Part shown: positions 1 through 64,000 of the stretch, piece after piece
How positions within the stretch are numbered: position 1 is the first letter of the stretch
How the letters are laid out: each line of letters starts with the position of its first letter
Assembly (NCBI RefSeq): GCF_000018605.1
Contig: NC_010003.1
Location: 1,340,501-1,404,500, forward strand
Direction of reading: 5' to 3'
From: Petrotoga mobilis SJ95
Lineage (GTDB): Bacteria > Thermotogota > Thermotogae > Petrotogales > Petrotogaceae
DNA: 64,000 bases
The notes under the pieces: generated by a model
Databases searched by the model: none
What the model saw: the letters and a program-made list of their open reading frames with translations, nothing else
What the model was told of the DNA's origin: nothing
Made by a program: the position numbers and the translations under genes

Positions 1-148
1 CCATTTCGCCTTCAATTCTTCCTATGATTCTTCCTTCTTTCTCACCTTCCAATCTAGCTTCTTCTCTTTCCCTTTTTGATATTTCTTCTAATGTTTCCAT
101 TCTTAACACCCCCATTTCTTCTAAATTAAGTATAATGAGCTTTATAGT
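1..148 (-). pseudogene. C-terminal fragment of an Rpn-family (YhgA-like) protein, runs off the window
   Basis: On the minus strand this reads through METLEEISKRERE and an EGEKEGRI-type charged stretch. It matches the C-terminal part of the complete Rpn-like protein at 58167..59153 (TLEEIAKRDREKAKLEGEREG). The reading frame runs upstream only to about position 148, where it meets G+C-rich repeat DNA, so the N-terminal nuclease domain is absent. The 3' end lies outside the window. The flank at 250-310 also resembles the flank of the complete copy (59215-59270), so the two loci look like old duplicates. Seen: the sequence match. Inferred: this is a truncated, non-functional paralogue. Confidence 0.6.
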
Positions 149-260
149 GCCCTTCCCCCGCTGCCCGCCCACAAGGAAGAGGGACCTGCGGTCCTTTCCC
201 AGCTTTTCAACCATAAGGAAAAGATTCTTTTGTCTTTTCACCCTGCAGCCAGCCCATAAG
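147..260. repeat. G+C-rich intergenic repeat cluster
   Basis: The block contains the recurring module CCCTTCCCCCGCTGCCCGCC followed by ACAAGGAAGAGGGACCTGCGG. The second half can fold into AGGGACC-TGC-GGTCC-type hairpins. The same modules recur at 27928-28265, 59190-59430, 60415-60655, 61603-61735 and 61795-62190. There is no coding potential. Confidence 0.7.
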
Positions 261-377
261 ATTAGTGAAGTGTTTTCTCTGTTAACTTAATTATACCATT
301 TCTTTTGGAAGATAAGTTTGTGAAAAAAGTTGACAAAAGCTGTTAAAAATAGTAAAATTGAAGTGTATAAAAAAATA

Positions 378-402
378 AAAGCCAAGGAACCCTTGGCTTT
401 TA
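378..402. terminator. Rho-independent terminator after the tRNA
   Basis: A GCCAAGG/CCTTGGC stem with a short AAC loop is flanked by A-rich and T-rich arms, so it can act on either strand. It lies directly 3' of the tRNA gene on the minus strand. Confidence 0.75.
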
Positions 403-403
403 T

Positions 404-480
404 TGGTGGGCTCGGGTGGATTCGAACCACCGACCACCCGGTTATGAGCCGGAAGCTCTAACCAACTGAGCTACGAGCCC
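404..480 (-). tRNA. tRNA-Met (anticodon CAT), CCA encoded
   Basis: The minus strand gives a full cloverleaf. The acceptor stem GGGCTCG pairs with CGAGCCC, the D-arm is AGCTCAGTTGGTTAGAGC, the anticodon loop CTCATAA has anticodon CAT, and the T-arm holds GGTTCGAATCC. The 3' ACCA is encoded. An elongator methionine tRNA is most likely, but an Ile2 tRNA (lysidine-modified CAT) cannot be ruled out by eye. A terminator follows. Confidence 0.95.
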
Positions 481-604
481 GTTTACGTAGATTATTATAG
501 CATTTAAAAAAACATTTGTCAATACTTTTTCTAACAAAGACAATTTTCATATGTTATTGTGGTTTTTGGAGGGATAAATACTTCTTAAAGGAGCAATTTG
601 TGAA

Positions 605-775
605 ATGAGCAACAACGTTGAAAGCCTAAAAAACCAAGATGACCCTGTTAAAACGCTAATACAAAAATATCCAAGAATTATAGTACTAAAGGCGGTCTTC
701 AATCTCTTAGACAACGAAGAAAATATAGATCTCGAAAGTTTAGAAAACGAAGTCATCAAGCTATTAAAAAATTAA
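605..775 (+). CDS. Small hypothetical protein (56 aa)
   Basis: The frame ATG AGC AAC AAC GTT to TAA is preceded by AAAGGAG at 588-594, about ten bases upstream. It is followed immediately by a strong terminator that overlaps its stop codon. The product is MSNNVESLKNQDDPVKTLIQ followed by an I/V/L-rich segment and an acidic helix ending in EVIKLLKN. It looks like a small soluble, mostly helical protein, and I do not recognise the family. The good ribosome binding site, terminator and clean reading frame make it a credible gene. It is transcribed toward the alkaline phosphatase remnant. Confidence 0.65.
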   Translation: MSNNVESLKNQDDPVKTLIQKYPRIIVLKAVFNLLDNEENIDLESLENEVIKLLKN

Positions 776-798
776 AGGGCTGATTAGATCAGCCCTTT
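774..798. terminator. Bidirectional terminator between convergent genes
   Basis: AAAGGGCTGAT, TAG, ATCAGCCCTTT forms a perfect 11-bp stem with a 3-nt loop and A/T flanks. It serves the small plus-strand gene and the minus-strand phosphatase remnant. Confidence 0.85.
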
Positions 799-808
799 AA
801 TTTTAATT

Positions 809-1840
809 TTAATTATTTGGTACATTCACTAAAGGGTAAGAAAGCTCAACTCCCACCAAACTGGCTATTTTTCTAGGAAGGTCTGTGTTATCCATAATAC
901 CTACAAATTCCTCAGCTCCAGGTCCAAAAGCAAATACAGGTACTAACGCACCAGTATGATCATGTGTTGTCCAGCCAATACTTGCTCTTGCGCTTGTAAT
1001 CTCTCCTAAAGCATCCACTTTGTTTTTGGCGGATTCCAAATAAGCGACTTCTTCTTCTGACAAATCAAAGCCATAATACTCTTTCACGTTGGATTTTAGT
1101 TCTTCCATATCTTGAGAATTAGCTACAACCCAATCCGTAGTTTTTTGATAATCTCTAACCATTTCCAAATCCATCGTGTATCCACCTGATGACAAACCCA
1201 AACCTCCGGTTTCGTGGTCAGCAGTGACAATTACCAAGGTATCAGGATTTTCTTTGGCAAAATCTAGAGCAACCTTCACTGCTTCATCAAATTCAACCGT
1301 TTCTTTCCAAATTCCAAAAACATCGTTATCGTGAGCTTCCCAATCGATTTGAGAACCTTCAATCATCACAAAGAAAGGAGCATCATCTTTTGATAAAATC
1401 TCTAAGGCTTTGGCGGTCATCTCGGGTAACAATGGCTCAGCAGGTGTTCTTTCTGTAACGCTATTCATATGACTTGAAGAGAATAATCCCAAAACTTTAT
1501 CTCCAGAGTATGCCATCAATTCTTGCTTGGTTGTAATATAATCGAACCCATTTTCCTTTGCAACAGAGATAAGATCTTTTCCATCGGATCTTTGTGTAGG
1601 ATCAAAATATCTCCAACCGCCTCCTAAAGCAACGGTGAGGTTACTATTAACCAACTGTTCAGCTAATACTTGTTCGGCATCTCTATCGTTCGTATGTCCA
1701 TAATAAGCCGCTGGTGTGGCGTGGGTTATCCTTGAAGTTGCAACTACACCCGTTTTGTAGCCTTGCTCAGCTAAAACTTCCGCTATTGTTGGCACGACTT
1801 CACCTTCTGGAAGCATTCCGATAAACCCGTTGTCCGTTTT
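809..1840 (-). pseudogene. Alkaline phosphatase (PhoA superfamily), 5' part lost at a TnpB element
   Basis: The readable frame starts at KTDNGFIGMLPEGEVVPTIA and continues through VVATSRITHATPAA, FVMIEGSQIDWEAHDND, VIVTADHETGG and IGWTTHDHTGALVP. These are the metal-binding and later catalytic segments of bacterial alkaline phosphatases: the E and D of IEGSQIDW.AHDND, the D and H of TADHETGG, and the H of WTTHDHTG. The signal peptide, the first metal motif (typically GDGMG) and the nucleophile serine segment are missing. The match stops at about 1840, where the end of a TnpB element begins. The missing 5' part is not found on the far side of that element. The family would hydrolyse phosphomonoesters outside the membrane, but this copy should be inactive. 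A 335-codon frame from ATG 1816 remains open. Confidence 0.8.
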
Positions 1841-1975
1841 GTGAACTACTCACCGCTAAAGAGGTAAGCTTCCTAATTCATAGACCATTGCAGCAACGAA
1901 TGCCCGTCTTACACAGTCTCCAAAGGCTTTACTTCCCCCAGTTCCTGGGGTAGAGTCAGTTTATACAGCGACTAG
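1841..1975 (-). ncRNA. Putative omega RNA (reRNA) overlapping the tnpB 3' end
   Basis: TnpB proteins use an RNA derived from the 3' end of tnpB and the right end of the element. Here about 120 nt of structured sequence (CCCCAG/CTGGGG hairpin, then ACCTCTTTAGCGGTGAG) follows the tnpB stop and ends at the element boundary. By analogy, the guide would be the adjoining phosphatase sequence beginning AAAACGGACAACGGG. This is inferred from family biology, and RNA ends cannot be seen. Confidence 0.45.
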
Positions 1976-3097
1976 CTGTTTTATCCCACACTGCCTAATA
2001 TTAACGGCAGCATTTACATCTCTATCATGTTTAGTTCCACATTCAGGACATACCCATTCCCTATCAGAGAGTTTTAAACCTTCATTCTTATACCCACATA
2101 CACTACAAACCTTAGACGAAGGTTCGAACATTCCTATCTCAATTACTTTCTTACCTAGTCTCTCTGCTTTGTATTTTAGGAACGTTTTGAATTGATACCA
2201 TCCTGAATCTGAGATACTTTTAGCTAAGTGGTGATTCTTTAACATGCCTCTTATATTGAGAGTTTCTACAACAAAGAGATCAGCTTGGTTCTCGCTGATT
2301 TCTTTCGTTAGTTTATGCAGAAAATCCTCTCGTGTATTTTTTATTTTCTCATGTATTCTAGCAACTTCTAATTTTGCTTTGTCCCAATTCTTAGAACCTT
2401 GTTCTTTGCTTGAAAAAATTTTATATGCATGTTTTAGTCTCCTTTCGTACTTAGACAAAACTTTAAGAGCTGGATACTTTGTTCCATCGGATAATACAAC
2501 AAAATCTTTCAATCCCATATCCATACCGATTGAGTTTTCGTAATCTATATCTCTTTCTGGGTAAGAACCTTCTACTTCAAAGGTTATTGACACAAAGTAT
2601 TTGTCTGTTGGAGTTTTAACGAATGTACAATTTTTTATCTTTGCATTTGGATCTATTTTTCTATGGACTCTTACTTTAATACCTTCTTTAAACTTTGGTA
2701 CGAAAAGAATACCGTATTTATCATTACCCTCATTTTCATATAGTTGTATATGTTGAGGAACTCTAAACGATTGCCTACTTGATTTCTTTTTAAATTTAGG
2801 GTGCTTAGCTTGTTTCTTGAAGAAACGTTTATAACTAGTCTCCAAATCCTTTATGGACTGTTGTAATGATTGAGAGTTAGCATCGTTTAACCAATGATAT
2901 TTTTCAGATCTTTTAAGAACTGTCAATATTTTACACCATGTGTTGTAGTTAACCATAGACGTTTTAGTATTTTTATATGCATTACTGGAGAATTCTAGGA
3001 ATAAATTGTATATAAATCGAGTATGTCCGAAATGTTGGCTAAATTTCTCAACTTGTTCGTTTGTTAGATATAACCTAAACTTGTATGTTTTTAACAT
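1961..3097 (-). CDS. tnpB: TnpB RNA-guided nuclease (IS605 OrfB family), 378 aa
   Basis: A full-length TnpB. The N-terminal helix-turn-helix part (MLKTYKFRLYLTNEQ, then TRFIYNLFLE) leads into a RuvC-like nuclease with D in IGMDMGLKDF, E in FVVETLNIRGM and D in HDRDVNAAVNI. These flank a zinc ribbon, CSVCGYKNEG to CPECGTKHDRD. All three catalytic acids and four zinc-ligand cysteines are present, so the nuclease looks intact. The start is ATG 3097 with AAAGGAG upstream. In the family, TnpB cuts DNA at a site set by its omega RNA and favours retention of the element. The gene lies inside a lone element with no tnpA in the window. Confidence 0.93.
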   Translation of the reverse strand: MLKTYKFRLYLTNEQVEKFSQHFGHTRFIYNLFLEFSSNAYKNTKTSMVNYNTWCKILTVLKRSEKYHWLNDANSQSLQQSIKDLETSYKRFFKKQAKHPKFKKKSSRQSFRVPQHIQLYENEGNDKYGILFVPKFKEGIKVRVHRKIDPNAKIKNCTFVKTPTDKYFVSITFEVEGSYPERDIDYENSIGMDMGLKDFVVLSDGTKYPALKVLSKYERRLKHAYKIFSSKEQGSKNWDKAKLEVARIHEKIKNTREDFLHKLTKEISENQADLFVVETLNIRGMLKNHHLAKSISDSGWYQFKTFLKYKAERLGKKVIEIGMFEPSSKVCSVCGYKNEGLKLSDREWVCPECGTKHDRDVNAAVNIRQCGIKQLVAV

Positions 3098-3212
3098 CCT
3101 AAATTCTCCTTTGTTAGATAATTGTATACTATAATTATATCACACAACGAATTAATATAGTCTCTATGTATATAATTTTTGCACATCGAATTCATCTCGT
3201 GTTTGAAAACAC

Positions 3213-3302
3213 AAAATTTTGGGTTTGTTCCTCCAATATATCTTCCTATGTTGAACATTAATGAGCTAGTAGAAAAAGAATTAGAAAAAGCTAAAATAAC
3301 TA
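3213..3302 (+). pseudogene. 3' fragment of a second SecB-like chaperone gene
   Basis: Translation gives NFGFVPPIYLPMLNINELVE followed by KELEKAKIT. It is nearly identical to the C-terminus of the intact SecB-like protein at 20921..21361. The fragment starts abruptly next to the TnpB element and is cut at its last codons by a group II intron. It therefore marks a second, destroyed copy of the toxin-antitoxin-chaperone locus. Joining it to the sequence right of the other intron copy (19706) restores a stop codon and terminator (see findings). Confidence 0.8.
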
Positions 3303-5191
3303 ATCGGGTAGGAGGTAGATAATTAATTTATCTACCGTCCTCCCACACCACCGTACGTACCGTTCGGAATACGGCGGTTCAACAGAATTGATGTTTTAGG
3401 TTATACGTTTCCAGGATCGAAGTTAACCCCATTTCCTTAAGGCGTTTATTAGTTAGTGTCATTGAAAGTATCGGGCTGTTGGAGATCCTCCAATAGCCTT
3501 TTCTTGTGTTTGCATATTCCCATGCTTTGTAGGTGTTTAGTCCTAATTTGACTAAGTTTTCATGTTTTGTTTTGATTTTCTTCCATTCCTTCCAGATACA
3601 CATCCTAATTCTCCTTCTGAGCCATCCATCAAGACTTCCCGCTACCGATTTCATGTTTGCTATTCCATAGTAGTTTGTCCATCCTGTTATTATTTGTTTT
3701 ATCCTTGACAGCCTGTATGCCATGCTTCTTCCACTGCTTCTCTTCGTTTCTCCTTTTAACTTCTTTTTGAATTCTTTAATGGATTTTCCATGGACTCTAA
3801 TTTCGTACTTCTCTTCTTTCACGTAGAAGGAGAACCCTAAGTATTTGAGGTCCCAAGGTCTGACTACTTTGCTTTTCTTGCTATTCACTTTTAGCTTTAA
3901 TTTCTTCTCTATGTATTTTGTTATACTTTCCATCACCCTATATGCGGATTTCTCGCTTTTCACGTATATGTTGCAATCGTCTGCATACCTGCAAAACTTG
4001 TGTCCCCTTTTCGTTAGTTCTACGTCAAGTTCGTGGAGCATTATGTTGCTTAGTAATGGGGATAGCGGTCCCCCTTGTGGAGTCCCTTCTTCAGTTTCTA
4101 TTACTACCCCATTTACCATTACCCCACTCTTGAGGTATTTCCTTATCAGGGATATCACTCTGCCATCTTTTACGTCTTTTGATATTATCCTCATCAGTTT
4201 GTCATGGTTGACTGTGTCAAAGTAGCGTTCTAAGTCTATGTCCACTACCCATGTATGCCCTTTGTTTAGGTATTCTTTGCTTTTTCGTATGGCTTGTTTT
4301 GCATCCCGTAATGGCCTGAATCCATAACTGTTATCTACAAATTTCTTTTCGTAAATAGGTGTCAACACCTGGGCTATGGATTGCTGGATTACTCTGTCAA
4401 TTGATGTTGGTATGCCTAGTAGTCTTTTCCCTCCATCCGGTTTCGGTATTTCTTTCCTCCTTACCGACTTCGGGGTGTACCTTCCTTCAAGGAGCTCTTG
4501 CCTTAATTCTTCTCCGTGTTGTCTGAGATATCCAAAGAGTTCTTCTACTTTCATCCCGTCTATCCCAGGGGCTCCTTTGTTGGCCTTTACCTTCTTGTAT
4601 GCTTTATTCATATTATCCTTGGATAATATCTTTTCAAGCATCCCTTCACTGCATCCCTTATCATCGTTTCTTCCTCTTTCAGACGTAGAAGTTATACTAG
4701 GCGCTTCTACATTATTTTCAGGCTCTCCCTTATCTTCATGTAGGAAACCTTCTAATCGAAGTTGTATGCTTTTTCCGTGTCCCTTCGCATCTTTCAAGAT
4801 TCGAAACCTCCTGTTGTTCAGTCCTTCCTCATCTTCCAATGAGTACTATGACTTCTGCTGACTTCTCAAGATTCAGCCATACATTGCTGCATGGGTTGCC
4901 TTAACAGCGTATTCTTGAGATCTCCCCAGGTAAGTGCAATAACTTTCATCCCATCTATCCGCCAGATTTACTCCGTGAAGTTCTGGATAGCTGTTGGACT
5001 TCGTTTTGTTATGCAAACTTGTCCACTCCACTTAGCCTTGTATCTGGTTCTTGTTCATCGGACCGGGACTTTGCCTTGGGCTTCCTTCAGATTCCACCTC
5101 ACGATGGACACCCTTGCCTTCGACTAGTGGTTCCCGCTACCTGGCCCACAACGGACTTTCACCGCTTAGCTATTGCCCATGCTGGGCGCAC
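3303..5191 (-). mobile_element. Group II intron (class C type), copy 1
   Basis: The minus strand begins GTGCGCCCAGCATGGGC at 5191 and ends CTACCTCCTACCCGAT near 3303. A domain V-like hairpin (CCGAACGGTACGTACGG) precedes the final stem, and a reverse transcriptase lies inside domain IV. Its 5' end follows the T-run of the wrbA terminator, the insertion preference known for class C introns. It is almost identical in sequence and length (about 1.89 kb) to 17817..19705. The 3' boundary is uncertain by 1-2 bases. Confidence 0.85.
3379..4641 (-). CDS. ltrA: Group II intron reverse transcriptase/maturase, copy 1 (420 aa)
   Basis: RT domain motifs appear in order: KANKGAPGIDG, IPKPDGGKRLLGIPT, VDNSYGFRP, WVVDIDLERYFDTVNHD, EGTPQGGPLSPLLSNI and CRYADDCNIYV (the YADD active site). 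The maturase X domain follows (W.RRRIR...WKEWK), and the protein ends without an endonuclease domain, as in class C enzymes. The start at ATG 4641 (MLEKILSKDN) gives the usual class C length. The frame is open a further 66 codons upstream to 4839, but that stretch more likely belongs to the intron RNA core. The protein would help the intron RNA splice and reverse-transcribe into DNA targets. It is about 95% identical to the copy at 17893. Confidence 0.92.
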   Translation of the reverse strand: MLEKILSKDNMNKAYKKVKANKGAPGIDGMKVEELFGYLRQHGEELRQELLEGRYTPKSVRRKEIPKPDGGKRLLGIPTSIDRVIQQSIAQVLTPIYEKKFVDNSYGFRPLRDAKQAIRKSKEYLNKGHTWVVDIDLERYFDTVNHDKLMRIISKDVKDGRVISLIRKYLKSGVMVNGVVIETEEGTPQGGPLSPLLSNIMLHELDVELTKRGHKFCRYADDCNIYVKSEKSAYRVMESITKYIEKKLKLKVNSKKSKVVRPWDLKYLGFSFYVKEEKYEIRVHGKSIKEFKKKLKGETKRSSGRSMAYRLSRIKQIITGWTNYYGIANMKSVAGSLDGWLRRRIRMCIWKEWKKIKTKHENLVKLGLNTYKAWEYANTRKGYWRISNSPILSMTLTNKRLKEMGLTSILETYNLKHQFC

Positions 5192-5194
5192 ATA

Positions 5195-5232
5195 AAAAAG
5201 ACGCTCTTTATGAGCGTCAATTTTTATTTTTT
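5195..5232. terminator. wrbA terminator, used as intron target
   Basis: On the minus strand GACGCTCA-TAAA-GAGCGTC-type arms are followed by TTTTTTAT, directly abutting the intron 5' end at 5191. It terminates wrbA transcription. It also fits the known insertion of class C introns just downstream of terminator hairpins. Confidence 0.85.
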
Positions 5233-5246
5233 TGCTTTTTATATTT

Positions 5247-5861
5247 TCATCCGAAAAGCTTTTTTGCCAGTTCAGCTACTCTTTTACCTTGAATTCTTGC
5301 AATATCGAGTTCTATGCTATTAGGTCTATTCTCATCATCTTGTGGAATTATAGCAGATGCTCCATAAGGAGTACCTCCATGTATATTTGAAGAATCACTT
5401 AAATTTGGTTCGGTAAAAGGCACCCCAACAATAATCATACCATGATGTAAAAGAGTAGTATGAAAGCTAAGGATCGTTGATTCCTGACCTCCGTGTTGAG
5501 TACTTGATGCTGTGAATACACTACCTATTTTCCCCACTAAACTTCCTCCAGCCCAAAGAGGTCCTGTTGTATCCAAAAACTGTCTCATTTGAGCAGCCAT
5601 CATTCCAAACCTTGTAGGAGAACCAAAAATAATTGCATCAGCTTCCGTTAGGGAATCTAAGGTTGCTATTGGTATATGTCTGAAGGTCTCCTGAACTTTT
5701 TTAGCTCCAGATTTTATTAAAATGTCTTCAGGAATTGTTTCCGGTACTTTATATATTTTAACATCTGTTCCTGGAACTTCTTTTGCTCCTTGGGCTTCAG
5801 CTTCTGCCATTCTATAAATATGTCCATACATACTGTAAAAAATAATATTTACTTTAGCCAT
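5247..5861 (-). CDS. wrbA: WrbA-type NAD(P)H:quinone oxidoreductase (flavodoxin fold), 204 aa
   Basis: The N-terminal flavodoxin phosphate loop ([14 protein letters not shown]) is followed by PETIPEDIL, the FMN-contact segment [40 protein letters not shown] and the typical WrbA stretch [19 protein letters not shown] completes the pattern. The length matches the family at about 200 aa. The enzyme reduces quinones by two electrons using NAD(P)H, in the cytosol, as part of oxidative-stress defence. The start is ATG 5861 with an AAGGAGG site upstream. It is a single gene with its own terminator. No specific regulator is visible, although the 5' region is very AT-rich. Confidence 0.93.
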
Positions 5862-6022
5862 GAAAAATCCTCCTTTATTACGACAAATTTAGTCGTATTT
5901 ATTATATCAGTAATATATTAATAATATTTGAATGATATAACTTTTATTGATTAATTTTATCTTTAAATGGATAGATTAAAACTAAGGATTATATAGGGAC
6001 TTTAGAAATGAGAATTTTCTAA

Positions 6023-7390
6023 AATGTAAATGGTAAAAGAAAAATGTAGGAAAAGTTGCAAATAAAAATGTACAAAAATGTACATAAAAATGGTATCCTT
6101 CTCTTAGTATTTGAATTAGGAAAAGGAGGAGAAGGATATCGAGATGAAAGAGATGAAAAAGCAGATAGAAATAATAAAGGTGATGGGAATGAAACCGAAT
6201 TTTTCTGAATTAGCAAGGATATACTCAGTAGATAGAAGGACAGTGAAAAAGTATTACGAAGGATACGAAGGGAAAGCTAAGAAAAGGAATAAACCGAGCA
6301 AATTAGATAAGTATTACGATGAAATCAAGTTAAAACTTTCAATAAAAGGGGTTACGATAAGAGCTGTATATGAAAAGATGAAAGATGACGGATTAGACGT
6401 AGGGACATATTCTAATTTCAGTAAATATGTAAAAAGGAAGGAGATGAAACCAGAGAAATCAGTGAAAGGGCATCCAAGGTTTGAAACATTAGAAGGATTA
6501 CAAGCACAGGTAGATTGGAAAGAAGATATAAAACTATATTCGAAAACAGGAGGAAAATTTGAATTCAATGTATTTAGCTACAAGTTAGGATACTCGAGAT
6601 ACTGTTACTTTGAATACAGGAAAGAAAAGACACAACAAGATGTATTTGAATGTTTAATATCGGCATTTAAGCAAACGGGAGGTGTTCCAAAAGAGATATT
6701 GTTTGACAATATGGGAACGGTTGTTGACATCAACGGAACTGCTAGAAAGATAAACAATAAAATGAGGTCATTTGCAAGGGTGGCAAACTTTCCTTTCTTG
6801 AAAGGAACGGAAGATTTTGACTTTCAACCAGCAATAAATAAACAGGAGATATTGGATTTAAAAAGTTTGAGATTTGTAGAGAACAAAGAAAATATATTGT
6901 TTGTAGGAACACCTGGAGTAGGCAAGACACACTTAGCAGTTTCAATAGCAATAGAAGCAGCAAAACACAGATATTCGACTTATTTTATCAATTTCTATGA
7001 CTTAATGTCACAACTAAAAAAAGCGTTGTTGGAAAATAGGCTAGAGATAAGATTGAAACATTTTGCAAAATACAAAGTACTTGTGATAGATGTAATAGGT
7101 TATTTACCAATAGATAATGACAGTTCTAATTTGTTTTTTCAATTGATTTCAGAGAGGTACGAAAAACATAGTACCATAATAACAACAAATACACCGTTTT
7201 CTGATTGGCAAGAGATATTTGGTACTCCAATGTTAGCTCAAGCTATTTTAGACAGACTTTTGCATCATTCGCATGTGATTTCAATAAAAGGCGAATCTTA
7301 CAGACTAAAAGAAAAACTTGATTTATTTTCAAATGTTTCTAATTCTTAATTCTATTTTTTGTACATCCGAGTATTGACTTTTACATAAGA
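6023..7390 (+). mobile_element. IS21-family element with internal deletion
   Basis: The sequence shows imperfect terminal inverted repeats, roughly ATGTAAATGGTAAAAG at the left and its counterpart near 7365-7390 (GTACATCCGAGTATTGACTTTTACAT on the plus strand). The interior has a single reading frame made from the istA 5' part and istB. The ends are approximate. Confidence 0.65.
6144..7349 (+). pseudogene. In-frame fusion of IS21 istA (5' part) and istB, 401 aa
   Basis: Residues 1-215 are IstA-like, with an N-terminal helix-turn-helix (FSELARIYSVDRRTVKKYY) and the first DDE segments (QAQVDWKED, ILFDNMGTVVD). From about residue 225 the protein becomes IstB-like: AINKQEILDLKSLRFVE, Walker A FVGTPGVGKTH, Walker B YKVLVIDVIGYLP, sensor TIITTNTPFSDW and the ending HHSHVISIKGESYRLKEK. 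The catalytic glutamate and C-terminal half of IstA, and the IstB N-terminus, are gone. One deletion has joined the two genes without losing frame. The start ATG 6144 follows GGAGGAGAAGG. The transposase should be inactive, while the AAA+ part looks complete enough to fold. Confidence 0.85.
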
Positions 7391-7525
7391 AAATCGAACG
7401 TATTTGTCAATATAAAAAATATAATTATTTTAAAAGTAAGAAATTGAATCATAAAGATGATTATTTAGATTAGAACGATTCTAATTGCTCCTAATTTTCA
7501 ATAATCAGCCTTGACTAGGAAAAAA

Positions 7526-7557
7526 TATAATGATATCATTAAAATGAATCGATTCAT
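7526..7557 (+). promoter_or_regulatory. -10 box and palindromic operator cut off from lacI by an IS
   Basis: TATAAT at 7526-7531 is followed by the perfect palindrome ATGAATCGATTCAT at 7544-7557. The palindrome, with its following AAT, recurs at 10172-10188 just before the lacI ribosome binding site, on the other side of the DDE IS. The palindrome has the size and CG-centred symmetry of LacI-family operators. The -35 element is not clear. Confidence 0.55.
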
Positions 7558-8231
7558 AATACCCACTTCAGAAATAGCAAATAATAGGGGTTAAGCTGAG
7601 GTAAAAAAGATTAAATAAAAGGAAAGAAGAACTAAAATATTGAATTCCAAGGAAAATGCTCTTTGAAAAAGTCAAAAAACTTAAAGAAAGATAAAAAGAT
7701 ACAAGAAAGTACTCATTTTGAAGAAAAAACAGGAATAAAAACACTCCAGTTAGTCAATAACTTGTTGTTAGAAAGTATTGATTATAACTAAGATGACAAA
7801 TCAGCAAACAGCAGTCTCATACATCTTTAGAAAAGTTTCTATAGGCATAACAATTGTATTTGTTTAAAGGACAATTGGAAGGATTATCACAAACATATTT
7901 ATTTCTAAGGATATTCCTTTTAGTCTCACGATAGTGAGAATGAAGAGAAAGAGGTTTACCGCAATCACCCACTAAAGGTTTCTTGGAAGAAGTTCTAAGA
8001 GGAATAAAAGCGGTAGACTCACTACAAAGGTTATTAGGATCAAAGACACCCATATCGATACCTCTTTTAACGGTAGAAGCGATAATATCATCGAGTAAAG
8101 AAGTATCAAAAGACTTCTTAAAAGTCAAGTATGATAGTCCCCTATTTAATTAAAAAAATTTTAAATATTTTCTATTTAAAAAATCCTCATTCAGTCATAC
8201 TTCTAGGTTGAAAGTAGCAGTTGTTGTTTAT

Positions 8232-9494
8232 TCAGGTTACTATTTCTCTTTTCCTTTTTAATTTTTTTGCTGTATAATTGCCATGAGCTCTCAGTTCTTG
8301 ATTTTGTAATTTGTAATGATAGTCAGAATCATATTTTTTCCCACTCTTTACCAGTGAATATATTATTCTCAACAATTTTCCCGCTACGGCTAACACAGCA
8401 ACAGTATGTGATTTACCTCGAGTACGTAGTTTCATGTAATAATTCTTGAAGTATTCATTGTTTTGAATAGCAACGATGGCAGCGATGTAAACAGCTTTTC
8501 TTAGGTATCTGTTACCTTTTCTATTGATGAACCAGCCTTTTTTCATTTGACCTGATTCCTCTGTACGAGGATCGATGCCAACGAAAGCCACCAGGGCAGA
8601 AGCAGAATAGAATCGGTTAATATCTCCTGTTTCTGCTACAATATTTAAAGCTGTTTCATTGAAACCATCAAGAGATTGTATTAATTCTACCTGGTTTTTA
8701 ATTACATCGTTTGATGAATTGTTCAAAGTTTCTTTCAATTTTTCTTTGAAGAGCTTTTGATCTGATTCAAGTTTGAACAACAATTCTATTCTTTTTTGAA
8801 GAGCTAACTCATGCGCATCGTTGCCACTTGCTATTGAATTTTTAGAAAGTTCAATGATTTGGTCCAACTTATTTTCATCGAAATACAATTGATTATCTAT
8901 CTTCATCGCATCAATAAGCTGTTTTTTGTTGGTTGTAGCGATCTTCCTTGCAGAAGGGAAGTTATACAATAAATTCATTAAACTCTTGATAAAGATATTA
9001 GATTGAAAAGATTCCAATTCAGGGAACAAAAGGTAGACATAACGTTTGATTTCATTCTTAACCCTTGAAATCTCCTCAGAAAGGTTAATGATCTCGCGAG
9101 AGTATTGAGTGAAATTATCTATCTCCTTAGAAGAAGGGATGTTGTCTGGATACTTTTCTTTCAGCCAAATGGAGATCAGCTTGGAATCAATGTTGTCGTT
9201 TTTAGAATGGCGAAGAGTTTCACTTTTTCTGAATTCTTTCAACAAAAGGGGATTAATGATATGGACATCATAATCGTGTTTAAGTAAATAAGAAAACAAA
9301 TGTTGATGGTAAATAGAAGTGGATTCCATACCAATTATAATCTCTCTTTTGTTGAACTTTTTAAGAATTTTGTCGAAAGTGGTGAAACCACTCATATTCT
9401 GTTTGAATTTACCACTATCGATTTTGGTCCTACCTGAATCGGAGATGTAGTAATGAAAAGAGTTTTTAGAAATATCAATACCTACAAAATACAT
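8232..9494 (-). CDS. IS110-family DEDD transposase, 420 aa
   Basis: The N-terminal RuvC-like DEDD domain shows D in FVGIDISKNSFHYYI, E in IIGMESTSIYHQHLF and the D pair in SKNDNIDSKLISIWL. A coiled middle segment follows. The C-terminal Transposase_20 domain reads ALVAFVGIDPRTEESGQMKKG, then INRKGNRYLRKAVYIAA and RGKSHTVAVLAVAGKLLR, with the conserved serine region. The length is normal for the family. The start ATG 9494 follows AAGCGAGGTG. The enzyme recombines DNA under the guidance of a bridge RNA made from the element's non-coding end. The open, undamaged frame suggests activity. Confidence 0.93.
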   Translation of the reverse strand: MYFVGIDISKNSFHYYISDSGRTKIDSGKFKQNMSGFTTFDKILKKFNKREIIIGMESTSIYHQHLFSYLLKHDYDVHIINPLLLKEFRKSETLRHSKNDNIDSKLISIWLKEKYPDNIPSSKEIDNFTQYSREIINLSEEISRVKNEIKRYVYLLFPELESFQSNIFIKSLMNLLYNFPSARKIATTNKKQLIDAMKIDNQLYFDENKLDQIIELSKNSIASGNDAHELALQKRIELLFKLESDQKLFKEKLKETLNNSSNDVIKNQVELIQSLDGFNETALNIVAETGDINRFYSASALVAFVGIDPRTEESGQMKKGWFINRKGNRYLRKAVYIAAIVAIQNNEYFKNYYMKLRTRGKSHTVAVLAVAGKLLRIIYSLVKSGKKYDSDYHYKLQNQELRAHGNYTAKKLKRKREIVT

Positions 9495-9583
9495 ATTTTT
9501 TCACCTCGCTTTAGTATTGTTTGAGGATCCGCCTTTTGCAATCATCCTTCTAATACGGCCTTGAAAGGTCAATCAAGTATCGG
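9490..9583 (-). ncRNA. Putative IS110 bridge RNA region
   Basis: IS110 elements encode a bridge RNA in the non-coding end next to the transposase start. This stretch (minus strand CCGATACTTGATTGACC to AAGCGAGGTGAAAAAAT) is strongly conserved in the deleted copy at 52694-52786. The exception is one internal loop, 14 bases here (near 9535-9548) and about 30 bases there. Conserved scaffold with a variable loop is what a bridge RNA with different target loops would show. Inferred, not demonstrated. Confidence 0.5.
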
Positions 9584-9598
9584 ATTTATGGGCGGAAA

Positions 9599-9664
9599 GT
9601 GGGTAGCGAACAAACTTTTAAACGAACTTAAAAGTTCAGAAAGAATAAGCGTTCTACTACCCAC
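9599..9664. repeat. 66-bp nested palindrome (possible MITE)
   Basis: The outer arms GTGGGTAG (9599-9606) and CTACCCAC (9657-9664) enclose a second perfect inverted repeat AACTTTTAA/TTAAAAGTT. It lies between the IS110 5' end and the resumed DDE transposase sequence and matches neither. It may be a tiny inserted element. Confidence 0.5.
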
Positions 9665-10171
9665 TCATTTTTTAAAGAAAATAGTTGTTTATGCTTATAT
9701 TGTATCATCAAATATCATAGAAGAAGAAAAGGTAGACTCAGAAGGGACAAAGTTAGCAACAGGGTTAAAGCCAATAGCTTGAGAGAAAAAAGGATATGAT
9801 CTAAGGAAATGAATCAACTCTCTAGTATTAAACCCTTTAACCTTTTGAACGAACAAAGCTTTAAGTAAAGAGTGACGGGAATAACCAGTTCTACCAACAT
9901 GAGGATTGTTAAATTCAGGAACAAATGACCAATTTATTTGATTTATCAAATCGAGTAAATATTTAAACTCAGAATATTTATTAAAATAATCGGAATAAAC
10001 AAAATTGAAATACAGTTGATTGGATTCAGAATGAAGAGATATATGGTTGACCTCCTTACGGGATAATAAACTTGTGGTACCAAATAGATTATAACGCAGG
10101 GAGGTAACCACTTCAAACACAAGGTATTAAAAGTTAGTTAAATTCTGTGTTTTAGAATTTCTGAAGTGGAT

Positions 10172-10197
10172 ATGAATCGATTCATAATTAAAGGAGG
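10172..10197 (+). promoter_or_regulatory. LacI-type operator just upstream of the regulator gene
   Basis: ATGAATCGATTCAT (10172-10185) is a perfect 14-bp palindrome ending seven bases before the AGGAGG ribosome binding site of the LacI-type gene. It is identical to the site at 7544-7557. Its position suggests autoregulation of the operon by its own first gene. The original promoter now lies about 2.6 kb away, beyond the IS. Confidence 0.6.
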
Positions 10198-10204
10198 TAT
10201 GCAA

Positions 10205-11200
10205 ATGCCCAGCGTAAAAGATGTAGCTAAATTAGCAAATGTCAGTGTAGGTACCGTTTCTAAGGTTTTGAATAATGATCCAACGGTCAAGCAAAAAAAC
10301 CGTGAGAAAGTATTAAAAACTATCAAGCAATTAAACTACGTTCCTAATATTTATGCAAAAAGTTTGTCTTCTAGAAAAACAAAGATGATTTCAATAGTGT
10401 CTTCAACGTTAGGTGATGAATTTCATGAAAGATTAGTCTCTTCAATTGATCAAATTTTGTCTGAAAATGGTTACGATAGCATATTTTTTTCTCTTCTATC
10501 AAGAGAAAGATTGAAAAGATTCTCAAACCCTTCACATTTCTTGTATCAGACTGATGGACTAATCGTATCTTCTCTTTCTTTAACTAAAATGTTTGAAAAT
10601 AAAACACTTCCTACTTCTAAACCTTATATTTTGGTGGATACAAGAGATGCATTGAATGATTGCGCATTTATTGATAATTATTATGGAGGCAAATTAGTTG
10701 GTCAAAATATAAAGTTATATGAGAATTCTAAAGTTTATATTTTAGGTGGCTATGAGCCAGATGAAGCTTTTAGTAGCGGTGTGTTTAGTGAAAGAATTAT
10801 TGGTTTTATCGACGAACTAGTTAACAATAGAGGTTTCAATAGAAAGAATATAGTAATTATGAAAGTGGGGCTAAGCTTGAAAGAAAGTTATGAATTTGGA
10901 AAAAAATTTACACCAAACCAAAGACATAAATTTAGTGTTTTTGCACTTTCTGATATTATAGCTTTTGGCTTCATTGAGGGAATGAAAACTTTAGGAATAA
11001 AACCTCCTGATAACTATTCAATTATTGGTTACGATGATTTGTCATATTCTGAAAATATTGAATTAAGTACAGTAAGGCAACCTATTGAAGAACTAGGCAA
11101 AGTATCTGCAGAACTTTTATTAAAAAAAATTAATAATAAATTTGAAGATAAAATTCATAAGTCTCTTATCCCAGAATTTATTGAAAGAAATACGAATTAA
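10205..11200 (+). CDS. LacI-family transcriptional regulator of the alpha-glucan operon, 331 aa
   Basis: The N-terminal LacI helix-turn-helix reads MPSVKDVAKLANVSVGTVSK followed by VLNNDPTVKQKNREKV, and the hinge helix segment is YVPNIYAKSLSSRKT. A periplasmic-binding-protein-like effector domain follows, with FALSDIIAFGFIEGMK and YSIIGYDDLSYSENIELSTV near the C-terminus. ATG 10205 is preferred because AGGAGG (10192-10197) lies seven bases upstream; earlier in-frame starts overlap the ribosome binding site or the operator. It heads a five-gene operon of sugar uptake and hydrolysis and presumably represses it until an alpha-glucoside binds. Insertion of an IS at its operator has probably altered its expression. 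Confidence 0.92.
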   Translation: MPSVKDVAKLANVSVGTVSKVLNNDPTVKQKNREKVLKTIKQLNYVPNIYAKSLSSRKTKMISIVSSTLGDEFHERLVSSIDQILSENGYDSIFFSLLSRERLKRFSNPSHFLYQTDGLIVSSLSLTKMFENKTLPTSKPYILVDTRDALNDCAFIDNYYGGKLVGQNIKLYENSKVYILGGYEPDEAFSSGVFSERIIGFIDELVNNRGFNRKNIVIMKVGLSLKESYEFGKKFTPNQRHKFSVFALSDIIAFGFIEGMKTLGIKPPDNYSIIGYDDLSYSENIELSTVRQPIEELGKVSAELLLKKINNKFEDKIHKSLIPEFIERNTN

Positions 11201-11208
11201 AAAGGTTT

Positions 11209-11233
11209 AAAACTAACGTATGTTAGTTTATTT
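11209..11233 (+). promoter_or_regulatory. Inverted repeat between regulator and binding-protein genes
   Basis: AAACTAAC-GTAT-GTTAGTTT followed by ATTTT lies in the gap before the binding-protein gene. It could be a weak terminator, an mRNA processing hairpin or an operator. It does not match the ATGAATCGATTCAT site. Confidence 0.4.
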
Positions 11234-11256
11234 TAACAAAAAAAGGAGGAAATAGT

Positions 11257-12483
11257 ATGAAAAGGGATTTAGCTGTTATTGTATTTGTGTTATTGTTATC
11301 TGTATTTTCTTTTTCAGAAACATTAACGTTATGGACTATCTTTGGAGAAACAACCAGTGAATATAAGAAACTGGTTGAATATACTAAAGAATATACCTCT
11401 AAGACCAAAATAAACATCGATATCGTTCCAGTTACAGATCTTACCGATTTCGATACAAAACTAAGAATAGCCGCTCCTTCCGGCTACGGTCCTGATATTA
11501 TTGCTACTGCACCACATGACCAAATAGGAAGATGGGCGGAAATGCAACTTCTGATGAAATTGGATGGGCAAGTCGATGAAGAAATTTTAAACAATTTTAC
11601 CTCATCTTCAATTCAAGGAGTAACTTATAAAGGAGATATATATGGATTTCCTTTATGTGTAGAAAGTATAGGAATGGTGTACAACAAAGAACTAATCAGC
11701 ACTCCTCCAAAAGATTGGAATGAAATAATTGAGTTGTCTAAAAATCTAAAATCCGAAGGTCTCTATGGTATAGTTTTTCCTGCTGTAGAGCCATATCATT
11801 CGTACGCAATCATAAGAGGTTTTGGTGGATACATTTTTTTCTGGGAAAACGGAGAATATGTAATTGATGATATTGGATTAAACAATGAAGGAACTATAGA
11901 GGCCATCAAATTTATTAAAAAATTATTTGATGATGGAATACTGCCTATAGAATTAATGGATAGAACAGCTACACATTCTTTAACAACAGGTTCATTTGAA
12001 GAAGGAAAAGCTGCTATTCAATTGAATGGCCCTTGGGTTCTTCCAGGTCTAAAAGAAAGAGGAATTAATTATGGGGTTAGTAAAATACCTGTATTACCGA
12101 ATGGACAAGATCCAAAACCTTTTCTAGGAATTCAATTTGTTGGAATAAACAACTTTAGTAAAAATAAAAAAGAAGCACTAGATTTTGCACTCTTTTTAAC
12201 GTCTAAAGAAAAGATGATAGATTTCTCTTTATCAACAGATCGTGTCCCAGCAAGAATCGATGTAATTAACGATCCTGCAATTCAATCCAACGAAATTATT
12301 AAAGCATGGGCTGAACAGGCAATGGTTGCAGAACCTATGCCAAATATACCTGAAATGAATGTAGTTTGGACTGCTTGGGCAGATGCTTTGCCTTTAATGT
12401 ATTCAGGAAAACAACCGATTGAAGAAACTTTAAATGATTTGGTAGAAATTATTAGAGAAAAAATCCTAATCCTTCAAGAATAA
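11257..12483 (+). CDS. ABC sugar transporter, substrate-binding protein (MalE-like), 408 aa
   Basis: A signal peptide (MKRDLAVIVFVLLLSVFSFS) is followed by a mature start ETLTLWTIFGE. There is no lipobox cysteine, so the protein is probably free or anchored by its uncleaved leader in the periplasmic space. Family-1 extracellular solute-binding features include FDTKLRIAAPSGYGPDIIA, the hinge region YGFPLCVESIGMVYNKELI, GKAAIQLNGPWVLPGLKERG and the ending VVWTAWADALPLMYSGK. It would capture maltose or a related alpha-oligosaccharide and deliver it to the two permeases that follow. No ATPase gene is present, so a shared MsmX/MalK-type ATPase elsewhere is likely. AAGGAGG precedes the start. Confidence 0.9.
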   Translation: MKRDLAVIVFVLLLSVFSFSETLTLWTIFGETTSEYKKLVEYTKEYTSKTKINIDIVPVTDLTDFDTKLRIAAPSGYGPDIIATAPHDQIGRWAEMQLLMKLDGQVDEEILNNFTSSSIQGVTYKGDIYGFPLCVESIGMVYNKELISTPPKDWNEIIELSKNLKSEGLYGIVFPAVEPYHSYAIIRGFGGYIFFWENGEYVIDDIGLNNEGTIEAIKFIKKLFDDGILPIELMDRTATHSLTTGSFEEGKAAIQLNGPWVLPGLKERGINYGVSKIPVLPNGQDPKPFLGIQFVGINNFSKNKKEALDFALFLTSKEKMIDFSLSTDRVPARIDVINDPAIQSNEIIKAWAEQAMVAEPMPNIPEMNVVWTAWADALPLMYSGKQPIEETLNDLVEIIREKILILQE

Positions 12484-12509
12484 ATACCATACAACTTAAA
12501 TGACTAATC

Positions 12510-12546
12510 AAATAATACATGCGTAGATTTTACGCATGTATTATTT
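12510..12546 (+). promoter_or_regulatory. Strong intergenic hairpin after the binding-protein gene
   Basis: AAATAATACATGCGTA / TACGCATGTATTATTT is a perfect 16-bp stem with a GATTT loop. No T-run follows, so it is more likely an mRNA-stabilising or partial-attenuation structure. In binding-protein operons such hairpins help keep the first product in excess over the permeases. Confidence 0.6.
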
Positions 12547-12577
12547 GTTAAAAAATATGTAAAGGGAGGATTTGAAA

Positions 12578-13507
12578 ATGAAAAATGGAGCTCATTATTA
12601 CAACAGATATCTAAAAAAAGAAGCAAGGATTGCGTACTTTTTTCTTTTGCCAGCTTTGATAGCTATAACTTTAGCAACTCTCATTCCATCAATTTACAAC
12701 ATTTATATATCTTTTACAAATTATGGACTATACCACTATTTTGAATACGAATTCATAGGTCTGAGTAATTATAAGGAAATATTATCCATGAACAGTCCTT
12801 TTTTTTCTGTTTTAATCTGGACAATAATATGGACTGTGGCTAGTACATTGTTAAACTATTTTTCAGGTATGTTCATAGCTTTATTGCTAAATAATCCAAA
12901 CCTTAAAGAACGAAATATATATCGAACTTTACTGATTATACCTTGGGCACTTCCCGGAGTTATTTCTATTCAAATGTGGCATGGAATGTTAAGTATGAAT
13001 GGAGTATTTAATCAAATTTTGGCAAAAGTAGGTCTCTCTCCAATTAATTGGTTAAATGAAGTTTTTTGGGCTAGATTTTGGGTAATTGCTGTTAATGTAT
13101 GGCTTTCTTTTCCATATTTTATGACTATTACAAATGCTGCTTTACAAAGTATTCCTACCGAAATTTACGAATCAGCTAAAGTAGATGGAGCTACTAACTC
13201 TCAGAGATTTAGAAAGATAACTTTTCCTTTGTTGAACAGAATTTTAGCTCCTCTCTTGGTTACTCAATTTGCATTTCAATTTAATAATTTCAATTTGATC
13301 TATCTATTAACTGGAGGTGGCCCAAGAGAATCATTAGGAGAATATTTTGGAGCCACTGATATTTTAGTAAGTTATACATTCAACATTATGAGAGAGGTCC
13401 AGAGATATGGATTAACGGCAGCTTACGGAGTTATTACTTTTATAATGACTGTTTTTATTCTAATTTTGTCAACTTTTCTCATTAAGGGTTTAAAGGAGGA
13501 GTTTTAA
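12578..13507 (+). CDS. ABC sugar transporter permease (MalF-like), 309 aa
   Basis: The protein has six predicted membrane helices, beginning with AYFFLLPALIAITLATLIP. The cytoplasmic EAA loop reads YESAKVDGATNSQRFRKITF. The conserved stretch LLTGGGPRESLGEYFGA, typical of MalF-type permeases, sits near the C-terminus. ATG 12578 is chosen because GGGAGG (12564-12569) lies eight bases upstream; a TTG two codons earlier is less likely. The next permease gene begins one base after the stop, so the two are probably translationally coupled. It forms the membrane channel for the sugar delivered by the preceding binding protein. Confidence 0.92.
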   Translation: MKNGAHYYNRYLKKEARIAYFFLLPALIAITLATLIPSIYNIYISFTNYGLYHYFEYEFIGLSNYKEILSMNSPFFSVLIWTIIWTVASTLLNYFSGMFIALLLNNPNLKERNIYRTLLIIPWALPGVISIQMWHGMLSMNGVFNQILAKVGLSPINWLNEVFWARFWVIAVNVWLSFPYFMTITNAALQSIPTEIYESAKVDGATNSQRFRKITFPLLNRILAPLLVTQFAFQFNNFNLIYLLTGGGPRESLGEYFGATDILVSYTFNIMREVQRYGLTAAYGVITFIMTVFILILSTFLIKGLKEEF

Positions 13508-13508
13508 A

Positions 13509-14339
13509 ATGAATTCTAGAGAGAAAAAAAATCTATTATTTGCTAGAATTATTGCAATACTACTTACTATAATAATTTTATTTCCTTTTGTGTACGTGTT
13601 ATTAACATCTTTTAAGTTGGGACAATCTTTTTACACATCATCAATATTTCCAGAGGAATTTACCTTTCAAAATTATAAAAAACTTTTTTCCGAAACCAAT
13701 TTTTTGATATGGATGAAAAATTCAGTGATAATGGGAATTTCTGCAGCAATTATCTCTGTAATAATAACAATGTTTGGTGGGTATGCTTTTAGTAGATTGA
13801 GGTTCCCCGGTAAAAAATATGGTATTCTGCTCTTACTAATAATTCAAATGCTTCCTACTTCCGTAGCCATGGTTGCCTATTTTAAGATGTTACAATTTTT
13901 CGGACTGCTTAACACACTAACTGGTTTAATATTAATTCTAGGATTTGGCAATGTTGCTTTTGGAATTTGGATAATGAGAAATTATTTAATTTCAATCCCA
14001 AGAAATTTAGATGAAGCTGCTTATATTGATGGAGCATCGCACTGGAAAATATTTTGGAAAATTATTTTTCCTTTAATGTTTCCTATTTTGGCTACCCAAT
14101 TTATATTAACTTTTATTGGAGTATACAACGAATATATGCTTTCTGTTTTATTTCTCTTTGATCCAATGAAGTATCCTCTAGGAGTAGGGGTAAAATCTTT
14201 CCTTTCAGGAAACTATTCTGTAAACTGGACTATTTTTTGTGCTGCATCAATTATTGGTTCACTACCAATAATGATAATTTTTCTATTGCTTCAAAAATAT
14301 ATTGCCAAAGGTTTAACTCAAGGAGCTGTTAAGGAATGA
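13509..14339 (+). CDS. ABC sugar transporter permease (MalG-like), 276 aa
   Basis: A shorter MalG/CarbohydrateABC-2 type permease with about six helices. The first is ARIIAILLTIIILFPFVYVL, and the second segment contains MFGGYAFSRLRFPGKK. The EAA loop LDEAAYIDGASHWKIFWKII is intact. The start ATG 13509 follows the upstream stop by one base, with AAGGAGGA inside the upstream gene's last codons. Its own stop overlaps the GH13 start as ATGA, so the five genes form one tight operon. It partners the preceding permease. Confidence 0.92.
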   Translation: MNSREKKNLLFARIIAILLTIIILFPFVYVLLTSFKLGQSFYTSSIFPEEFTFQNYKKLFSETNFLIWMKNSVIMGISAAIISVIITMFGGYAFSRLRFPGKKYGILLLLIIQMLPTSVAMVAYFKMLQFFGLLNTLTGLILILGFGNVAFGIWIMRNYLISIPRNLDEAAYIDGASHWKIFWKIIFPLMFPILATQFILTFIGVYNEYMLSVLFLFDPMKYPLGVGVKSFLSGNYSVNWTIFCAASIIGSLPIMIIFLLLQKYIAKGLTQGAVKE

Positions 14340-15727
14340 GATCAGAAATTGGATATGAAATATTTGTAGATAGATTTTTTTCCTCTCAGGAAAAAAATCA
14401 TACAATACCTTGGGATAGTAAAATTAAGGGACAGGAAAAACAAGAATACGATTTTTATGGGGGCGACCTTTTAGGGATTACTGAAAAAATAGACTATCTT
14501 TACGACCTTGGAATAGATTTTATTTACTTAACTCCAATATTCGAAGCAAAAACAAATCATAGATATGATTGTACGAATTATTTTAGAATCGATCCCTTAA
14601 TTGGAAATGAACAAAACCTAGAACTTTTATGTAAAAATCTTGCCCAAAAGAATATTAAATTATTCTTAGACATTGCTCTAAATCACATGGGTTCTGATAG
14701 TATATGGTTTCAAAAAGCTAAGGCAAATAATAATGAACATAATTACTTTCGAATAAAAGGCGGAGAATTCACCCACTGGGCAAATGTTGAAAAATTGGTA
14801 GAACTCAACTTAGAAAATTTAGAATTGCAATCCATCCTCTGGGACGGAAATAATTCTGCTATGAAATACTGGAGTAAGTTTGGAATTGCAGGTTGGAGAT
14901 TAGATTGTGCTTATGAATTGGGTCAAGATATTTTAAATAAAATATATACTTCTTTAAAAGAATCATTTCATATTTCTCTCATAGGAGAAATATGGTCTTA
15001 TCCCGAAAAATGGATTCAAGAAGGCGTTTTAGATGGAATAATGAATTATTATTATAAAGATCTTATTGATAACATTATTGACCAGAAAATTGATGGTACA
15101 TTATTTACCCAAATTGTTGAAAAGCTCTATGTTTCTTGTGGGAACAAACTCCTAAAAAGTTGGAACATTTTGTCATCTCATGATACTTCTAGAATAAGAA
15201 CAAGATATGGCAAAAACTGGAAAATTGCAGTTGCATTGCAATTCATGCTTCCGGGAAGTCCATTAATATATTACGGAGAAGAAATAGGCTTAGAGGCAGA
15301 AGGAGATCCTTATTGTAGAACTCCTATGAAATGGAATTCTTGGTCTGAAGAGAATTATGAATCCTATAATTTTTACAAAAAAATGATCAAATTTTTTGAA
15401 AACTCAAAAGCATTACAAGAAGGATCGCTAAAGGCTGTTTTTTCTAACAATGAGAATATTGTTTCTTTTTTGAGAACAACCGACAGTATAGAAGACCTTA
15501 GACTTGTTATTGCCAATCCTACTTCACAACGCCAAAATTATCTTTTATATACTCAAGAATCTTCTCTTATGAATAAAACAATCTTAAAAGATTGTTTTAG
15601 TAACAATATTGCACAAGTTGAGAATTCTAAAATTATTGGTCAAATTTCTCCAAATTCATTTTCTATATTTATGCCACATATCGAAAGAGAAACTTCAAAA
15701 TACACTCCTTACAAAAGGATCTATTAA
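14336..15727 (+). CDS. Intracellular GH13 alpha-amylase-family glycosidase, 463 aa
   Basis: A GH13 (beta/alpha)8 enzyme. Region I is LFLDIALNHMG, region II GWRLDCAYEL holds the nucleophile D190, region III LIGEIWS holds the acid/base E218, and region IV SSHDTSR holds the stabiliser D283. An early segment, DFIYLTPIFEAKTNHRYD, matches maltogenic amylase, cyclomaltodextrinase and oligoglucosidase relatives, as does the compact length. There is no signal peptide, so it acts on sugars imported by the upstream transporter, releasing glucose or maltose in the cytosol. The start overlaps the permease stop (ATGA). Exact specificity cannot be told from sequence alone. Confidence 0.88.
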   Translation: MRSEIGYEIFVDRFFSSQEKNHTIPWDSKIKGQEKQEYDFYGGDLLGITEKIDYLYDLGIDFIYLTPIFEAKTNHRYDCTNYFRIDPLIGNEQNLELLCKNLAQKNIKLFLDIALNHMGSDSIWFQKAKANNNEHNYFRIKGGEFTHWANVEKLVELNLENLELQSILWDGNNSAMKYWSKFGIAGWRLDCAYELGQDILNKIYTSLKESFHISLIGEIWSYPEKWIQEGVLDGIMNYYYKDLIDNIIDQKIDGTLFTQIVEKLYVSCGNKLLKSWNILSSHDTSRIRTRYGKNWKIAVALQFMLPGSPLIYYGEEIGLEAEGDPYCRTPMKWNSWSEENYESYNFYKKMIKFFENSKALQEGSLKAVFSNNENIVSFLRTTDSIEDLRLVIANPTSQRQNYLLYTQESSLMNKTILKDCFSNNIAQVENSKIIGQISPNSFSIFMPHIERETSKYTPYKRIY

Positions 15728-15853
15728 AAAGAATTAAGGTAGATAATTAATTTTACTGAAATATCTAACTTTATTTTCAAATAATGTACTAAGTAATTTT
15801 TCCCTACTATTGATTAATAATGCATTATCATTGGTTTATCTTTTTTCATTTTT

Positions 15854-16120
15854 TTATTTTATCTGATATCTCAGTTTTTTCTCTAACATATCGTAGGAAA
15901 AATATTTTCTTCCTAACTCAAAATTCTTTTGAACACTTTCTATTGCTTTATGAATATCAAAAAGAATTTCAAGAATCTGTTCTTTTGCTTTAATTATGGT
16001 ATCTAGGTTCACTTTGTATAAACCATTTGTAAGTTTGACTTTGTTTCCAAGAGAAACAATTTCAAAGCCTAAAGGTGTAATATCCTTTTTGTATACAGGA
16101 TATTCAAATATTATACCCAC
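15854..16120 (-). pseudogene. C-terminal fragment of an unknown gene cut by the DDE IS
   Basis: The 88-codon frame begins with a GTG supplied by the IS end (CCCACTTTAG) and reads IIFEYPVYKKDITPLGFEIV, then a helical segment ending KKLRYQIK. No ribosome binding site precedes it, and no continuation of the frame appears on the far side of the IS at 17510. I do not recognise the family. Confidence 0.5.
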
Positions 16121-17512
16121 TTTAGAAATAGCAAAAAATAATGGTTAATCTGAGGTAAAAAAGATTAAATAAAGGGAAAGAAGAACTAAAATATTGAATT
16201 TCAAGGAAAAATGTTCTTTGAAAAAGTCAAAAAACTTAAAGAAAGATAAAAAGATACAAGTAAGTACTCATTTTGAAGAAAAAACAGAAATAAAAAGACT
16301 TCAGTTAGTCAGTAACTGGTTGTTGGAAAGTATTGATTATAACTAAGATAACGAATCAGCAAACAGCAGTCTCATACATCAAAGTCTTAGGAGAAGCTAA
16401 TAAATCATCTCTACCCATACTATGAGCCAAGAAAGCTGAAGCAATAAGATAAAGGTTAGAAAGGTTACATTCAACTTCAACTGCATTTTTACATCTCAAA
16501 GAAGTAGAATTAGTCATATCAGCCAACTTAGAAAAGATAGACTCAATAAGGGTACGCTTTTTGTAAACCTTTTTGAAAGAAGAAGAATCTCTGTTGAGAA
16601 AACGACGGAAATCATCTTTAGAAAAGTTTCTATAGGCATAACAATTATTTTTGTTTAAAGGACAATTGGAAGGATCATCACAAACGTATTTATTTCTAAG
16701 GATATTCCTTTTAGTCTCACGATAGTGAGAATGAAGAGAAAGAGGGTTACCACAATCACCCACTAAAGGTTTTTTAGATGAAGTTCTAAGAGGAATAAAA
16801 GCGGTAGACTCACTCTTCAAATGAACAAAATCGTAAAGGTCAGAAGAATCGTAAGCGGCATCAGCCAAGAAATTAAACCCACGAAGATTCAAAAGTTCTT
16901 TAGCTTTATTCAATAAAGGGAAAGCATAATTCTTATCGTGGTGGCTAGCAGGAGAAACAACGCTAAACAGTGGAACATTTAAAAAAGAAAGGGTATGAAC
17001 CTTGTAACCAAGATAAGAGATAGAGTTTTTCTGGTTACCGTGTTTATCGTAAACAGGTTTAGAATTAGAAACAGGTTTAACTCCGAAATCAGCATCAAGT
17101 GGAGAGTTATAATACTCATTACAATATTTAAACTTACCGTGGCTCTTCTTATTGTTGAAAAAGGAACGAAAAGTGTACATTTAACCTTTTGAACGAACAA
17201 AGCCTTAAGTAAAGAATGACGAGAATAACCAGTTCTACCAGCATGAGGATTGTTAAATTCAGGAACAGCAGACCAATCTATTTGATTTATCAAATCGATT
17301 AAATATTTAAACTCAGAATGTTTATTAAAATAATCGGAATAAACGAAATCGAAATACAATTGATTGGATTCAGAATGAAGAGACATCTGGTTGACCTCCT
17401 TACGGGATAATAAATTTGTGGTAGAAAATACATTATAACGTAGGGAGGTAACCACTTCAAACACAAGGTATTAAAAGTTAGTTAAATTCTGTGTTTTAGA
17501 ATTTCTGAAGAC
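16117..17512 (-). mobile_element. DDE-transposase IS, copy 2 (internally deleted)
   Basis: The left end is CCCACTTTAGAAATAG and the right end is GAATTTCTGAAG near 17510. The right-end non-coding stretch (about 17387-17510) matches copy 1 almost base for base. No target duplication is evident. Confidence 0.8.
16356..17386 (-). pseudogene. DDE transposase, copy 2, with a central deletion and frame change
   Basis: The start ATG 17386 (MSLHSESNQLYFDF) follows AAGGAGGTCAACCAG. The frame runs to GRTGYSRHSLLKALFVQKVK. At about 17180 it jumps into SFFNNKKSHGKFKYCNEYYN in another frame, because the central segment (about 90 codons, by comparison with copies 1 and 3) is missing. The C-terminal part is otherwise complete. 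It contains FNFLADAAYDSSDLYDF (DDE aspartate), a Cys-rich YVCDDPSNCPLNKNNC and KKRTLIESIFSKLADM with the catalytic glutamate. It ends MGRDDLLASPKTLMYETAVC. This is the most complete C-terminus of the family in the window. Confidence 0.85.
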
Positions 17513-17544
17513 AGTAAAGAATTATAATTCAGGAGGTACAAGAG

Positions 17545-17832
17545 ATGAAAGCATTTTACTTTAAAAATAAAAGTTGTTCTGTTTGTAAAGCATTTTTTCC
17601 AAAATTTCTAGAAATTTGTTATGAATATAATATCCCTTACGAAATTGTCGAAGTTACTGAAAATCAAGAAAAATCTGCACAACTTCTCGTTTTCACAGTT
17701 CCAACGATTATTTTTCTTGATGAAGAAGGTAAAGAAGTAAAAAGATTTGCCCAATATTTTGGTACAAATGAGATAAGAAATTTTTTGGATAGATATTTTA
17801 CTATATTAGATCAAAAATCGGGTAGGAGGTAG
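17545..17832 (+). CDS. Thioredoxin-like protein, 95 aa, 3' end altered by a group II intron
   Basis: A small thioredoxin-fold protein with the redox motif CSVC (KSCSVCKAFFPKF), the cis-proline segment FTVPTIIFLDEEGKEVKRF and a C-terminal helix. The start ATG 17545 follows AGGAGGTACAAGAG. The last four residues (SGRR) and the stop codon come from the end of the adjoining intron, so the natural C-terminus has been replaced. It would act in the cytosol as a thiol-disulfide reductant. It probably once stood convergent to wrbA, whose terminator now lies beyond the other intron copy. Confidence 0.8.
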   Translation: MKAFYFKNKSCSVCKAFFPKFLEICYEYNIPYEIVEVTENQEKSAQLLVFTVPTIIFLDEEGKEVKRFAQYFGTNEIRNFLDRYFTILDQKSGRR

Positions 17833-19705
17833 ATAATTAGTTTATCTACCGTCCTCCCACACCACCGTACGTACCGTTCGGTATACGGCGGTTCAACAGA
17901 ATTGATGTTTTAGGTTATATGTTTCCAGGATCGAAGTTAATCCAATTTCCTTAAGGTGCTTATTAGTTAGTGTTCTTGAAAGTATCGGGCTGTTGGAGAT
18001 CCTCCAATGGCCTTTTCTTGTGTTTGCATATTCCCATGCTTTGTATGTGTTTAGTCCTAATTTGACTAAGTTTTTATACCTTGTTTTGATTTTCTTCCAT
18101 TCCTTCCAGATACACATCCTAATTCTCCTTCTAAGCCATCCATCAAGACTTTCCGCTGCCGATTTCATGTTTGCTATTCCATAGTAGTTTATCCATCCTG
18201 TTATTATTTGTTTTATCTTTGACAGCCTGTATGTCATGCTCCTTCCACTGCTTCTTTTCGTTTCTTCTTTTAACTTCTTTTTAAATTCTTTGATGGATTT
18301 CTCATGCACTCTGATTTCGTATTGCTCTTCTTTCCCGTAGAAGGAGAACCCTAAGTATTTGAGGTCCAAAGGCTTGACTACTTTGCTTTTCTTCCTGTTC
18401 ACTTTTAACTTTAATTTCTTCTCTATGTATTTTGTTATACTTTCCATCACCCTATATGCGGATTTCTCGCTTTTCACGTATATGTTGCAATCGTCTGCAT
18501 ACCTGCAAAACTTGTGTCCCCTTTTCGTTAGTTCTACGTCAAGTTCGTGGAGCATTATGTTGCTTAGTAATGGGGATAGCGGTCCCCCTTGCGGAGTCCC
18601 TTCTTCTGTTTCTATTACTACCCCATTTACCATTACCCCACTCTTGAGGTATTTCCTTATCAGGGATATCACTCTGCCATCTTTTACGTCTTTTGATATT
18701 ATCCTCATCAGTTTGTCATGGTTGACTGTGTCAAAGTATCGTTCTAAATCTATGTCCACTACCCACGTGTGTCCTTCGTTTAGGTATTCTTTGCTTTTCC
18801 GTATGGCTTGTTTTGCATCTCGTAATGGCCTAAATCCATAGCTGTTATCTACAAATTTCTTTTCATAAATCGGTATCAGTTCCTGGGCTATGGATTGTTG
18901 GATTACTCTGTCTATTGCTGTTGGTATGCCTAGTAGTCTTTTCCCTCCATCCGGTTTCGGTATCTCTTTCCTCCTTACCGGGTTCGGGGTGTACCTTCCT
19001 TCAAGGAGCTCTTGCCTTAATTCTTCTCCATGTTGTTTGAGATATTCAAAGAGTTCTTCTACTTCCATCCCGTCTATTCCAGGGGCTCCTTTGTTGGCCT
19101 TTACCTTCTTATATGCTTTATTCATATTATCCTTGGATAATATCTTTTCAAGCATCCCTTCACTGTATCCTTTATCATCGTTTCTTCCTCTTTCAGACGT
19201 AGAAGTTACACTAGGCGCTTCTACATTATTTTCAGGCTCTCCCTTATCTTCATGTAGGAAACCTTCTAATCGAAGTTGTATGCTTTTTCCGTGTCTCTTC
19301 GCATCTTTCAAGATTCGAAACCTCCTGTTGTTCAGTCCTTCCCCATCTTTCAATGAGTACTATGACCTCTGCTGACTTCTCAAGATTCAGCCATACATTG
19401 CTGCATGGGTTGCCTTATCAGCATGTTCTTGAGATCTCCCCAGGTAAGTGCAATAACTTTCATCCCATCTATCCGCCAGATTTACTCTGTGAAGTTCTGG
19501 ATAGCTGTTGGACTTCGTTTTGTAATGCAAACTCGTCCACTTCACTTAGCCTTGTATCTGGTTCTTGTTCATCGGACCGAGACTTTGCCTTGGGCTTCCT
19601 TCAGATTCCACCTCACGATGGACACCCTTGCCTTCGACTAGTGGTTCCCGCTACCTGGCCCACAACGGGCTTTCACCGCTTAGCTATTGCCCATGCTGGG
19701 CGCAC
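17817..19705 (-). mobile_element. Group II intron (class C type), copy 2
   Basis: It has the same length and almost the same sequence as 3303..5191, from GTGCGCCCAGCATGGGC at 19705 to CTACCTCCTACCCGAT near 17817. Its 5' end lies a few bases after a terminator hairpin (AAAGCTGTTTTTCAACAGC on the minus strand). The two copies have the same orientation, so they form 1.9-kb direct repeats 14.5 kb apart. Confidence 0.85.
17893..19155 (-). CDS. ltrA: Group II intron reverse transcriptase/maturase, copy 2 (420 aa)
   Basis: The motifs match copy 1: KANKGAPGIDG, VDIDLERYFDTVNHD, GTPQGGPLSPLL and the YADD active site in CRYADDCNIYV. The X domain (RRRIRMCIWKEWKKI) is present and there is no endonuclease domain. 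Differences from copy 1 are scattered conservative changes such as NRKKSKVVKPLDLK against NSKKSKVVRPWDLK. That suggests two functional copies that diverged recently. The start is taken at ATG 19155 (MLEKILSKDN); the frame is open up to 19353 but that part is probably intron RNA. Confidence 0.92.
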   Translation of the reverse strand: MLEKILSKDNMNKAYKKVKANKGAPGIDGMEVEELFEYLKQHGEELRQELLEGRYTPNPVRRKEIPKPDGGKRLLGIPTAIDRVIQQSIAQELIPIYEKKFVDNSYGFRPLRDAKQAIRKSKEYLNEGHTWVVDIDLERYFDTVNHDKLMRIISKDVKDGRVISLIRKYLKSGVMVNGVVIETEEGTPQGGPLSPLLSNIMLHELDVELTKRGHKFCRYADDCNIYVKSEKSAYRVMESITKYIEKKLKLKVNRKKSKVVKPLDLKYLGFSFYGKEEQYEIRVHEKSIKEFKKKLKEETKRSSGRSMTYRLSKIKQIITGWINYYGIANMKSAAESLDGWLRRRIRMCIWKEWKKIKTRYKNLVKLGLNTYKAWEYANTRKGHWRISNSPILSRTLTNKHLKEIGLTSILETYNLKHQFC

Positions 19706-19836
19706 CAAATAAAAGCTGTTGAAAAACAGCTTTTTTTAAAAGATTTTCAAAAATAAGATTTCGATTTTAAAAGGGTAAAAGGCGCTTAAAATATATAAAG
19801 AATTACTAAAAAATTTCTCTATTTTTCAATACCCTA
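19706..19836. repeat. Duplicate of the SecB-gene terminator plus the methyltransferase 3' end
   Basis: This stretch repeats 21356-21484 nearly exactly. It starts with AATAAAAGCTGTTGAAAAAC, a terminator hairpin with a T7 run, and ends in the minus-strand codons for LKNREIF and stop, which end the PglX-like gene at 21455. It is therefore the remnant of a second copy of the chaperone/methyltransferase junction, with the intron placed at its left edge. Confidence 0.8.
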
Positions 19837-19953
19837 AGAAACTAAAAAACCACTTTGCATCTATTATATGGTAAAATAGACTGTAAGGATAGGTATAATA
19901 ACGACAAAAAACGACAAGTTGTAAAAATTAATAGAATTTTAATAATAAAATGA

Positions 19954-19959
19954 TATAAT
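19954..19959 (+). promoter_or_regulatory. -10 box of the TAC operon
   Basis: TATAAT lies thirteen bases before the start codon, too close for a long leader and so giving a short or leaderless-like transcript; the -35 is unclear. Upstream, at about 19900-19917, ACGACAAAAAACGACAA is a direct repeat that could be an antitoxin operator. Confidence 0.4.
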
Positions 19960-19971
19960 GAGGTGTAGAGA

Positions 19972-20370
19972 ATGGGAGAAAGAGAAGAAAATTTGCAAGA
20001 ATTATCCCCAAAACAGCTAAAGGAGGAAATAATAAAAGCTCTTGAAAATCAACCCTTCCCAATCTTCAAACGCTCATTGAAAAACATAAACAATAGGAAC
20101 CTTCTATTAAAAATATTGGAATCAGTCTTGGAAATAAATTATGATTACACAATAGGTGAAATGAAAACAGGAAATTTAAGAGGAATCAGGGCGTACAAAT
20201 TCATACATGATAGCGTATCTTACCGGTTATCGTATTACGTAGTAAATGATGGGAAAATAATAATAACTTATATAGATATAATGAAAAGAGAAGATAGTTA
20301 TGATAATTTAAAAAAATACTTTCAATCAAGAAAATCTGTATTAAAACAAATAAATGAAAAAGGGATATAA
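19972..20370 (+). CDS. RelE/HigB-like toxin of a toxin-antitoxin-chaperone (TAC) module, 132 aa
   Basis: The C-terminal half has the RelE/HigB pattern. LLKILESVLEINYDYTIGEM leads to GNLRGIRAYKFI, the strand YRLSYYVVNDGKIIITYIDI and the ending MKREDSYDNLKKYF, which corresponds to the usual 'R.d.Y' close of RelE-fold mRNA interferases. The first 55 residues form a helical extension not usual in short RelE toxins. The start is ATG 19972 with GAGGTG nearby. Downstream are a helix-turn-helix protein and a SecB-like protein, the gene order of TAC systems such as HigB1-HigA1-Rv1957. The likely role is to cleave mRNA at the ribosome when freed. The toxin call rests on pattern and context; catalytic residues are not proven. 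Confidence 0.62.
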   Translation: MGEREENLQELSPKQLKEEIIKALENQPFPIFKRSLKNINNRNLLLKILESVLEINYDYTIGEMKTGNLRGIRAYKFIHDSVSYRLSYYVVNDGKIIITYIDIMKREDSYDNLKKYFQSRKSVLKQINEKGI

Positions 20371-20382
20371 GGAGGGAAAACA

Positions 20383-20952
20383 ATGCTTAAAATACATGAA
20401 TTATTAAATATTTTCTCTGATTTAAAGCCAAAAAATAAAGAAGTTTTGTATAATTTCTTAGCAAATCCTAAAACATATGAAGACAAAGAAGAAATTGAAG
20501 AGTTTATACAGATATTGAAAGAAATGAAAGAAGACTTGTTATATTATGATGAAGAATTTGACGACATTGAAGAAAAAGAACAAAAATTATATTTCACACA
20601 AAAAGATTTAGCAACAATGACAGGACAATCAATAAGAAATATCCAAAGAATTATCACAGAAAACAATATAAGCCCAATTAATCCTGGAAGAAAACCATTA
20701 TATTATGACCTAAAAGAATTTAATAACTATTATTTTATACAAAAAAAACTAACCCCCTCTTTGAAAAATCAAGAAATCAATACAATAAGAATATTTGGAG
20801 ATAAAAGAGAAGTAAAAGAAGAAATAGCCATGCAACGAAATTTATACCAATTTTTAGAATCGATGCCACACAGGAATCAAAGCATAACCTTATCATTGCC
20901 TAACAAAGGATGTGAAAAAGATGAAAATGAGCAATATTCAAATGCGCTATGA
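20383..20952 (+). CDS. Helix-turn-helix antitoxin-like protein of the TAC module, 189 aa
   Basis: There are three visible parts. The first is an acidic helical N-terminus (about 1-70) with an EEFDDIEEKEQK run. The second is a helix-turn-helix at about 68-115 (YFTQKDLATMTGQSIRNIQR, then NPGRKPLYYDLKEFNNYYF), resembling excisionase/MerR-like HTH_17 domains. The third is a C-terminal tail (about 125-189) with hydrophobic patches. In TAC systems the antitoxin carries a C-terminal chaperone-addiction segment bound by the SecB-like partner, and the tail is the obvious candidate. RBS AAGGAGGG precedes ATG 20383, 12 bases after the toxin stop. It overlaps the chaperone gene by 32 bases, so the two are coupled. 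It probably also represses the operon. Confidence 0.6.
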   Translation: MLKIHELLNIFSDLKPKNKEVLYNFLANPKTYEDKEEIEEFIQILKEMKEDLLYYDEEFDDIEEKEQKLYFTQKDLATMTGQSIRNIQRIITENNISPINPGRKPLYYDLKEFNNYYFIQKKLTPSLKNQEINTIRIFGDKREVKEEIAMQRNLYQFLESMPHRNQSITLSLPNKGCEKDENEQYSNAL

Positions 20953-21361
20953 CATAATTAAAAAATTAAATTATGAATTAAAAGACGAAAGTCTAAACAA
21001 CAAAAAACTAACACCAAATATAGACATTTCGGTTACACAAAATTTCCAACCAAAAGAAAAAGAATACTTTGGGACATTAGGATTAAAAATAAAATTTCAT
21101 TTGAAAGAATCAAAAAAAATAGTATTAAAATTAGAACTTGAAACAGAAGCAGGATTTTATGGCAACCCCAAAATAAAGGAAAACGAATTCAAAGAACTAG
21201 TAATAAAATCTGGAATAATGAGCTTATTGCAGATATCAAGAGCAAAAATAATATCAATATCCGCAAATTTTGGGTTTGTTCCTCCAATATATCTTCCGAT
21301 GTTGAACATTAACGAACTAGTAGAAAAAGAATTAGAAAAAGCTAAAATAACAAACCAATAA
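20921..21361 (+). CDS. SecB-like chaperone of the TAC module, 146 aa
   Basis: The family signature is in the second half: LELETEAGFYGNPKIKENEF (SecB: 'E...aGiF.i'), then GIMSLLQISRAKIISISANF and GFVPPIYLPMLNINELVE. The last part corresponds to SecB's '.gGFPPl.L.PiNF..LY' ending. The length is that of SecB. The first half has the alternating pattern expected for the SecB beta-sheet. ATG 20921 is chosen because AAAGGA ends ten bases upstream. The gene overlaps the antitoxin and ends at a strong terminator. In TAC systems this protein binds the antitoxin tail, protects it from proteolysis and so keeps the toxin off. A second copy survives only as a fragment at 3213. Confidence 0.75.
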   Translation: MKMSNIQMRYDIIKKLNYELKDESLNNKKLTPNIDISVTQNFQPKEKEYFGTLGLKIKFHLKESKKIVLKLELETEAGFYGNPKIKENEFKELVIKSGIMSLLQISRAKIISISANFGFVPPIYLPMLNINELVEKELEKAKITNQ

Positions 21362-21392
21362 AAGCTGTTGAAAAACAGCTTTTTTTAAAAGA
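21362..21392. terminator. Terminator between the TAC and methyltransferase operons
   Basis: AAAGCTGTT-GAAA-AACAGCTTTTTTT follows the chaperone stop within one base. It is repeated at 19710-19737, where the group II intron has inserted beside it. Confidence 0.85.
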
Positions 21393-21454
21393 TTTTCAAA
21401 AATAAGATTTCGATTTTAAAAGGGTTAAAGGCGCATAAGAATTATAAAGAATTA

Positions 21455-24400
21455 CTAAAAAATTTCTCTATTTTTCAATACTCCATCGTCTATATTCACC
21501 TCAAAATTCTTCGACTCTATCATCTTCATTAAATCCCTGACACTTTTGTTCTCGTTCCTTCTTTGCCGTGAGGCTGTCTTTCCTTGAACCCCCTTCGGGG
21601 CGCTTGAGGCTGTCTTCCTTATTTGCCGTGAGGCCGTTTCTTTGATCCTATTTCTCAAAAAGCTCAAGATATTGATCTTTGTTTTTTCGTTCAAGTTATG
21701 ATAATGAACTAAAAAACCACAATCTCTCTTTCCCAACTTCCAAACAATAGGCCTATCTTTATAAAACTTTTCATGAAGTTTTAGGTAATCTTTAAAGATA
21801 TAATCCCTCAAATCTTTCTTCACAATACTCTCTAATTCAGAACGCTCCTTGAATATTGAGGATAACAGTTTATTTTCTTCTTCAACTGAAAACCCAAAAG
21901 GGATAAAACCATCTTCGCAATTCAAAAGATACCTTTGGATCCCATTATCTATTCTTACAAAAGCTAATTTTGCTAAAATCTGATCTTGGTTACTCATACT
22001 GTTGTAAACGGAAATAGGACTTTGAAAACTTTCTTCTGCTTTTCTTTCCACATAGTTATCGTATGGCTCTCTTCGATGATAGTTGGTTACACCTTCATCA
22101 AAAGGAATAATGGAAATTAAAGACCTGATTTTATTATTATAAGCCTCTTTAATAAAATTTTCTATTTTGGTAAGTTGAGCTTCATTCAAACCAAATTCAT
22201 AAAGATACTGGTTTTTCAACAGTTCTTTCAATGGGGGCAAACCCTTTATACCTTTATCGGTAGAAAAAGGGAAAAAGGCCGTAGGAATCCCCACTGTTTT
22301 ATAAATCTCCTCAAAATTTCTTTCTTTCAAACTGTACAACTCCATCACCAGTATATCTATCAAACCTTCAGAAAGAAGCATATACGTATCAAGAGCGTTT
22401 TTACTCTCTATGAAACCATAAAACTTAGAAACGCCATCGATACTCTCCTCGTTGAAATGCAGTTCGTTTGGATATATCTCGGTATTCTGCTTTTTAATTG
22501 CCACGTTCAATCTAGCAAGCGTTTCTAACGCCTGAGTCTCAGAAGAACCCTCAAACAAACCTTGTGGAACGGGAAGCTTTTTCAAATCCCCAACTTCCAA
22601 ATCCACGCTTCCTGCAATAAAACTCTCCAAATAAGAAAACAAACTACTATTGAGTAAGCCCAAAAACCTAAAGATATCTTCATCTTTTGAAAAGAACAAA
22701 CTACTACCCTTACAATCGAACAAGAATCCTGAGGGGAGATATCTAAAAGTTGCCCCTTTCGAGGTTGTCATCGTGTAAGTTATACCCTTTTTAAAATAAT
22801 ACTTTCTATTTGGAAGATAGTTCCCCATTTTTGACAATAGATTATAATTCTCTTCATCGAAGGCTATAACCCACCACAAATTACCATACCATTTATTGTA
22901 AGGTCCACCTTTGGCATATGGGACCCATTTCTTTCCATCTTTAATATCCTCTCTTCTAACTTCCCAAAAGTACCTCAAAAACCTGTTGTTATTCCCGGTA
23001 GCTATCCCCTGTCGTGCATCAGCAAACTTCTCCAAAGGTTCGTTTTCAAAGGTACGTACAACGTCTGAATCCACCCAATAAATGAAAGGAAACCTCGGAA
23101 CCTTTGTAAAAACCCTCTTATCAACCTTGAAAACATACTTAGAAAGATAATTCTCTCTCTTCTTTTCCTCACTTGCCGTGAGGCTGTCTTTCCAAATAGA
23201 AAATAAAGCACGTTTCTTAGAATCTTTTCCGTTAAAAGAGGTCAAGTTTATATATTCACCCAAACTTTTCTCCTCACTTGCCGTGAGGCTGTCTTTCCTT
23301 GAACCCCCTTCGGGGCGCTTGAGGCTGTTTTCCTTATGTGCCGTGAGGCTGTTTTTACTTTTCCTCAAAACAAACATCGCTGTGTCCACTAAAGCGTTAT
23401 CAAACACCCCTCCAAGGCCAAAATGAACCAATCTCTCTATCTGAAAGTTATCTAATATGAACCTTCTTGTCTTCTCATAGCTCCCAATAAACATAAAGGT
23501 TTGAGGGGTAATCATACCAACAAATCCATCCATCTTCACCAATTCGCAACTCTTTTTAATAAAGCAGGCGTACAGATTTTTTTTAAACTCACTATAATCC
23601 TCGTTTATGTACCTCTTCAATTCAAAATCATAATCAGAGGAATCCAAATAAGGAGGGTTGGTTAAAACAACATCGTACTTCAAAGAAAGAATATCTAAAG
23701 CTTTCTTCAATGGTTCATCGTTTATACCTGACTCCTTTAAACTTAAAACATCCTCTGTTCTCATCAAGCTCCCAATCTTTTCAAACTTCTTCAAATACTC
23801 ATTCTGCCCTTCTTCATTTGTCGTGAGGCTGCCTTTCCTTGAACCCCCTTCGGGGCGCTTGAGGCTGTTCTCTTTCGGAACAGCTACTATGTTTGTTTCA
23901 ATCCTCTCATATGCTCCATCTTCTAAAGCCTTCAATCTCAACAACAAATTCGTAATTTCAACAGCGTTCTCATCGATATCTATACCGTATAAATTCTTAG
24001 TAATTATAAGTTTTGGAATCAAAGCATCATCGTAACCTTTATTTTGATACATCTCTCTCAACTTATCGTAAACCCCTATAACAAAGTTCCCACATCCACA
24101 AGCAGGGTCAATAATCTTAACATCCTCAAGGTCTACTCCCTTATCATCACCTGCCGTGAGGCTGTCTTCCTTATGTGCCGTGAGGCCGTTTCTTCCGTAA
24201 TACTTCCCCAACGTATTTTCCACCAAATAATCCACTATCCATTTTGGGGTATAAAACTGTGAAATAACACCATTTTTACCCTTTAAATCCTTACCTGCCA
24301 TGAGGCTGTCTTTGCTTGAACCTCCTTTGGGGCTCTTGAGGCTGGCTTCGTTGAAATACTCGTAAGACCAAGAAATAATTTCCTCTTTCTTCCAATCTTC

Positions 24401-24832
24401 ATCTTTCACACTCTGAAACAAATCTCTGACTTTTTCTATTGTTTGGCTAGTAATTCTGCTTTTAATATCATCGACTAAATAACAACAATCAAAATTTCTA
24501 TTCAGAAATTGCACCCCAGAAAGATAACTACCCAACAGATTCGAATCTGAACCACTCTTTCCAAAAAGTTGTAAATCTCCCTCCATATTTGCGGTGAGGC
24601 TGTCTTTCCTTGAACCCCCTTCGGGGCGTTTGAGGCTGTTTCCCTTTGCCTGTAAAACTCTTAGGACAATAAAACTCAAAAAAACATCCAACAAAACTCT
24701 CCCCTCACCTGCCGTGAGGCTGTCTTTCCTTGAACCCCTTTCGGGGCGCTTGAGGCTGTCTTCCTCATTTATGACCTCTTTTTGCAGGATGCTCTTAAGC
24801 TCCAAAGCCATTTTTTTAACGGATCTGTTCAA
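21455..24832 (-). CDS. PglX-like adenine-specific DNA methyltransferase with many inserted repeats, 1125 aa
   Basis: A class I N6-adenine methyltransferase related to BREX PglX and type IIG enzymes. Motif I is IIDPACGCGNFVIGVYDKL, a YGIDIDENAVEITNLL segment follows, and the catalytic motif is VVLTNPPYLDSSDYDF. After that come FVGMITPQTFMFIGSYEK and the PglX-type target-recognition part (KKWVPYAKGGPYNKWYGN, then LNSSLFSYLESFIAGSVDLE). No BREX partners (PglZ, BrxC, BrxL) are in the window. At least eight sites carry in-frame copies of a short repeat read as NSLKRPEGGSRKDSLTA or, in another frame, KTASRQ. These interrupt the N-terminus, linkers and C-terminus but spare the motifs. It starts at TTG 24832, after AAGGTGG and overlapping the ATPase stop (ATG 24811 is an alternative). 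It lies convergent to the TAC operon. Confidence 0.82.
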   Translation of the reverse strand: MNRSVKKMALELKSILQKEVINEEDSLKRPERGSRKDSLTAGEGRVLLDVFLSFIVLRVLQAKGNSLKRPEGGSRKDSLTANMEGDLQLFGKSGSDSNLLGSYLSGVQFLNRNFDCCYLVDDIKSRITSQTIEKVRDLFQSVKDEDWKKEEIISWSYEYFNEASLKSPKGGSSKDSLMAGKDLKGKNGVISQFYTPKWIVDYLVENTLGKYYGRNGLTAHKEDSLTAGDDKGVDLEDVKIIDPACGCGNFVIGVYDKLREMYQNKGYDDALIPKLIITKNLYGIDIDENAVEITNLLLRLKALEDGAYERIETNIVAVPKENSLKRPEGGSRKGSLTTNEEGQNEYLKKFEKIGSLMRTEDVLSLKESGINDEPLKKALDILSLKYDVVLTNPPYLDSSDYDFELKRYINEDYSEFKKNLYACFIKKSCELVKMDGFVGMITPQTFMFIGSYEKTRRFILDNFQIERLVHFGLGGVFDNALVDTAMFVLRKSKNSLTAHKENSLKRPEGGSRKDSLTASEEKSLGEYINLTSFNGKDSKKRALFSIWKDSLTASEEKKRENYLSKYVFKVDKRVFTKVPRFPFIYWVDSDVVRTFENEPLEKFADARQGIATGNNNRFLRYFWEVRREDIKDGKKWVPYAKGGPYNKWYGNLWWVIAFDEENYNLLSKMGNYLPNRKYYFKKGITYTMTTSKGATFRYLPSGFLFDCKGSSLFFSKDEDIFRFLGLLNSSLFSYLESFIAGSVDLEVGDLKKLPVPQGLFEGSSETQALETLARLNVAIKKQNTEIYPNELHFNEESIDGVSKFYGFIESKNALDTYMLLSEGLIDILVMELYSLKERNFEEIYKTVGIPTAFFPFSTDKGIKGLPPLKELLKNQYLYEFGLNEAQLTKIENFIKEAYNNKIRSLISIIPFDEGVTNYHRREPYDNYVERKAEESFQSPISVYNSMSNQDQILAKLAFVRIDNGIQRYLLNCEDGFIPFGFSVEEENKLLSSIFKERSELESIVKKDLRDYIFKDYLKLHEKFYKDRPIVWKLGKRDCGFLVHYHNLNEKTKINILSFLRNRIKETASRQIRKTASSAPKGVQGKTASRQRRNENKSVRDLMKMIESKNFEVNIDDGVLKNREIF

Positions 24833-25750
24833 AATAAGCCACCTTCTCTTCTCTCTTTTTCACCCTAAAATCCTCTTCGCCCAAATAAATCAAACCTTCT
24901 TTTGGAACGATCTCTATCAACCTTGAAACGGTTCTATCATCCAAAAAATTAACCAGCTCTTTTGGATTCAAGTTCGTAGAAATTATAACGCTTTTTTGGT
25001 TTCTATTGACCTCGTCTATAACGATTCTTATCTTCTGCCCTATCCATTCATAACTCTTGGCACCAAGATCGTCTATAAAAATCAAATCAGATTCAAACGC
25101 TCTCTCAATAGCGGCATCGGCACCTTCAAAATTCTCAAAATCCCTCAATATATCCAAGACACCAATAGAACAACCCATAACAGCGGCCTCTTTCAACACA
25201 GTAAAACCTAACCTACTCTTCCCCGTACCGTAGCCTCCATGTAGTATCAAACCAACACCCTTTTCCCACAACTTCTCCTCAACAAAGTAACGGCATTTTA
25301 GCAAACCCTTCTTCAAATGCTCATTCAGTGCAAGAAAATTATCAAACGATGCATCAAGATAAATCTTTGGGGAAATATCTCTGTAATTTCTACTCCCATT
25401 CAAATAATTCATGAAAATCGAACACATATATTTATTATCTAAAATCCCGCGACTCGGGCAATTCTCAGGATCCTTACAAAAACAATCCCTCTCAGAAGAA
25501 TTTGGCATACTTGCTACCTCCCTTATTTGCCGTGAGGCTGTTTTCCTTATGTGCCGCAAGGCTGTTCTCTCCTCTGTGAACATTATACCGCACTCCCTTA
25601 TTGTAAACCTCTTTTTTCTCCTTCCTTATTTGCCGTGATGCTGTCTCTCTTAATTGCAAATCAGCAAACCAAAAAGTACTAGAAAAAGCCTCTTTGCCCT
25701 CCACATTTGCCGTCAGGCCGTCTTCCTTGTTCGCCGTAAGGCTGTTAACT
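21560..25750 (-). repeat. Family of short repeats inserted in frame in three genes (about 11 sites)
   Basis: The core unit on the coding strand is ACAGCCTCACGGCA. It occurs alone, as tandem units joined by AATAAGGAAG (24-nt period), or as a long form: two CAGCCTCA arms around a CCCCGAAGGGG hairpin and a GTTCAAGGAAAG link. Sites lie near 21565-21640, 23175, 23278-23350, 23820-23870, 24150-24190, 24297-24345, 24592-24640, 24711-24765, 25525-25562, 25632 and 25705-25745. Every copy keeps the host frame open. I saw no copy in this window outside these genes and the intron-3 RT (46597). It recalls the Rickettsia palindromic elements in behaviour but not in sequence. Confidence 0.85.
24816..25508 (-). 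CDS. DnaC/IstB-like AAA+ ATPase (helicase-loader type), 230 aa
   Basis: Walker A is LHGGYGTGKSRLG, Walker B is DLIFIDDLGAKSYEW, sensor 1 is SVIISTNLNPKEL, and the arginine-rich end is DDRTVSRLIEIVP. The N-terminus has a cysteine cluster, CFCKDPENCPSRGI with a later C, as in some DnaC/DnaI-like loaders. ATG 25508 (MPNSSERD) follows GGGAGGTAGCAAGT. The open frame upstream consists of the short repeat (TALRHIRKTASRQIREV) and is probably untranslated or part of the preceding gene. It overlaps the preceding gene by 17 bases and the methyltransferase by 17 bases. With the winged-helix protein before it, it suggests a plasmid- or phage-type replication initiation pair. Confidence 0.8.
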   Translation of the reverse strand: MPNSSERDCFCKDPENCPSRGILDNKYMCSIFMNYLNGSRNYRDISPKIYLDASFDNFLALNEHLKKGLLKCRYFVEEKLWEKGVGLILHGGYGTGKSRLGFTVLKEAAVMGCSIGVLDILRDFENFEGADAAIERAFESDLIFIDDLGAKSYEWIGQKIRIVIDEVNRNQKSVIISTNLNPKELVNFLDDRTVSRLIEIVPKEGLIYLGEEDFRVKKREEKVAYFEQIR

Positions 25751-25989
25751 CTTCGCGGATAGCACGTAATCAATCCCCTATCCTCAAGCTCACTCAAACA
25801 CTTAGACACCGTATTCTTGCTAAAAGAAAGAAGTGAAGAAAGCTTTCGCTCAGAAAACATCAAAGGTCCCTCCCAATAACTCTTATTAGCCTCATAAATC
25901 AAAAAGAAATAAAGCTTTGTGGCAGAAGAAGAAACCTTCTCCCTCTCATTTTCCCTGAAAAAATTGTTCAAAAGACTAAAAACATTCAC
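25492..25989 (-). CDS. Winged-helix (replication-initiation type) protein with in-frame repeats, 165 aa
   Basis: Residues 1-80 form a winged helix like phage/plasmid initiators and DnaD N-termini: SSSATKLYFFLIYEANKSYW, then FSERKLSSLLSFSKNTVSKC and LSELEDRGLITCYPRR. The rest contains several short-repeat insertions: NSLTANKEDGLTANVEG, LRETASRQIRKEKK and NSLAAHKENSLTANKGG. Between these is a short native piece (FSSTFWFADLQ). About half of the C-terminal part is thus repeat-derived. It is the first gene of a three-gene overlapping operon (winged helix, ATPase, methyltransferase). The adjacent 26.2-kb repeats are candidate binding sites. Confidence 0.65.
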   Translation of the reverse strand: MNVFSLLNNFFRENEREKVSSSATKLYFFLIYEANKSYWEGPLMFSERKLSSLLSFSKNTVSKCLSELEDRGLITCYPRRVNSLTANKEDGLTANVEGKEAFSSTFWFADLQLRETASRQIRKEKKEVYNKGVRYNVHRGENSLAAHKENSLTANKGGSKYAKFF

Positions 25990-26074
25990 AAAATCACCTC
26001 AGCATTCCAAAAATTTTTTCTTCCCAATAGTAATATCTGCAAAAAAATAAATTTTCAAAAAATAAAAGAAATCC

Positions 26075-26610
26075 TTAAGGGGTGGGGGGCGGGAAAAGAT
26101 AATAAAAAATCGACTCACCTTTGTTTTCTCCCTACAAAATGAGAAAAAATATATTATATATTTTTAAATATATTTATATTAATAACATAATACCTTATAG
26201 GCTGTCCCAAAAATTGACCCACACCTGGGTCAAAATTTGACCCAAAACTGTCCCATTTTTTGACCCAGGTGGATCAAAAATTTATCCTCTGAGGGTGGTG
26301 GGTGGGAATAGATAATAAATCTTAAAGTCAAAGCCTTTAAAAAAGTGTTCATAAGGGGCAAAGCCCCTTCCACTAGGGGCGGGGGGCGGGAATAGATAAT
26401 AAAAATTTTTTTAAATACTCTCAAGCCTTTAAGGCTACCTAGCCTTCAGCAGTATCACAAAGGGCGCAGCCCTTTAACTCTCCCCAAAGCTTGATTAGCT
26501 TTGAAAAAAAAGGGATCACATGGGGCAAAACCCCTTAATGCTTAGGAATCATAAGGGGCGAAGCCCCTTCATCCACTAGGGGTGGTGGGCGGGAATAGAT
26601 AAAACAGTAA
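26075..26610. repeat. Four G-rich repeats with hairpins in an otherwise empty 0.65-kb gap
   Basis: Similar G-runs (GGGGTGGGGGGCGGG and variants) followed by AATAGATAATAAA occur at 26079-26093, 26291-26306, 26376-26390 and 26579-26593. Between them are AAGGGGC-AAA-GCCCCTT-type hairpins. The G-runs could form quadruplexes. There is no coding potential; the iteron-like block sits inside this region. Confidence 0.7.
26202..26267. repeat. Iteron-like repeats upstream of the winged-helix operon
   Basis: CTGTCCCA, 4-nt gap, TTGACCCA occurs twice in direct orientation with a 46-bp period (26202-26221 and 26248-26267). Two more TTGACCCA half-sites lie between them, one inverted (26226-26233) and one direct (26237-26244). 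The middle pair forms the palindrome TGGGTCAAAATTTGACCCA. The layout fits an operator or replication iterons for the neighbouring winged-helix protein. Confidence 0.55.
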
Positions 26611-26667
26611 ACAATTATTTACCACAATTTAAGTATTCTTACGGATACTATTAGTGGAGGTGAGAAA

Positions 26668-26874
26668 ATGAAAGAAATAGTAGGACTAATACCTGACCTT
26701 GTAAAAATGGTGGAAGTACCTGGCAACGGCAAAAAGAAAAAAGAAATCGTCCTAAACGCGGTAAGAGAATTCCTAAAATCCATCGGCAAATACTCTCCGA
26801 TCATGGACCTAATAATCTCCATACTCATCGACGGAGTAGTAGCATTACTATTTCCAAAACCAGAAAAAGCATAA
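26668..26874 (+). CDS. Small hypothetical protein with a hydrophobic C-terminus, 68 aa
   Basis: The start ATG 26668 has GGAGGTGAG upstream. The product has a short N-terminal helix (MKEIVGLIPDLVKMVEVPG), a lysine patch (NGKKKKE) and a hydrophobic C-terminal helix (IMDLIISILIDGVVALLF) that could sit in a membrane. I do not recognise a family; its size and shape recall holin- or YvrJ-like small proteins. It is followed by genes resembling DUF1659 and DUF2922 families, which often occur together in Bacillota, so it is probably the first gene of that small operon. Confidence 0.6.
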   Translation: MKEIVGLIPDLVKMVEVPGNGKKKKEIVLNAVREFLKSIGKYSPIMDLIISILIDGVVALLFPKPEKA

Positions 26875-26946
26875 AATGATTTCTCCCCGGGGAAGCAAGG
26901 CAACACAAACCAAAGAAAAACAAAAACACACAGGAGGTGGTAACAC

Positions 26947-27147
26947 ATGGCAATGAACTTAGAGTCAAGAAAGGGAAAGATCGTCTGGATAAGCCTAGTA
27001 GACGGAAAAGAAGAAAAAAAGTATAAAACCTATGATTTATTCACCGACGTAGAAGCAGACATAAAAACCGCCTTACAAGGATTAGTCTCACTCTGTGAAA
27101 ACACCAACGCTGTCTATTACTTCGATGAAAGTTACGAAATAATCTAA
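26947..27147 (+). CDS. Small protein resembling DUF1659, 66 aa
   Basis: AGGAGGTGG precedes ATG 26947. The product MAMNLESRKGKIVWISLVDG continues with a charged stretch, then LFTDVEADIKTALQGLVSL and a short C-terminus. The strand-then-helix pattern and length match DUF1659 proteins, whose function is unknown to me. The next gene resembles DUF2922, its usual neighbour, which supports the call. Confidence 0.55.
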   Translation: MAMNLESRKGKIVWISLVDGKEEKKYKTYDLFTDVEADIKTALQGLVSLCENTNAVYYFDESYEII

Positions 27148-27164
27148 AAAGGAGGAAATAGCGA

Positions 27165-27374
27165 ATGAGAAGATTAAGAATGAAATTCTATGACTCAGCA
27201 GAAGGAAAAAGCAAAACCCTATCAGTTGATGGAGTATTAGAAACACTAACGCAAGCAGAAATAGAACCAATAATGCAAAGCTTGATAGGTGTATTAGTAC
27301 CAACAACCGCACAAGTAGACGAAGCAGAAATCGTTGAAACAACGACAAATGAAGTATTCAACCTCATTCAATAA
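27165..27374 (+). CDS. Small protein resembling DUF2922, 69 aa
   Basis: The sequence RRLRMKFYDSAEGKSKTLSV is followed by LTQAEIEPIMQSLIG and a C-terminal ETTTNEVFNL. It follows the DUF2922 pattern of 'L...F....gk...lsv....lt..ei...M..li'. It starts 17 bases after the preceding gene with AAAGGAGGAAATAGCG. Function unknown. It ends just before a strong terminator, so the three small genes are one transcript. Confidence 0.6.
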   Translation: MRRLRMKFYDSAEGKSKTLSVDGVLETLTQAEIEPIMQSLIGVLVPTTAQVDEAEIVETTTNEVFNLIQ

Positions 27375-27382
27375 AGAAACAC

Positions 27383-27416
27383 ACTCATGCCTCTTGACGG
27401 GGCATGAGTTTTTTTG
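27383..27416 (+). terminator. Terminator of the small-protein operon
   Basis: ACTCATGCC, TCTTGACG loop, GGGCATGAGT followed by TTTTTTT. It is a classic intrinsic terminator. Confidence 0.9.
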
Positions 27417-27441
27417 ATATATTAGTATACGCACGTATAAT
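27414..27441 (+). promoter_or_regulatory. Promoter for the sigma-like gene
   Basis: TTGATA (27414-27419), a 16-bp spacer and TATAAT (27436-27441), placed about 28 bases before the coding start. It is close to the sigma-A consensus. Confidence 0.75.
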
Positions 27442-27468
27442 ATACTTGTAAAAAAGGGGGAAACCACT

Positions 27469-27852
27469 ATAAAACATCAAAACTACACCAAACTAACGGA
27501 CCAAGAACTAGTATCACTCTCCAAAAAAGGCGACAAAAAATCAAAAGAAACCCTATTCACCAAATACAAAGGCTTCCTTGTCAACGAAGCAAACAAACTC
27601 ACCCAAAGTTGCGGGATAGACTTTGAAGACAGCTTTGGAAGTTTAACCTACCTCTTCCTATGTGCAATAGACAACTTCAATCTCAAAGGAAATTTCACAG
27701 GATACATGAAAAAATTTGTACAACTAAAAATAAAAAACGACATTGGAAAAAGAAAAGCAAAAATGCCCTATGTACCAAAAGAGTACCCCTTTTACCTAAG
27801 AAACTTAGAAGAAGTAATGATCGTGGAAGAAGACCTAGCTCATTATGAATAA
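27469..27852 (+). CDS. Sigma-70 region-2-like protein, 127 aa, apparently starting at ATA
   Basis: The frame reads QNYTKLTDQELVSLSKKGDK, TLFTKYKGFLVNEANKL, GIDFEDSFGSLTYLFLCAID and YMKKFVQLKIKNDIGKRK. This is the layout of sigma-70 region 2 (core-binding 'eLv.l...Gd' and '..eD...e' parts) without region 4. A good promoter and an AAAGGGGG ribosome binding site are correctly spaced for a start at 27469, but that codon is ATA. No ATG, GTG or TTG occurs in frame until about codon 79. Either a rare ATA start is used or the gene has lost its start. Similar short sigma-like proteins accompany DUF1659/DUF2922 clusters. Confidence 0.55.
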   Translation: MKHQNYTKLTDQELVSLSKKGDKKSKETLFTKYKGFLVNEANKLTQSCGIDFEDSFGSLTYLFLCAIDNFNLKGNFTGYMKKFVQLKIKNDIGKRKAKMPYVPKEYPFYLRNLEEVMIVEEDLAHYE

Positions 27853-27927
27853 ATTTCCCTTCCATAAAAGGGCGGGCTTCAGAATAAAGAAATAAAGATT
27901 TCCTTCCTTATGATCGAACTAGGGGAT

Positions 27928-28265
27928 TAAAGGGACGGAGGGCCCTCTTCCACATGGGTGGGGAGCGGGGGAAGGGCGCTAACAAAGACTAAGCACAGCT
28001 TACATAAAAAAACTCAAAAATTAATTCACAAAAGTAAAAATCTGCTTTTAAAAAGGGTCACAGGGCGAAGCCCTCCCCCAGCCAGTTTAAGGGACCGCAG
28101 GTCCCTCTTCCACATGGGTGGGGAGCGGGGGAAGGGCGCTAACAAAGACTAAGCACAACTTAAATAAAAAAACACAAAAATTAATTCACAAAAATAAAAA
28201 TTTACTTTTAAAAGGGTCACAGGGCGAAGCCCTCCCCCCGGGTTTAAGGGACCGCAGGTCCCTTG
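27928..28265. repeat. Tandem pair of a 160-bp G+C-rich intergenic repeat
   Basis: The two units contain, in order, CCCTCTTCCACATGGGTGGG, AAGGGCGCTAACAAAGACTA, an A-rich stretch, the hairpin AGGGCGAAGCCCT and AGGGACCGCAGGTCCCT. The same unit is found in inverted orientation at 61795-62190. It fills the gap between the sigma-like gene and the polysaccharide region. Confidence 0.8.
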
Positions 28266-28333
28266 CTTAAAATGGCCGTTATATAAAATAACAACAACCT
28301 CAATCAAAATGTAATGAAATTATAATAAAAATT

Positions 28334-28361
28334 TTGTTTTCATAAAAAATTATGTTATAAT
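28334..28361 (+). promoter_or_regulatory. Promoter at the head of the polysaccharide region
   Basis: TTGTTT (28334-28339), a 16-bp spacer and TATAAT (28356-28361), 57 bases before the first gene start. Confidence 0.6.
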
Positions 28362-28418
28362 AACAACAATGAAAACGTTTTTTCATTTAAGCAAAATCTC
28401 TCGGGGGAGGGGCTCCCT

Positions 28419-29069
28419 ATGTATATCGACATCAACACCCATCTTCTACCCAATGTTGATAACGGCTCACAAACTCTTGAAGAAACGTTAAGAGAATTAA
28501 ACAATTACAAACAACATGATATAACTCATGTTATCTTCACCCCACACATAAACCATCCAACCATAAAAACAGATATAACAAAAATAAAGGAAAAATACGC
28601 CGAAGTTAAAGAAACAATAGAATACAACACCGGTGTAAAAACCTATTTAGCATCTGAATTATACCTAACACCACAATATAACGAATTCATTCCATTCAAC
28701 GATCACTTTGTTTTTATAACCCTACCAACAGAAGCTTTCCCAATATTTCTCCTTGACTCAATCTTTCAATTACAGTTGGATGGATACGATATCGTACTAC
28801 TACAAGTTGAAAAATACGATTGGCTACTCGAAATGAAAGACGTCCTTCACAGACTAAAAGAAATGGACGTTTATTTCTGTTTGAGCTTTAATGGCTTAAA
28901 CTCAAAAGCAGCAAAATTCTATCGAGACAAACATTGTTTAGATTTTTTGGCAACGAACAACAAAGCCAACAACAACGAAAAAGAAATCAACTTAAGTCTG
29001 TTTAAAAAATACTCACCAATAACTGAAAAAGCCTTTGACATATTGAACATAAGCAATGTACCAGAATAA
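28419..29069 (+). CDS. CpsB/YwqE-like PHP protein with a degenerate metal site, 216 aa
   Basis: The fold signature of the PHP-type tyrosine phosphatase that controls polysaccharide export is clear: MYIDINTHLLPNVDNGSQTL against the usual 'DIHSHilpgiDDG', then VIFTPHINHP and ASELYLTP. Several metal ligands are changed, however. The first His of 'HSH' is Asn (DINTH), the usual 'HPERY/HIERY' segment is LQVEKYDW, and the final 'SD.HN' is TNNKANN. The conserved His of TPH and the Glu of SELY remain. The enzyme is therefore probably inactive and may work as a binding or regulatory protein. The start ATG 28419 follows GGGGGAGGGG. Confidence 0.7.
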   Translation: MYIDINTHLLPNVDNGSQTLEETLRELNNYKQHDITHVIFTPHINHPTIKTDITKIKEKYAEVKETIEYNTGVKTYLASELYLTPQYNEFIPFNDHFVFITLPTEAFPIFLLDSIFQLQLDGYDIVLLQVEKYDWLLEMKDVLHRLKEMDVYFCLSFNGLNSKAAKFYRDKHCLDFLATNNKANNNEKEINLSLFKKYSPITEKAFDILNISNVPE

Positions 29070-29157
29070 AACAATTTTTAATATTCGTTTAATATTTAAA
29101 CATTAAGATAATGTTATAATAAATCTCGAAAAACAAATCAGGGGGTTAGACTCGAAG

Positions 29158-30438
29158 ATGCGAAAAGCAGCGGTTCACTTATTAGACATAGCGCTCATAT
29201 TCATTATGAACGCCTTCTTAATGAACCTACCAATAACCATCTCAATAATCTCATCTCTAATAATATACCTCGGGATATACTCCTTCAGAACATACGACAC
29301 AGAAACAATGAAAAGTTACACAGAATCTCTAATAAAAACCACCGTTGGAACTCTTGTGAGTTTCATCGTCATACTAATTATCTACTTCTTCCTAAGTAAG
29401 TACTTCAACAGATACTTTTTCCTTACCAACCTATTGTACACAATAGCCCTCTTACCAATAATACACAAAATAGAATACAATATCTACGAAAAACACATGC
29501 CTGTAAAAAATTACCTCGTAATAGGCAGAAAAGAAGAAATAGGCAACATAATGGAAGAAATCTCAGAAAAAGCGCTCAACAAAATAAAGTTCACACAATA
29601 CATAAACCCAAACCCAGTAACACTTGATGAAATAATAAAACAAAACACACAAAAAACATTAACCCAAACAATACACGGCATAGTAATAACAGACCCAGAA
29701 CTAGAAGAAAAGGTAAAACCACAAATACAAAACTACAAAGCAGAAGGTTTAGAGATTCAATACTTACCGAACATGGTAGAAAAATACTTAAAACGCATAC
29801 CAATAGAAGTCGCTCAAAAATTCAAAGAATATTACGAGGTGGTGTTTCAAAACGTTCAACCATCTCCATCACAACAGATAATAGACAAGTTCTTTGGAAC
29901 TTTACTTTTAATACTATTCTCCCCGTTTATGTTGATAATAAGCCTAGCTATATTGATCGAAGACGGCAAACCCATTATTTACAAACAAAAAAGAATGGGA
30001 AAAGACGAACAAATATTCATTATAAACAAGTTTAGATCTTTGAAAGAAGCAGAAATAGATCCAAATGATCCAAACAAAGATATAGAAAAACGTGTTTTAA
30101 AAAGTGGGAAAACAATAAGAAAGTTAAGACTTGACGAACTGCCCCAGTTTTTGAATATAATAAAAGGAAATATGTCTATTGTAGGTCCTAGGCCAGAAAT
30201 GCTGGAGTTTCATAACATGATGTCAAATCAAATTCCCTTCTACAATTACAGACTCAAACTAAACCCAGGAATAACTGGGTGGGCACAGATACACTACAAG
30301 CACACATCAACCCTTGAAGACTACATAAAAAAAACAGAATACGATCTGTATTACATAAAAAACAGGAACATATTTCTAGATATTAAAATAATGCTCAAAA
30401 CAGTTGAAACAATGTTAGGAATGAGGGGGACAAGGTAA
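29158..30438 (+). CDS. Polyprenyl glycosylphosphotransferase (initiating sugar transferase), 426 aa
   Basis: The N-terminal part has four membrane helices (LDIALIFIMNAFLMNLPIT, then TLVSFIVILIIYFFLSKYF) and a soluble central domain of the WbaP/WcaJ kind. A fifth hydrophobic segment (FFGTLLLILFSPFMLIISLA) leads to the bacterial sugar-transferase domain. Its motifs are KQKRMGKDEQIFIINKFRS, LRLDELPQFLNIIKGNMSIV, GPRPEM and PGITGWAQIHYKHT, all intact. The enzyme moves a sugar-1-phosphate onto undecaprenyl phosphate at the inner membrane face, the first step in building the repeat unit. It follows the CpsB-like gene, the typical order at the start of capsule/O-antigen loci. Confidence 0.92.
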   Translation: MRKAAVHLLDIALIFIMNAFLMNLPITISIISSLIIYLGIYSFRTYDTETMKSYTESLIKTTVGTLVSFIVILIIYFFLSKYFNRYFFLTNLLYTIALLPIIHKIEYNIYEKHMPVKNYLVIGRKEEIGNIMEEISEKALNKIKFTQYINPNPVTLDEIIKQNTQKTLTQTIHGIVITDPELEEKVKPQIQNYKAEGLEIQYLPNMVEKYLKRIPIEVAQKFKEYYEVVFQNVQPSPSQQIIDKFFGTLLLILFSPFMLIISLAILIEDGKPIIYKQKRMGKDEQIFIINKFRSLKEAEIDPNDPNKDIEKRVLKSGKTIRKLRLDELPQFLNIIKGNMSIVGPRPEMLEFHNMMSNQIPFYNYRLKLNPGITGWAQIHYKHTSTLEDYIKKTEYDLYYIKNRNIFLDIKIMLKTVETMLGMRGTR

Positions 30439-30941
30439 ACCAAATAAATTATATCAAATTACGGCTTCCATCGTTGCGTATAATAACTAAATAGAAGAAA
30501 TAGAAAAATCAAAGCAACTTCGTAAATAACAAATATAAGGTAAAGAATAATAAAAATAGGTAAAATTATTCTTTCAATAAGACTATATGAGACATTCCAG
30601 TTCTATGATATATTAAAAGGTGATTGCCTTTTATAAGTTCAAGATTCGAATAGATAAAGTTTATGATATTTTGGAAAAAGGGAGTTAAAGATCACAAAGT
30701 TTTAATTTTTATAACAGAAAAAATATGGAAACTAAAATTTAAGATAGTATTTCATTATATCGATGAAATTGATATGATCAGAATAATATCTAAAGTAATA
30801 TATCCTATATTTTAAATTCACAGATATTCGAAAAAGGCTATATTAAAATAAAAAACAAGGACCTGGTTTACTTGCCATCAAATCTTTAAAATGAAGAAAA
30901 ATTGTTAAATCACATTAGTTATGAAATATTCGGAGGCTTGG
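30439..30941. other. Gap with no recognisable gene
   Basis: About 500 bases of AT-rich sequence with stop codons in all frames. A short open stretch near 30633-30690 (IAFYKFKIRIDKVYDILEKG) could be debris of a decayed gene. I see no RNA gene, promoter or repeat. Confidence 0.5.
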
Positions 30942-32168
30942 ATGATGCATTATGAAGAAGAATACGACTTGGTTTTATTTCCGCAAACTTTTTATCCTGA
31001 TGTTGATGCAACTGCAAAACTGATGACAGACTTAGCGGAATTTCTGGTAAAAAAGGGGAAAAAAGTTCTGATAGTTACCCCAAATAGGTCTTTTGAACGA
31101 CCTAATCTAAGATATCCAGAATTCGAAATAATAGATGATATACATGTACATAGAATAAAAGTTCCTAAACTCGATAAAAATAATGCCCTTCAAAAAATTT
31201 TACTTTTTTACCTATTTTCAACTAAAGCAAAGAGATTTCTGAAAAAATTGAATTACAAAGTTGCAATGGCTATTTTACCTCCTTTTTTTGTTGCATATAA
31301 AACATTAAAAGTTACTAAGAAAAAAGGGAAGAAATTTATTTTCTTACTTCACGATTTATATCCAGATTCACTCGTAAAATGGAAACGAGTTTCACCAAAC
31401 AATCCATTAGTAATATTATTGAAAAAATATAATAATTACATTTTTCGAAATTCAGATAAAACAATTTTTGTAGGTAGAGATCAGATAGAATATGTAAAAG
31501 AAAATTATGGTGTTAGCAATGAGAAAATCGAATTTATTCCTAATTGGGCAAAAGATTTAAAAGAAAGTTTTATAAAAAATGATTCTATAAAAGAAAAATA
31601 TTATAAACCAGGATTCAATGTTCTATATGCAGGGAATATTGGAGAGGCACAAGTAAAAAGCTTGGAAAAAGTTATTAAATTGATGAAAAATGAAAAGTTA
31701 GTCGCTAATTCTATTAATTTAATATTGGTGGGCCAAGGAAGAAGGAAAGATTACTTAATAAATATGGCAAAAGAAACAAGTAATGTATATTTTTTTGATT
31801 ACGTATACGATTTTTCTGATTATCAAAATTTAATATATTTTTCTGATTGTTGCCTTGTATCAATGAGAGATGAATCTAAAGGGATGTCTGTTCCAAGTAA
31901 AACTTATTATTATTTAAGTGGGGGAAAACCGATTTTAGCTGATGTTCCAGTAAATTCAGAAGTTGATATTTTGCTACGAGAAAACAATGTTGGAATTAAT
32001 ATAACCAAATTAAATGAGGAAGAGGCGATTGAAAACATATTAATGCTAAAAAATAATAAAGAATATTACAAAGAATTATCCAAAAATGCTCGAAAAGCTT
32101 TTGAAGATAAATATTCAAAAGAAGTCGCTTTAGAAAGTTATTTACGAGTTGTTGAAAATTTACTTTGA
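30942..32168 (+). CDS. Family 4 glycosyltransferase (WbuB-like), 408 aa
   Basis: A GT-B glycosyltransferase. The N-terminal domain holds LVLFPQTFYPDVDATAKLMT and LLHDLYPDSLVK. The C-terminal nucleotide-sugar domain holds NVLYAGNIGEAQ, INLILVGQGRRKDYL and SVPSKTYYYLSGGKPILADV, the acidic 'E' region being replaced by the SVPSK form usual in WbuB-like enzymes. Those enzymes typically transfer N-acetyl-L-fucosamine, which fits the CapE/CapG genes downstream. ATG 30942 is chosen because GGAGG lies five bases upstream; an earlier in-frame ATG (30921) has no ribosome binding site. It acts at the inner membrane face. Confidence 0.85.
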   Translation: MMHYEEEYDLVLFPQTFYPDVDATAKLMTDLAEFLVKKGKKVLIVTPNRSFERPNLRYPEFEIIDDIHVHRIKVPKLDKNNALQKILLFYLFSTKAKRFLKKLNYKVAMAILPPFFVAYKTLKVTKKKGKKFIFLLHDLYPDSLVKWKRVSPNNPLVILLKKYNNYIFRNSDKTIFVGRDQIEYVKENYGVSNEKIEFIPNWAKDLKESFIKNDSIKEKYYKPGFNVLYAGNIGEAQVKSLEKVIKLMKNEKLVANSINLILVGQGRRKDYLINMAKETSNVYFFDYVYDFSDYQNLIYFSDCCLVSMRDESKGMSVPSKTYYYLSGGKPILADVPVNSEVDILLRENNVGINITKLNEEEAIENILMLKNNKEYYKELSKNARKAFEDKYSKEVALESYLRVVENLL

Positions 32169-32192
32169 TTAGTTATAGAAAGGAGCTTTAAC

Positions 32193-33245
32193 ATGTTGAA
32201 GGATAAAACTCTATTAGTTACAGGAGGAACAGGGACTTTTGGTAACGCAGTAGTTAGAAGGTTTTTGAATACAGATATTAAAGAAATCCGTATCTTTTCT
32301 CGTGATGAGAAAAAGCAAGACGATATGAGAAGATTCTATAAAAACGATAAATTAAAGTTTTTCATAGGCGATGTACGTGACATTCAAAGCGTTCGAAACG
32401 CCATGTATGGGGTAGATTACGTCTTTCAAGCTGCCGCATTGAAACAAGTGCCTTCATGTGAGTTCTTCCCATTGGAAGCTGTTAAAACGAATATCTTAGG
32501 AACAGAAAATGTGCTAACAGCTGCCATTGAATTTGGTGTTAAAAAAGTAGTTTGTTTATCAACGGATAAAGCGGTTTATCCAATAAACGCAATGGGGATG
32601 TCTAAAGCTCTCATGGAGAAGATATTCGTTGCAAAGTCTCGAACTGTCGAACCAGATAAGACATTAATTTGTGGCACAAGATATGGAAACGTTATGGCTT
32701 CCCGAGGTTCAGTTATCCCACTGTTTGTGCAACAAATTAAAAATGGCAAACCCCTTACAGTAACGAATCCTGACATGACGAGATTTTTAATGAGCATAGA
32801 AGAAGCTGTTGATCTGGTTTTATACGCTTTTCAAAACGGTAATCAAGGAGATAGATTTGTTAAAAAATCACCTTCCGCAAAAATAGGAGACTTAGCCCAA
32901 GCAATGAAAGAGATCTTTGAAGTGGAAAACGAAATAAAAATAATTGGCACACGTCATGGAGAAAAGATGCATGAAACACTTCTTACAAAGGAAGAACATC
33001 TTGTTTCTGAGGATTTAGGAGATTTCTACAGAATTCCAGCGGACACAAGAGATTTAAATTACGAAAAATACTTTGAAAAAGGGACATCTGATTTATCAAA
33101 GTATGTTGATTATAGGTCTGATAACACAATTATTCTAAGCGTTGAACAAACAAAAGAGAAGCTTCTTTCTTTAGATTATATACAAAAGGAACTAGAAGAC
33201 TACAAAAATGGCGGAACTAAGCCAATAGTGAGTGAAGGGTTTTAG
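32193..33245 (+). CDS. capE: CapE/WbjB-type UDP-GlcNAc 4,6-dehydratase/5-epimerase, 350 aa
   Basis: An extended short-chain dehydrogenase: the NAD site is LLVTGGTGTFGNAVVRRFL, followed by IRIFSRDEKKQDDMRRFY (the CapE/FlaA1/WbjB pattern) and DYVFQAAALKQVPSCEFFP. The modified active site is CLSTDKAVYPINAMGMSKAL, with Met in place of the usual Tyr of the Y..K motif as in this family. RYGNVMASRGSVIPLF completes it. The length is typical at about 345 aa. It makes the 4-keto-6-deoxy-L-hexosamine precursor of UDP-L-FucNAc or UDP-L-QuiNAc. AAGGAG precedes ATG 32193, 25 bases after the glycosyltransferase. Confidence 0.92.
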   Translation: MLKDKTLLVTGGTGTFGNAVVRRFLNTDIKEIRIFSRDEKKQDDMRRFYKNDKLKFFIGDVRDIQSVRNAMYGVDYVFQAAALKQVPSCEFFPLEAVKTNILGTENVLTAAIEFGVKKVVCLSTDKAVYPINAMGMSKALMEKIFVAKSRTVEPDKTLICGTRYGNVMASRGSVIPLFVQQIKNGKPLTVTNPDMTRFLMSIEEAVDLVLYAFQNGNQGDRFVKKSPSAKIGDLAQAMKEIFEVENEIKIIGTRHGEKMHETLLTKEEHLVSEDLGDFYRIPADTRDLNYEKYFEKGTSDLSKYVDYRSDNTIILSVEQTKEKLLSLDYIQKELEDYKNGGTKPIVSEGF

Positions 33246-33295
33246 TTAAAAGTTAAAATTAACTTTAAAAAATACAAATTAAAGGAAGAATATGA

Positions 33296-34423
33296 ATGAA
33301 TAAAATAATGACAATAGTTGGTACAAGGCCTGAATTAATAAAACTGAGTTTAGTAATTAAGGAACTTGATAAACACACGAACCATATATTAGTCCACACA
33401 GGGCAAAATTATGATTATGAATTAAATCAGATTTTTTTTAAAGATTTAGAAATTAGAAAGCCAAATTACTACTTAAATGTCGCAGAAGAAAATCTTGCAA
33501 AAACCATTGCAAAAATAATAGAAAAATCAGATGAAGTTATGGAAATAGAAAAACCAGAAGCTATTTTAATATATGGGGATACAAACAGTTGCTTATCAGT
33601 TATTCCTGCTAAAAGGAGAAAAATACCTATTTTTCATATGGAAGCAGGAAATAGATGCTTTGATCAGAGAGTCCCAGAAGAATTAAATCGGAAAATCATA
33701 GATCATTTATCGGATATAAATATGGTTCTGACAGAACATGCACGGCGATACCTTATTCGAGAAGGAATAAACCCTGAAACTATAATCAAGGTTGGTTCTT
33801 CCTTAGTAGAAATTTTTGAGCACTTCAAATCTAAGATACAAAATTCAAACATTTTGAACGAATTAGGATTAAAAGAAAAGGATTACATAGTAATCAGTCT
33901 TCACAGGGAAGAGAATGTTGATAATCCCAGAAACTTCGATAATTTTCTAAAATCCCTGTCGAATATTCAAAAATACTATGATAAAAAAATAATTATTTCT
34001 ACTCATCCAAGGACAAGAAAAAAGATTGAACAAAATGCAACTTTTTTCAAAGATGATAATATAAGTTTTTTAAAGCCCTTTGGTTTTTTTGATTATGTTA
34101 AATTAGAAACCAACTCTTTTTGTGTATTATCTGATAGTGGAACTATAACAGAAGAAGCTTCTATTTTGAAATTTCCTGCCGTTACCTTAAGGCAGGCTCA
34201 TGAAAGGCCCGAAGGAATGGATGAAGGAACATTAATAATGACAGAAATTAACTCTGACAGTATAATAAACGCTATTAATATCGTAACAAACCAGGCAAAA
34301 GAAGGCTTTGAGTTAAAAACAGTCTCAGATTACGAATCAAAAAATGTTTCACAGAAAGTGATAAGAATAATCGTCAGTTATATAGAATACGTCAACAGAA
34401 CAGTATGGTTTAAGCACACATAA
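33296..34423 (+). CDS. capG: CapG/WbjD-type UDP-N-acetylhexosamine 2-epimerase, 375 aa
   Basis: A UDP-GlcNAc 2-epimerase fold with IVGTRPELIKLSLVI, HTGQNYDYELNQIFFKDLEI, ILIYGDTNSCL, HMEAGNRCFDQRVPEELNRK (the 'RCFD.RVPEE' form typical of the L-fucosamine/L-quinovosamine branch), ISLHREENVDNP and LSDSGTITEEASIL. It would invert C-2 of the UDP-2-acetamido-6-deoxy-L-hexose made by the CapE-type enzyme and its reductase. It belongs to the same operon as the genes on both sides. Confidence 0.88.
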   Translation: MNKIMTIVGTRPELIKLSLVIKELDKHTNHILVHTGQNYDYELNQIFFKDLEIRKPNYYLNVAEENLAKTIAKIIEKSDEVMEIEKPEAILIYGDTNSCLSVIPAKRRKIPIFHMEAGNRCFDQRVPEELNRKIIDHLSDINMVLTEHARRYLIREGINPETIIKVGSSLVEIFEHFKSKIQNSNILNELGLKEKDYIVISLHREENVDNPRNFDNFLKSLSNIQKYYDKKIIISTHPRTRKKIEQNATFFKDDNISFLKPFGFFDYVKLETNSFCVLSDSGTITEEASILKFPAVTLRQAHERPEGMDEGTLIMTEINSDSIINAINIVTNQAKEGFELKTVSDYESKNVSQKVIRIIVSYIEYVNRTVWFKHT

Positions 34424-34442
34424 AATGTGGAGGTGAATACTA

Positions 34443-35288
34443 ACGAAAAATATATTAGTTTTAGGCTCTTCGGGGATGTTAGGCCATGTTGTAGTAAATT
34501 ATTTTGAAGAGAAAAACTATAACGTATACAACCTTTCCCGCAGAATAAAAGTCAACGAAAAAACAAAATTAATGGATGTAACCAATTTTTATGAATTCGA
34601 TAACTATTTAAAAGAATTAAACTTAGATGTTATAATTAATTGTATAGGCATATTAAATCAAGCCGCTGAACAAAATCCCGATAAAGCTATTCTTTTAAAC
34701 AGCTATCTACCTAGATTCTTAGAAAAAAAATATTCAGATGCAAAGACCAAAATAATTCAAATAAGCACTGATTGTGTTTTTTCTGGTAAAACTGGAAATT
34801 ATCGAGAAGACTCTTTCAAAGATGGAGAAACTATATATGCAAGGACCAAAGCCCTGGGAGAGATAGATAACGAAAAAGATCTGACCATAAGAACTTCTAT
34901 TATAGGTCCAGATATTAATGAAAATGGCATCGGACTTTTCCATTGGTTTATGAAGCAAAAAAATAGCATATATGGTTATAAGAATGCCTTTTGGACAGGT
35001 GTAACAACTATCGAACTTGCTAAAGGGATTGAGGCTCTTGTACAAAACAACGTAACAGGTTTATACCATTTTGTCCCTAATACAAAAATTAGTAAATTTG
35101 ATCTATTAAATATCCTTAATGAAGTTTTTGATAAAAAAATAACTATACTACCACAAGAGGACTACGTTGTCGATAAAAGCTTGATTAATACACGAAAAGA
35201 TTTTAGTTATAATGTTCCTGATTACAAAGAAATGATCGAAGAAATGAAAAAGTGGATAGACAAACATGCTGACTTATACAAATATTAA
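34443..35288 (+). CDS. RmlD-like nucleotide-sugar reductase, 281 aa, start codon apparently ACG
   Basis: An RmlD-type short-chain reductase: KNILVLGSSGMLGHVVVNYF (Rossmann loop), NCIGILNQAAEQNPDKAILL, QISTDCVFSGKTGNYRED, then the catalytic YARTKALGE (Y..K) and LTIRTSIIGPD. The Rossmann loop needs the codons before ATG 34476, yet the codon correctly spaced after GGAGGTG (34443) is ACG and a stop lies just upstream. The start has either mutated from ATG or is weak. With the CapE and CapG types it would complete UDP-L-QuiNAc synthesis, as in WbvB-WbvR-WbvD, or substitute for CapF on the way to UDP-L-FucNAc. CapF's C-terminal cupin domain is absent. Confidence 0.8.
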   Translation, partial: TKNILVLGSSGMLGHVVVNYFEEKNYNVYNLSRRIKVNEKTKLMDVTNFYEFDNYLKELNLDVIINCIGILNQAAEQNPDKAILLNSYLPRFLEKKYSDAKTKIIQISTDCVFSGKTGNYREDSFKDGETIYARTKALGEIDNEKDLTIRTSIIGPDINENGIGLFHWFMKQKNSIYGYKNAFWTGVTTIELAKGIEALVQNNVTGLYHFVPNTKISKFDLLNILNEVFDKKITILPQEDYVVDKSLINTRKDFSYNVPDYKEMIEEMKKWIDKHADLYKY

Positions 35289-35489
35289 AAAAAACTGAAT
35301 CTGGTTCTCTTCCAAAAAGTGTGGGTAATGTGGGTAGAAAAAATGAATTGTGAACAAAAGATAAAATAATCTGTTATCATGTAAGAAAACACAAAATACA
35401 TAAGCTAATCGATGATATGTCAAGAAGTAAAAATCAGAAAATTTGTTAAAAATTAACGTAACTGACAATACTCATACTTTCAGAAAAAC

Positions 35490-35800
35490 ACAAAATAGAC
35501 TTGAAAAAAAGAAAAAGCGGAATAACTCCCTGATTGACGTTTTCCTAATGTTAGTTTTGCAAACTTAGCCAAACGATCATGAGAATGAAAGGAAGTTAAG
35601 AGTAGAACTCAGTCAAAGCAGCCCAAGATGTAGCACCATATATATTGGAAAAGGGCTTATCCCTATTATTCACAGCCAATTCACTGAATTTCAGATAAAT
35701 GTTGGAAAGCATCCAATTCTTTTCAGAAACATGTGTTTGAACTAAATGGAACCTATGGCGTGTAAGTCTTTGTAAAACCAAAAACTGAGAACCGCCTTTC
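35490..35800 (-). pseudogene. Internal remnant of another IS110-family transposase
   Basis: The minus strand reads VLQRLTRHRFHLVQTHVSEK, then LSNIYLKFSELAVNN and KPFSNIYGATSWAALTEFYS. This is the linker segment of IS110 transposases ('LTR.R..Lv....r.kn...n.lf.kFsel'). Further on in another frame is DRLAKFAKLTLGKRQSG. The rest is missing and stops interrupt it. It is clearly different from the intact IS110 at 8232. The remaining gap to 35864 shows nothing else. Confidence 0.65.
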
Positions 35801-35864
35801 GAAAAACATATTTTAGTAGCATTTTTTGAGTTTTACATCCATGCATATTATACGAGGGGGAATT

Positions 35865-37160
35865 ATGAACAAGATAAATAATATATTAATTATAACTTAT
35901 AACATGATACCTTACTCTCCTAATTGGGGAGGATGTCAAAGAGTTTATTATTTTGCTAAAGAATTAAGTAAAACAAATAATGTATTTATGATTAGTGCGA
36001 AAAAAAATTATTATGGTGATTTTGGACAAGAGATTCCTTTTGAAATCTATTATATTGAAAATTATATTGAAACATTTTATAGAGAAAAGAAAACTAATAG
36101 TTATTTTCATTATAATAAAAATAAAGGCAGGAAGCTCATAGAAAAACTTTTAAACTCTTTAGGAAACATATATAAAAAAATTGATAAATTCTTATTTAAC
36201 GAACCTAATCCAGGGATTGGTTTTATAGCCTTTATATGGACAAGAAAAATAAAAAATAAAGTATTTCAAATAATAGAGCAAAACAATATAAATAAGGTTT
36301 TAATAAGCGGCCCTCCTTTTTCAATTTTTCATATAGTAAAAATTATAAAAAAGAGGTTTCCCAATATTGAAATAATTCTTGATTATAGAGATCCTTGGAA
36401 TTTTTGGAATAATTTAAATAATAAAATAACTACAAATAGAGAAAAAAAGTACTTACGTTTCACTGATAAAATTATCTCACCTAATGAAAATTTAACTAAG
36501 GATTTAAATGATTCATTTTCTTTAAGTTCTTTAAGAAAAAAAATTATTACCATAAGAAACGGATATTCTGAAGAAAGCTGGAAAAATATTAAAATTAATA
36601 AGGAAACCTCAAATGATAAAATTATAATATCTCATATTGGTTCCATAGGCTTTAAAGATAGTGGATATAGAAATCCAACAGAATTTTTAAAAGCTTTTTA
36701 TAATTACGAAAAAAACTATGAATTTTTAATTAGGTTTATAGGTGTAGATAGAGATAAATATACTAATTCTTATAAAAAATTATTGGGAGAAAAAATAGAA
36801 TTTATTGAAAGAGTAGATCAACAAAAATCTTTTGAATACATGTTACAAAGTGATATTTTATTGTTGTTACACACAGAAAAAAGTAACGCCAATAAATATG
36901 TATATACGGGCAAGTTTTTTGACTATATTAGAAGTGGAAGAATAATTTTAGGAATTGGAGATGATAATGTCTTGTTTAACAAAATGATAAAAAAATACGA
37001 CCTTGGGTTTACAACTAGAAATGAAAAAGAGGAAATTAAAAAAGCTTTAGATTTAATTTTAAAACATAAAAATAGACTTATTCGAAATTCGGATATAGAT
37101 ATTTATAAATTCTCAAGAGAATATCAAAACAACAAGCTAATTCCATTTATTAACAAATGA
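35865..37160 (+). CDS. Family 4-like glycosyltransferase, 431 aa
   Basis: The N-terminal GT-B domain reads MNKINNILIITYNMIPYSPN followed by WGGCQRVYYFAKEL. The middle has VLISGPPFSIFHI and IILDYRDPWNFWNN ('DYRDPW' is common in a group of capsule glycosyltransferases). The C-terminal domain has IISHIGSIGF, YEFLIRFIGVDRD, LLLLHTEKSNANKYVYTGK and FFDYIRSGRIILGIG. ATG 35865 follows CGAGGGGGAATT, and upstream in-frame codons lack a ribosome binding site. Its A+T content is higher than its neighbours'. The sugar transferred cannot be told. Confidence 0.78.
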   Translation: MNKINNILIITYNMIPYSPNWGGCQRVYYFAKELSKTNNVFMISAKKNYYGDFGQEIPFEIYYIENYIETFYREKKTNSYFHYNKNKGRKLIEKLLNSLGNIYKKIDKFLFNEPNPGIGFIAFIWTRKIKNKVFQIIEQNNINKVLISGPPFSIFHIVKIIKKRFPNIEIILDYRDPWNFWNNLNNKITTNREKKYLRFTDKIISPNENLTKDLNDSFSLSSLRKKIITIRNGYSEESWKNIKINKETSNDKIIISHIGSIGFKDSGYRNPTEFLKAFYNYEKNYEFLIRFIGVDRDKYTNSYKKLLGEKIEFIERVDQQKSFEYMLQSDILLLLHTEKSNANKYVYTGKFFDYIRSGRIILGIGDDNVLFNKMIKKYDLGFTTRNEKEEIKKALDLILKHKNRLIRNSDIDIYKFSREYQNNKLIPFINK

Positions 37161-37194
37161 ACTTCCCAAATTATAAAAGACGAGGAGAATTTAC

Positions 37195-38268
37195 ATGAAA
37201 CTACTCAGTTTAATAGGAGCTCGTCCACAGATAATCAAAGAAGCGATTCTAAATAAAGAATTTGAGAAAAAAGGAATAAAAGAAATCTTGGTTCATTCTG
37301 GTCAGCATTACGACTTCAATATGTCAGATGTGTTCTTTAAAGTTTTAAACATAAGAAAAGCTGATTACAATTTAGGGGTAGGTTCAGCAACGCATGCCCA
37401 AATGACGGCTAAAACAATGATAGAGTTTGAAAAGGTTGTATTAAAAGAACATCCTGATATTATATTAGTGTATGGGGACACAAATACTACATTAGCGGGA
37501 GCAATAGTTGGAGCAAAATTAAAGATCCCTGTTGCCCATGTGGAAGCAGGGATAAGGCAAGAACCAAAAGACATGCCTGAAGAGATAAATAGAGTATTAA
37601 CGGATCGTATATCAAAATACCTATTTTGTCCTTCTGAACTAGCTGTAAATAACTTAAAAAAAGAAGGTATTACTGAAGGAGTGTATTTCACAGGAGATAT
37701 AATGTACGATCTCTTTTTAAAGATGAAGCCATATTTCAAAGAAGATATTATAGACGAATTGAATTTGGAAGAAAATAAATACATAGTCACTACGATTCAT
37801 AGGGATTTCAACACAGACAGTAAAGAAAAACTAGAGAGTATATTGAAAGAGTTAGACAAAATAACAAAAGAAATAAAGGTTGTTTTTCCCATACATCCAA
37901 GAACCAAAAAGAGAATAGGTGAATTTAATTTTAATGAATACACAAAAAATATCTTATTGATAGAACCTCTAGATTACTTAAGTATGATGGGATTGGTACA
38001 AAAGAGCCATCTTGTAATAACAGACAGTGGAGGATTGCAAAAAGAAGCATACTTTGCAGGGAAAAAAGCAATAGTTGTTATGCCAGACACAGGTTGGAGA
38101 GAATTAACACAAGCAAGTTGGAATGTACTAAGTGAACCTAATGAAATCAAAAATAAGTTTCATCATATAATGAGCAACGAAATATCTTCAAATGTAGAAA
38201 ATATATATGGAGACGGGAAAGCAGGGGAAAAGGTTGTAACCTACCTAGAAAGTAATATTGTAAAGTAA
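37195..38268 (+). CDS. Non-hydrolysing UDP-GlcNAc 2-epimerase-like enzyme, 357 aa
   Basis: The family pattern is complete: LIGARPQIIKEAILNKEF, HSGQHYDFNMSDVFFKVLNI, VYGDTNTTLAGAIVGAK, HVEAGIRQEPKDMPEEINRV, TIHRDFNTDSKEKL, PIHPRTKKRI and ITDSGGLQKEAYFAGKKAIV. The 'GARPQ' start and 'HYD.NMSDVFF' are closer to WbpI/2-epimerases of diacetamido uronic acids and to generic WecB homologues than to CapG. Substrate remains open. It is one of three paralogous epimerases in this locus (33296, 37195, 43592). AGGAGAATTTAC precedes ATG 37195. Confidence 0.85.
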   Translation: MKLLSLIGARPQIIKEAILNKEFEKKGIKEILVHSGQHYDFNMSDVFFKVLNIRKADYNLGVGSATHAQMTAKTMIEFEKVVLKEHPDIILVYGDTNTTLAGAIVGAKLKIPVAHVEAGIRQEPKDMPEEINRVLTDRISKYLFCPSELAVNNLKKEGITEGVYFTGDIMYDLFLKMKPYFKEDIIDELNLEENKYIVTTIHRDFNTDSKEKLESILKELDKITKEIKVVFPIHPRTKKRIGEFNFNEYTKNILLIEPLDYLSMMGLVQKSHLVITDSGGLQKEAYFAGKKAIVVMPDTGWRELTQASWNVLSEPNEIKNKFHHIMSNEISSNVENIYGDGKAGEKVVTYLESNIVK

Positions 38269-38317
38269 AAAAATTGTGAAAAACGTAAGAAAGAGTTAGG
38301 AGGCTTTTAAATTTTCT

Positions 38318-39502
38318 ATGATCTCTTTTAGCAAATCAAATCTGATTAAAAATAAGAAGAAGATCGACATAAACTGGGCTTTATTGTTTAGTTTAGTGTT
38401 TTTGTGTGTTTTAGTTGTATCTTTATTAATTTATTTAAGAATAGAAATAGCAAACAAAGCAGGTATGACACCAAATTTCACTGTAAGCTACGATATGTTG
38501 AAATATCGTAATGCTCCTTTTTATACTGATGAATTAACCTATTTTAATTTTATTCCTTACGAAAGCTTTTCAGAAGCACTTTTAAATAGATATGAGATTT
38601 TATTCTACGACAAACAATTAATTAATATAAATCTTTATGGTTACTTCATTTATTTTCTGACGGATATATTAGGTATTAAATGGCAGATCTTATTTTGGTT
38701 TACAGGATTTACGTATTATATTGTGTTTATAATATTAATATATTATATTTTAATCAAAATTATTGGTTGTAATTCAAGTAAGGCATTTATTTTAACGTTG
38801 TTTTTGGGCCTTTCTCCTCCTGTTCTTCAATTAGCTGCATCGTGGCTAAGAGATTTGTTAATAATTGATCTTTTATTATTTTCATTGATTTTCTCAAAAA
38901 ACAAAAACTTTTTTGGATGGTTAATAGTAACCATTTTACAAATGTTTATAAGAGCTTATATGGTAGTTCCTCATTTGCTTATGATGATCCATTTTTTTAT
39001 GTCTAATCAAAAAAAGAAAAAATTATTCAGTTCGATTATTTTTACAACTTTTACTTTAATAATCATTCTTGTTTTACTCTACAATCAGTATGGTTTAGAA
39101 AGATTTATATCAGAATTTCCTCAAAGATTCGTTCAGAATTTTTCGGGTTTATCATTATGGTTAGTTACTGGGAAAATAGTACCTGAAGGGAACATTTATA
39201 ACTTTCTTCCTAATATCGAAGATTATGCTAATTATTTTTTTGTTGCATTTTATCTTCTTATATATTTAATATGGGCAATTAAAATTGTATACAAAAACGA
39301 AAGATTGTCTTTTGAACAAAAAAAATGGCTTTTTCTTTTTTTAGTAATCGGTTTTTATATCGTGATTTTGCATTCTGCTATGCTGGGTTTTTTTGTGGCT
39401 CGAATTCAATTAATCACTGCGATTTTTGCATTTTTCTTTTTAGCTTCTTTAATTGGTCAAAGTGATAGAGAAGAGACGAAGGCTAAAAGCGCGCTTTCAT
39501 AA
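38318..39502 (+). CDS. Multi-pass membrane protein, possible polysaccharide polymerase (Wzy-like), 394 aa
   Basis: About nine to ten hydrophobic segments, from WALLFSLVFLCVLVVSLLIY near residue 25 to LITAIFAFFFLASLIG near the C-terminus. A long outside loop (about 55-105) and a conserved-looking LAASWLRDLLIIDLLLF follow the third helix. The topology, length and place among glycosyltransferases suggest a Wzy-type polymerase or flippase-associated protein. No diagnostic motif is visible. A flippase is already encoded twice further on, which favours polymerase. GGAGG lies 14 bases before ATG 38318, a rather long spacing. Confidence 0.55.
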   Translation: MISFSKSNLIKNKKKIDINWALLFSLVFLCVLVVSLLIYLRIEIANKAGMTPNFTVSYDMLKYRNAPFYTDELTYFNFIPYESFSEALLNRYEILFYDKQLININLYGYFIYFLTDILGIKWQILFWFTGFTYYIVFIILIYYILIKIIGCNSSKAFILTLFLGLSPPVLQLAASWLRDLLIIDLLLFSLIFSKNKNFFGWLIVTILQMFIRAYMVVPHLLMMIHFFMSNQKKKKLFSSIIFTTFTLIIILVLLYNQYGLERFISEFPQRFVQNFSGLSLWLVTGKIVPEGNIYNFLPNIEDYANYFFVAFYLLIYLIWAIKIVYKNERLSFEQKKWLFLFLVIGFYIVILHSAMLGFFVARIQLITAIFAFFFLASLIGQSDREETKAKSALS

Positions 39503-39547
39503 AATCATATTTTAAGAAAATTTGGAAGAAAATTATTGCAATATATA

Positions 39548-39602
39548 TAGAAACGGAAAAACAGGGGAAAAGATAGTGAAATTACTAAACATGGCTGTAT
39601 AA
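39548..39602 (+). pseudogene. C-terminal tail of a UDP-GlcNAc 2-epimerase gene
   Basis: The reading frame NGKTGEKIVKLLNMAV and stop matches the end of such enzymes (compare GDGKAGEKVVTYLESNIVK at 38268). It lies directly before the ISL3 element. It is debris from an epimerase gene otherwise deleted here. Confidence 0.6.
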
Positions 39603-39607
39603 TAAAA

Positions 39608-41059
39608 ATGGTTGATGAGATACTTGACAAAAGGGGTAAAAAAAGATATCACTCCTCATAGAACAAAAAACAAAAAAATAAAAAGAGAGAGAGGAGTGAT
39701 ATCATGAGCAACAAAATTATAGCACAAATACTGGGTATTGACAAAGGTTTTAAGTTAAAAGAGAGAAAAGATTTGAGAAAAGATGGAGAGATTTATTTTG
39801 AAGTGAGATATTCGAAAAAGGTAGGGATACCAGAATGTCCGTATAAATGTAAAGGATGTAAAGACAAGCGAGAATACATAGTACGTAACGGTAAAGCAAA
39901 AGAAAGGATTATCAAAGCCGGAAAAGTTGGGACACAAAGAATATATCTGATACATAGACCACAAAGATACATGTGTAAAAAAACAGGGAAAAGCTTCAGA
40001 AATGAGAAGATAAGTTATAGATGGCAAAGAATAACAAGAGCAGAGACAGAAAACCTTGTAAAGAATTTGCGTAAGATGAGCATATCGGCAATCGCGAAAG
40101 AGCACGGTGTAAGTGTGAGAACTGTGAGTAATTTATTAGATTCGATTGAAGTAAAGGTAGATTGGACGAAATTTCAAGATATGAAAGATATAAAGTTAGG
40201 GATAGATGAACACTCATTTAGAGGGTTTAAGATGGTGACGACGATAGTAGAATTGAACACATCAAACACGATAGCGATATTAAAATCAGACAAAAAAGAA
40301 GAGTTGAAAGGATTTTTAAATAAAATACCGTATAAAATAAAACAAAAGATAACAGAAGCGGCTATCGATATGAGAACCTCTTTTAAGAATGCAGTCAAAG
40401 AAGAATTACTTGGAGTGAAAGTAGTAGCGGACCATTTTCATGTAGTAAAAGACGCACAGAAAAAGCTAAGAGAAAGTATAAAGATAGAAGAAGAAGTAAC
40501 GAATAACAATAAAAAGATACCTGTAAAATTGTTCTTTTTGAATGGAAAGAAATTATTAAAAGAGAAGAAAAAGGTAAAGAAATTATACAAAACATTGAAG
40601 GAACATCCATATCTAAAAGAGTATTATAGATACCTACTAATGTTGAAATGGATGTATAAAGCAGAAACGTATGAAGAAGGGAAAAGAAGATTACACATAT
40701 TGATAGGGAAGATGGAAGAAAGTGAAGATCCTCAGGTATGGAGATGGGCCAAAACATATATAAGGTGGGAAAAAGAAATACTCCAATATTTCGTTAATAG
40801 AACAACGACGGTTAAAGTAGAAGGACGTCATACGCACATAAAATTAATAAAAAGAATAAGTTTTGGATTCAAGGAAGTTTTGAGATATACCAAAAAAGTT
40901 CTATTAGGAGTGATGCCAGAAAGATTCATAAAACTACCAAATTTCATCACAGAAGGAACAACATATTGTAAACAGTTATCCTTTCTGAGCTGAAATTACT
41001 CAACAAAAAATCTCTGTAATACCTTTTTCATCATCTCTTCAGTCTATTCTATCAACCAT
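39608..41059 (+). mobile_element. ISL3-family insertion sequence
   Basis: The left end ATGGTTGATGAGATA (39608-39622) and the right end, whose complement reads ATGGTTGATAGAATA (ending 41059), are inverted repeats around a single transposase gene. No convincing 8-bp target duplication could be seen. Confidence 0.75.
39704..40993 (+). CDS. ISL3-family DDE transposase, 429 aa
   Basis: The N-terminal zinc-binding part has CPYKCKGCKD and YMCKKTGKSF. A helix-turn-helix follows (MSISAIAKEHGVSVRTVSNL). The DDE core has D in KLGIDEHSFRGFKMVTTIVE, D in AAIDMRTSFKNAV with VKVVADHFHVVKDA, and E in TTTVKVEGRHTHIKLIKR followed by ISFGFKEVLRYTKKVLL. The element's single gene is open, and the start ATG follows AGAGAGGAGTG, so it may be active. 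It separates an epimerase remnant from a winged-helix regulator. Confidence 0.92.
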   Translation: MSNKIIAQILGIDKGFKLKERKDLRKDGEIYFEVRYSKKVGIPECPYKCKGCKDKREYIVRNGKAKERIIKAGKVGTQRIYLIHRPQRYMCKKTGKSFRNEKISYRWQRITRAETENLVKNLRKMSISAIAKEHGVSVRTVSNLLDSIEVKVDWTKFQDMKDIKLGIDEHSFRGFKMVTTIVELNTSNTIAILKSDKKEELKGFLNKIPYKIKQKITEAAIDMRTSFKNAVKEELLGVKVVADHFHVVKDAQKKLRESIKIEEEVTNNNKKIPVKLFFLNGKKLLKEKKKVKKLYKTLKEHPYLKEYYRYLLMLKWMYKAETYEEGKRRLHILIGKMEESEDPQVWRWAKTYIRWEKEILQYFVNRTTTVKVEGRHTHIKLIKRISFGFKEVLRYTKKVLLGVMPERFIKLPNFITEGTTYCKQLSFLS

Positions 41060-41082
41060 ATTTGACAAGGAGCCTTAAACAT

Positions 41083-41111
41083 TTGACAAATACTAAAATA
41101 GTTGCTATAAT
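41083..41111 (+). promoter_or_regulatory. Consensus promoter for the winged-helix gene
   Basis: TTGACA (41083-41088), a 17-bp spacer and TATAAT (41106-41111): a full match to the sigma-A/sigma-70 consensus, 24 bases after the ISL3 end. Confidence 0.85.
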
Positions 41112-41141
41112 CTTTTTGTATTGTTCAAAAATTGAACGAAG

Positions 41142-41654
41142 GTGTTGAATATCATACAAGATAATGAAATACTCATTTTAGAAGAATTGGAAAAGAACTC
41201 TAATATAACTCAAAGAGACCTTTCAGAAAAAACAGGGTTATCCTTGGGAATGGTGAACATACTCTTAAAAAAGTTCATTAAAAAAGGATTTGTCAAATTA
41301 GAAAGGTTGAACAGCAAGAGTTTCAGGTACATATTAACCCCAGAAGGGTTCAAAGAAAAGAGTAAAAAAACAATAGAGTATATGAAAATATACTACAGAA
41401 GAACATTGCTGATAAAACAAAACATAGAAAGAATAATACAAAGATATGGAAGAAATAGAACTTACGTTCTATTTGGGAAAGATAAAGAGATGAAGGAAAT
41501 AATTGAAGGGATATTGAAAGAGTTGAGAGTTAAATACAAAACAGAAAACGAAGTTGAAAAAATAGAAAGTACTAACGTTGTACTATACTGGAATGTTGAG
41601 GATAGAGAGAAGCTCGAAGGGTTAAAGTGTGGGTTTTTGATGGATCGTATTTAA
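41142..41654 (+). CDS. MarR-like winged-helix regulator, 170 aa
   Basis: The winged helix fills residues 1-75: ILILEELEKNSNITQRDLSE, KTGLSLGMVNILLKKFIKKG, then FVKLERLNSKSFRYILTPEG. A helical linker (KKTIEYMKIYYRRTLLIKQN) and an alpha/beta C-terminal domain (TYVLFGKDKEMKEIIEGIL) follow. The pattern resembles the 'EPS-associated MarR family' regulators of surface-polysaccharide loci. The start is GTG 41142 or TTG 41145; AACGAAGG lies directly before, so the exact start is uncertain. A strong promoter precedes it. It may control this polysaccharide region. Confidence 0.75.
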   Translation: MLNIIQDNEILILEELEKNSNITQRDLSEKTGLSLGMVNILLKKFIKKGFVKLERLNSKSFRYILTPEGFKEKSKKTIEYMKIYYRRTLLIKQNIERIIQRYGRNRTYVLFGKDKEMKEIIEGILKELRVKYKTENEVEKIESTNVVLYWNVEDREKLEGLKCGFLMDRI

Positions 41655-41671
41655 ACAAATAATGAAATTAA

Positions 41672-41900
41672 AGAATGTTGAAAAAGTTGAAGAATGGATA
41701 GAAATAACTAGTAATCTAAGAATCAAAAAGGTAGAGAGATTTGTGAACAGGTTTAAAAAGAGATATACAAGCGGTTTGAAATGTTATTATATATGAATGC
41801 ATCAATAGAGTGACAGAAGTTTCTGTGAATAAAACTGAAAGTTATAAATAGAAGTAACAAATTCGAGATATTGAAATAGATAGTTCTTTTTTCTCTAGAA
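41672..41900 (+). pseudogene. Decayed C-terminal end of an ISL3-like transposase
   Basis: The frame NVEKVEEWIEITSNLRIKKV followed by FVNRFKKRYTSGLKCYYI gives way to fragments resembling ...VNK.KVI..., similar to the remnant on the minus strand at 51610-51760. Several stops and frame changes mark it as dead. The rest of the gap to 41976 is featureless AT-rich sequence. Confidence 0.5.
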
Positions 41901-41976
41901 GAATCAAGAAAATTCAACATTCAGTAGAAAAAAAAGAATTGGACAAAATATAATAAAACCGAACGGGGACGATAAT

Positions 41977-43200
41977 ATGAATATTGGATTTGTTTCGACC
42001 TGGTTTGAAAGAGGAGCGGCTTATGTAACTAAAACATATATTAATTTTTTGAAAGAAAAGCATAATATATACGTATATGCAAGAGGAGGTGAAGCCTACG
42101 CTAAAAACGACCCAAATTGGGATTTGCCTTACGTCACATGGGGTAAAAGAGTTGGCATGGGGATGGAAATATCATTATCAGATATTTCAAAATGGATAGA
42201 AAAAAATTCGCTAGATATAATTTTTTTTAATGAGCAGCGAGATTTTACCCCTGTATATAAGATTAAAAAGAAATATCCTCATTTGATATTAGGTTCTTAC
42301 ATAGACTATTATAAATTAGATACAATTGAAAATTTCAAAGTATTCGACTTTTTAATATGTAATACAAAGAGGCATTATGAAGTTTTTTCATGGCATCCTC
42401 AATGTTTTTATGTGCCGTGGGGAACTGATATAATTTTATTTAATAGTTCAAAAAAAGTTAAAAATGAACGAATCACATTCTTCCATTCTCAAGGGATGTC
42501 AAATAGAAAAGGAACAGAAGTTTTAATTAATGCCTTTATTGAAAATAATTTATATCAAAGTTCGAAGTTATTGATACATACTCAAAACAATTTAAATAGC
42601 ATTACAGGAATAAAGTATAAGAATTTAGAAAGATTCAATATTCAAATAATTAACAAAACAGTTACCGCTCCTGGACTCTATTATTTAGGTGATGTTTATG
42701 TTTATCCCACTAAGTTAGAAGGAATAGGATTAACTATTATGGAAGCTTTAGCTTCTGGTTTGCCTGTTATTACAACTAATTCGCCACCAATGAATGAATT
42801 TGTAAATGATATGAACGGAAAGTTAATAAAAGTTAAGAAACTTATTGCTAGAGCAGATGGTTATTATTGGCCGTTGTCTATAGTCGATGAAACTGATTTA
42901 GCGGAAAAAATGAAATATTATATAGAAAATAAAAAAGATTTAGATTATTTTTCTAAAAAAGCTCGAGAAAGCGCAGAAAATAACTTAAACGTATATAAAA
43001 ACTTTTCGAAATTGAACGATATTTTTGAACAAGTCAAGCTTTTGAATATATTAACGAAAAAAGAAATAGAAAATAAAATAAAAACTAATGAAAATAAGGA
43101 ATTAAAAAAAGCTGTATATTACGTTTTTAAAGAAATAGCTCCTGACTTTCTCAAAAATATGGTTATAGAGTATTATATAACACATAAAAATAAAATATGA
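41977..43200 (+). CDS. Family 4 glycosyltransferase, 407 aa
   Basis: A GT-B enzyme. The N-terminus is MNIGFVSTWFERGAAYVTKT. The C-terminal domain carries YYLGDVYVYPTKLEGIGLTI followed by MEALASGLPVITTNSPPMNE, the E..G(L/I)...EA donor-binding motif of GT4. An extra 60-residue helical tail ends the protein, possibly for membrane attachment. AACGGGGACGATAAT precedes ATG 41977. It is very AT-rich, like 35865. The sugar and acceptor are unknown. Confidence 0.85.
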   Translation: MNIGFVSTWFERGAAYVTKTYINFLKEKHNIYVYARGGEAYAKNDPNWDLPYVTWGKRVGMGMEISLSDISKWIEKNSLDIIFFNEQRDFTPVYKIKKKYPHLILGSYIDYYKLDTIENFKVFDFLICNTKRHYEVFSWHPQCFYVPWGTDIILFNSSKKVKNERITFFHSQGMSNRKGTEVLINAFIENNLYQSSKLLIHTQNNLNSITGIKYKNLERFNIQIINKTVTAPGLYYLGDVYVYPTKLEGIGLTIMEALASGLPVITTNSPPMNEFVNDMNGKLIKVKKLIARADGYYWPLSIVDETDLAEKMKYYIENKKDLDYFSKKARESAENNLNVYKNFSKLNDIFEQVKLLNILTKKEIENKIKTNENKELKKAVYYVFKEIAPDFLKNMVIEYYITHKNKI

Positions 43201-43403
43201 TTCTTTTTCGAAAAGTGTGAGTAGGAAAAAATGAAACACAGTTTAGATCATAATTAATTGCCGTTAAAAGAGAAAGCTAAGCTCAATATGTTGATGATAG
43301 CAGGATATTGATGTAGCTCAGACATTACCCAACGGTACCTAAGTTCAAAAAGACATTCAATTACAAAGGACTTTCTTATGAGGTTAAGTATTTTCTGTTT
43401 TTC

Positions 43404-43464
43404 TTTATTGCCCTTGGTAAACTTAATTTAATTCCAGCTTAATTACCCACTATTTTCGTGATAG
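43404..43464 (+). repeat. ISL3-end remnant, inverted counterpart of 49623-49687
   Basis: TTTATTGCCCTTGGTAAACT through CTATTTTCGTGATAG is the reverse complement of 49623-49687, which is the end of an ISL3-type transposase gene. It is the only recognisable feature in the 43201-43591 gap. Confidence 0.7.
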
Positions 43465-43591
43465 AATTAATTATAGTAATTTAATAAATTCTAGTTTCTA
43501 AATCTCGTAATTGAAAATTTGTGGTTAACGAAATTGTTTATATATAAAAGAAAAATTCACTACAAGAATTACATTTTAAGGAGCTCTCCAA

Positions 43592-44701
43592 ATGAAAACA
43601 GCGATGATATTTGGAACACGGCCAGAAGCAATAAAAATGGCACCGCTATACAAAAAGATGAAAGAAGAAAATATGGAGGTAAAAGTAATAGCAACCGCTC
43701 AACACAGAGAAATGCTCGATCAAGTGTTGAATCTTTTCGAAATAAAACCAGACTACGACTTAAATATAATGACAAAAAATCAAACTCTACCACAACTAAC
43801 TTCAAAACTAGTTACAGAGATAGATAAAATACTAAAAATTGAACCATTCGATTACATACTAGTACAAGGGGATACAACCTCCACTTTTGTTGGAAGTCTC
43901 GCTGCTTTTTACAACAAAATATTTGTTGGGCACGTGGAAGCGGGTTTAAGAACGAACGACATATACAACCCCTTCCCAGAAGAAATGAACAGAAGACTAA
44001 CAGGTACAATTGCAAAGCATCACTTTGCTTCTACCCAAAAGGCAAAAGATAACCTACTAAAAGAAGGTGTAGAAGAAAAAAACATAATAGTAACAGGGAA
44101 CACGGTTATAGATGCATTACTATGGGTAAAAGAAAATAAAAACAAAGATATAGAAAAGATAAAAGAAAAGTACAACATAAAGAACAAAAAGTTTATCTTA
44201 ATAACCATGCATAGAAGAGAGAACTGGGGAAAACCGATAGAAAACGTAATGAAAGCGATAAAAAGGTATCTACATGAAAACGAAGAGATGCACATAGTAT
44301 TTCCAGTTCACTTAAATCCGATAGTGAGAGAAAGTGTGTATAGAATACTTGGGAATGAAGAAAAAGCTATACTGATAGACCCAGTAGAATACTTAGAATT
44401 CATAGCGTTAATGGACGAAAGCCATTACATAATGACAGATTCAGGAGGGATACAAGAAGAAGCACCCACATTGGGCAAACCAACGTTGGTGTTAAGAGAA
44501 ACAACGGAAAGACCCGAAGCTATAGAAGCAGGAACAGCAAAATTAATAGGAACGCAAGAAGAACAAGTGTATCAAGCCATGAAAGAACTAGAAACAGAAA
44601 AATATGCACAAATGAGCAAAGCAAGCAATCCTTTTGGAGATGGGAAGGCATCTCAAAGAATCGTTGAATTTTTGAAAGGAACAATTCTATTTAATATTTA
44701 A
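43592..44701 (+). CDS. wecB: UDP-N-acetylglucosamine 2-epimerase (WecB type), 369 aa
   Basis: A complete non-hydrolysing 2-epimerase: MIFGTRPEAIKMAPLYKKMK, ATAQHREMLDQVLNLFEIKP, ILVQGDTTSTFVGSLAAFY, GHVEAGLRTNDIYNPFPEEM (catalytic EAGLRT), TMHRRENWGKP, PVHLNPIVRESV, MTDSGGIQEEAPTLGKP and RETTERPEAIEAGTAKLIG. It converts UDP-GlcNAc to UDP-ManNAc in the cytosol to supply ManNAc or its derivatives to the polysaccharide. ATG 43592 follows AAGGAGCTCTCCAA. Of the three epimerases here it is the closest to true WecB. Confidence 0.93.
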   Translation: MKTAMIFGTRPEAIKMAPLYKKMKEENMEVKVIATAQHREMLDQVLNLFEIKPDYDLNIMTKNQTLPQLTSKLVTEIDKILKIEPFDYILVQGDTTSTFVGSLAAFYNKIFVGHVEAGLRTNDIYNPFPEEMNRRLTGTIAKHHFASTQKAKDNLLKEGVEEKNIIVTGNTVIDALLWVKENKNKDIEKIKEKYNIKNKKFILITMHRRENWGKPIENVMKAIKRYLHENEEMHIVFPVHLNPIVRESVYRILGNEEKAILIDPVEYLEFIALMDESHYIMTDSGGIQEEAPTLGKPTLVLRETTERPEAIEAGTAKLIGTQEEQVYQAMKELETEKYAQMSKASNPFGDGKASQRIVEFLKGTILFNI

Positions 44702-46339
44702 TAAAAGTACTATTAATACTCTTTACTGTGAATGTTTAACTATTAAGCCTACAAGTAAAAAAAGAGTTAATCTTAAATTCGAAATTGTTGAGATTATTAC
44801 CCATTTCAGAAACAGGTAGAACCAACGATTAACGAAAGGTAAAGTAAGTTAAGGCAAGAAGAAAAAGAACTAAAATATTGGATAATTATCCAAAATGCTC
44901 TTTGAAAATCGAGATAATTCTTAAAAAATTGAAAAGTAACTAGAATTGAAGAATTTTTTAGGAAAAACACGCATAAAAGAAGCACAGTTATTGAATAACT
45001 GTCCATTTGGGAAGTATTGAAAAGGATTTAAACCTTCTAAAGGAACAAGCTAAGAAGCTGTTTCATACATAAGTGTTTTAGGAGAAGACAATAAATCGTC
45101 TCTACCCATCTTGTGAGCTAAGAGAGCAGAAGCGATAAGGAAAAGGTTAGAAAGGTTGCATTCGACTTCCAAAGCATAATTCTTGTCATTGGCAGAAGCA
45201 GGGGAAACCACGGTGAAGATAGGGACGTTTAGGAAAGTGATAGTATGAGCCTTGTAACCAAGATAAGACATAGCGTTCTTTGGGTTACCGTACTTATCGT
45301 AGATAGGTTTAGAATTAGAAACAGGTTTAACACCAAAATTTGCTTCTAAAGGAGAACGATAGTACTCTTTGTAATCTTTGAATTTACCGTGACTCTTCTT
45401 GTTGTTGAAGAAAGAATTAAAGACAATGGGGTAAGAATCAGCAACAAGATAGCTGATATCAAAGATCCCCTCTTTGATACCTTTAAGAACGGTAAAAACG
45501 ATAACCTTATCCAAATAAGAAGGACCAAACTCCTTCTTAAAGGAAGAGAAAGTAGCTTCAGAAGGAACGTAATTGATAATAGGATCGAAACCGATGCATT
45601 TAGCAAAAGAAGGGTTACTCTTAAGGAAGTGAATCAACTCCATTACTGTAAACCCTTAACTTTCTGAACGAAGATAGCTTTAAGTAAAGCCCGGCGGGAG
45701 TACCCTGTTCTGCCCATCTTATTATTGAAATCTGGAACAACGGACCAATCGATCATATCGATTAAATCGAGAAGATACTTAAATTCAGAATGTTCTTTCA
45801 TATAATCAGAGTAGACGAAATCGAAGTACAGTTGAGAAGAGTTACCGTATGTGTGCCGAGCAAAATTCAGCGTGTCCAACCAGTGAAAGTCTGGTCTGAG
45901 GAAAGGTTAGCAACCACCTCAGTAGGGAACTCTGCATAGTGGGAGGTAACGAACCTATGAAGCCAGAGGGAACAAGGTACCGGGCTGCAACGCAAGTGAA
46001 GGTATTGAGCCCCGAAATAACCATTGTGTCGGAGGTCGACGCTGTATGTAGGGTGGAAGACAGCAGTCTTACTGGCGATAAGCGAGGCAGTGAGAACCCG
46101 ACGGGGTCCGAGGCCGTGGCACGGTATCAAAGGGACAAGCTGGGAACTCGGGAGACCCGCAACGTTCCTGGTGAAAGGGTATGGGCTGCCAAGCCTATAG
46201 ACGGCAAGGTTGTCCAGTTGACGTTGTGGGAGTCGGACCAATGCATAGTACCTAAGAAACCCCGTAATGGGGGGTGGAGGGAAGGCGTTGGCAGCAGTGC
46301 CTTGGGACGAAAGGGACACTTTCTCCGCACACAGAGACG

Positions 46340-47676
46340 GACAAAGGAAGTCAACAAAACTCTCGTCCCTAACTGCTTTAGCTCGGGAAAATCCACAGAT
46401 GAAATTTACCTCATTAGCTCATCTGCTCACCGTGGACTTTCTCAAAGAGTGCTTCGAGGAGCTTAAGAAAGATAAAGCTCCTGGAGTAGATGGAGTAACA
46501 GTTAAGGAGTACGAAGTCACCTTAGAGAAGAACCTTAAGGAGTTAGTGGAGAAGTTAAGGGCAAAACGTTATAAACCTCAGCCTGTAAGGAGGATAGACA
46601 GCCTCACGGCAGATGAGGATATATATCCCAAAGTCCAGGGGAGGAAAAAGGCCGCTGGGCATCCCCACCGTGGAAGACAAGTTAGTCCAGATGGCGTTGA
46701 AGAAAATCCTTGAGGCAATCTATGAGGTTGACTTTCTTGATGTATCTTATGGCTTTCGTCCTAAAAGAAGCTGCCATCAAGCTCTGGATATTCTGGACAA
46801 GGCGGTAATGACTAAGCCCGTCAACTATATAGTGGATATGAACATCGAGAAATTTTTCGATAACGTAAACCACAAATGGTTGATGAAGTTTCTGCGGATG
46901 CGGATAGCTGACTCAGGCACTTTAAGGTTGATAGGACGCTTCTTAAAGGCAGGGGTAATGGAAGAAGGCAAATATTACCAAATAGACAGGGCACGCCGCA
47001 AGGTGGGGTGTTAAGTCCCCTTCTAGCTAATATTTATCTTCACTTCAGTTTAGACCACTGGTTTGAGAAGGTAGTAAAAAGACAAAGTAAGGGGTTTTCT
47101 CAGCTTATCCGGTATGCTGATGACTTTGTTGCCTGCTTTCAAAGGGTTGATGATGCAAGAGCATTTGGAAAAGAGTTGAGGGAACGGCTAAACAAAGTTG
47201 GGTTGAAAATATCGAAAGAGAAAAGCCGAATAATTTGCTTTGGTCGTTACCCATACTACTGGGCACGAAAGAAAGGTAAGAAGTTAGCGACCTTTGATTT
47301 TCTTGGTTTTACCCATTACTGTACAAAGACAAGAAAAGGCTATTTTAAGTTAGGACGGAAGACTTCAAAGGCAAAGTTTAGACAGGGAATAAAGGAAATG
47401 AACCAGTGGTTAAAGGATGTCCGTAACCAAGTAGAGTTGAAAGAATGGTGGAAAGTGTTAAAACTGAAGTTAATAGGACATTTTCGCTACTATGGGATAA
47501 GCGGAAACATGCGAAAGATACGGGCGTTCCACAAACAAACCGTAAGATTGGCTTTTAAGTGGATAAACAGACGCAGTCAGAAGAGGAGTTACAACTGGGA
47601 ACAATTTCAGCAGTTTCTCCACTTTAATCCTTTGCCTGTACCAAAGATATATCACTTAACTTACACTCTGTCCTGA
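46340..47676 (+). pseudogene. Group II intron 3 reverse transcriptase, two frameshifts
   Basis: Three frames together spell a full RT: LARENPQMKFTSLAHLLTVD and KDKAPGVDGVTVKEYE; then IYIPKSRGGKRPLGIPTVED, FLDVSYGFRPKRSCHQAL and YIVDMNIEKFFDNVNHKWLM; then GTPQGGVLSPLLANIYLH and LIRYADDFVACF (YADD). The X domain YYGISGNMRKIRAFHKQTVR ends in FNPLPVPKIYHLTY. The first break is a 19-bp copy of the short repeat at 46597-46615 flanked by AGGATA twice. The second is one missing G in the run at 46989-46991 before ACGCCGCAAGG. The start is uncertain. Confidence 0.88.
46597..46621 (+). repeat. Single short-repeat insertion with a 6-bp flanking duplication
   Basis: GACAGCCTCACGGCAGATG (46597-46615) lies between AGGATA (46591-46596) and AGGATA (46616-46621). 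Removing 25 bases restores VRRIYIPKSRGG, the normal RT sequence. This is the clearest evidence that the ACAGCCTCACGGCA repeat inserts into genes. Confidence 0.75.
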
Positions 47677-48007
47677 AGACAGTGATGCACTACTGAAGAG
47701 CCGTATGCGGGAAATCCGCACGTACGGTTCTGTGAGGGGGCAGTGGAAATAGGGTTAAGGTAAACCTAAACGGGCACGAAACTGGAAACGGTGGATACAG
47801 CCAAGGAGAATCTAAGGCCACTACGCAACTGCTCTACTCGACAATGACAATTGAATGACCTCCTTACGAGATAATAAAGATATGGTATCAAATAAATTAT
47901 ACAGTGAGGAGGTAGAAGTATAATATTGAAGGTATTAAAAGTTGGTTACAATGGGTATTTTATAGTTTCTGAAGACACTAAACTTCAAAAGCAAAGGAGG
48001 AAATTCC

Positions 48008-49159
48008 ATGTACGAAGAAATCTTTGAAATGATAAACACAGGAGAAATAAACAAAGCTCAAGAACAAATAGAAAAAATATCCGATGATGATCCGAAAAAA
48101 TACAACTTAAAAGGACTAATACACTTCAACAAAAAAGAAATCGAAAAAGCCAATAAGAAAATAACTAAAAAAGTTGCCGAAGATCAGTATGATTTATTTT
48201 TAGATAATATAGTCTCCAAGTTTATGGAATTTACCCCATACACAGACAAATACATCGATTCTTTCGATTTTGAAGGTTCTAGAATTAGAATTGGAAAGGT
48301 AGAAGAAATAACAGATGAGGTTAGCCTTATTGAATTTATAGTAAAAAATAAAAAGGGACAACAATTAGCATTGCAAAATATTTGGTATAACCACTTTACT
48401 AAACAAATAATTTTACCAGATTATATCTCATTAAGTAAAAATAAAAATAAAAATAAAATTCAAAATATTATTTATCAGATACTTGATCTCAGGCTAACTT
48501 ACATTGGTAACATCTTTAGATTTCCAGGAAGCAGAAAATATTTTCCAGGAAGCAAAAAATATTGGGAAGAAAGATACAAAACAGGAGGTAATTCAGGACA
48601 AGGTTCTTATGGAAAATTAGCAGAATTCAAAGCAGAAGTAATAAATTCTTTTGTAAAGGAGAAAAGAATTAATTCGATTGTAGAATTTGGCTGTGGAGAT
48701 GGGAATCAAGTATCTTTGTTTGACTTTCCAAAGTATATTGGTTTGGATGTTTCAGAGACTGCTGTTAATTTGTGTAGAGAACGTTTTATGAAAGAAAAAA
48801 CAAAAAGTTTTTTCTTATATAATCCAGAAGAGGTAGAAAGCAACAAATCTCTTTTTAAGGCTGAGATGTCGTTGTCATTGGATGTGATTTACCACCTGGT
48901 TGAGGATTTGCATTTTGATTTATATATGCAAAACTTATTCCTATCTGCAGAAAAATTTGTTATCGTCTATTCTTCAAACACAGATAAAAACCCAAAAGGA
49001 ACCCCCCCTCACATCAAACACAGAAGATTTACTGATTGGATTGAAAAGAACGCACCAGAATGGGAATTATTTCGTAAGATAAAAAACAAATATCCTGAGG
49101 AGTCTTCCGCTGATTTTTTCATTTTCTGCAGGCGCCAAGAAGGTCTAAATAATTGTTGA
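48008..49159 (+). CDS. SAM-dependent methyltransferase with N-terminal helical region, 383 aa
   Basis: Residues 1-60 resemble a short tetratricopeptide-like helical pair (YEEIFEMINTGEINKAQEQI, KKYNLKGLIHFNKKEIEKAN). The catalytic part begins near 205 with FKAEVINSFVKEKRINSIVE, then motif I VEFGCGDGNQVSLF, motif II YIGLDVSETAVNLCRERF and MSLSLDVIYHLVEDLHFDLY, typical of class I methyltransferases of the Methyltransf_23/25 group. It follows IS copy 3 with its own AAAGGAGGAAATTCC. In a polysaccharide locus it may methylate a sugar or chain end, but the substrate is unknown. Confidence 0.75.
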   Translation: MYEEIFEMINTGEINKAQEQIEKISDDDPKKYNLKGLIHFNKKEIEKANKKITKKVAEDQYDLFLDNIVSKFMEFTPYTDKYIDSFDFEGSRIRIGKVEEITDEVSLIEFIVKNKKGQQLALQNIWYNHFTKQIILPDYISLSKNKNKNKIQNIIYQILDLRLTYIGNIFRFPGSRKYFPGSKKYWEERYKTGGNSGQGSYGKLAEFKAEVINSFVKEKRINSIVEFGCGDGNQVSLFDFPKYIGLDVSETAVNLCRERFMKEKTKSFFLYNPEEVESNKSLFKAEMSLSLDVIYHLVEDLHFDLYMQNLFLSAEKFVIVYSSNTDKNPKGTPPHIKHRRFTDWIEKNAPEWELFRKIKNKYPEESSADFFIFCRRQEGLNNC

Positions 49160-49209
49160 TAATATAACGGTCATTGAGAATATAAAAATTATTTACATTA
49201 TATAAGCTT

Positions 49210-49527
49210 CACTTCTCTCTCAGCGTCCTTAGCTAAAAAAGTAGCTGAAAATTATTTAAATGTTCATGGGGAAAATTCAGCAATACTTGAAGTTTTGGGA
49301 GATGGATTATACTTTGAAGAAGATAATTTGAAAGCAAAAAAACATACCTGAAAGCATTAAAATTATCTTCAGCTACGAGTGTAAAGAAGAAACTTCAAGA
49401 TAAACTTGAAGATACTACAAAAAAGATTGATAATACAAAAAATATGACTAAAGTTGCTTTAATAATAGCAGAAGTATTAGATTCATTTACTGATGATGTT
49501 TTAGAGGGACTTTCTGATTATTTTTGA
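49210..49527 (+). pseudogene. Frameshifted helical hypothetical gene
   Basis: Two overlapping frames read TSLLSASLAKKVAENYLNVH to FEEDNLKAKKHT, then KALKLSSATSVKKKLQDKLE through MTKVALIIAEVLDSFTDDVL, ending GLSDYF. A one-base slip near 49345 separates them, and no start with a ribosome binding site is visible. I do not recognise the family. Confidence 0.5.
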
Positions 49528-49643
49528 GTAAGGAAGTCTACACTTCCAAAAAAGCGAGGGGGAATATATAGCGTATTAACAAAAGTGTTGCAAACAAAAT
49601 TTTTAAATGAAAAAGTGGGTTCTATCACGAAAATAGCGGGTAA

Positions 49644-49800
49644 TTAAGCTGGAATTAAATTAAGTTTACCAAGGGCAATAAAGATAGTGATTTTTAAATT
49701 CTTTAATGTTTTAAAACCAAAAGCCCTTTTAGAAAATCCTCTAAGTTTAGAGTTCATACCTTCTATTTTACCGTTTGAGTTATTTAAGAAAAAAGGCTTT
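49644..49800 (-). pseudogene. C-terminal end of an ISL3-family transposase
   Basis: The minus strand reads FFLNNSNGKIEGMNSKLRGF, then SKRAFGFKTLKNLKITIFIA and stop. This is the 'N..iEG.N.k.k...R..fGf....f' ending of ISL3 transposases. It differs from the intact transposase at 39704. It is truncated on its 5' side by the duplicated flippase segment beginning near 49806. Confidence 0.75.
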
Positions 49801-49805
49801 GAAGT

Positions 49806-51330
49806 TTTCGTGGGAGAGTATTGTAGAAAAGGAAGTAGAGGTGTATAACGAAGTCTTAAATAGATTTGGAGGAAGTAATGCCTAAAGAGAGAGAATTTAT
49901 TAAATCTTTTTTTCAGTTTTCAATGGGTCAATGGATAGCTGCTTTGATTTCCTTCATCACTACTCCTATTACCACTTGGCTTATAATCCCAGAGGAGTTT
50001 GGTAAGGCATCGATGTTTACTTTGGCTTTCAATTTACTTCTCAACGTTGCACTTCTTGGAGCGGATCAGAGCTTTGTTCGTATGTTTTATGAAAGGTCTG
50101 AGGATAAGAGAAGGGATTTACTTTGGGATTCTTTGTTGCCGAGTTTGAGTATAGGCGTTGTTGTTTTTGTTGTCATTGGTATCTTTTGGAAAGAGTTGTC
50201 TTTCATTCTTTTTGGAGATTATAATCATTTTCTTCCGATTTTTTTGTTGGGCGTTACCATATTAATCGGTATTTTAGAGAGATTTTCCACTTTGGCTGTT
50301 CGGATGAAAAAAAGAGGTATCGCTTTTTCTACGTTGAGGGTAGTAAACGGAGTAACAAATGCGGTTTTTACAATTTTATACGCCCTTTTTGTTTCAAGAA
50401 GTTTTTATGCTGTTATCATTGGTTTGTTTTTTTCTCATATAGTTACCGCTTTATTAGCGATCTTTTTTGAAAGAGAATTGTGGTTTGGTAAGTTCAAAGT
50501 TGATTTTAAATCTATAAAAGCGATTGTTAGGTACGGTCTCCCTTTTGTTCCTACTTTTTTAATTACTTGGCTTTTTCAATCGATAGATAGGTTGTCGTTA
50601 AGAAATTATTCTGATTTCACGGAGATAGGTTTGTATTCTGCTGCTTTCAAAGTAGTTTCAGTGATGAGCTTAATTCAAGCTGGTTTTACTACGTTTTGGA
50701 CTCCCGTTTCTTATGAAAGCTACGAAAAAGAACCTGAGAGTAAGGGGATTTTTGAGAAGACCTCTGTGTTTATAGCCGCTGCGATGTTTGTGTTTGGATT
50801 GCTATTAGTTGTGTTTAAAGATGTGATATTTTTGCTTTTAGAGAGTTCTTATAGGCAGGCGGCTGGAATTAGCTCTTTTTTGATTTTGATGCCTATTATG
50901 TATACTGTTTCTGAAACGACGGTTGTTGGTATCAATTTTAAGAAAAAAACATATTGGCATATGTTGATAGCAACTGTGGCAGCAGGGGTTAACGTGTTTG
51001 GGAATTTGATGCTTGTTCCTGTATATGGTGCAAAAGGTGCAGCATTTTCTACTGGGGTGTCGTATATAGTTTTCTTTTGTATGAGGACGTTTATATCTAG
51101 GAGTTTGTTCCCTGTTAATTACCATTTGGGTAAATTTTTTATTAGTACCTTTGTTTTTGTGGTCGTTGCTTTTATAAACACTTTTGTTATTAATATGGTT
51201 TTTCAGGTTGTGTCTGCTGTTTTGGGTTTGATCGTTGTAATGTTTGTGTATAGAGATCAGGTGAAATATGTGTTTGATTTGGGGGTTGATTTGATGAGGG
51301 AAGTGAAGGAGAGGGTTGCTAGCAGGTGAA
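49806..51330 (+). repeat. 1.5-kb segmental duplication of 56228-57752
   Basis: It begins inside the last 25 codons of the upstream glycosyltransferase (TTTTCGTGGGAGAGTATTGT) and extends through the whole flippase gene. The two copies appear identical over the first ~1.27 kb and differ at scattered positions only in the last ~230 bases. The pattern indicates recent duplication or gene conversion. Confidence 0.9.
49878..51329 (+). CDS. Polysaccharide flippase (MATE/Wzx type), copy 1, 483 aa
   Basis: A 12-14 helix transporter of the polysaccharide biosynthesis/MOP superfamily. Hydrophobic segments alternate throughout, from SMGQWIAALISFITTPITTW to a C-terminal VAFINTFVINMVFQVVSAVL. Typical features are LVRYGLPF-like IKAIVRYGLPFVPTFLITWL and a QSIDRLSLRNYSDFTEIGLY segment. 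It would flip undecaprenyl-linked repeat units across the membrane. ATG 49878 follows GGAGGAAGTA. It has no complete glycosyltransferase upstream, only the last codons of one, so this copy arose by duplication from 56300. Confidence 0.9.
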   Translation: MPKEREFIKSFFQFSMGQWIAALISFITTPITTWLIIPEEFGKASMFTLAFNLLLNVALLGADQSFVRMFYERSEDKRRDLLWDSLLPSLSIGVVVFVVIGIFWKELSFILFGDYNHFLPIFLLGVTILIGILERFSTLAVRMKKRGIAFSTLRVVNGVTNAVFTILYALFVSRSFYAVIIGLFFSHIVTALLAIFFERELWFGKFKVDFKSIKAIVRYGLPFVPTFLITWLFQSIDRLSLRNYSDFTEIGLYSAAFKVVSVMSLIQAGFTTFWTPVSYESYEKEPESKGIFEKTSVFIAAAMFVFGLLLVVFKDVIFLLLESSYRQAAGISSFLILMPIMYTVSETTVVGINFKKKTYWHMLIATVAAGVNVFGNLMLVPVYGAKGAAFSTGVSYIVFFCMRTFISRSLFPVNYHLGKFFISTFVFVVVAFINTFVINMVFQVVSAVLGLIVVMFVYRDQVKYVFDLGVDLMREVKERVASR

Positions 51331-51609
51331 GGGGGAGTTGGTAGGGCTTTACCGAGGTCGCAGAAATACTAATGGAATACTATATGGGTAAATGATTTAG
51401 TTAATTATTAGATAAAATATTAGATTGTTGAAAATATACAAGGCATCTAAATAAGGCGTCTTTTTTATTGGTTGAGTCTTTTATCTGCCTATGTAAGATT
51501 ACTTAGCTTATTTTAAGGCAATGATTTGAGGTGGTTCTGTTAAATAGAATAAAACAGGTGATTTTATGTGCTATGCCTAACCGAATACGGGTTCTTTCCA
51601 CTGATTGTT

Positions 51610-51765
51610 TAATCCTATCCATTATTTTCTAGAAAAAGAACTTTCTGTCTCAGCATCTCAAATTTGTTTCTTCTATACATTATCCTTTTAATAACTTTCA
51701 GTTTATTCACAGAACTTTCTGCTAGCCCATTGTTGTATTCATATACAATAGCATTTCTAACCGCT
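51610..51765 (-). pseudogene. Remnant of an ISL3-like transposase C-terminus
   Basis: The minus strand reads AIVYEYNNGLAESSVNKLKV, then IKRIMYRRNKFEMLRQKVLF. This matches the '.SNGL.EG.VNK.K.iKR.MYGR..Fe.L..k.l' ending of such transposases. Upstream it decays into stops. Between 51330 and 51610 I see nothing recognisable. Confidence 0.65.
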
Positions 51766-51904
51766 TACATATCTCTTTTTAAACCACTCACAAATTTATC
51801 TATTTTTCTAATTTTTAAGTTACTAGCTTTTTCTCGAAAAGTGTACCACCCTATCACACAAATCCTGTATAATGAATTTGGTAAAAAAAAATGTACGATT
51901 TTTG

Positions 51905-52000
51905 TATTTTAACAAACACAAAAGTCAAAGAGCGATAGCAAAAGAAATGGGGATACACAGAGCGACGGTTAAAAGAGCTATTAAGCAAGGGAGATAGAGG
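51905..52000 (+). pseudogene. N-terminal remnant of an IS21 IstA
   Basis: FNKHKSQRAIAKEMGIHRAT followed by VKRAIKQGR and a stop is the helix-turn-helix start of IstA-type transposases. No further part follows. The preceding stretch ACGATTTTTGTATTTTAAC... recurs at 53838. Confidence 0.5.
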
Positions 52001-52229
52001 AGAAACTTGGTATCAATCAAAAAGAAGGATAAAGGAAACAAGGGTAGACACATAAGTATAGCGATGAAGAGTCTTTTGAACTGAGCCATATTATTTGAAC
52101 TCTTCTTTTAATTTTTGTTATTGGCTTTTAAAAAGGTAGCTTCCCTATAAGTTATAATTTAAATGTGTTGATAAAACAATAAAGAATGAGGAAAAACTAA
52201 ATGAAAGAGATTTTTTTAGAATTAGTTAT

Positions 52230-52457
52230 TTGATTAATAGGAGTTATTATAAAGATTTATTTGCGCTAAAAAGTTTTTCAAATCAAGATACTATTTCTAC
52301 GGGTGATTCTATTGCTGATAAAGATGTTCTCGAAAGTTTGTTTAGTTATGGCTTTATAGAAAATAGAGGAATCGATGGGGGTAATTCAAATTTAAATAGT
52401 GGAGGAACTATTTATAGTATTAATAGATATGGAATTATCGTAAGGGATATCCTTTAG
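52230..52457 (+). CDS. Hypothetical protein, 75 aa or longer
   Basis: Open from an upstream stop near 52160; the first standard start is TTG 52230. The product has a helix-rich N-part (SYYKDLFALKSFSNQD) and a glycine/asparagine-rich strand part (GGNSNLNSGGTIYSINRYGI). The frame continues upstream without ATG (NEEKLNERDFFRISYLINRS), so the gene may be 5'-truncated. Family unknown. It sits between IS remnants. Confidence 0.35.
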   Translation: MINRSYYKDLFALKSFSNQDTISTGDSIADKDVLESLFSYGFIENRGIDGGNSNLNSGGTIYSINRYGIIVRDIL

Positions 52458-52591
52458 TTTTATGAAAATGTATAGAAATGATGAATGCATTGAAATAATA
52501 ATTGAAGATCATAAAAATATGAAGCAAAATTAAAAGACATCGAATTATGATCTAACCAATCTTTTTCACGGACATCTAATATTAACTAATG

Positions 52592-52786
52592 TGTTCTTTT
52601 TCTTTTTAATATTTTTTCGTGTATAATTGCCATGAGCTCTCAGTTCTTGATTTTGTACTTTGTAATGATAGTTAGGATCATATTGTTTCACCTCGCTTTA
52701 GTATTGTTTGAGGATCTGCCTTAATCCTTAGACCTCTTCTAGGGCGTTCCCTACTAATACGGCCTTGAAAGGTCCATCAAGTATCG
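52592..52786 (-). mobile_element. IS110 deletion derivative retaining both ends
   Basis: It consists of the last ~25 codons of the IS110 transposase (TGCCATGAGCTCTCAGTTCTTG region) joined directly to its non-coding 5' end (CACCTCGCTTTAGTATTG to ATCAAGTATCGG). About 1.1 kb of coding sequence, by comparison with 8232..9494, is lost. The putative bridge-RNA scaffold is kept with a different internal loop, so it could be mobilised by the intact enzyme. Confidence 0.7.
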
Positions 52787-52807
52787 GTGCCTTGAATTTT
52801 GCAAATT

Positions 52808-53799
52808 CTAATAGGATAAGGTTTAACCCAATAAAATATAAACATCAATCTATTTGGATAGGATGCACTATAGATAACAAAAATGGTTTATCTAGAGGAA
52901 CATGGAATTAGTTGTTAGTGGTGATAATATGGATGCTGATTTGGTATTTTCAATAAAGAATTCTGACCATAATAAAATTTATGTTGTGAGAGATAATAAA
53001 ATACTTTTTCGATTAAAAATTAAAGAACCAGATAAAGACAAATATGATTCTTATGACGGAGAATTAGATATAATGATGGATGGAATTAAAAATCATCCTT
53101 TTGATAATTTGTATTTTCAAAAAGATAATCACAAAGAAAAGTTCAAAAAATCGATTTATAAGGTATCTTGGCATGGATTTAGTTATAATCAAAATGGAAA
53201 TATAAAAATGCCAGTTATAAATCTCAAAAACCAAAAAAATCAAAAAGATTTAGAAATAAGACATGAAGGTAAAATTAAAAACGATAAATTGTTTCCATTT
53301 CCAATTTGTAGCTTATATATTCCTAAAAATTTTTTTGATAATTCAATAAAATTTCAAAAAATTCAAGATGGAATACCCAAGGACAATATCATTAATGTAA
53401 AAAAAGATGTTTTTTCTAGGATTGATTTTTTTATTTTGCCAAAAAATTATAGTGCAAATGACTTTTTTTTGACATTAGCGAGTTTGTTATATTTAATTTC
53501 AGATAATACTTTATTTTCTAGAGAATATCATGGTGAAGTTAGAAAACTGAAAAAATATCATCCTTACAAATCTTTTAAAAATTATCGATCATGATATTCT
53601 TTATAGAATAATAGAAAATGAAGAAACATATTTACCTGAGTTGGATAATACATATAGCCTATTTTTACATAATCCAAATAATTCTTTTGATGTGCTATAT
53701 AATAGATTAACAAAGATAGGGGAAGATAGATATTCTCTAAGAGATGAACATGATAAAGAATTAGAAAGAATAAGAAATAAATATAAAAGCAATGATTAA
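52808..53799 (+). pseudogene. Hypothetical gene with two frameshifts
   Basis: Three frames in succession form one plausible protein. The first is RFNPIKYKHQSIWIGCTIDN to LSRGTW. The second (52902-53594) reads LVVSGDNMDADLVFSIKNSD through SLLYLISDNTLFSREYHGEV. The third reads KIIDHDILYRIIENEETYLP to the end ERIRNKYKSND (53799). The second shift lies in an A-run near 53548, where one fewer A would join the frames. It contains SWHGFSYNQNG and several lysine/asparagine-rich stretches. The function is unknown. It directly follows the IS110 derivative, so its 5' end may be missing. Confidence 0.5.
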
Positions 53800-53871
53800 A
53801 AAATTAAAGAGCAGACGATTTGAAAAAAGAATTTTACGATTTTTGTATTTTAACAAACACAAAATACCCTC

Positions 53872-54285
53872 TTCAGAAATAGGTAGAAAGTACAACTAAA
53901 AAAAGGTAAAATAAGTAAAGGCAATAAGAAAAAGAGCTAAAATATTAGGAAATTATCCTAAGCGCTCTTTGAAAAACTTAAAAAAAGAAACCAAATCCTT
54001 GACCTTCTGAACAAAGATAGCTCTAAGCAAAGCCCGAAGGGAGTACCTGTTCTGCCCATCTTATTATTGAAATCTGGGACAACGGACCAATCGATCATAT
54101 CGATTAAATCGAGAAGATACTTAAATTCAGAATGTTCTTTCATATAATCAGAGTAGACGAAATCGAAGTACAGTTGAAACAATAAAGATATGGTATCAAA
54201 TAAATTATACAGTGAGGAGTTAAAAAGCATAATATTGAAGGTATTAAAAGTTAGTTGCAATGCATGTTTTAGAGTTTCTGAAGAC
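53872..54285 (-). mobile_element. DDE-transposase IS, copy 4, MITE-like deletion derivative
   Basis: The left end CCCTCTTCAGAAATAGG and right end AGTTTCTGAAGAC enclose only about 410 bases. These hold the non-coding arms and a piece of the N-terminal codons (YFDFVYSDYMKEHSEFKYLL to VPDFNNKMGRTG). It is closest to copy 3. It cannot encode a transposase but keeps both inverted repeats. Confidence 0.75.
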
Positions 54286-54317
54286 AGTAAAAATAAATTA
54301 TTAAGGAGGTAACAGTA

Positions 54318-54890
54318 ATGAAAGCTGGAGACTTCAAAAAAACAGTTTTAGATAATTTACAATTGAACATCCAGAATGGCAGTCGGGCAAGCATGGCGGA
54401 TTACAAAAAAGCTTTAGACAAAATTTTAGATATAGCAGATGAAGCGGAAATACCTATTGAAGAAATTGAAGACCAATTAAGATATGTACAAGCCGAACCG
54501 GAAGATTGTGCAGAAAGTTTGACTAATGTCTTTGCAAGAGGACTGTTAGAATGGTATTTAGAAGAACCTGGTAGAATCTATTTCTTGGAAGGCGCAGTAA
54601 AAGAACTAGGGGCGCAAGATGGCTTCAGTATTTTATCAAAAGGCCAGTACCTATATTGGGTAGAAGTTTTATTAGAAGTAACCGAGAAAGGTTTGGAAGA
54701 AATAGAGGAACCAGATCTTATAAATATGGATTTAACAGAAACAGATTCGGAATTAGTAGATTTGGAAGAAATAGCAGAAACAGATTGGGATGATACAGAT
54801 TTGTTAGAAGCAGTTTTGGAAGATTTGAATTTGGAAGAAACACCAGAAATAGATACAGAAGATCAAAATAACAAAGAAATAAAAAACTAA
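54318..54890 (+). CDS. Acidic hypothetical protein, 190 aa
   Basis: ATG 54318 follows AAGGAGGTAACAGTA. The first 120 residues are helical (MKAGDFKKTVLDNLQLNIQN, KKALDKILDIADEAEIPIEE, NVFARGLLEWYLEEPGRIYF). The last 60 are highly acidic (LTETDSELVDLEEIAETDWD and so on). No signal peptide or membrane segment. I do not recognise a family. The clean start and frame argue for a real gene. It sits between the MITE-like IS copy and a glycosyltransferase. Confidence 0.65.
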   Translation: MKAGDFKKTVLDNLQLNIQNGSRASMADYKKALDKILDIADEAEIPIEEIEDQLRYVQAEPEDCAESLTNVFARGLLEWYLEEPGRIYFLEGAVKELGAQDGFSILSKGQYLYWVEVLLEVTEKGLEEIEEPDLINMDLTETDSELVDLEEIAETDWDDTDLLEAVLEDLNLEETPEIDTEDQNNKEIKN

Positions 54891-55095
54891 GTTTTATACT
54901 GAATCCCGACCTTATTGATGGTGATCTTTTCAAAAAAACATTTTTAAAGTTGCTATATTCGATGGAGGATTCACAGAAATATCAAAAGGACAATAATAAA
55001 ATCAGAATAATAGTCAAGGCATTTGCATTTAATAAACGAAAAGCATTCTGATTTTTTGATGTTAAAACTGAAATTACATTCGGAGTTGATAAATA

Positions 55096-56307
55096 GTGAA
55101 GGTACTGTTCATAACAAATTTGTTGCCATTTTCTCATAATCCTGCACGTGGGATTTTCATAACAAATAGGCTTAAAACTATGCAAAGTTTTGATATAAAC
55201 TTCGATGTTTATGGTATTACTTCTAAAGATTCTTTTGGAGTAAAATTTTTAAAAAAGATTCTTTCTATACCAAGCGTAAATTCTACTGATTCATTTTATG
55301 AAGTCGATGGTGTAAAATACAAATATGCGTCTTTTAGTAGAAGTTTAGGTGATGTCTTTAATTCGAGAGTATTGAAGAAAAATAATCAAATTAAAGATTC
55401 AAAAGAAGTTGCAGAGGATCTATTTGATAAAATTAAGCATAATGAGTTTGATATAATCCATGCCCATGGGATGTATGACGCACCTGCTGGATTAGTTGCG
55501 AAACTGTTATCGCAAAAGTTAAGTGTTCCATATGTAGTTACTTGCCATGGTAGCGATATAAACTTAGCGATGCCTAAGGCAAAAGAATTGTACGTTGATG
55601 TTTTAGAAAATGCTGCAAAGGTTATCTTTGTAAGTAATGCCTTATTGAACAAAGCTAAATCATTTGGATATGCTGGTGAGAATTCTGTTGTTATTCCCAA
55701 TGGAATCGAACCAGATATCTTTAAACCTTTGGATAAAGAAAAGATAAAAGAAGAACAGGGGCTGTCTAAAAAGGTTGTTGGGTTTGTAGGTGGATTGAAG
55801 AAAGTAAAAAGGGCAGATAAATTGCCCGAAATTTTTTCTTACATTTCTTCAATCTACGATGCTGAGTTTTTAGTTGTTGGAGATGGTGAGTTAAGAAAAG
55901 ATATTGAAAATGAATGTAAGAAAAGAAAGTTGCATGTTAAGTTTGTTGGAAGTGTTTCTCATGAAGATGTACCTTATTATATGAATGCTATGGATGTAAT
56001 GATACTTCCGAGTAGGAATGAAGGCTGGCCGTGCGTTGTATTGGAAGCACAGGGATGTGGGGTAGCTGTTGTTGGTAGCGGCAACGGAGGTATACCTGAG
56101 GCAATTGGAGATGGAGGAATAGTTGTAGAAGAAGGAGAAGATTTTGAAAAAAGGTTTGCTCAATCGGTTGTAAAGTTGTTAGAAAATCCAATTGATGGTA
56201 GTTATTTAAGAAAAAGGGCTTTGGGGTTTTCGTGGGAGAGTATTGTAGAAAAGGAAATAGAGGTGTATAACGAAGCTTTAAATAGATTTGGAGGAAGTAA
56301 TGCCTAA
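55096..56307 (+). CDS. Family 4 glycosyltransferase, 403 aa
   Basis: A complete GT-B enzyme. The N-terminus is VLFITNLLPFSHNPARGIFI. The acceptor domain has DIIHAHGMYDAPAGL and YVVTCHGSDINLAMP. The donor domain has KVIFVSNALLNKAKSFG, VVIPNGIEPDIFKPL, FVGGLKKVKRADKL, FLVVGDGELRKDIE and MILPSRNEGWPCVVLEAQGC (the E.....E motif), then GSGNGGIPEAIGDGG. The start is GTG 55096. The end overlaps the flippase start by eight bases, indicating coupled translation. Its final 25 codons are duplicated at 49806. Confidence 0.9.
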   Translation: MKVLFITNLLPFSHNPARGIFITNRLKTMQSFDINFDVYGITSKDSFGVKFLKKILSIPSVNSTDSFYEVDGVKYKYASFSRSLGDVFNSRVLKKNNQIKDSKEVAEDLFDKIKHNEFDIIHAHGMYDAPAGLVAKLLSQKLSVPYVVTCHGSDINLAMPKAKELYVDVLENAAKVIFVSNALLNKAKSFGYAGENSVVIPNGIEPDIFKPLDKEKIKEEQGLSKKVVGFVGGLKKVKRADKLPEIFSYISSIYDAEFLVVGDGELRKDIENECKKRKLHVKFVGSVSHEDVPYYMNAMDVMILPSRNEGWPCVVLEAQGCGVAVVGSGNGGIPEAIGDGGIVVEEGEDFEKRFAQSVVKLLENPIDGSYLRKRALGFSWESIVEKEIEVYNEALNRFGGSNA

Positions 56308-57751
56308 AGAGAGAGAATTTATTAAATCTTTTTTTCAGTTTTCAATGGGTCAATGGATAGCTGCTTTGATTTCCTTCATCACTACTCCTATTACCACTTG
56401 GCTTATAATCCCAGAGGAGTTTGGTAAGGCATCGATGTTTACTTTGGCTTTCAATTTACTTCTCAACGTTGCACTTCTTGGAGCGGATCAGAGCTTTGTT
56501 CGTATGTTTTATGAAAGGTCTGAGGATAAGAGAAGGGATTTACTTTGGGATTCTTTGTTGCCGAGTTTGAGTATAGGCGTTGTTGTTTTTGTTGTCATTG
56601 GTATCTTTTGGAAAGAGTTGTCTTTCATTCTTTTTGGAGATTATAATCATTTTCTTCCGATTTTTTTGTTGGGCGTTACCATATTAATCGGTATTTTAGA
56701 GAGATTTTCCACTTTGGCTGTTCGGATGAAAAAAAGAGGTATCGCTTTTTCTACGTTGAGGGTAGTAAACGGAGTAACAAATGCGGTTTTTACAATTTTA
56801 TACGCCCTTTTTGTTTCAAGAAGTTTTTATGCTGTTATCATTGGTTTGTTTTTTTCTCATATAGTTACCGCTTTATTAGCGATCTTTTTTGAAAGAGAAT
56901 TGTGGTTTGGTAAGTTCAAAGTTGATTTTAAATCTATAAAAGCGATTGTTAGGTACGGTCTCCCTTTTGTTCCTACTTTTTTAATTACTTGGCTTTTTCA
57001 ATCGATAGATAGGTTGTCGTTAAGAAATTATTCTGATTTCACGGAGATAGGTTTGTATTCTGCTGCTTTCAAAGTAGTTTCAGTGATGAGCTTAATTCAA
57101 GCTGGTTTTACTACGTTTTGGACTCCCGTTTCTTATGAAAGCTACGAAAAAGAACCTGAGAGTAAGGGGATTTTTGAGAAGACCTCTGTGTTTATAGCCG
57201 CTGCGATGTTTGTGTTTGGATTGCTATTAGTTGTGTTTAAAGATGTGATATTTTTGCTTTTAGAGAGTTCTTATAGGCAGGCGGCTGGAATTAGCTCTTT
57301 TTTGATTTTGATGCCTATTATGTATACTGTTTCTGAAACGACGGTTGTTGGTATCAATTTTAAGAAAAAAACATATTGGCATATGTTGATAGCAACTGTG
57401 GCAGCAGGGGTTAACGTGTTTGGGAATTTGATGCTTGTTCCTGTATATGGTGCAAAAGGTGCAGCATTTTCTACTGGGGTGTCGTATATAGTTTTCTTTT
57501 GTATGAGGACGTTTATATCTAAAAGATTGTTTCCTGTGAAATATCATTTGGGTAAATTTTTTATTAGTACGTTTGTTTTTGTGGTCGTTGCTTTTATAAA
57601 CACTTTTGTTCCTAATATAGTTTTTCAGGTTGTATCTGCTGTTTTGGGTTTGGTTGTTGTGATGCTTGTGTATAGAGATCAGGTAAAATATGTGTTTAAT
57701 TTGGGGGTTGGTTTAGTGAGGGAAGTGAAGGAGAGGGTAGTTAGTAGGTGA
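56300..57751 (+). CDS. Polysaccharide flippase (MATE/Wzx type), copy 2, 483 aa
   Basis: It is identical to 49878..51329 over roughly the first 410 residues. It then differs at scattered positions (SKRLFPVKYHLGKF against SRSLFPVNYHLGKF; NTFVPNIVFQ against NTFVINMVFQ; a C-terminus ending VREVKERVVSR). The same 12-14 helix MOP-superfamily topology holds. Here the gene is coupled to a complete glycosyltransferase and followed five bases later by a hicB-like gene, so this is probably the original locus. It would move lipid-linked repeat units across the cytoplasmic membrane. Confidence 0.9.
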   Translation: MPKEREFIKSFFQFSMGQWIAALISFITTPITTWLIIPEEFGKASMFTLAFNLLLNVALLGADQSFVRMFYERSEDKRRDLLWDSLLPSLSIGVVVFVVIGIFWKELSFILFGDYNHFLPIFLLGVTILIGILERFSTLAVRMKKRGIAFSTLRVVNGVTNAVFTILYALFVSRSFYAVIIGLFFSHIVTALLAIFFERELWFGKFKVDFKSIKAIVRYGLPFVPTFLITWLFQSIDRLSLRNYSDFTEIGLYSAAFKVVSVMSLIQAGFTTFWTPVSYESYEKEPESKGIFEKTSVFIAAAMFVFGLLLVVFKDVIFLLLESSYRQAAGISSFLILMPIMYTVSETTVVGINFKKKTYWHMLIATVAAGVNVFGNLMLVPVYGAKGAAFSTGVSYIVFFCMRTFISKRLFPVKYHLGKFFISTFVFVVVAFINTFVPNIVFQVVSAVLGLVVVMLVYRDQVKYVFNLGVGLVREVKERVVSR

Positions 57752-57755
57752 AATT

Positions 57756-57983
57756 ATGAAAATTCTAAGTTATAGAATCTTACTTAAGAAAGAAGCTGAA
57801 GGAGGTTATACCGTTATAGTCCCTCTTCTTCCAGGATGTGTTACATACGGAGATACAATGGAAGAAGCAATAAAAATGGCGAAAGAAGCTATTCAATTAT
57901 ACATAGAAAGCCTGCAAGAACACGGAGAGGAGATACCTTCTGAAGAAGAAACTATGGAGTATACATTAACGGTGGAAATTTAA
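57756..57983 (+). CDS. hicB: HicB-family antitoxin, 75 aa
   Basis: The HicB RNase H-like half-fold is clear: SYRILLKKEAEGGYTVIVPL, LPGCVTYGDTMEEAIKMAKE, AIQLYIESLQEHGEEIPSEE. The length suits the short HicB form without an added DNA-binding domain. It normally binds HicA and neutralises its RNase activity, but the hicA gene that begins at the next base is truncated. It may thus be an orphan antitoxin. ATG 57756 lies close behind the flippase gene. Confidence 0.88.
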   Translation: MKILSYRILLKKEAEGGYTVIVPLLPGCVTYGDTMEEAIKMAKEAIQLYIESLQEHGEEIPSEEETMEYTLTVEI

Positions 57984-58112
57984 ATGTCGAAACTACCAAA
58001 CCTTACCCCTCAGCAAGTTATCAAAATTCTTGAAAAGCAAGGTTTTGTGTTAGATAGGGTTAAATGCACATAGTGAAAGAAAAGTAGTTAGCAATTGAAA
58101 ATGTTCATTAAA
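57984..58112 (+). pseudogene. hicA: hicA toxin gene with an internal deletion
   Basis: The frame starts ATG 57984 as MSKLPNLTPQQVIKILEKQG followed by FVLDRVK and then C-T-stop. In another frame AHSERKVVSN follows, corresponding to the later 'H...grkvv.p' strand. The catalytic histidine segment (usually G(S/T)H) between them is missing. The toxin should be inactive. Confidence 0.75.
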
Positions 58113-58133
58113 ATTAGCAGCAATTTTTATTCG

Positions 58134-58162
58134 AAAAAACGCCCACGTCGGGCGTCTTTTCA
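58134..58162. terminator. Terminator between hicBA and the Rpn-family gene
   Basis: ACGCCC-ACGTC-GGGCGT with A-run on the left and CTTTT on the right. It can serve both strands and ends just before the stop codon of the minus-strand gene. Confidence 0.8.
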
Positions 58163-58166
58163 GAAA

Positions 58167-59153
58167 CTATTTCAATAACTCTTTTAGTTCTTCTATGGTT
58201 ATTTCCAACAAGTTATCTCCTATGTAATCTATCGTCTTCTCATCTGCTTTTCTTATCTTATCTTTTATTTCTTCAGTTAGTTGGTTACCAAATCTTTTGC
58301 TTAATATTCTAATTGCAAATTCAAGTTTCCCTTCTCTTTCACCTTCTAATTTAGCCTTTTCTCTGTCTCTTTTTGCTATCTCTTCTAATGTGTTAAACAT
58401 TTTTGGCACCTCCATTTCTTTTAGCTCTTCGAACCTTTCTTCTATCTCTTCGTAATCTGTCCTCTTTCCGAACAGTTCTATGAATGCGTTTCTGTGTTTA
58501 TCAAACTTTTCTTTTTCTTCTTGTGGCAACTTCGATATTATATCTTTATTTATAATCTTTAGCAACTCTTCTGCGTTTTTTATCCTTACGTTTGGTTTGT
58601 CCGTTAATAAGATTACCCCTAGTGCCTTCTTCATGTTTATTATCGTTTCTTCTTTTATATTACTTAAATTTATTAGTTCATAATTTGCTTTTATTAAGTA
58701 TTCTTCCATGTTTTTTATCTCTGTTATCTTGTCTTTTACATCCATTGGTGATGTCCATTTCGCTTTTCCATCGTAAAAGACCATCCCTATTATGACTGGT
58801 AGTTTGAATCCTTTTTGCTCTGATTCTTTTTTGTGACTTTTTACATATTGTTCCCATATTCTTACTTTGTATGCCAACATCCTGAATGCCATCAGTTGGT
58901 CAACTCTACTTTGATGCTCCAACAATAAGTATATGTATACATCTTGACCGTTTCTTTTTTCTATCTTGTATAGTATGTCTGATCTTTTTATGGAGAAGTC
59001 TTTGCCTATTAGTTCAGTTTGTTCACGTTTTAAATCTGTTTCTTTTATTTGTTTTGTTATCTCTCTTGGTAGAAAGGCTTTTAGAAAGTCATAGAATACG
59101 GTTCTGTCTTCAAATAATTCTTTGAATATCGAATCTTTTATTGGATTAGACAT
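58167..59153 (-). CDS. Rpn-family recombination-promoting nuclease (YhgA-like, PD-(D/E)XK), 328 aa
   Basis: The N-terminal nuclease domain reads NPIKDSIFKELFEDRTVFYD, FLPREITKQI, then KRSDILYKIEKRNG and DVYIYLLLEHQSRVDQLMAF. The D of SDILY and E..Q of LLEHQS are the PD-(D/E)XK-like positions of this family. The C-terminal part is charged and helical (KAKLEGEREGKLEFAIRIL) and ends in the small domain of Rpn proteins. ATG 59153 follows AAAAAGGAGAAGCTT. Such proteins promote RecA-independent recombination in Escherichia coli; some are annotated as transposases. A fragment of a paralogue lies at 1..148. Confidence 0.85.
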   Translation of the reverse strand: MSNPIKDSIFKELFEDRTVFYDFLKAFLPREITKQIKETDLKREQTELIGKDFSIKRSDILYKIEKRNGQDVYIYLLLEHQSRVDQLMAFRMLAYKVRIWEQYVKSHKKESEQKGFKLPVIIGMVFYDGKAKWTSPMDVKDKITEIKNMEEYLIKANYELINLSNIKEETIINMKKALGVILLTDKPNVRIKNAEELLKIINKDIISKLPQEEKEKFDKHRNAFIELFGKRTDYEEIEERFEELKEMEVPKMFNTLEEIAKRDREKAKLEGEREGKLEFAIRILSKRFGNQLTEEIKDKIRKADEKTIDYIGDNLLEITIEELKELLK

Positions 59154-59189
59154 AAGCTTCTCCTTTTTGGTTTATTTTTTGTTGTGTTT

Positions 59190-59430
59190 AGCGCCCCTTC
59201 GCCCCGCTGCCCACCCCATAAAATTAGTGAAGTGTTTTCTTTGTCAACTTAATTATACCATATCTTTTTGAAGGTGAGCTGTCTTATCGTGTAACTCTTG
59301 TATAATGAGTTTTATAGCGCCCTTCCCCCGCTGCCCGCCCACAAAGAAGAGGTTCTTTGTTTAGCGCCCCTTCGCCCCGCTCCCCACCCATAAGGAAAAG
59401 GGTCTGTTTTTTTCACCCCGCAGCCTGCCC
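59190..59430. repeat. G+C-rich repeat cluster, two or three modules
   Basis: Modules GCGCCCCTTCGCCCCGCTGC, GCGCCCTTCCCCCGCTGCCC and GCGCCCCTTCGCCCCGCTCC are each followed by CCCACCCATAAGGAA-type tails. They are separated by AT-rich stretches such as AAGTGTTTTCTTTGTCAACT that also occur near 260 and 61740. No gene in this gap. Confidence 0.75.
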
Positions 59431-59444
59431 TACATCTTTTTGTT

Positions 59445-60323
59445 TTATTCTTCTAATTCTGTGAAGCCTATTCCTATTGCCCCAGGCCCAGAGTGAGCTC
59501 CAATTACTGCTCCCAACGTACCTGAGTATATTTCACCTTCATAGTTTAGTTTTTCTTTGAGTTTTTCTATCATGTATTCTTCGTCTTCTTTACATATGGC
59601 GTTTCTTGTACAGATAATTGCTTTTTTAGGATCTTTTATTCTATCTGAAATTATATTAACCATTTCTTCCAATGATTTTCTTCTTGATCTAACTGCTTTT
59701 ATCGGTTTTACTACTCCATTCACAAATTCCATTATCGGTTTTATATTTAATAGAGTACCGACGAACTGTGTGGCGCCACCTATTCTTCCACCGGCTTTCA
59801 TGTATTTCAAGGTTTTTACAGTGAATATTGTACTAGTTTTTTTGATCGATTCTTTGGCTATTTTAGAGATTTCTTCAAAATATTTTTTCCCACTTTTAAT
59901 TATTTGAGCGACTTTTATTTCCAAAGCAGCCTGACCACATGTACAGGTTCTTGTGTCTATTAAGGTTATTTTTGAGTCTTGGTATTTCTCGGTGAAATCA
60001 TTTTTTGCTATATTGGCATTTTGATAGCTTGCAGATAAATCGCTTGATATTGTTGTGACTATTATCTCTTTGAAACCTTTATCATATGTTTCTTTAAAAG
60101 CGTTGAACCAATCTTCTGGATTTGGTGCTGCAGTTTTTGGAGCTTTGTCTGGATTTTCAGCCATTTTCTTATAAAATTCTTCATCGGAATAATCTTTGCC
60201 TTGAACAAGATACTCTTTCTCATCAAAGGTTATGTAAAAAGGGATTTTTACGATATTATATTTTTCAAGAATTTCTGATGGTAAATTGCTTGCAGCATCA
60301 ACTATCTGTGCTATTTTAGGCAT
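59445..60323 (-). CDS. DegV-family fatty-acid-binding protein, 292 aa
   Basis: The N-terminal DegV domain reads KIAQIVDAASNLPSEILEKY, IVKIPFYITFDEKEYL and PKTAAPNPEDWFNAFKETYD, then IIVTTISSDLSASYQNANIA (the S-containing ligand loop) and LIDTRTCTCGQAALEIKVAQ. The C-terminal domain reads LKYMKAGGRIGGATQFVGTL, LNIKPIMEFVNGVVKPI and the ending GAHSGPGAIGIGF. ATG 60323 is chosen because AGGGAGG lies seven bases upstream. DegV proteins bind long-chain fatty acids in the cytosol and act with a fatty-acid kinase in other bacteria. It stands alone between repeat clusters. Confidence 0.93.
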   Translation of the reverse strand: MPKIAQIVDAASNLPSEILEKYNIVKIPFYITFDEKEYLVQGKDYSDEEFYKKMAENPDKAPKTAAPNPEDWFNAFKETYDKGFKEIIVTTISSDLSASYQNANIAKNDFTEKYQDSKITLIDTRTCTCGQAALEIKVAQIIKSGKKYFEEISKIAKESIKKTSTIFTVKTLKYMKAGGRIGGATQFVGTLLNIKPIMEFVNGVVKPIKAVRSRRKSLEEMVNIISDRIKDPKKAIICTRNAICKEDEEYMIEKLKEKLNYEGEIYSGTLGAVIGAHSGPGAIGIGFTELEE

Positions 60324-60414
60324 AAAAAATCCTCCCTTAAATAGTTTTTTCAATTATAATTATATATCAATTAATAAATAAAAATATACCACCCTATCAC
60401 ATAACTTTTGCAAA

Positions 60415-60655
60415 CGAGCTTTATAGCGCCCCTTCGCCCCGCTCCCCACCCATAAGGAAGAGGGACCTGCGGTCCCTTAAACCCTGTTTTTCACCCATAA
60501 GGAAAAGGATTTTTATTTGCACCCTTTCCCTGTTTTTCACCCATAAGGAAAAGGATTTTTATTTGCACCCTTTCCCTGTTTTTCACCCATAAGGAAAAGG
60601 ATTTGTTCCTTTTTACCCCGCTCCCCGCCCATAAGGAAAAGGGCTCCATCTGATC
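60415..60655. repeat. Repeat cluster including a 46-bp tandem repeat (three units)
   Basis: A G+C-rich module (GCGCCCCTTCGCCCCGCTCC...GGGACCTGCGGTCCC) is followed by three units starting at 60482, 60528 and 60574. Each reads CCCTGTTTTTCACCCATAAG and GAAAAGGATTTTTATTTGCA. The last unit diverges after about 33 bases. No coding potential. Confidence 0.85.
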
Positions 60656-61079
60656 AGTTATTTTCGATGAATTTTTCTATACTTTTAATGAATTGTCTAA
60701 TGTCATCCAAATTTTCTGTTATTATGTCGTACAGCTCTTCTTCAGAGATCATGTGATACATATGGACCAATCTATTCCGATAACCAGCCATTTGAATCAA
60801 TTTCTGGCTCAAATTCTTGTTTATAATATCTTTTTCTCCAAGCCCCAAAGCAATAGCTTTATACTCAGTGGACATGTCTATGCTACCTGTCTTAGCTAAT
60901 ATATGCCTTCCAATATCAAAGATTGCTTCTAAAGACCTTCGGAGAAAGCTTTCAGCGGCTGCAGGGTTTCTTCTATCTCGTAGAAATTCTTCTTTTGATA
61001 AGTGAGATAGTATTTCTAATTGAATTAGATAGTCATTGATGAATATCAATCTATCTCTAATAAGCTCTTTATTTATCAT
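60654..61079 (-). CDS. hepT: HepT-family toxin (DUF86), 141 aa
   Basis: A HEPN-fold protein: INKELIRDRLIFINDYLIQL, ESFLRRSLEAIFDIGRHILA, and the RX4-6H catalytic motif in MAGYRNRLVHMYHMISEEEL (R-NRLV-H-M-Y). The length is standard. It is an RNase toxin in MntA/HepT pairs; the partner antitoxin AMP-modifies the tyrosine near the motif. ATG 61079 lies three bases after the antitoxin's stop, so they form one operon on the minus strand. Confidence 0.9.
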   Translation of the reverse strand: MINKELIRDRLIFINDYLIQLEILSHLSKEEFLRDRRNPAAAESFLRRSLEAIFDIGRHILAKTGSIDMSTEYKAIALGLGEKDIINKNLSQKLIQMAGYRNRLVHMYHMISEEELYDIITENLDDIRQFIKSIEKFIENN

Positions 61080-61082
61080 CTT

Positions 61083-61535
61083 TCATTTCTCCTCGTACTT
61101 TTCTAATACTTCCTTGGTGTATAAATCGAGTACATATTTAAAATCCGCAGCCCGCCTTAATATCATCATTTCATATTCATCTTTAAAACTTTCTGATTCG
61201 CTATATACGCATATGCCTTTTAACGCTTCGGTTTGGAATACAGAATGAGTTTCTTGCAAAAAAACCAGATCCAATTTGTAAGGTTTGAATAATTCTTCTA
61301 ATTCATTGTATATACTTGCATAAAGCTTGTATCTATGCTTTATATTATCCAAATCAAACAAAAATACTATTCCCACATCTATGTCAGTGAGGGGATCATC
61401 TATTTTTATATCGTTATTATCATTGTTTTTTAGTAACTGATAAGCCTTTTCTTTCTGCGAGCCAAACAAATAAACTAACCCTATTTTATATTTTTTACAC
61501 AAATCTTTTATAAATTCTAATTTGTTCTGAACCAT
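61083..61535 (-). CDS. mntA: MntA-family nucleotidyltransferase antitoxin, 150 aa
   Basis: The minimal nucleotidyltransferase motif is clear. VYLFGSQKEKAY (GS) is followed, after a longer than usual loop rich in N and D, by DPLTDIDVGIVF (DxD). The rest (FKPYKLDLVFLQETHSVFQT, GICVYSESESFKDEYEMMIL) matches the third acidic residue and tail of MntA proteins. ATG 61535 (MVQNKLEF) follows AGGTGAACAAC; the frame is open upstream into G+C-rich repeat DNA, which is not expected to be translated. It modifies HepT with AMP to neutralise it. The insertion between GS and DxD is longer than in most homologues. Confidence 0.9.
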   Translation of the reverse strand: MVQNKLEFIKDLCKKYKIGLVYLFGSQKEKAYQLLKNNDNNDIKIDDPLTDIDVGIVFLFDLDNIKHRYKLYASIYNELEELFKPYKLDLVFLQETHSVFQTEALKGICVYSESESFKDEYEMMILRRAADFKYVLDLYTKEVLEKYEEK

Positions 61536-61602
61536 GTTGTTCACCTGCTTAATTCTTTTGTATTTAAATCTTATACTGTCTTGGGAAACTTTAAAAAGAT
61601 AG

Positions 61603-61735
61603 ATGCAGCGCCCCTTCCCCAGCTCCCCACCCAAAAGGAGGAGGGACCTGCGGTCCCTTAAACCCTGTTTTTCACCCATAAGGAAAAGGATCAATATTTG
61701 CACCCCTTCCCCTGCAGCCCGTCCATATGAGGATT
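61603..61735. repeat. G+C-rich repeat cluster
   Basis: GCGCCCCTTCCCCAGCTCCC, AGGGACC-TGC-GGTCCCT hairpin, CCCTGTTTTTCACCCATAAG and CACCCCTTCCCCTGCAGCCC occur in series. It lies upstream of the mntA promoter region. Confidence 0.75.
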
Positions 61736-61794
61736 AAATTGATTTTTGCTATTTTAATTATATCATATCTTTTTGAAGGTGAGTTATTTTATCA

Positions 61795-62190
61795 TATACT
61801 TCCGTATAATAAGTTTTATAGCGCCCTTCCCCGCTCCCCACCCAAAAGGAAGAGGGACCTGCGGTCCCTTAAACCCAAGGGGGTGAAGGGCTTCGCCCTG
61901 TGACCCTTTTAAAAAAGTGCGTTTTTGTGAGCTGCGCTTAGTCATTATTTGCACCCCTTCGCCCCGCTCCCCACCCATAAGGAAAGAGGGACTTGCGGTC
62001 CCTTAAACCCACGGGGGGTGAAGGGCTTCGCCCTGTAACCTTTTTAAAAGTAGAGTGTTTTTTGTAAGCTGCGCTTAGTCGTTATTTGCGCCCCTTCGCC
62101 CCGCAGCCCACCCGTTTAAGGAAGAGGGATCACCCTTCGCCCCGCAGCCCGCCCATCTAAGGAAGAGCGTTGCCCACCCCTTTAAGGAAG
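61795..62190. repeat. Inverted-orientation copies of the 160-bp repeat of 27928-28265
   Basis: Two near-identical units each hold AGGGACCTGCGGTCCCT (one with a C-to-T change), GAAGGGCTTCGCCCTGT, an A/T-rich segment, GAGCTGCGCTTAGTCATT (or its variant) and CGCCCCGCTCCCCACCC. The last part degenerates into short CCGCAGCCCGCCCA modules. There are no genes in this 0.67-kb gap. Confidence 0.8.
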
Positions 62191-62205
62191 GAAATCTTTA
62201 CTTTT

Positions 62206-62778
62206 TTAAAAAATTAGTGTTATAAGAATAGGGACGGAAAGAGAAAGTATTACTCCTTGTCCAAAGGCTATTAGAGTAGTTTCTTTATCAGTGCTTTTTG
62301 ATATTACTCCAAGCATGGTGTCCATTGAAGTGGCTCCTCCAATTGATGCTGCTCCTAAAGGTGACCATTTAGCAACTAAAGGAATTAAAACTATCGCTAA
62401 AATTTCTCTAATTACATTTGCAGTGAAAGAAATTGCTCCTAGAACAGGAGAGTAGAGATTGCTGATCATAACCCCTGAAAGTGAATACCAACCGAATCCT
62501 GCAGATGCGCCTAGTGATTCTTTTAAATTTAAATTCGTGAAAAATATTGCTAATGATCCAAAGATAAGACTTCCTAATATAGTTAAAATTGATTGAAAGA
62601 GTATATTTTTCATGTTGACTTTTAATTTTGAGAGTATTTTTTCTTCACTGCCAATATCAACCCCAACACTAAAAACTAAAAACATTAATAAAATAGTTGT
62701 TAAATTGCTAGGGATATTAAAGTTAAAATAGATACCAGATATTATTCCAGCAACGACTGCAGATAATAGCAATATCAT
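62206..62778 (-). CDS. LysO-family lysine exporter, C-terminal subunit, 190 aa
   Basis: About six helices: LLLSAVVAGIISGIYFNFNI, TILLMFLVFSVGVDIGSEEK, ILFQSILTILGSLIFGSLAI. The conserved core is SAGFGWYSLSGVMISNLYSP, VLGAISFTANVIREILAIVL, GGATSMDTMLGVIS. This is the larger part of LysO (YbjE, DUF340), which in Escherichia coli is a single lysine exporter. Here the N-terminal part is a separate gene, and the two overlap by four bases (ATGA). The two products likely form one transporter in the cytoplasmic membrane. Confidence 0.88.
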   Translation of the reverse strand: MILLLSAVVAGIISGIYFNFNIPSNLTTILLMFLVFSVGVDIGSEEKILSKLKVNMKNILFQSILTILGSLIFGSLAIFFTNLNLKESLGASAGFGWYSLSGVMISNLYSPVLGAISFTANVIREILAIVLIPLVAKWSPLGAASIGGATSMDTMLGVISKSTDKETTLIAFGQGVILSLSVPILITLIF

Positions 62779-63047
62779 TTAGTTTTCTCCTTTTTAAAGA
62801 ACTTTTCGTAAATGGAAGTGAAAAGAACGCTTCCAATAATGGAAAAAACAGCTATGTATAAAGCTGTGATTCCAATTTCTTTAATTTGAGAAATCAAGAC
62901 GTCATCGTTGCCAATTTCATAACCCATGAAAAAGAGTAACAAAACCGTTGACCATAAAACGGGTTTAATTTTTTTCAACCATTTAAGCCATCCTTTTAAT
63001 CCCATGAAAAGGCCAATTGAAAAAGCTATAAGTATTCCCACCATCAT
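62775..63047 (-). CDS. LysO-family lysine exporter, N-terminal subunit, 90 aa
   Basis: Three hydrophobic helices: MVGILIAFSIGLFMGLKGWL, VLWSTVLLLFFMGYEIGNDD, ITALYIAVFSIIGSVLFTSI. These correspond to the first ~90 residues of LysO. ATG 63047 follows GAGGTGGTTCC; an ATG one codon later is also possible. It overlaps the start of the C-terminal subunit gene by four bases, so the two are translated together. Split LysO genes are common outside enterobacteria. Confidence 0.85.
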   Translation of the reverse strand: MMVGILIAFSIGLFMGLKGWLKWLKKIKPVLWSTVLLLFFMGYEIGNDDVLISQIKEIGITALYIAVFSIIGSVLFTSIYEKFFKKEKTK

Positions 63048-63081
63048 AATGGAACCACCTCACACCCTGCCTTTATAATTT

Positions 63082-64000
63082 TTAAAATTTCCCCATTTTT
63101 TTCAGCTTTTCAGATATTTTTCTTACGTCTTGTGAGTTTTCTTCTTTTGTGATTAAGATACCGTTTTCTCCTTCAACCACTATAATATTTGATAATCCAA
63201 CTATTCCTACAAATTTATCGGATTTAACGAACACATTTTTCCCATTTATGACTTCAACATTTTCGTCGTTGTCTGAGTATCCTTGCAGTTCCCTTACAGA
63301 TACCCAGTGCCCTACATCAGACCATGTAAAATCGGCTTTTACTACATAGACTTTATCAGATCGCTCTAATAGGGCGTAATCGATGCTTATTTTTTCGATA
63401 GTGGGCATGATTTTTCTTAAGCTCTCTGTGTCCCATGGAGAGATGTTTATGAGTTTGTTATAGATGTCAGAAGAATGTTTTTTCATTTGTTTTAAGAATG
63501 TGCTTTTTTTCCATACAAAGATCCCGCTGTTCCAATAGAAGTTGCCTTTTGATAGAAAGGTTTTAGCTGTTTCAGGGTCTGGTTTTTCTTTGAATGAATT
63601 GACTTTGTATGTTGAGTTGCTTATTGGTTTTCCTGCTTCTATATAGCCGTAACCAGTTTCTGGCCTGGTTGGTGTTATTCCGAAAGTGAATAGTCCGTTG
63701 AATTCTTGGGCGCCTTGTATTGCCTTTGATAGAGTGTCCCAAAATTTTGATTTGTCAGGTATGTAATGGTCGGCAGGGAGTATTGTTACTATCTCATCAT
63801 CTTGGGCTGCTAGAGTTCCTATCATGCAGGCTGGTGCGGTGTTTCTTGGAATTGGTTCTAAGATGATGTTTTCTTTGGGTATTTCTGGAATTTCTTTCAT
63901 AGTTAGTTGTTGATATTTTTCTGATGTAATGATAAAGATGTCTTTGGGTTCCATTTTGTAGCGCATTCTTTCATAGGTTTCTCTTATGAGGGTTTTGTCT
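63082..64000 (-). CDS. manC: Mannose-1-phosphate guanylyltransferase, partial (5' end outside window)
   Basis: The visible 300+ codons hold the ManC nucleotidyltransferase core: IILEPIPRNTAPACMIGTLA (EP..RNTAPA), ITILPADHYI-like IVTILPADHYIPDK, FTFGITPTRPETGYGYIEAG, VNSFKEKPDPETAKTFLSKG, NFYWNSGIFVWKKSTFL, ISIDYALLERSDKVYVVKAD and FTWSDVGHWVSV. The C-terminal left-handed helix part ends NSQDVRKISEKLKKMGKF, without an isomerase domain. The frame is open to position 64000, so the pyrophosphorylase signature lies outside. It makes GDP-mannose for polysaccharide or compatible-solute synthesis. Confidence 0.92.
   Translation of the reverse strand, partial: DKTLIRETYERMRYKMEPKDIFIITSEKYQQLTMKEIPEIPKENIILEPIPRNTAPACMIGTLAAQDDEIVTILPADHYIPDKSKFWDTLSKAIQGAQEFNGLFTFGITPTRPETGYGYIEAGKPISNSTYKVNSFKEKPDPETAKTFLSKGNFYWNSGIFVWKKSTFLKQMKKHSSDIYNKLINISPWDTESLRKIMPTIEKISIDYALLERSDKVYVVKADFTWSDVGHWVSVRELQGYSDNDENVEVINGKNVFVKSDKFVGIVGLSNIIVVEGENGILITKEENSQDVRKISEKLKKMGKF

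Follow-up and report, generated by a model that had tools for sequence, protein, structure and literature searches.

Positions 19954-21392 of a 64,000-nucleotide stretch of the Petrotoga mobilis SJ95 genome (hereafter the window) very probably encode a tripartite toxin-antitoxin-chaperone (TAC) system of an undescribed type, consisting of a toxin of family PF15781, an antitoxin that combines a MerR/Xis-type helix-turn-helix (HTH) with a chaperone-addiction tail, and a SecB-like chaperone dedicated to the pair. The TAC gene order and the possibility of a new TAC subtype had been raised in an earlier note made from the sequence, and both are supported by the T-A-C operon with its PF15781 toxin and MerR/Xis-type antitoxin. 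The three open reading frames are co-directional on the plus strand and lie where the note had placed a set of coupled genes, with order and frames kept in congeners and in distant genera. The operon contains the following features.

19833-19971, plus strand: leader, a probable promoter/operator region, with ACGACAAAAAACGACA repeats, a ACAAGTTGT palindrome and then an AGGTG ribosome-binding site.
19972-20370, plus strand: T, the ParE-like (RelE superfamily) toxin gene, 132 aa, matching PF15781 at E 2.1e-11.
20383-20952, plus strand: A, the antitoxin gene, 189 aa, with a helical N-domain, a MerR/excisionase-type HTH and a tail predicted to be disordered.
20921-21361, plus strand: C, the SecB-like chaperone gene, 146 aa from ATG 20921, with GTG 20912 as a possible start.
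21360-21390, no strand assigned: terminator-like hairpin AAAAGCTGTTGAAAAACAGCTTTT-TTT, seen in the sequence immediately 3' of the secB stop.

T and A are separated by 12 nt, a gap that contains an AGGAGG ribosome site, and the A and C reading frames overlap by 32-41 nt. For C, ATG 20921 is better positioned for an AAAGGA site than GTG 20912. From about position 19842 the leader had a mean column identity of 93% among four congeners, with the last bases of the ACAAGTTGT palindrome differing in two of the four. The palindrome and the ACGACA repeats of the leader are candidate operators, as judged from their sequence. The hairpin stretch 3' of secB was present in all four congeneric TACs, and an automatic scan reported a terminator-like hairpin 3' of C on the minus strand only. 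Identity of the T, A and C frames was 88-97% in three congeners and 23-56% in more distant genera, with the order kept in both. Synonymous changes outnumbered non-synonymous changes in T (dN/dS 0.25-0.63), the head of A (0.02-0.13) and C (0.11-0.31), indicating that all three are genuine genes.

T matched the Pfam 'ParE-like toxin' family PF15781 with 44.1 bits against a cut-off of 28, and the same family was matched by all 11 distinct T orthologues scanned. The first gene had been described as RelE/HigB-patterned; its place in the RelE superfamily was retained, and its identification as HigB was rejected in favor of PF15781. Since the PF15781 match spans residues 30-114, the extension of the toxin amounts to about 25-30 residues at the N-terminus plus 18 at the C-terminus, which replaces the 55-residue helical extension previously proposed. 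A Pfam scan yielded no HicAB or MqsRA match for T or A. Positions conserved throughout the T orthologues include G62, K65, L69, G71, R73, and Y88, and the basic residues among these are possible catalytic residues. PF15781 toxins have been found to cluster among ribosome-dependent mRNases (PMC11980606), and mRNA is therefore proposed as the target of T. The ParE-like name of the family would instead fit a gyrase poison of the classical ParE kind, a reading that would not otherwise affect the TAC model and is considered improbable, given the published clustering (PMC11980606) and the T profile, whose weak matches go to RelE chains in the PDB (E 0.04).

A is composed of a helical N-domain (residues 1-58), a MerR/excisionase-type HTH (about 68-118) and a C-terminal tail (about 119-189). 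The HTH gave weak HTH_17/MerR_1 matches in Pfam and no XRE match. The AlphaFold2 model of A has low overall confidence (pLDDT 63.6), with values of about 70-90 for the N-domain and HTH and below 50 for residues 123-189; its best Foldseek structures, all at E of at least 0.08, include MerR-family regulators, RacA, BmrR and phage Xis. These results agree with the earlier view of an HTH antitoxin with a long C-terminal tail, its HTH being MerR/excisionase-like and not XRE/HigA-like. As A carries an HTH, autoregulation of the operon is likely. The best match of the A profile among PDB sequences, mitochondrial mS33 near E 0.01, was judged to be due to chance.

Across the family the tail of A is 44-84 residues long, predicted to be disordered and variable in sequence, with 8-23% identity to the window protein between genera compared to 29-66% for the HTH. 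Within the genus, dN/dS was 0.46-3.85 for the tail versus 0.02-0.13 for the head, although the counts are small. Known chaperone-addiction tails vary in both length and sequence (PMC5105189). The tail of A is presumed to be such a chaperone-addiction region (ChAD), its variability being as expected of these sequences. No motif common to the A tail and the tails of HigBA-type TACs of Thermotogota was found, even where SecB is close, and in the latter comparison the likeness did not rise above shuffled controls. The end of the A tail differs from the LAA-type degron noted for CmdA. An ENEQ[YF] likeness at the A C-terminus was considered as a tail motif and rejected, since it is explained by the overlap of A with the secB reading frame.

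The assignment of the third gene as SecB-like was confirmed by NCBIfam SecB (E 9e-7), by PADLOC PD-T4-9_C (E 4.6e-6) and by the predicted fold of the protein. The model of C (pLDDT 87.9) matched 23 PDB chains at E<=1e-3 in Foldseek, the best being 5mtw_C (E 3.8e-8, TM 0.69-0.73), the M. tuberculosis Rv1957 TAC chaperone bound to the HigA1 tail. On this model, C is a protein of SecB fold. The fold anticipated in the earlier note was thus recovered; the Pfam SecB match anticipated with it was not, as C fell below the threshold of PF02556, and a search of PDB sequences with the C profile gave nothing significant. The SecB fold is common to export SecB, and the Foldseek scores of the E. coli and H. 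influenzae export proteins came close behind 5mtw, which would accord with C being a general export or folding chaperone that by chance shares a transcript with an ordinary toxin-antitoxin gene pair. This reading is very improbable: C scored 27-29 bits against the NCBIfam export-SecB equivalog models, far below their cut-off of 143; the antitoxin family is linked to SecB in 12 of 12 cases; congeners without the toxin-antitoxin pair also lack secB; and the intact SecB genes examined in Thermotogota all lie behind toxin-antitoxin-type genes. As a dedicated TAC chaperone, C probably keeps antitoxin A stable, judging by the anatomy of the operon.

A profile search with A yielded 12 strong members in 103 Thermotogota genomes, representing 8 genera and 4 families, and each of the 12 had a PF15781 toxin upstream and SecB downstream (loci L001-L007, L009, L012, L032-L034). 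No full-length member was detected elsewhere in 390 genomes, most of them outside Thermotogota; restriction of this T-A-C type to Thermotogota is not proven, as coverage of other phyla is thin. A pattern scan of genome contigs with the antitoxin found two relatives only, both from Thermotogota, and scans of viral contigs with the antitoxin and with the toxin found no relative. No part of the SecB alignment was sufficiently conserved for pattern scanning. Among plasmids, neither A nor C had a relative, and a single distant toxin, with a partner of AbrB type, was found. Weak A matches outside Thermotogota (genomes G142 and G263) were rejected as TACs, one being an excisionase-like HTH gene and the other an apparent DNA methyltransferase with an HTH. 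Non-TAC PF15781 toxins of Thermotogota (two intact loci, L093 and L095) are preceded by an AbrB-like gene and lack a SecB gene, an order in agreement with the published antitoxin-toxin order of the PF15781 family (PMC11980606).

The whole triad is also carried by Marinitoga camini virus 1 (MCV1; KP836355.1) as UF08_53, UF08_52, and UF08_51, all annotated 'hypothetical protein', and a Marinitoga-like genome (G010) encodes the identical three proteins. The HerA-like and resolvase neighbours are alike in G010 and the virus, indicating an integrated virus in G010. The viral TAC is located at L110:5016-8660, with the resolvase gene 0.75 kb downstream.

SecB-like genes were present in 28 of the 103 Thermotogota genomes, nearly all of them in TACs, and no intact solitary SecB occurred among the Thermotogota loci examined; the earlier impression that the SecB-like gene is solitary and unexpected here was therefore abandoned. 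Based upon neighbours read by eye, the 28 comprise 12 of the present type, 14 of the HigBA/XRE type, one short-antitoxin type (L017) and one fragment; one of the 12 present-type genomes also has a HigBA/XRE-type TAC. The short-antitoxin locus (L017:650-1866) is tentatively read as a possible CmdTAC-like operon in the same family, with SecB, an antitoxin of 94 aa whose last residues are AA, and candidate toxin ORFs that contain a YHGTSKENA motif; its toxin tentatively resembles an ADP-ribosyltransferase, and its 75-aa ORF had no Pfam match.

According to the SecB tree, the present type and the HigBA type interleave, with at least three type changes forced by well-supported branches. For example, L009, of the present type, clusters at 88/92 support with two loci of HigBA type, L008 and L010, in a tree whose long branches make individual placements uncertain and the position of L012 unsure. 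The SecB/tail module has been shown experimentally to be transferable (PMC5105189), and the interleaving represents the natural counterpart of that result. Serine recombinase genes were found within about 10 bp of secB in three TAC loci and 0.3 kb away in a fourth (L032:1997-3414, L089:78-1969, L090:3670-5535, L008:1-1926). Since they occur beside secB in TACs of either type, recombinase and TAC may form a cassette.

The TAC of the window faces a PglX-like gene (21455-24832) on the opposite strand, which scored 488.9 bits against a BREX-1 PglX cut-off of 500. PglZ is absent from the genome, and hence the PglX-like gene is not part of a BREX island; with the score below the cut-off as well, a BREX defence island around the TAC was rejected. 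The methyltransferase neighbour described earlier is real, the defence-type setting does not hold as BREX, and the adjacency is local: spacing and orientation of pglX to the TAC vary between congeners, and in three congeners the TAC is at another site, its upstream end abutting a pglX fragment. Some congener TAC neighbourhoods contain other defence-like genes, e.g. genes for an ATPase with a small partner, which score as HEC-01. In two congeners (L050:1422-5589, L051:8603-12788), a two-gene pair close to the TAC encodes a large protein (PADLOC Ppl, E 1e-19) and an SLFN/AlbA_2 protein, possibly another defence system. A short in-frame repeat encoding SLKRPEGGSRKDSLTA-like peptides occurs in several copies in the PglX-like gene and also at 25500-25740. 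At the DNA level it had 19 matches in the genome, mostly in or near pglX, with 17-27 in four congeners and none in G003. Similar protein-coding insertion repeats occur, for example, in Rickettsia.

The operon is flanked by 125-bp direct repeats (19708-19832 and 21357-21481, 96% identical). These were considered as element ends and rejected, as they are two copies of the sequence downstream of secB, one of them left from a second TAC copy that was destroyed and of which the following features were recognized.

3214-3303, plus strand (within 3209-3307): left-hand remnant of the second TAC copy, the last ~30 codons of secB, 96% identical in DNA and cut by a group II intron.
17816-19714, minus strand: group II intron copy with an RT/maturase ORF (17893-19353; RVT_1 and GIIM domains), abutting the right-hand remnant.
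19708-19832, plus strand: right-hand remnant of the second TAC copy, a 125-bp copy (96%) of the secB downstream flank at 21357-21481, also matching congener flanks.

Self-comparison identified a sister group II intron copy at 3302-5197, 95% identical to that at 17816-19714, and the segment separating the two remnants is bounded by these copies. The second TAC copy appears to have been destroyed, cut by a group II intron, an order of events that we infer from the sequence. An AT-rich dispersed repeat of ~45 bp is also present in the flank (21387-21431 and about 19738-19782), with about 18 further matches in the genome and 20-32 in most congeners.

In described TACs, binding of the antitoxin tail by a SecB-like chaperone lets the antitoxin fold and protects it against proteolysis; if the chaperone is missing, the toxin is free (PMC5105189, PMC6377645). 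The antitoxin is displaced from the chaperone by a T4 capsid protein in CmdTAC (PMC11618068) and by a lambda tail protein in HigBAC (PMC11980606). By the anatomy of such systems, a SecB tetramer would bind the unfolded C-terminal tail of A, let A fold and presumably shield it from a protease, and folded A would neutralise T and repress the operon via its HTH. Excess unfolded protein, most plausibly incoming phage structural proteins, would then occupy SecB, resulting in the loss of A, and T, once free, would halt translation, with cleavage of ribosome-bound mRNA as the probable means. More tentatively, and with slightly less than even confidence, we propose a SecB-controlled class with a PF15781 toxin and MerR/Xis antitoxin that is spread by Thermotogota temperate viruses and serine-recombinase elements, is turned on competing phages via their structural proteins, and has swapped SecB repeatedly with HigBA-type modules. 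The present role of a true TAC could also be element maintenance, i.e. addiction of prophages and integrative elements, and not phage defence, as would fit the serine recombinase genes that adjoin or closely follow Thermotogota TACs (L032, L089, L090, L008, and MCV1 with its lysogen), the decay of the second TAC copy in the same genome and the absence of the TAC from two of six congeners. We regard this as unlikely, given that the TACs of the window and its congeners have no adjacent recombinase yet are under purifying selection, and that plain addiction gains nothing from a SecB sensor; the two roles are compatible.

The operon appears to be an undescribed type in a known family of phage-sensing suicide switches. 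It would add a toxin family and an antitoxin architecture that are both new to the range of chaperone-controlled toxin-antitoxin pairs, and would do so in thermophiles, in which no SecB was expected, and on a virus. Furthermore, the exchange of SecB between unrelated toxin-antitoxin types supports SecB and tail as a portable sensor, and for three Marinitoga camini virus 1 products annotated 'hypothetical protein' there is now a function that can be tested. The thermostable proteins should aid structural work on a full toxin-antitoxin-chaperone complex.

The toxin-antitoxin pairs named for TACs are HigBA, HicAB, and MqsRA (PMC5105189), and CmdTAC is a further TAC (PMC11618068); a review of the RelE/ParE superfamily mentions TACs for HigB only and lists PF15781 without one (PMC11980606). 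No description of a TAC with a PF15781 toxin and MerR-type antitoxin was found in the literature searched, and priority is not certain. The present operon has the general properties of the class, with a type II toxin-antitoxin pair and a SecB-like chaperone in one operon, an order shared by 12 genomes and a virus, and an antitoxin whose C-terminal extension, by sequence comparison, appears variable in sequence and length. TACs of HicAB and MqsRA type likewise combine a pair and a SecB-like chaperone in one operon, with toxin and antitoxin of families other than those of T and A. Bicistronic PF15781 (ParE-like/RelE) pairs have the toxin family in common with T; in those the antitoxin, a Phd/YefM or AbrB-like partner, comes first and there is no chaperone (PMC11980606), opposite to the T-A-C order. 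CmdTAC (PD-T4-9) is alike in T-A-C order, in a chaperone family with which C scores (PD-T4-9_C) and in a presumed chaperone-titration trigger, but its mRNA ADP-ribosyltransferase CmdT and short two-helix CmdA had no counterpart among the matches of T or A, and only C resembles a component of that system. C is likewise distinct from the export SecB equivalog (28.8 bits versus 143). The HigBA-SecB TACs (M. tuberculosis Rv1955-1957; E. coli HigBAC) share the T-A-C order, a RelE-superfamily toxin, an HTH antitoxin with a variable C-terminal tail and a SecB-fold chaperone, that of the window best matching 5mtw. They differ in their toxin, HigB there and PF15781 here, and in their antitoxin, XRE-type HigA there and a helical N-domain with a MerR/Xis-type HTH here, and the operon is therefore not of the HigBA type.

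Follow-up and report, generated by a model that had tools for sequence, protein, structure and literature searches.

The closest described relatives of the protein considered here are the PHP-type tyrosine phosphatases Cps4B of Streptococcus pneumoniae, YwqE and Wzb. In Cps4B, the metal ligands are reported as H5, H7, E80 and D199 at M1, E80, E108 and H136 at M2, and D14, H42 and H201 at M3, with the phosphate bound by R139 and R206 (PMC2777267). The R139A and R206A variants are given 5% and ~40% of activity, and some ligand mutants in the family retain 1–20% (PMC2777267). For Wzb, the H5A-H7A and H42A-H43A pairs are described as losing up to 99% of activity and H197A-H198A as losing 75%, with 25% left (PMC2364625); the same paper cites a pneumococcal CpsB double mutant, D199N/H201Q, in which capsule is lost as in a deletion.

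Two further systems inform the comparison. The PHP domain of Escherichia coli DNA polymerase III (Pol III) has five of its nine ligands replaced, arginine standing at position 9, and regained metal binding after three changes (PMC3666897). According to the same source, the polymerase PHP consensus at position 8 is D or N, and a PolC altered solely by D-to-N at position 8 binds metals and is inactive (PMC3666897). By our own matching of positions, position 8 corresponds to D199 of Cps4B and position 9 to H201. In Streptococcus suis, CpsB is bound and inhibited by CcpS, a dimer with disordered regions that is not called a CpsB homologue in the part of that paper drawn on here (PMC10148854).

The window (the whole stretch of 64,000 nucleotides analysed here) contains a degenerate CpsB/CapC paralogue that we name cpsB2 (Table 1). 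The first-pass annotation had located it correctly and described its frame as intact, and we agree: the ORF opens with ATG and encodes 216 aa with no internal stop. The product matches Pfam CpsB_CapC (PF19567) over residues 2–154 (6.3e-19; score 68.8 bits, cut-off 27), and phmmer matches to structures of YwqE and CpsB range from 1.6e-5 to 1.7e-4. An AlphaFold2 model computed from a 34-sequence alignment (pLDDT 94.5, pTM 0.91) has YwqE and Cps4B as its top structural matches (Z 25.3, rmsd 2.3 over 211 residues for Cps4B, 2wjd); the next other family to be matched is a phosphotriesterase homology protein, at Z 13.7. By profile and model, cpsB2 belongs to the CpsB/CapC family of PHP proteins, and its CpsB fold is predicted with confidence.

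Table 1 Features of the cpsB2 region, in window coordinates
Feature	Position	Strand	Basis
Small helix-turn-helix-like ORF, apparent ATA start	27469..27852	+	Relatives near other clade-B loci
Extended -10 promoter-like element TGTTATAAT, 5' of cpsB2	28353..28361	+	Sequence
Shine-Dalgarno-like GGGGGAGGGG	28403..28412	+	Sequence
cpsB2, degenerate CpsB/CapC paralogue	28419..29069	+	216 aa; ORF, profile, alignment, predicted fold
N6 codon, replaces ligand H5 (M1)	28434..28436	+	Alignment, codons
N15 codon, replaces ligand D14 (M3)	28461..28463	+	Alignment, codons
T101 codon, replaces ligand E108 (M2)	28719..28721	+	Alignment, codons
Q129 codon, replaces ligand H136 (M2)	28803..28805	+	Alignment, codons
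K132 codon, replaces catalytic R139	28812..28814	+	Alignment, codons
N180-N181-K182 codons, replace D199-x-H201 (M1 and M3)	28956..28964	+	Alignment, codons
Extended -10 element before sugar-phosphotransferase gene	29112..29120	+	Sequence
Polyprenyl-phosphate sugar phosphotransferase	29158..30438	+	PF02397, TIGR03025; relatives 3' of three other clade-B copies

In alignment with Cps4B and YwqE, the nine ligand positions are occupied in cpsB2 by N6, H8, N15, H43, E80, T101, Q129, N180 and K182. Three ligands survive (H7, H42 and E80, as H8, H43 and E80) and six are lost, at N6, N15, T101, Q129, N180 and K182. What remains is two of the four ligands at M1 (H8 and E80), one of three at M2 and one of three at M3 (H43). 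Both phosphate-binding arginines are also altered, R139 to K132 and R206 to E187, and cpsB2 carries N and K where the pneumococcal D199N/H201Q mutant has N and Q. The earlier claim that most metal ligands had gone, which quoted the motifs DINTH, LQVEKY and TNNKANN (all found in the protein), proves somewhat understated, having missed two losses, D14 to N15 and E108 to T101. Judged from its sequence, loss of catalysis in cpsB2 is well supported. The case rests on all six losses taken together, because N at position 8 alone would still be compatible with metal binding.

Two alternatives bear directly on these residues. That cpsB2 is still an enzyme, working with fewer metals or by new chemistry, strikes us as improbable. 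H8 and E80 at M1 and H43 at M3 leave a weak metal site possible, ligand mutants of the family keep the 1–20% (PMC2777267) or 25% (PMC2364625) mentioned above, and a change of R139 to lysine is milder than R139A; yet M2 and M3 are each down to a single ligand of three, R139A lowers Cps4B to 5% activity (PMC2777267), and cpsB2 has lysine at the H201 position and glutamate at that of R206. That the changes stem from faulty sequencing, assembly or alignment is scarcely credible: we found no point that supports it, the host genome is one contig of 2,169,548 bases, the frame is open, degenerate relatives lie at the equivalent place in three other genomes, and by the genetic code the six losses together need at least eight base changes (E-to-T and H-to-K at least two each).

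The genome encodes a second CpsB, at 996769–997404 and about 372 kb away, which is 57% identical to cpsB2 and keeps all nine ligands, its DIHCH, HVERY and TDNH motifs intact. This paralogue adjoins a Wzc-type kinase of 732 aa that ends in a poly-tyrosine tail. TIGR01007 has a single match over cut-off in the genome, at 997492–998109, about 371 kb from cpsB2, and three further matches below cut-off, all outside the window. The first-pass annotation had seen no kinase near cpsB2, which is right for the locus but not for the genome, where a Wzc-type kinase sits beside the intact paralogue. Its premise that an active phosphatase would be expected at this site has to be corrected, the intact copy being placed by the kinase elsewhere and cpsB2 being a separate and probably older paralogue. 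Since the intact kinase/phosphatase pair is located at another locus, cpsB2 is an extra copy.

A survey of 103 genomes of the phylum, with matches accepted to E 1e-8, a threshold that would pass over weaker relatives, returned 48 CpsB copies in 44 genomes, and all 48 were read for ligands. Two copies occur together in four genomes (the window's, G007, G011 and G013), each of which holds one copy beside a kinase-like ORF (A) and one copy 5' of a sugar-phosphotransferase gene (B). The B copies, cpsB2 among them, are monophyletic, with support of 97.7/100 in a 34-sequence tree and 99.6/100 in a 48-sequence tree; the A copies as a clade are weak in the first (87.7/63) and absent in the second. All nine ligands and R139 are kept in 44/44 non-B copies. 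Within clade B, one ligand is lost in G007 and in G013 (D199), three in G011 (H5, E80 and D199) and six in the window. The motif-IV aspartate D199 is lost in 4/4 of these copies, R206 is changed or gapped in 4/4, and R139 is lysine in three. Close orthologues with all ligands had been named earlier as a finding that would speak against degeneration; none of the three other clade-B members is complete. The idea that cpsB2 arose by recent breakage of a duplicate of the intact paralogue was also considered and is ruled out, because clade B is monophyletic and lies apart from the A copies.

The G007 and G013 B copies retain eight of nine ligands and could retain activity, a point in favour of residual enzyme function in the group. 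By analogy with the polymerase PHP domains, loss of D199 alone is no proof of death in the milder B copies.

The neighbourhoods of the two groups were compared from ORF lists, read by eye; the kinase profile check was confined to the window's genome. No kinase-like ORF was seen near the B copies of G007, G011 and G013 (stretches of 18–20 kb), and all eight A copies examined (8/8) adjoin a long kinase-like ORF. A sugar-phosphotransferase gene lies 3' of the clade-B copy in 4/4 genomes. Searches for clade-B relatives matched 29 plasmid records, none covering 80% of the query, and found none in viral contigs; a scan of wider genome contigs gave three loci, two of them remote Acholeplasma matches.

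Rates and patterns of change bear on the main rival reading, in which cpsB2 is a functionless duplicate in early decay, dispensable and on its way out of a locus head that is often exchanged or lost, the active site having gone first as catalysis was unneeded and the frame not yet being broken. We judge this unlikely, though it carries real weight. On pairwise values, comparison of the G013 and G007 B copies gives 16.5 synonymous changes and 6.5 nonsynonymous ones (dN/dS 0.09), D199 being already lost in both, so a copy lacking this ligand is under purifying selection, which argues against decay. Between cpsB2 and its nearest relative, in G011, dN is 0.236 and dS is 1.6, near saturation; for the A copies in these two genomes dN is 0.201. 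Relative-rate counts for cpsB2 against the G011 copy with four outgroups are 20:23, 25:22, 24:18 and 23:22 (p 0.44–1.0), and this equality with its sister again tells against decay. Clade B changes at a somewhat higher rate than the A copies do (p 0.002 to 0.29 in 12 tests), as decay would have it, the largest contrasts reaching 29:15 for the window and 33:12 for G013.

For an active-site set of 12 positions (the nine ligands, D3, R139 and R206), with invariance judged in 15 intact copies, cpsB2 is changed at 8/12, against 6/49 other invariant positions (p = 3e-4; p = 0.001 and 0.024 with two other reference sets). Its damage is therefore concentrated at the active site, not spread. Outside the active site, cpsB2 has no more changes than its relatives (6/49 against 6, 8 and 8/49), a further point against decay. 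The excess is significant for cpsB2 only: the G011 copy has 4/12 against 6/49 (p = 0.10) and the G013 and G007 copies 3/12 against 8/49 (p = 0.37), with p = 0.10 to 0.82 for these three across the reference sets. The earlier suggestion that the gene is maintained is thus supported by the intact frame, the focused damage and the constraint on G013/G007, the one clade-B pair in which selection could be measured; cpsB2 itself has no close sequenced relative.

Upstream signals had likewise been claimed for cpsB2. The ribosome binding site is good, with GGGGGAGGGG close 5' of the ATG; the promoter claim holds in so far as an extended -10 element, TGTTATAAT, begins 66 bases 5' of the ATG, with a predicted transcript start near 28368, but this element is unlisted in a consensus scan. 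Extended -10 elements begin 66 to 97 bases 5' of the MY/FID start in 4/4 clade-B copies. That frame, ribosome site and promoter-like element are all intact in cpsB2 also weighs against decay. A second extended -10 element follows cpsB2, so that cpsB2 and the phosphotransferase gene may be separate transcription units. One is also found in every clade-B gap before the phosphotransferase, in L038 574 bases away. Rfam at its gathering threshold gave no match in window positions 26000–31500 or in L038, L039, L040, L075 and L076, and the RNA fold at the cpsB2 start codon is nothing unusual (z -0.54).

The distribution of the gene among close relatives favours decay. cpsB2 is absent from 5/5 sampled species of its genus, and is therefore dispensable at least there. 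The helix-turn-helix gene directly adjoins the phosphotransferase in four, G001, G002, G004 and G005, with cpsB2 missing between; in G003, cpsB2 is absent from both phosphotransferase loci. A second phosphotransferase copy in the window's genome, which carries only a remnant of cpsB2, points the same way. The phosphotransferase tree is mosaic and does not separate loss of cpsB2 in congeners from its gain with the locus.

This second phosphotransferase (G000 983200–984477; L075 7065–8479) is 94% identical to the first. On its 5' side stands the truncated remnant, the final ~48 bases of cpsB2; this recombination scar lies about 12 kb from where the kinase and the intact phosphatase are encoded.

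The locus has plainly been exchanged between genomes. Comparing L039 with L040, which come from two mutually congeneric genomes, cpsB2 and the four genes before it are close (dN 0.009–0.038, dS 0.06–0.53). For G013 against G007, dN is 0.013 for cpsB2 and 0.244 for the phosphotransferase directly after it, so a cassette-exchange boundary seems to lie directly 3' of cpsB2 (L039/L040).

Several other features of the locus were recorded. The helix-turn-helix ORF lacks an ATG, GTG or TTG both where it begins and over the ~40 bases 5' of that point; ATA stands at a fitting distance 3' of a GGGGG ribosome site. ATA is also present in L076, L078, L079, L080 and L081, which represent five further genomes of the genus, and the same position is ATG in G011, ATG in G013 and ATT in G007. 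A rare start codon of this kind, of which infC is an example, could serve translational control. Among the relatives of this ORF, only that of G011 is matched by the HTH_16 profile, just below cut-off. Two copies of a longer repeat lie between the helix-turn-helix gene and cpsB2, at about 27.9–28.25 kb of the window, and peptide repeats of type SLKRPEGGSRKDSLTA occur inside coding sequence at window 21455–24832 (-), which suggests a short DNA repeat within genes. Three ORFs of 487 aa share the same N-terminal residues (window 49866–51329 and 56288–57751, and L034 8580–10043 near the kinase locus), the first 60 residues having been compared for two and the first 45 for the third; they may be copies of one flippase-like gene. 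The UDP-GlcNAc 2-epimerase family (PF02350) is represented by three different genes in the locus, at 33296–34423, 37195–38268 and 43592–44701.

Taking this evidence together, we think cpsB2 is probably a pseudophosphatase, a non-catalytic protein that is maintained. The pseudo-enzyme reading of the first-pass annotation is upheld in part: loss of catalysis follows it as far as sequence can tell, but the premise of an expected site needs correcting. On this reading, cpsB2 would retain its PHP fold and, probably, a promoter of its own, while the three-metal centre could no longer form and phosphotyrosine hydrolysis would not be expected. It may act as a binding module in the control of polysaccharide assembly, on a putative partner, the likeliest candidates being the poly-tyrosine tail of the genome's single Wzc-type kinase or the neighbouring sugar phosphotransferase. 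Were the kinase tail the partner, cpsB2 would compete for it with the intact CpsB of the distant locus. We regard a simple phosphotyrosine trap as less probable than binding by way of the protein's exterior, because the pocket is altered, with its metal sites broken, R139 changed and R206 replaced by glutamate.

A more specific proposal we put forward tentatively and with some doubt. cpsB2 might be a dedicated bacterial pseudophosphatase, a regulator of the tyrosine-kinase/phosphatase cycle at the head of an exchangeable locus, and the series of one, three and six losses among nine ligands might record a stepwise passage from enzyme to pseudoenzyme that began with the motif-IV aspartate. Among the open-licence PMC papers listed in our literature searches, judged by title and opening of the abstract, we found none describing a pseudo-CpsB, which is weak evidence of absence. 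CpsB-family proteins would probably be labelled phosphatases by profile alone, and cpsB2 should not be. If cpsB2 is maintained, clade B offers a natural series for metal loss with the fold kept, and lets one ask whether the CpsB surface works apart from catalysis.

Set beside the systems described at the outset, cpsB2 has in common with Cps4B (PDB 2wjd/2wje), YwqE (3qy6) and Wzb the family profile and the full-length fold, the latter as predicted, and its gene likewise stands at the head of a polysaccharide locus. It differs from them in having six of nine ligands and both phosphate arginines changed, in being without an adjoining tyrosine kinase and in being extra to an intact copy. By analogy, DNA polymerase III offers a precedent for a PHP site that is dead while the fold persists: as reported for the E. 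coli enzyme, the PHP fold is kept with an incomplete ligand set, and R203 of Pol III, like K182 of cpsB2, is basic at ligand position 9 (PMC3666897). The Pol III PHP is, however, a structural domain inside a large polymerase (PMC3666897), whereas cpsB2 is a free-standing protein and not part of a C-family DNA polymerase. Eukaryotic pseudophosphatases likewise have a dead active site and are kept as possible regulators, although those described in the source used here belong to other phosphatase families (PMC9464862), and the regulatory role of cpsB2 is putative. CcpS provides an example of CpsB activity being governed by a protein that binds it (PMC10148854).
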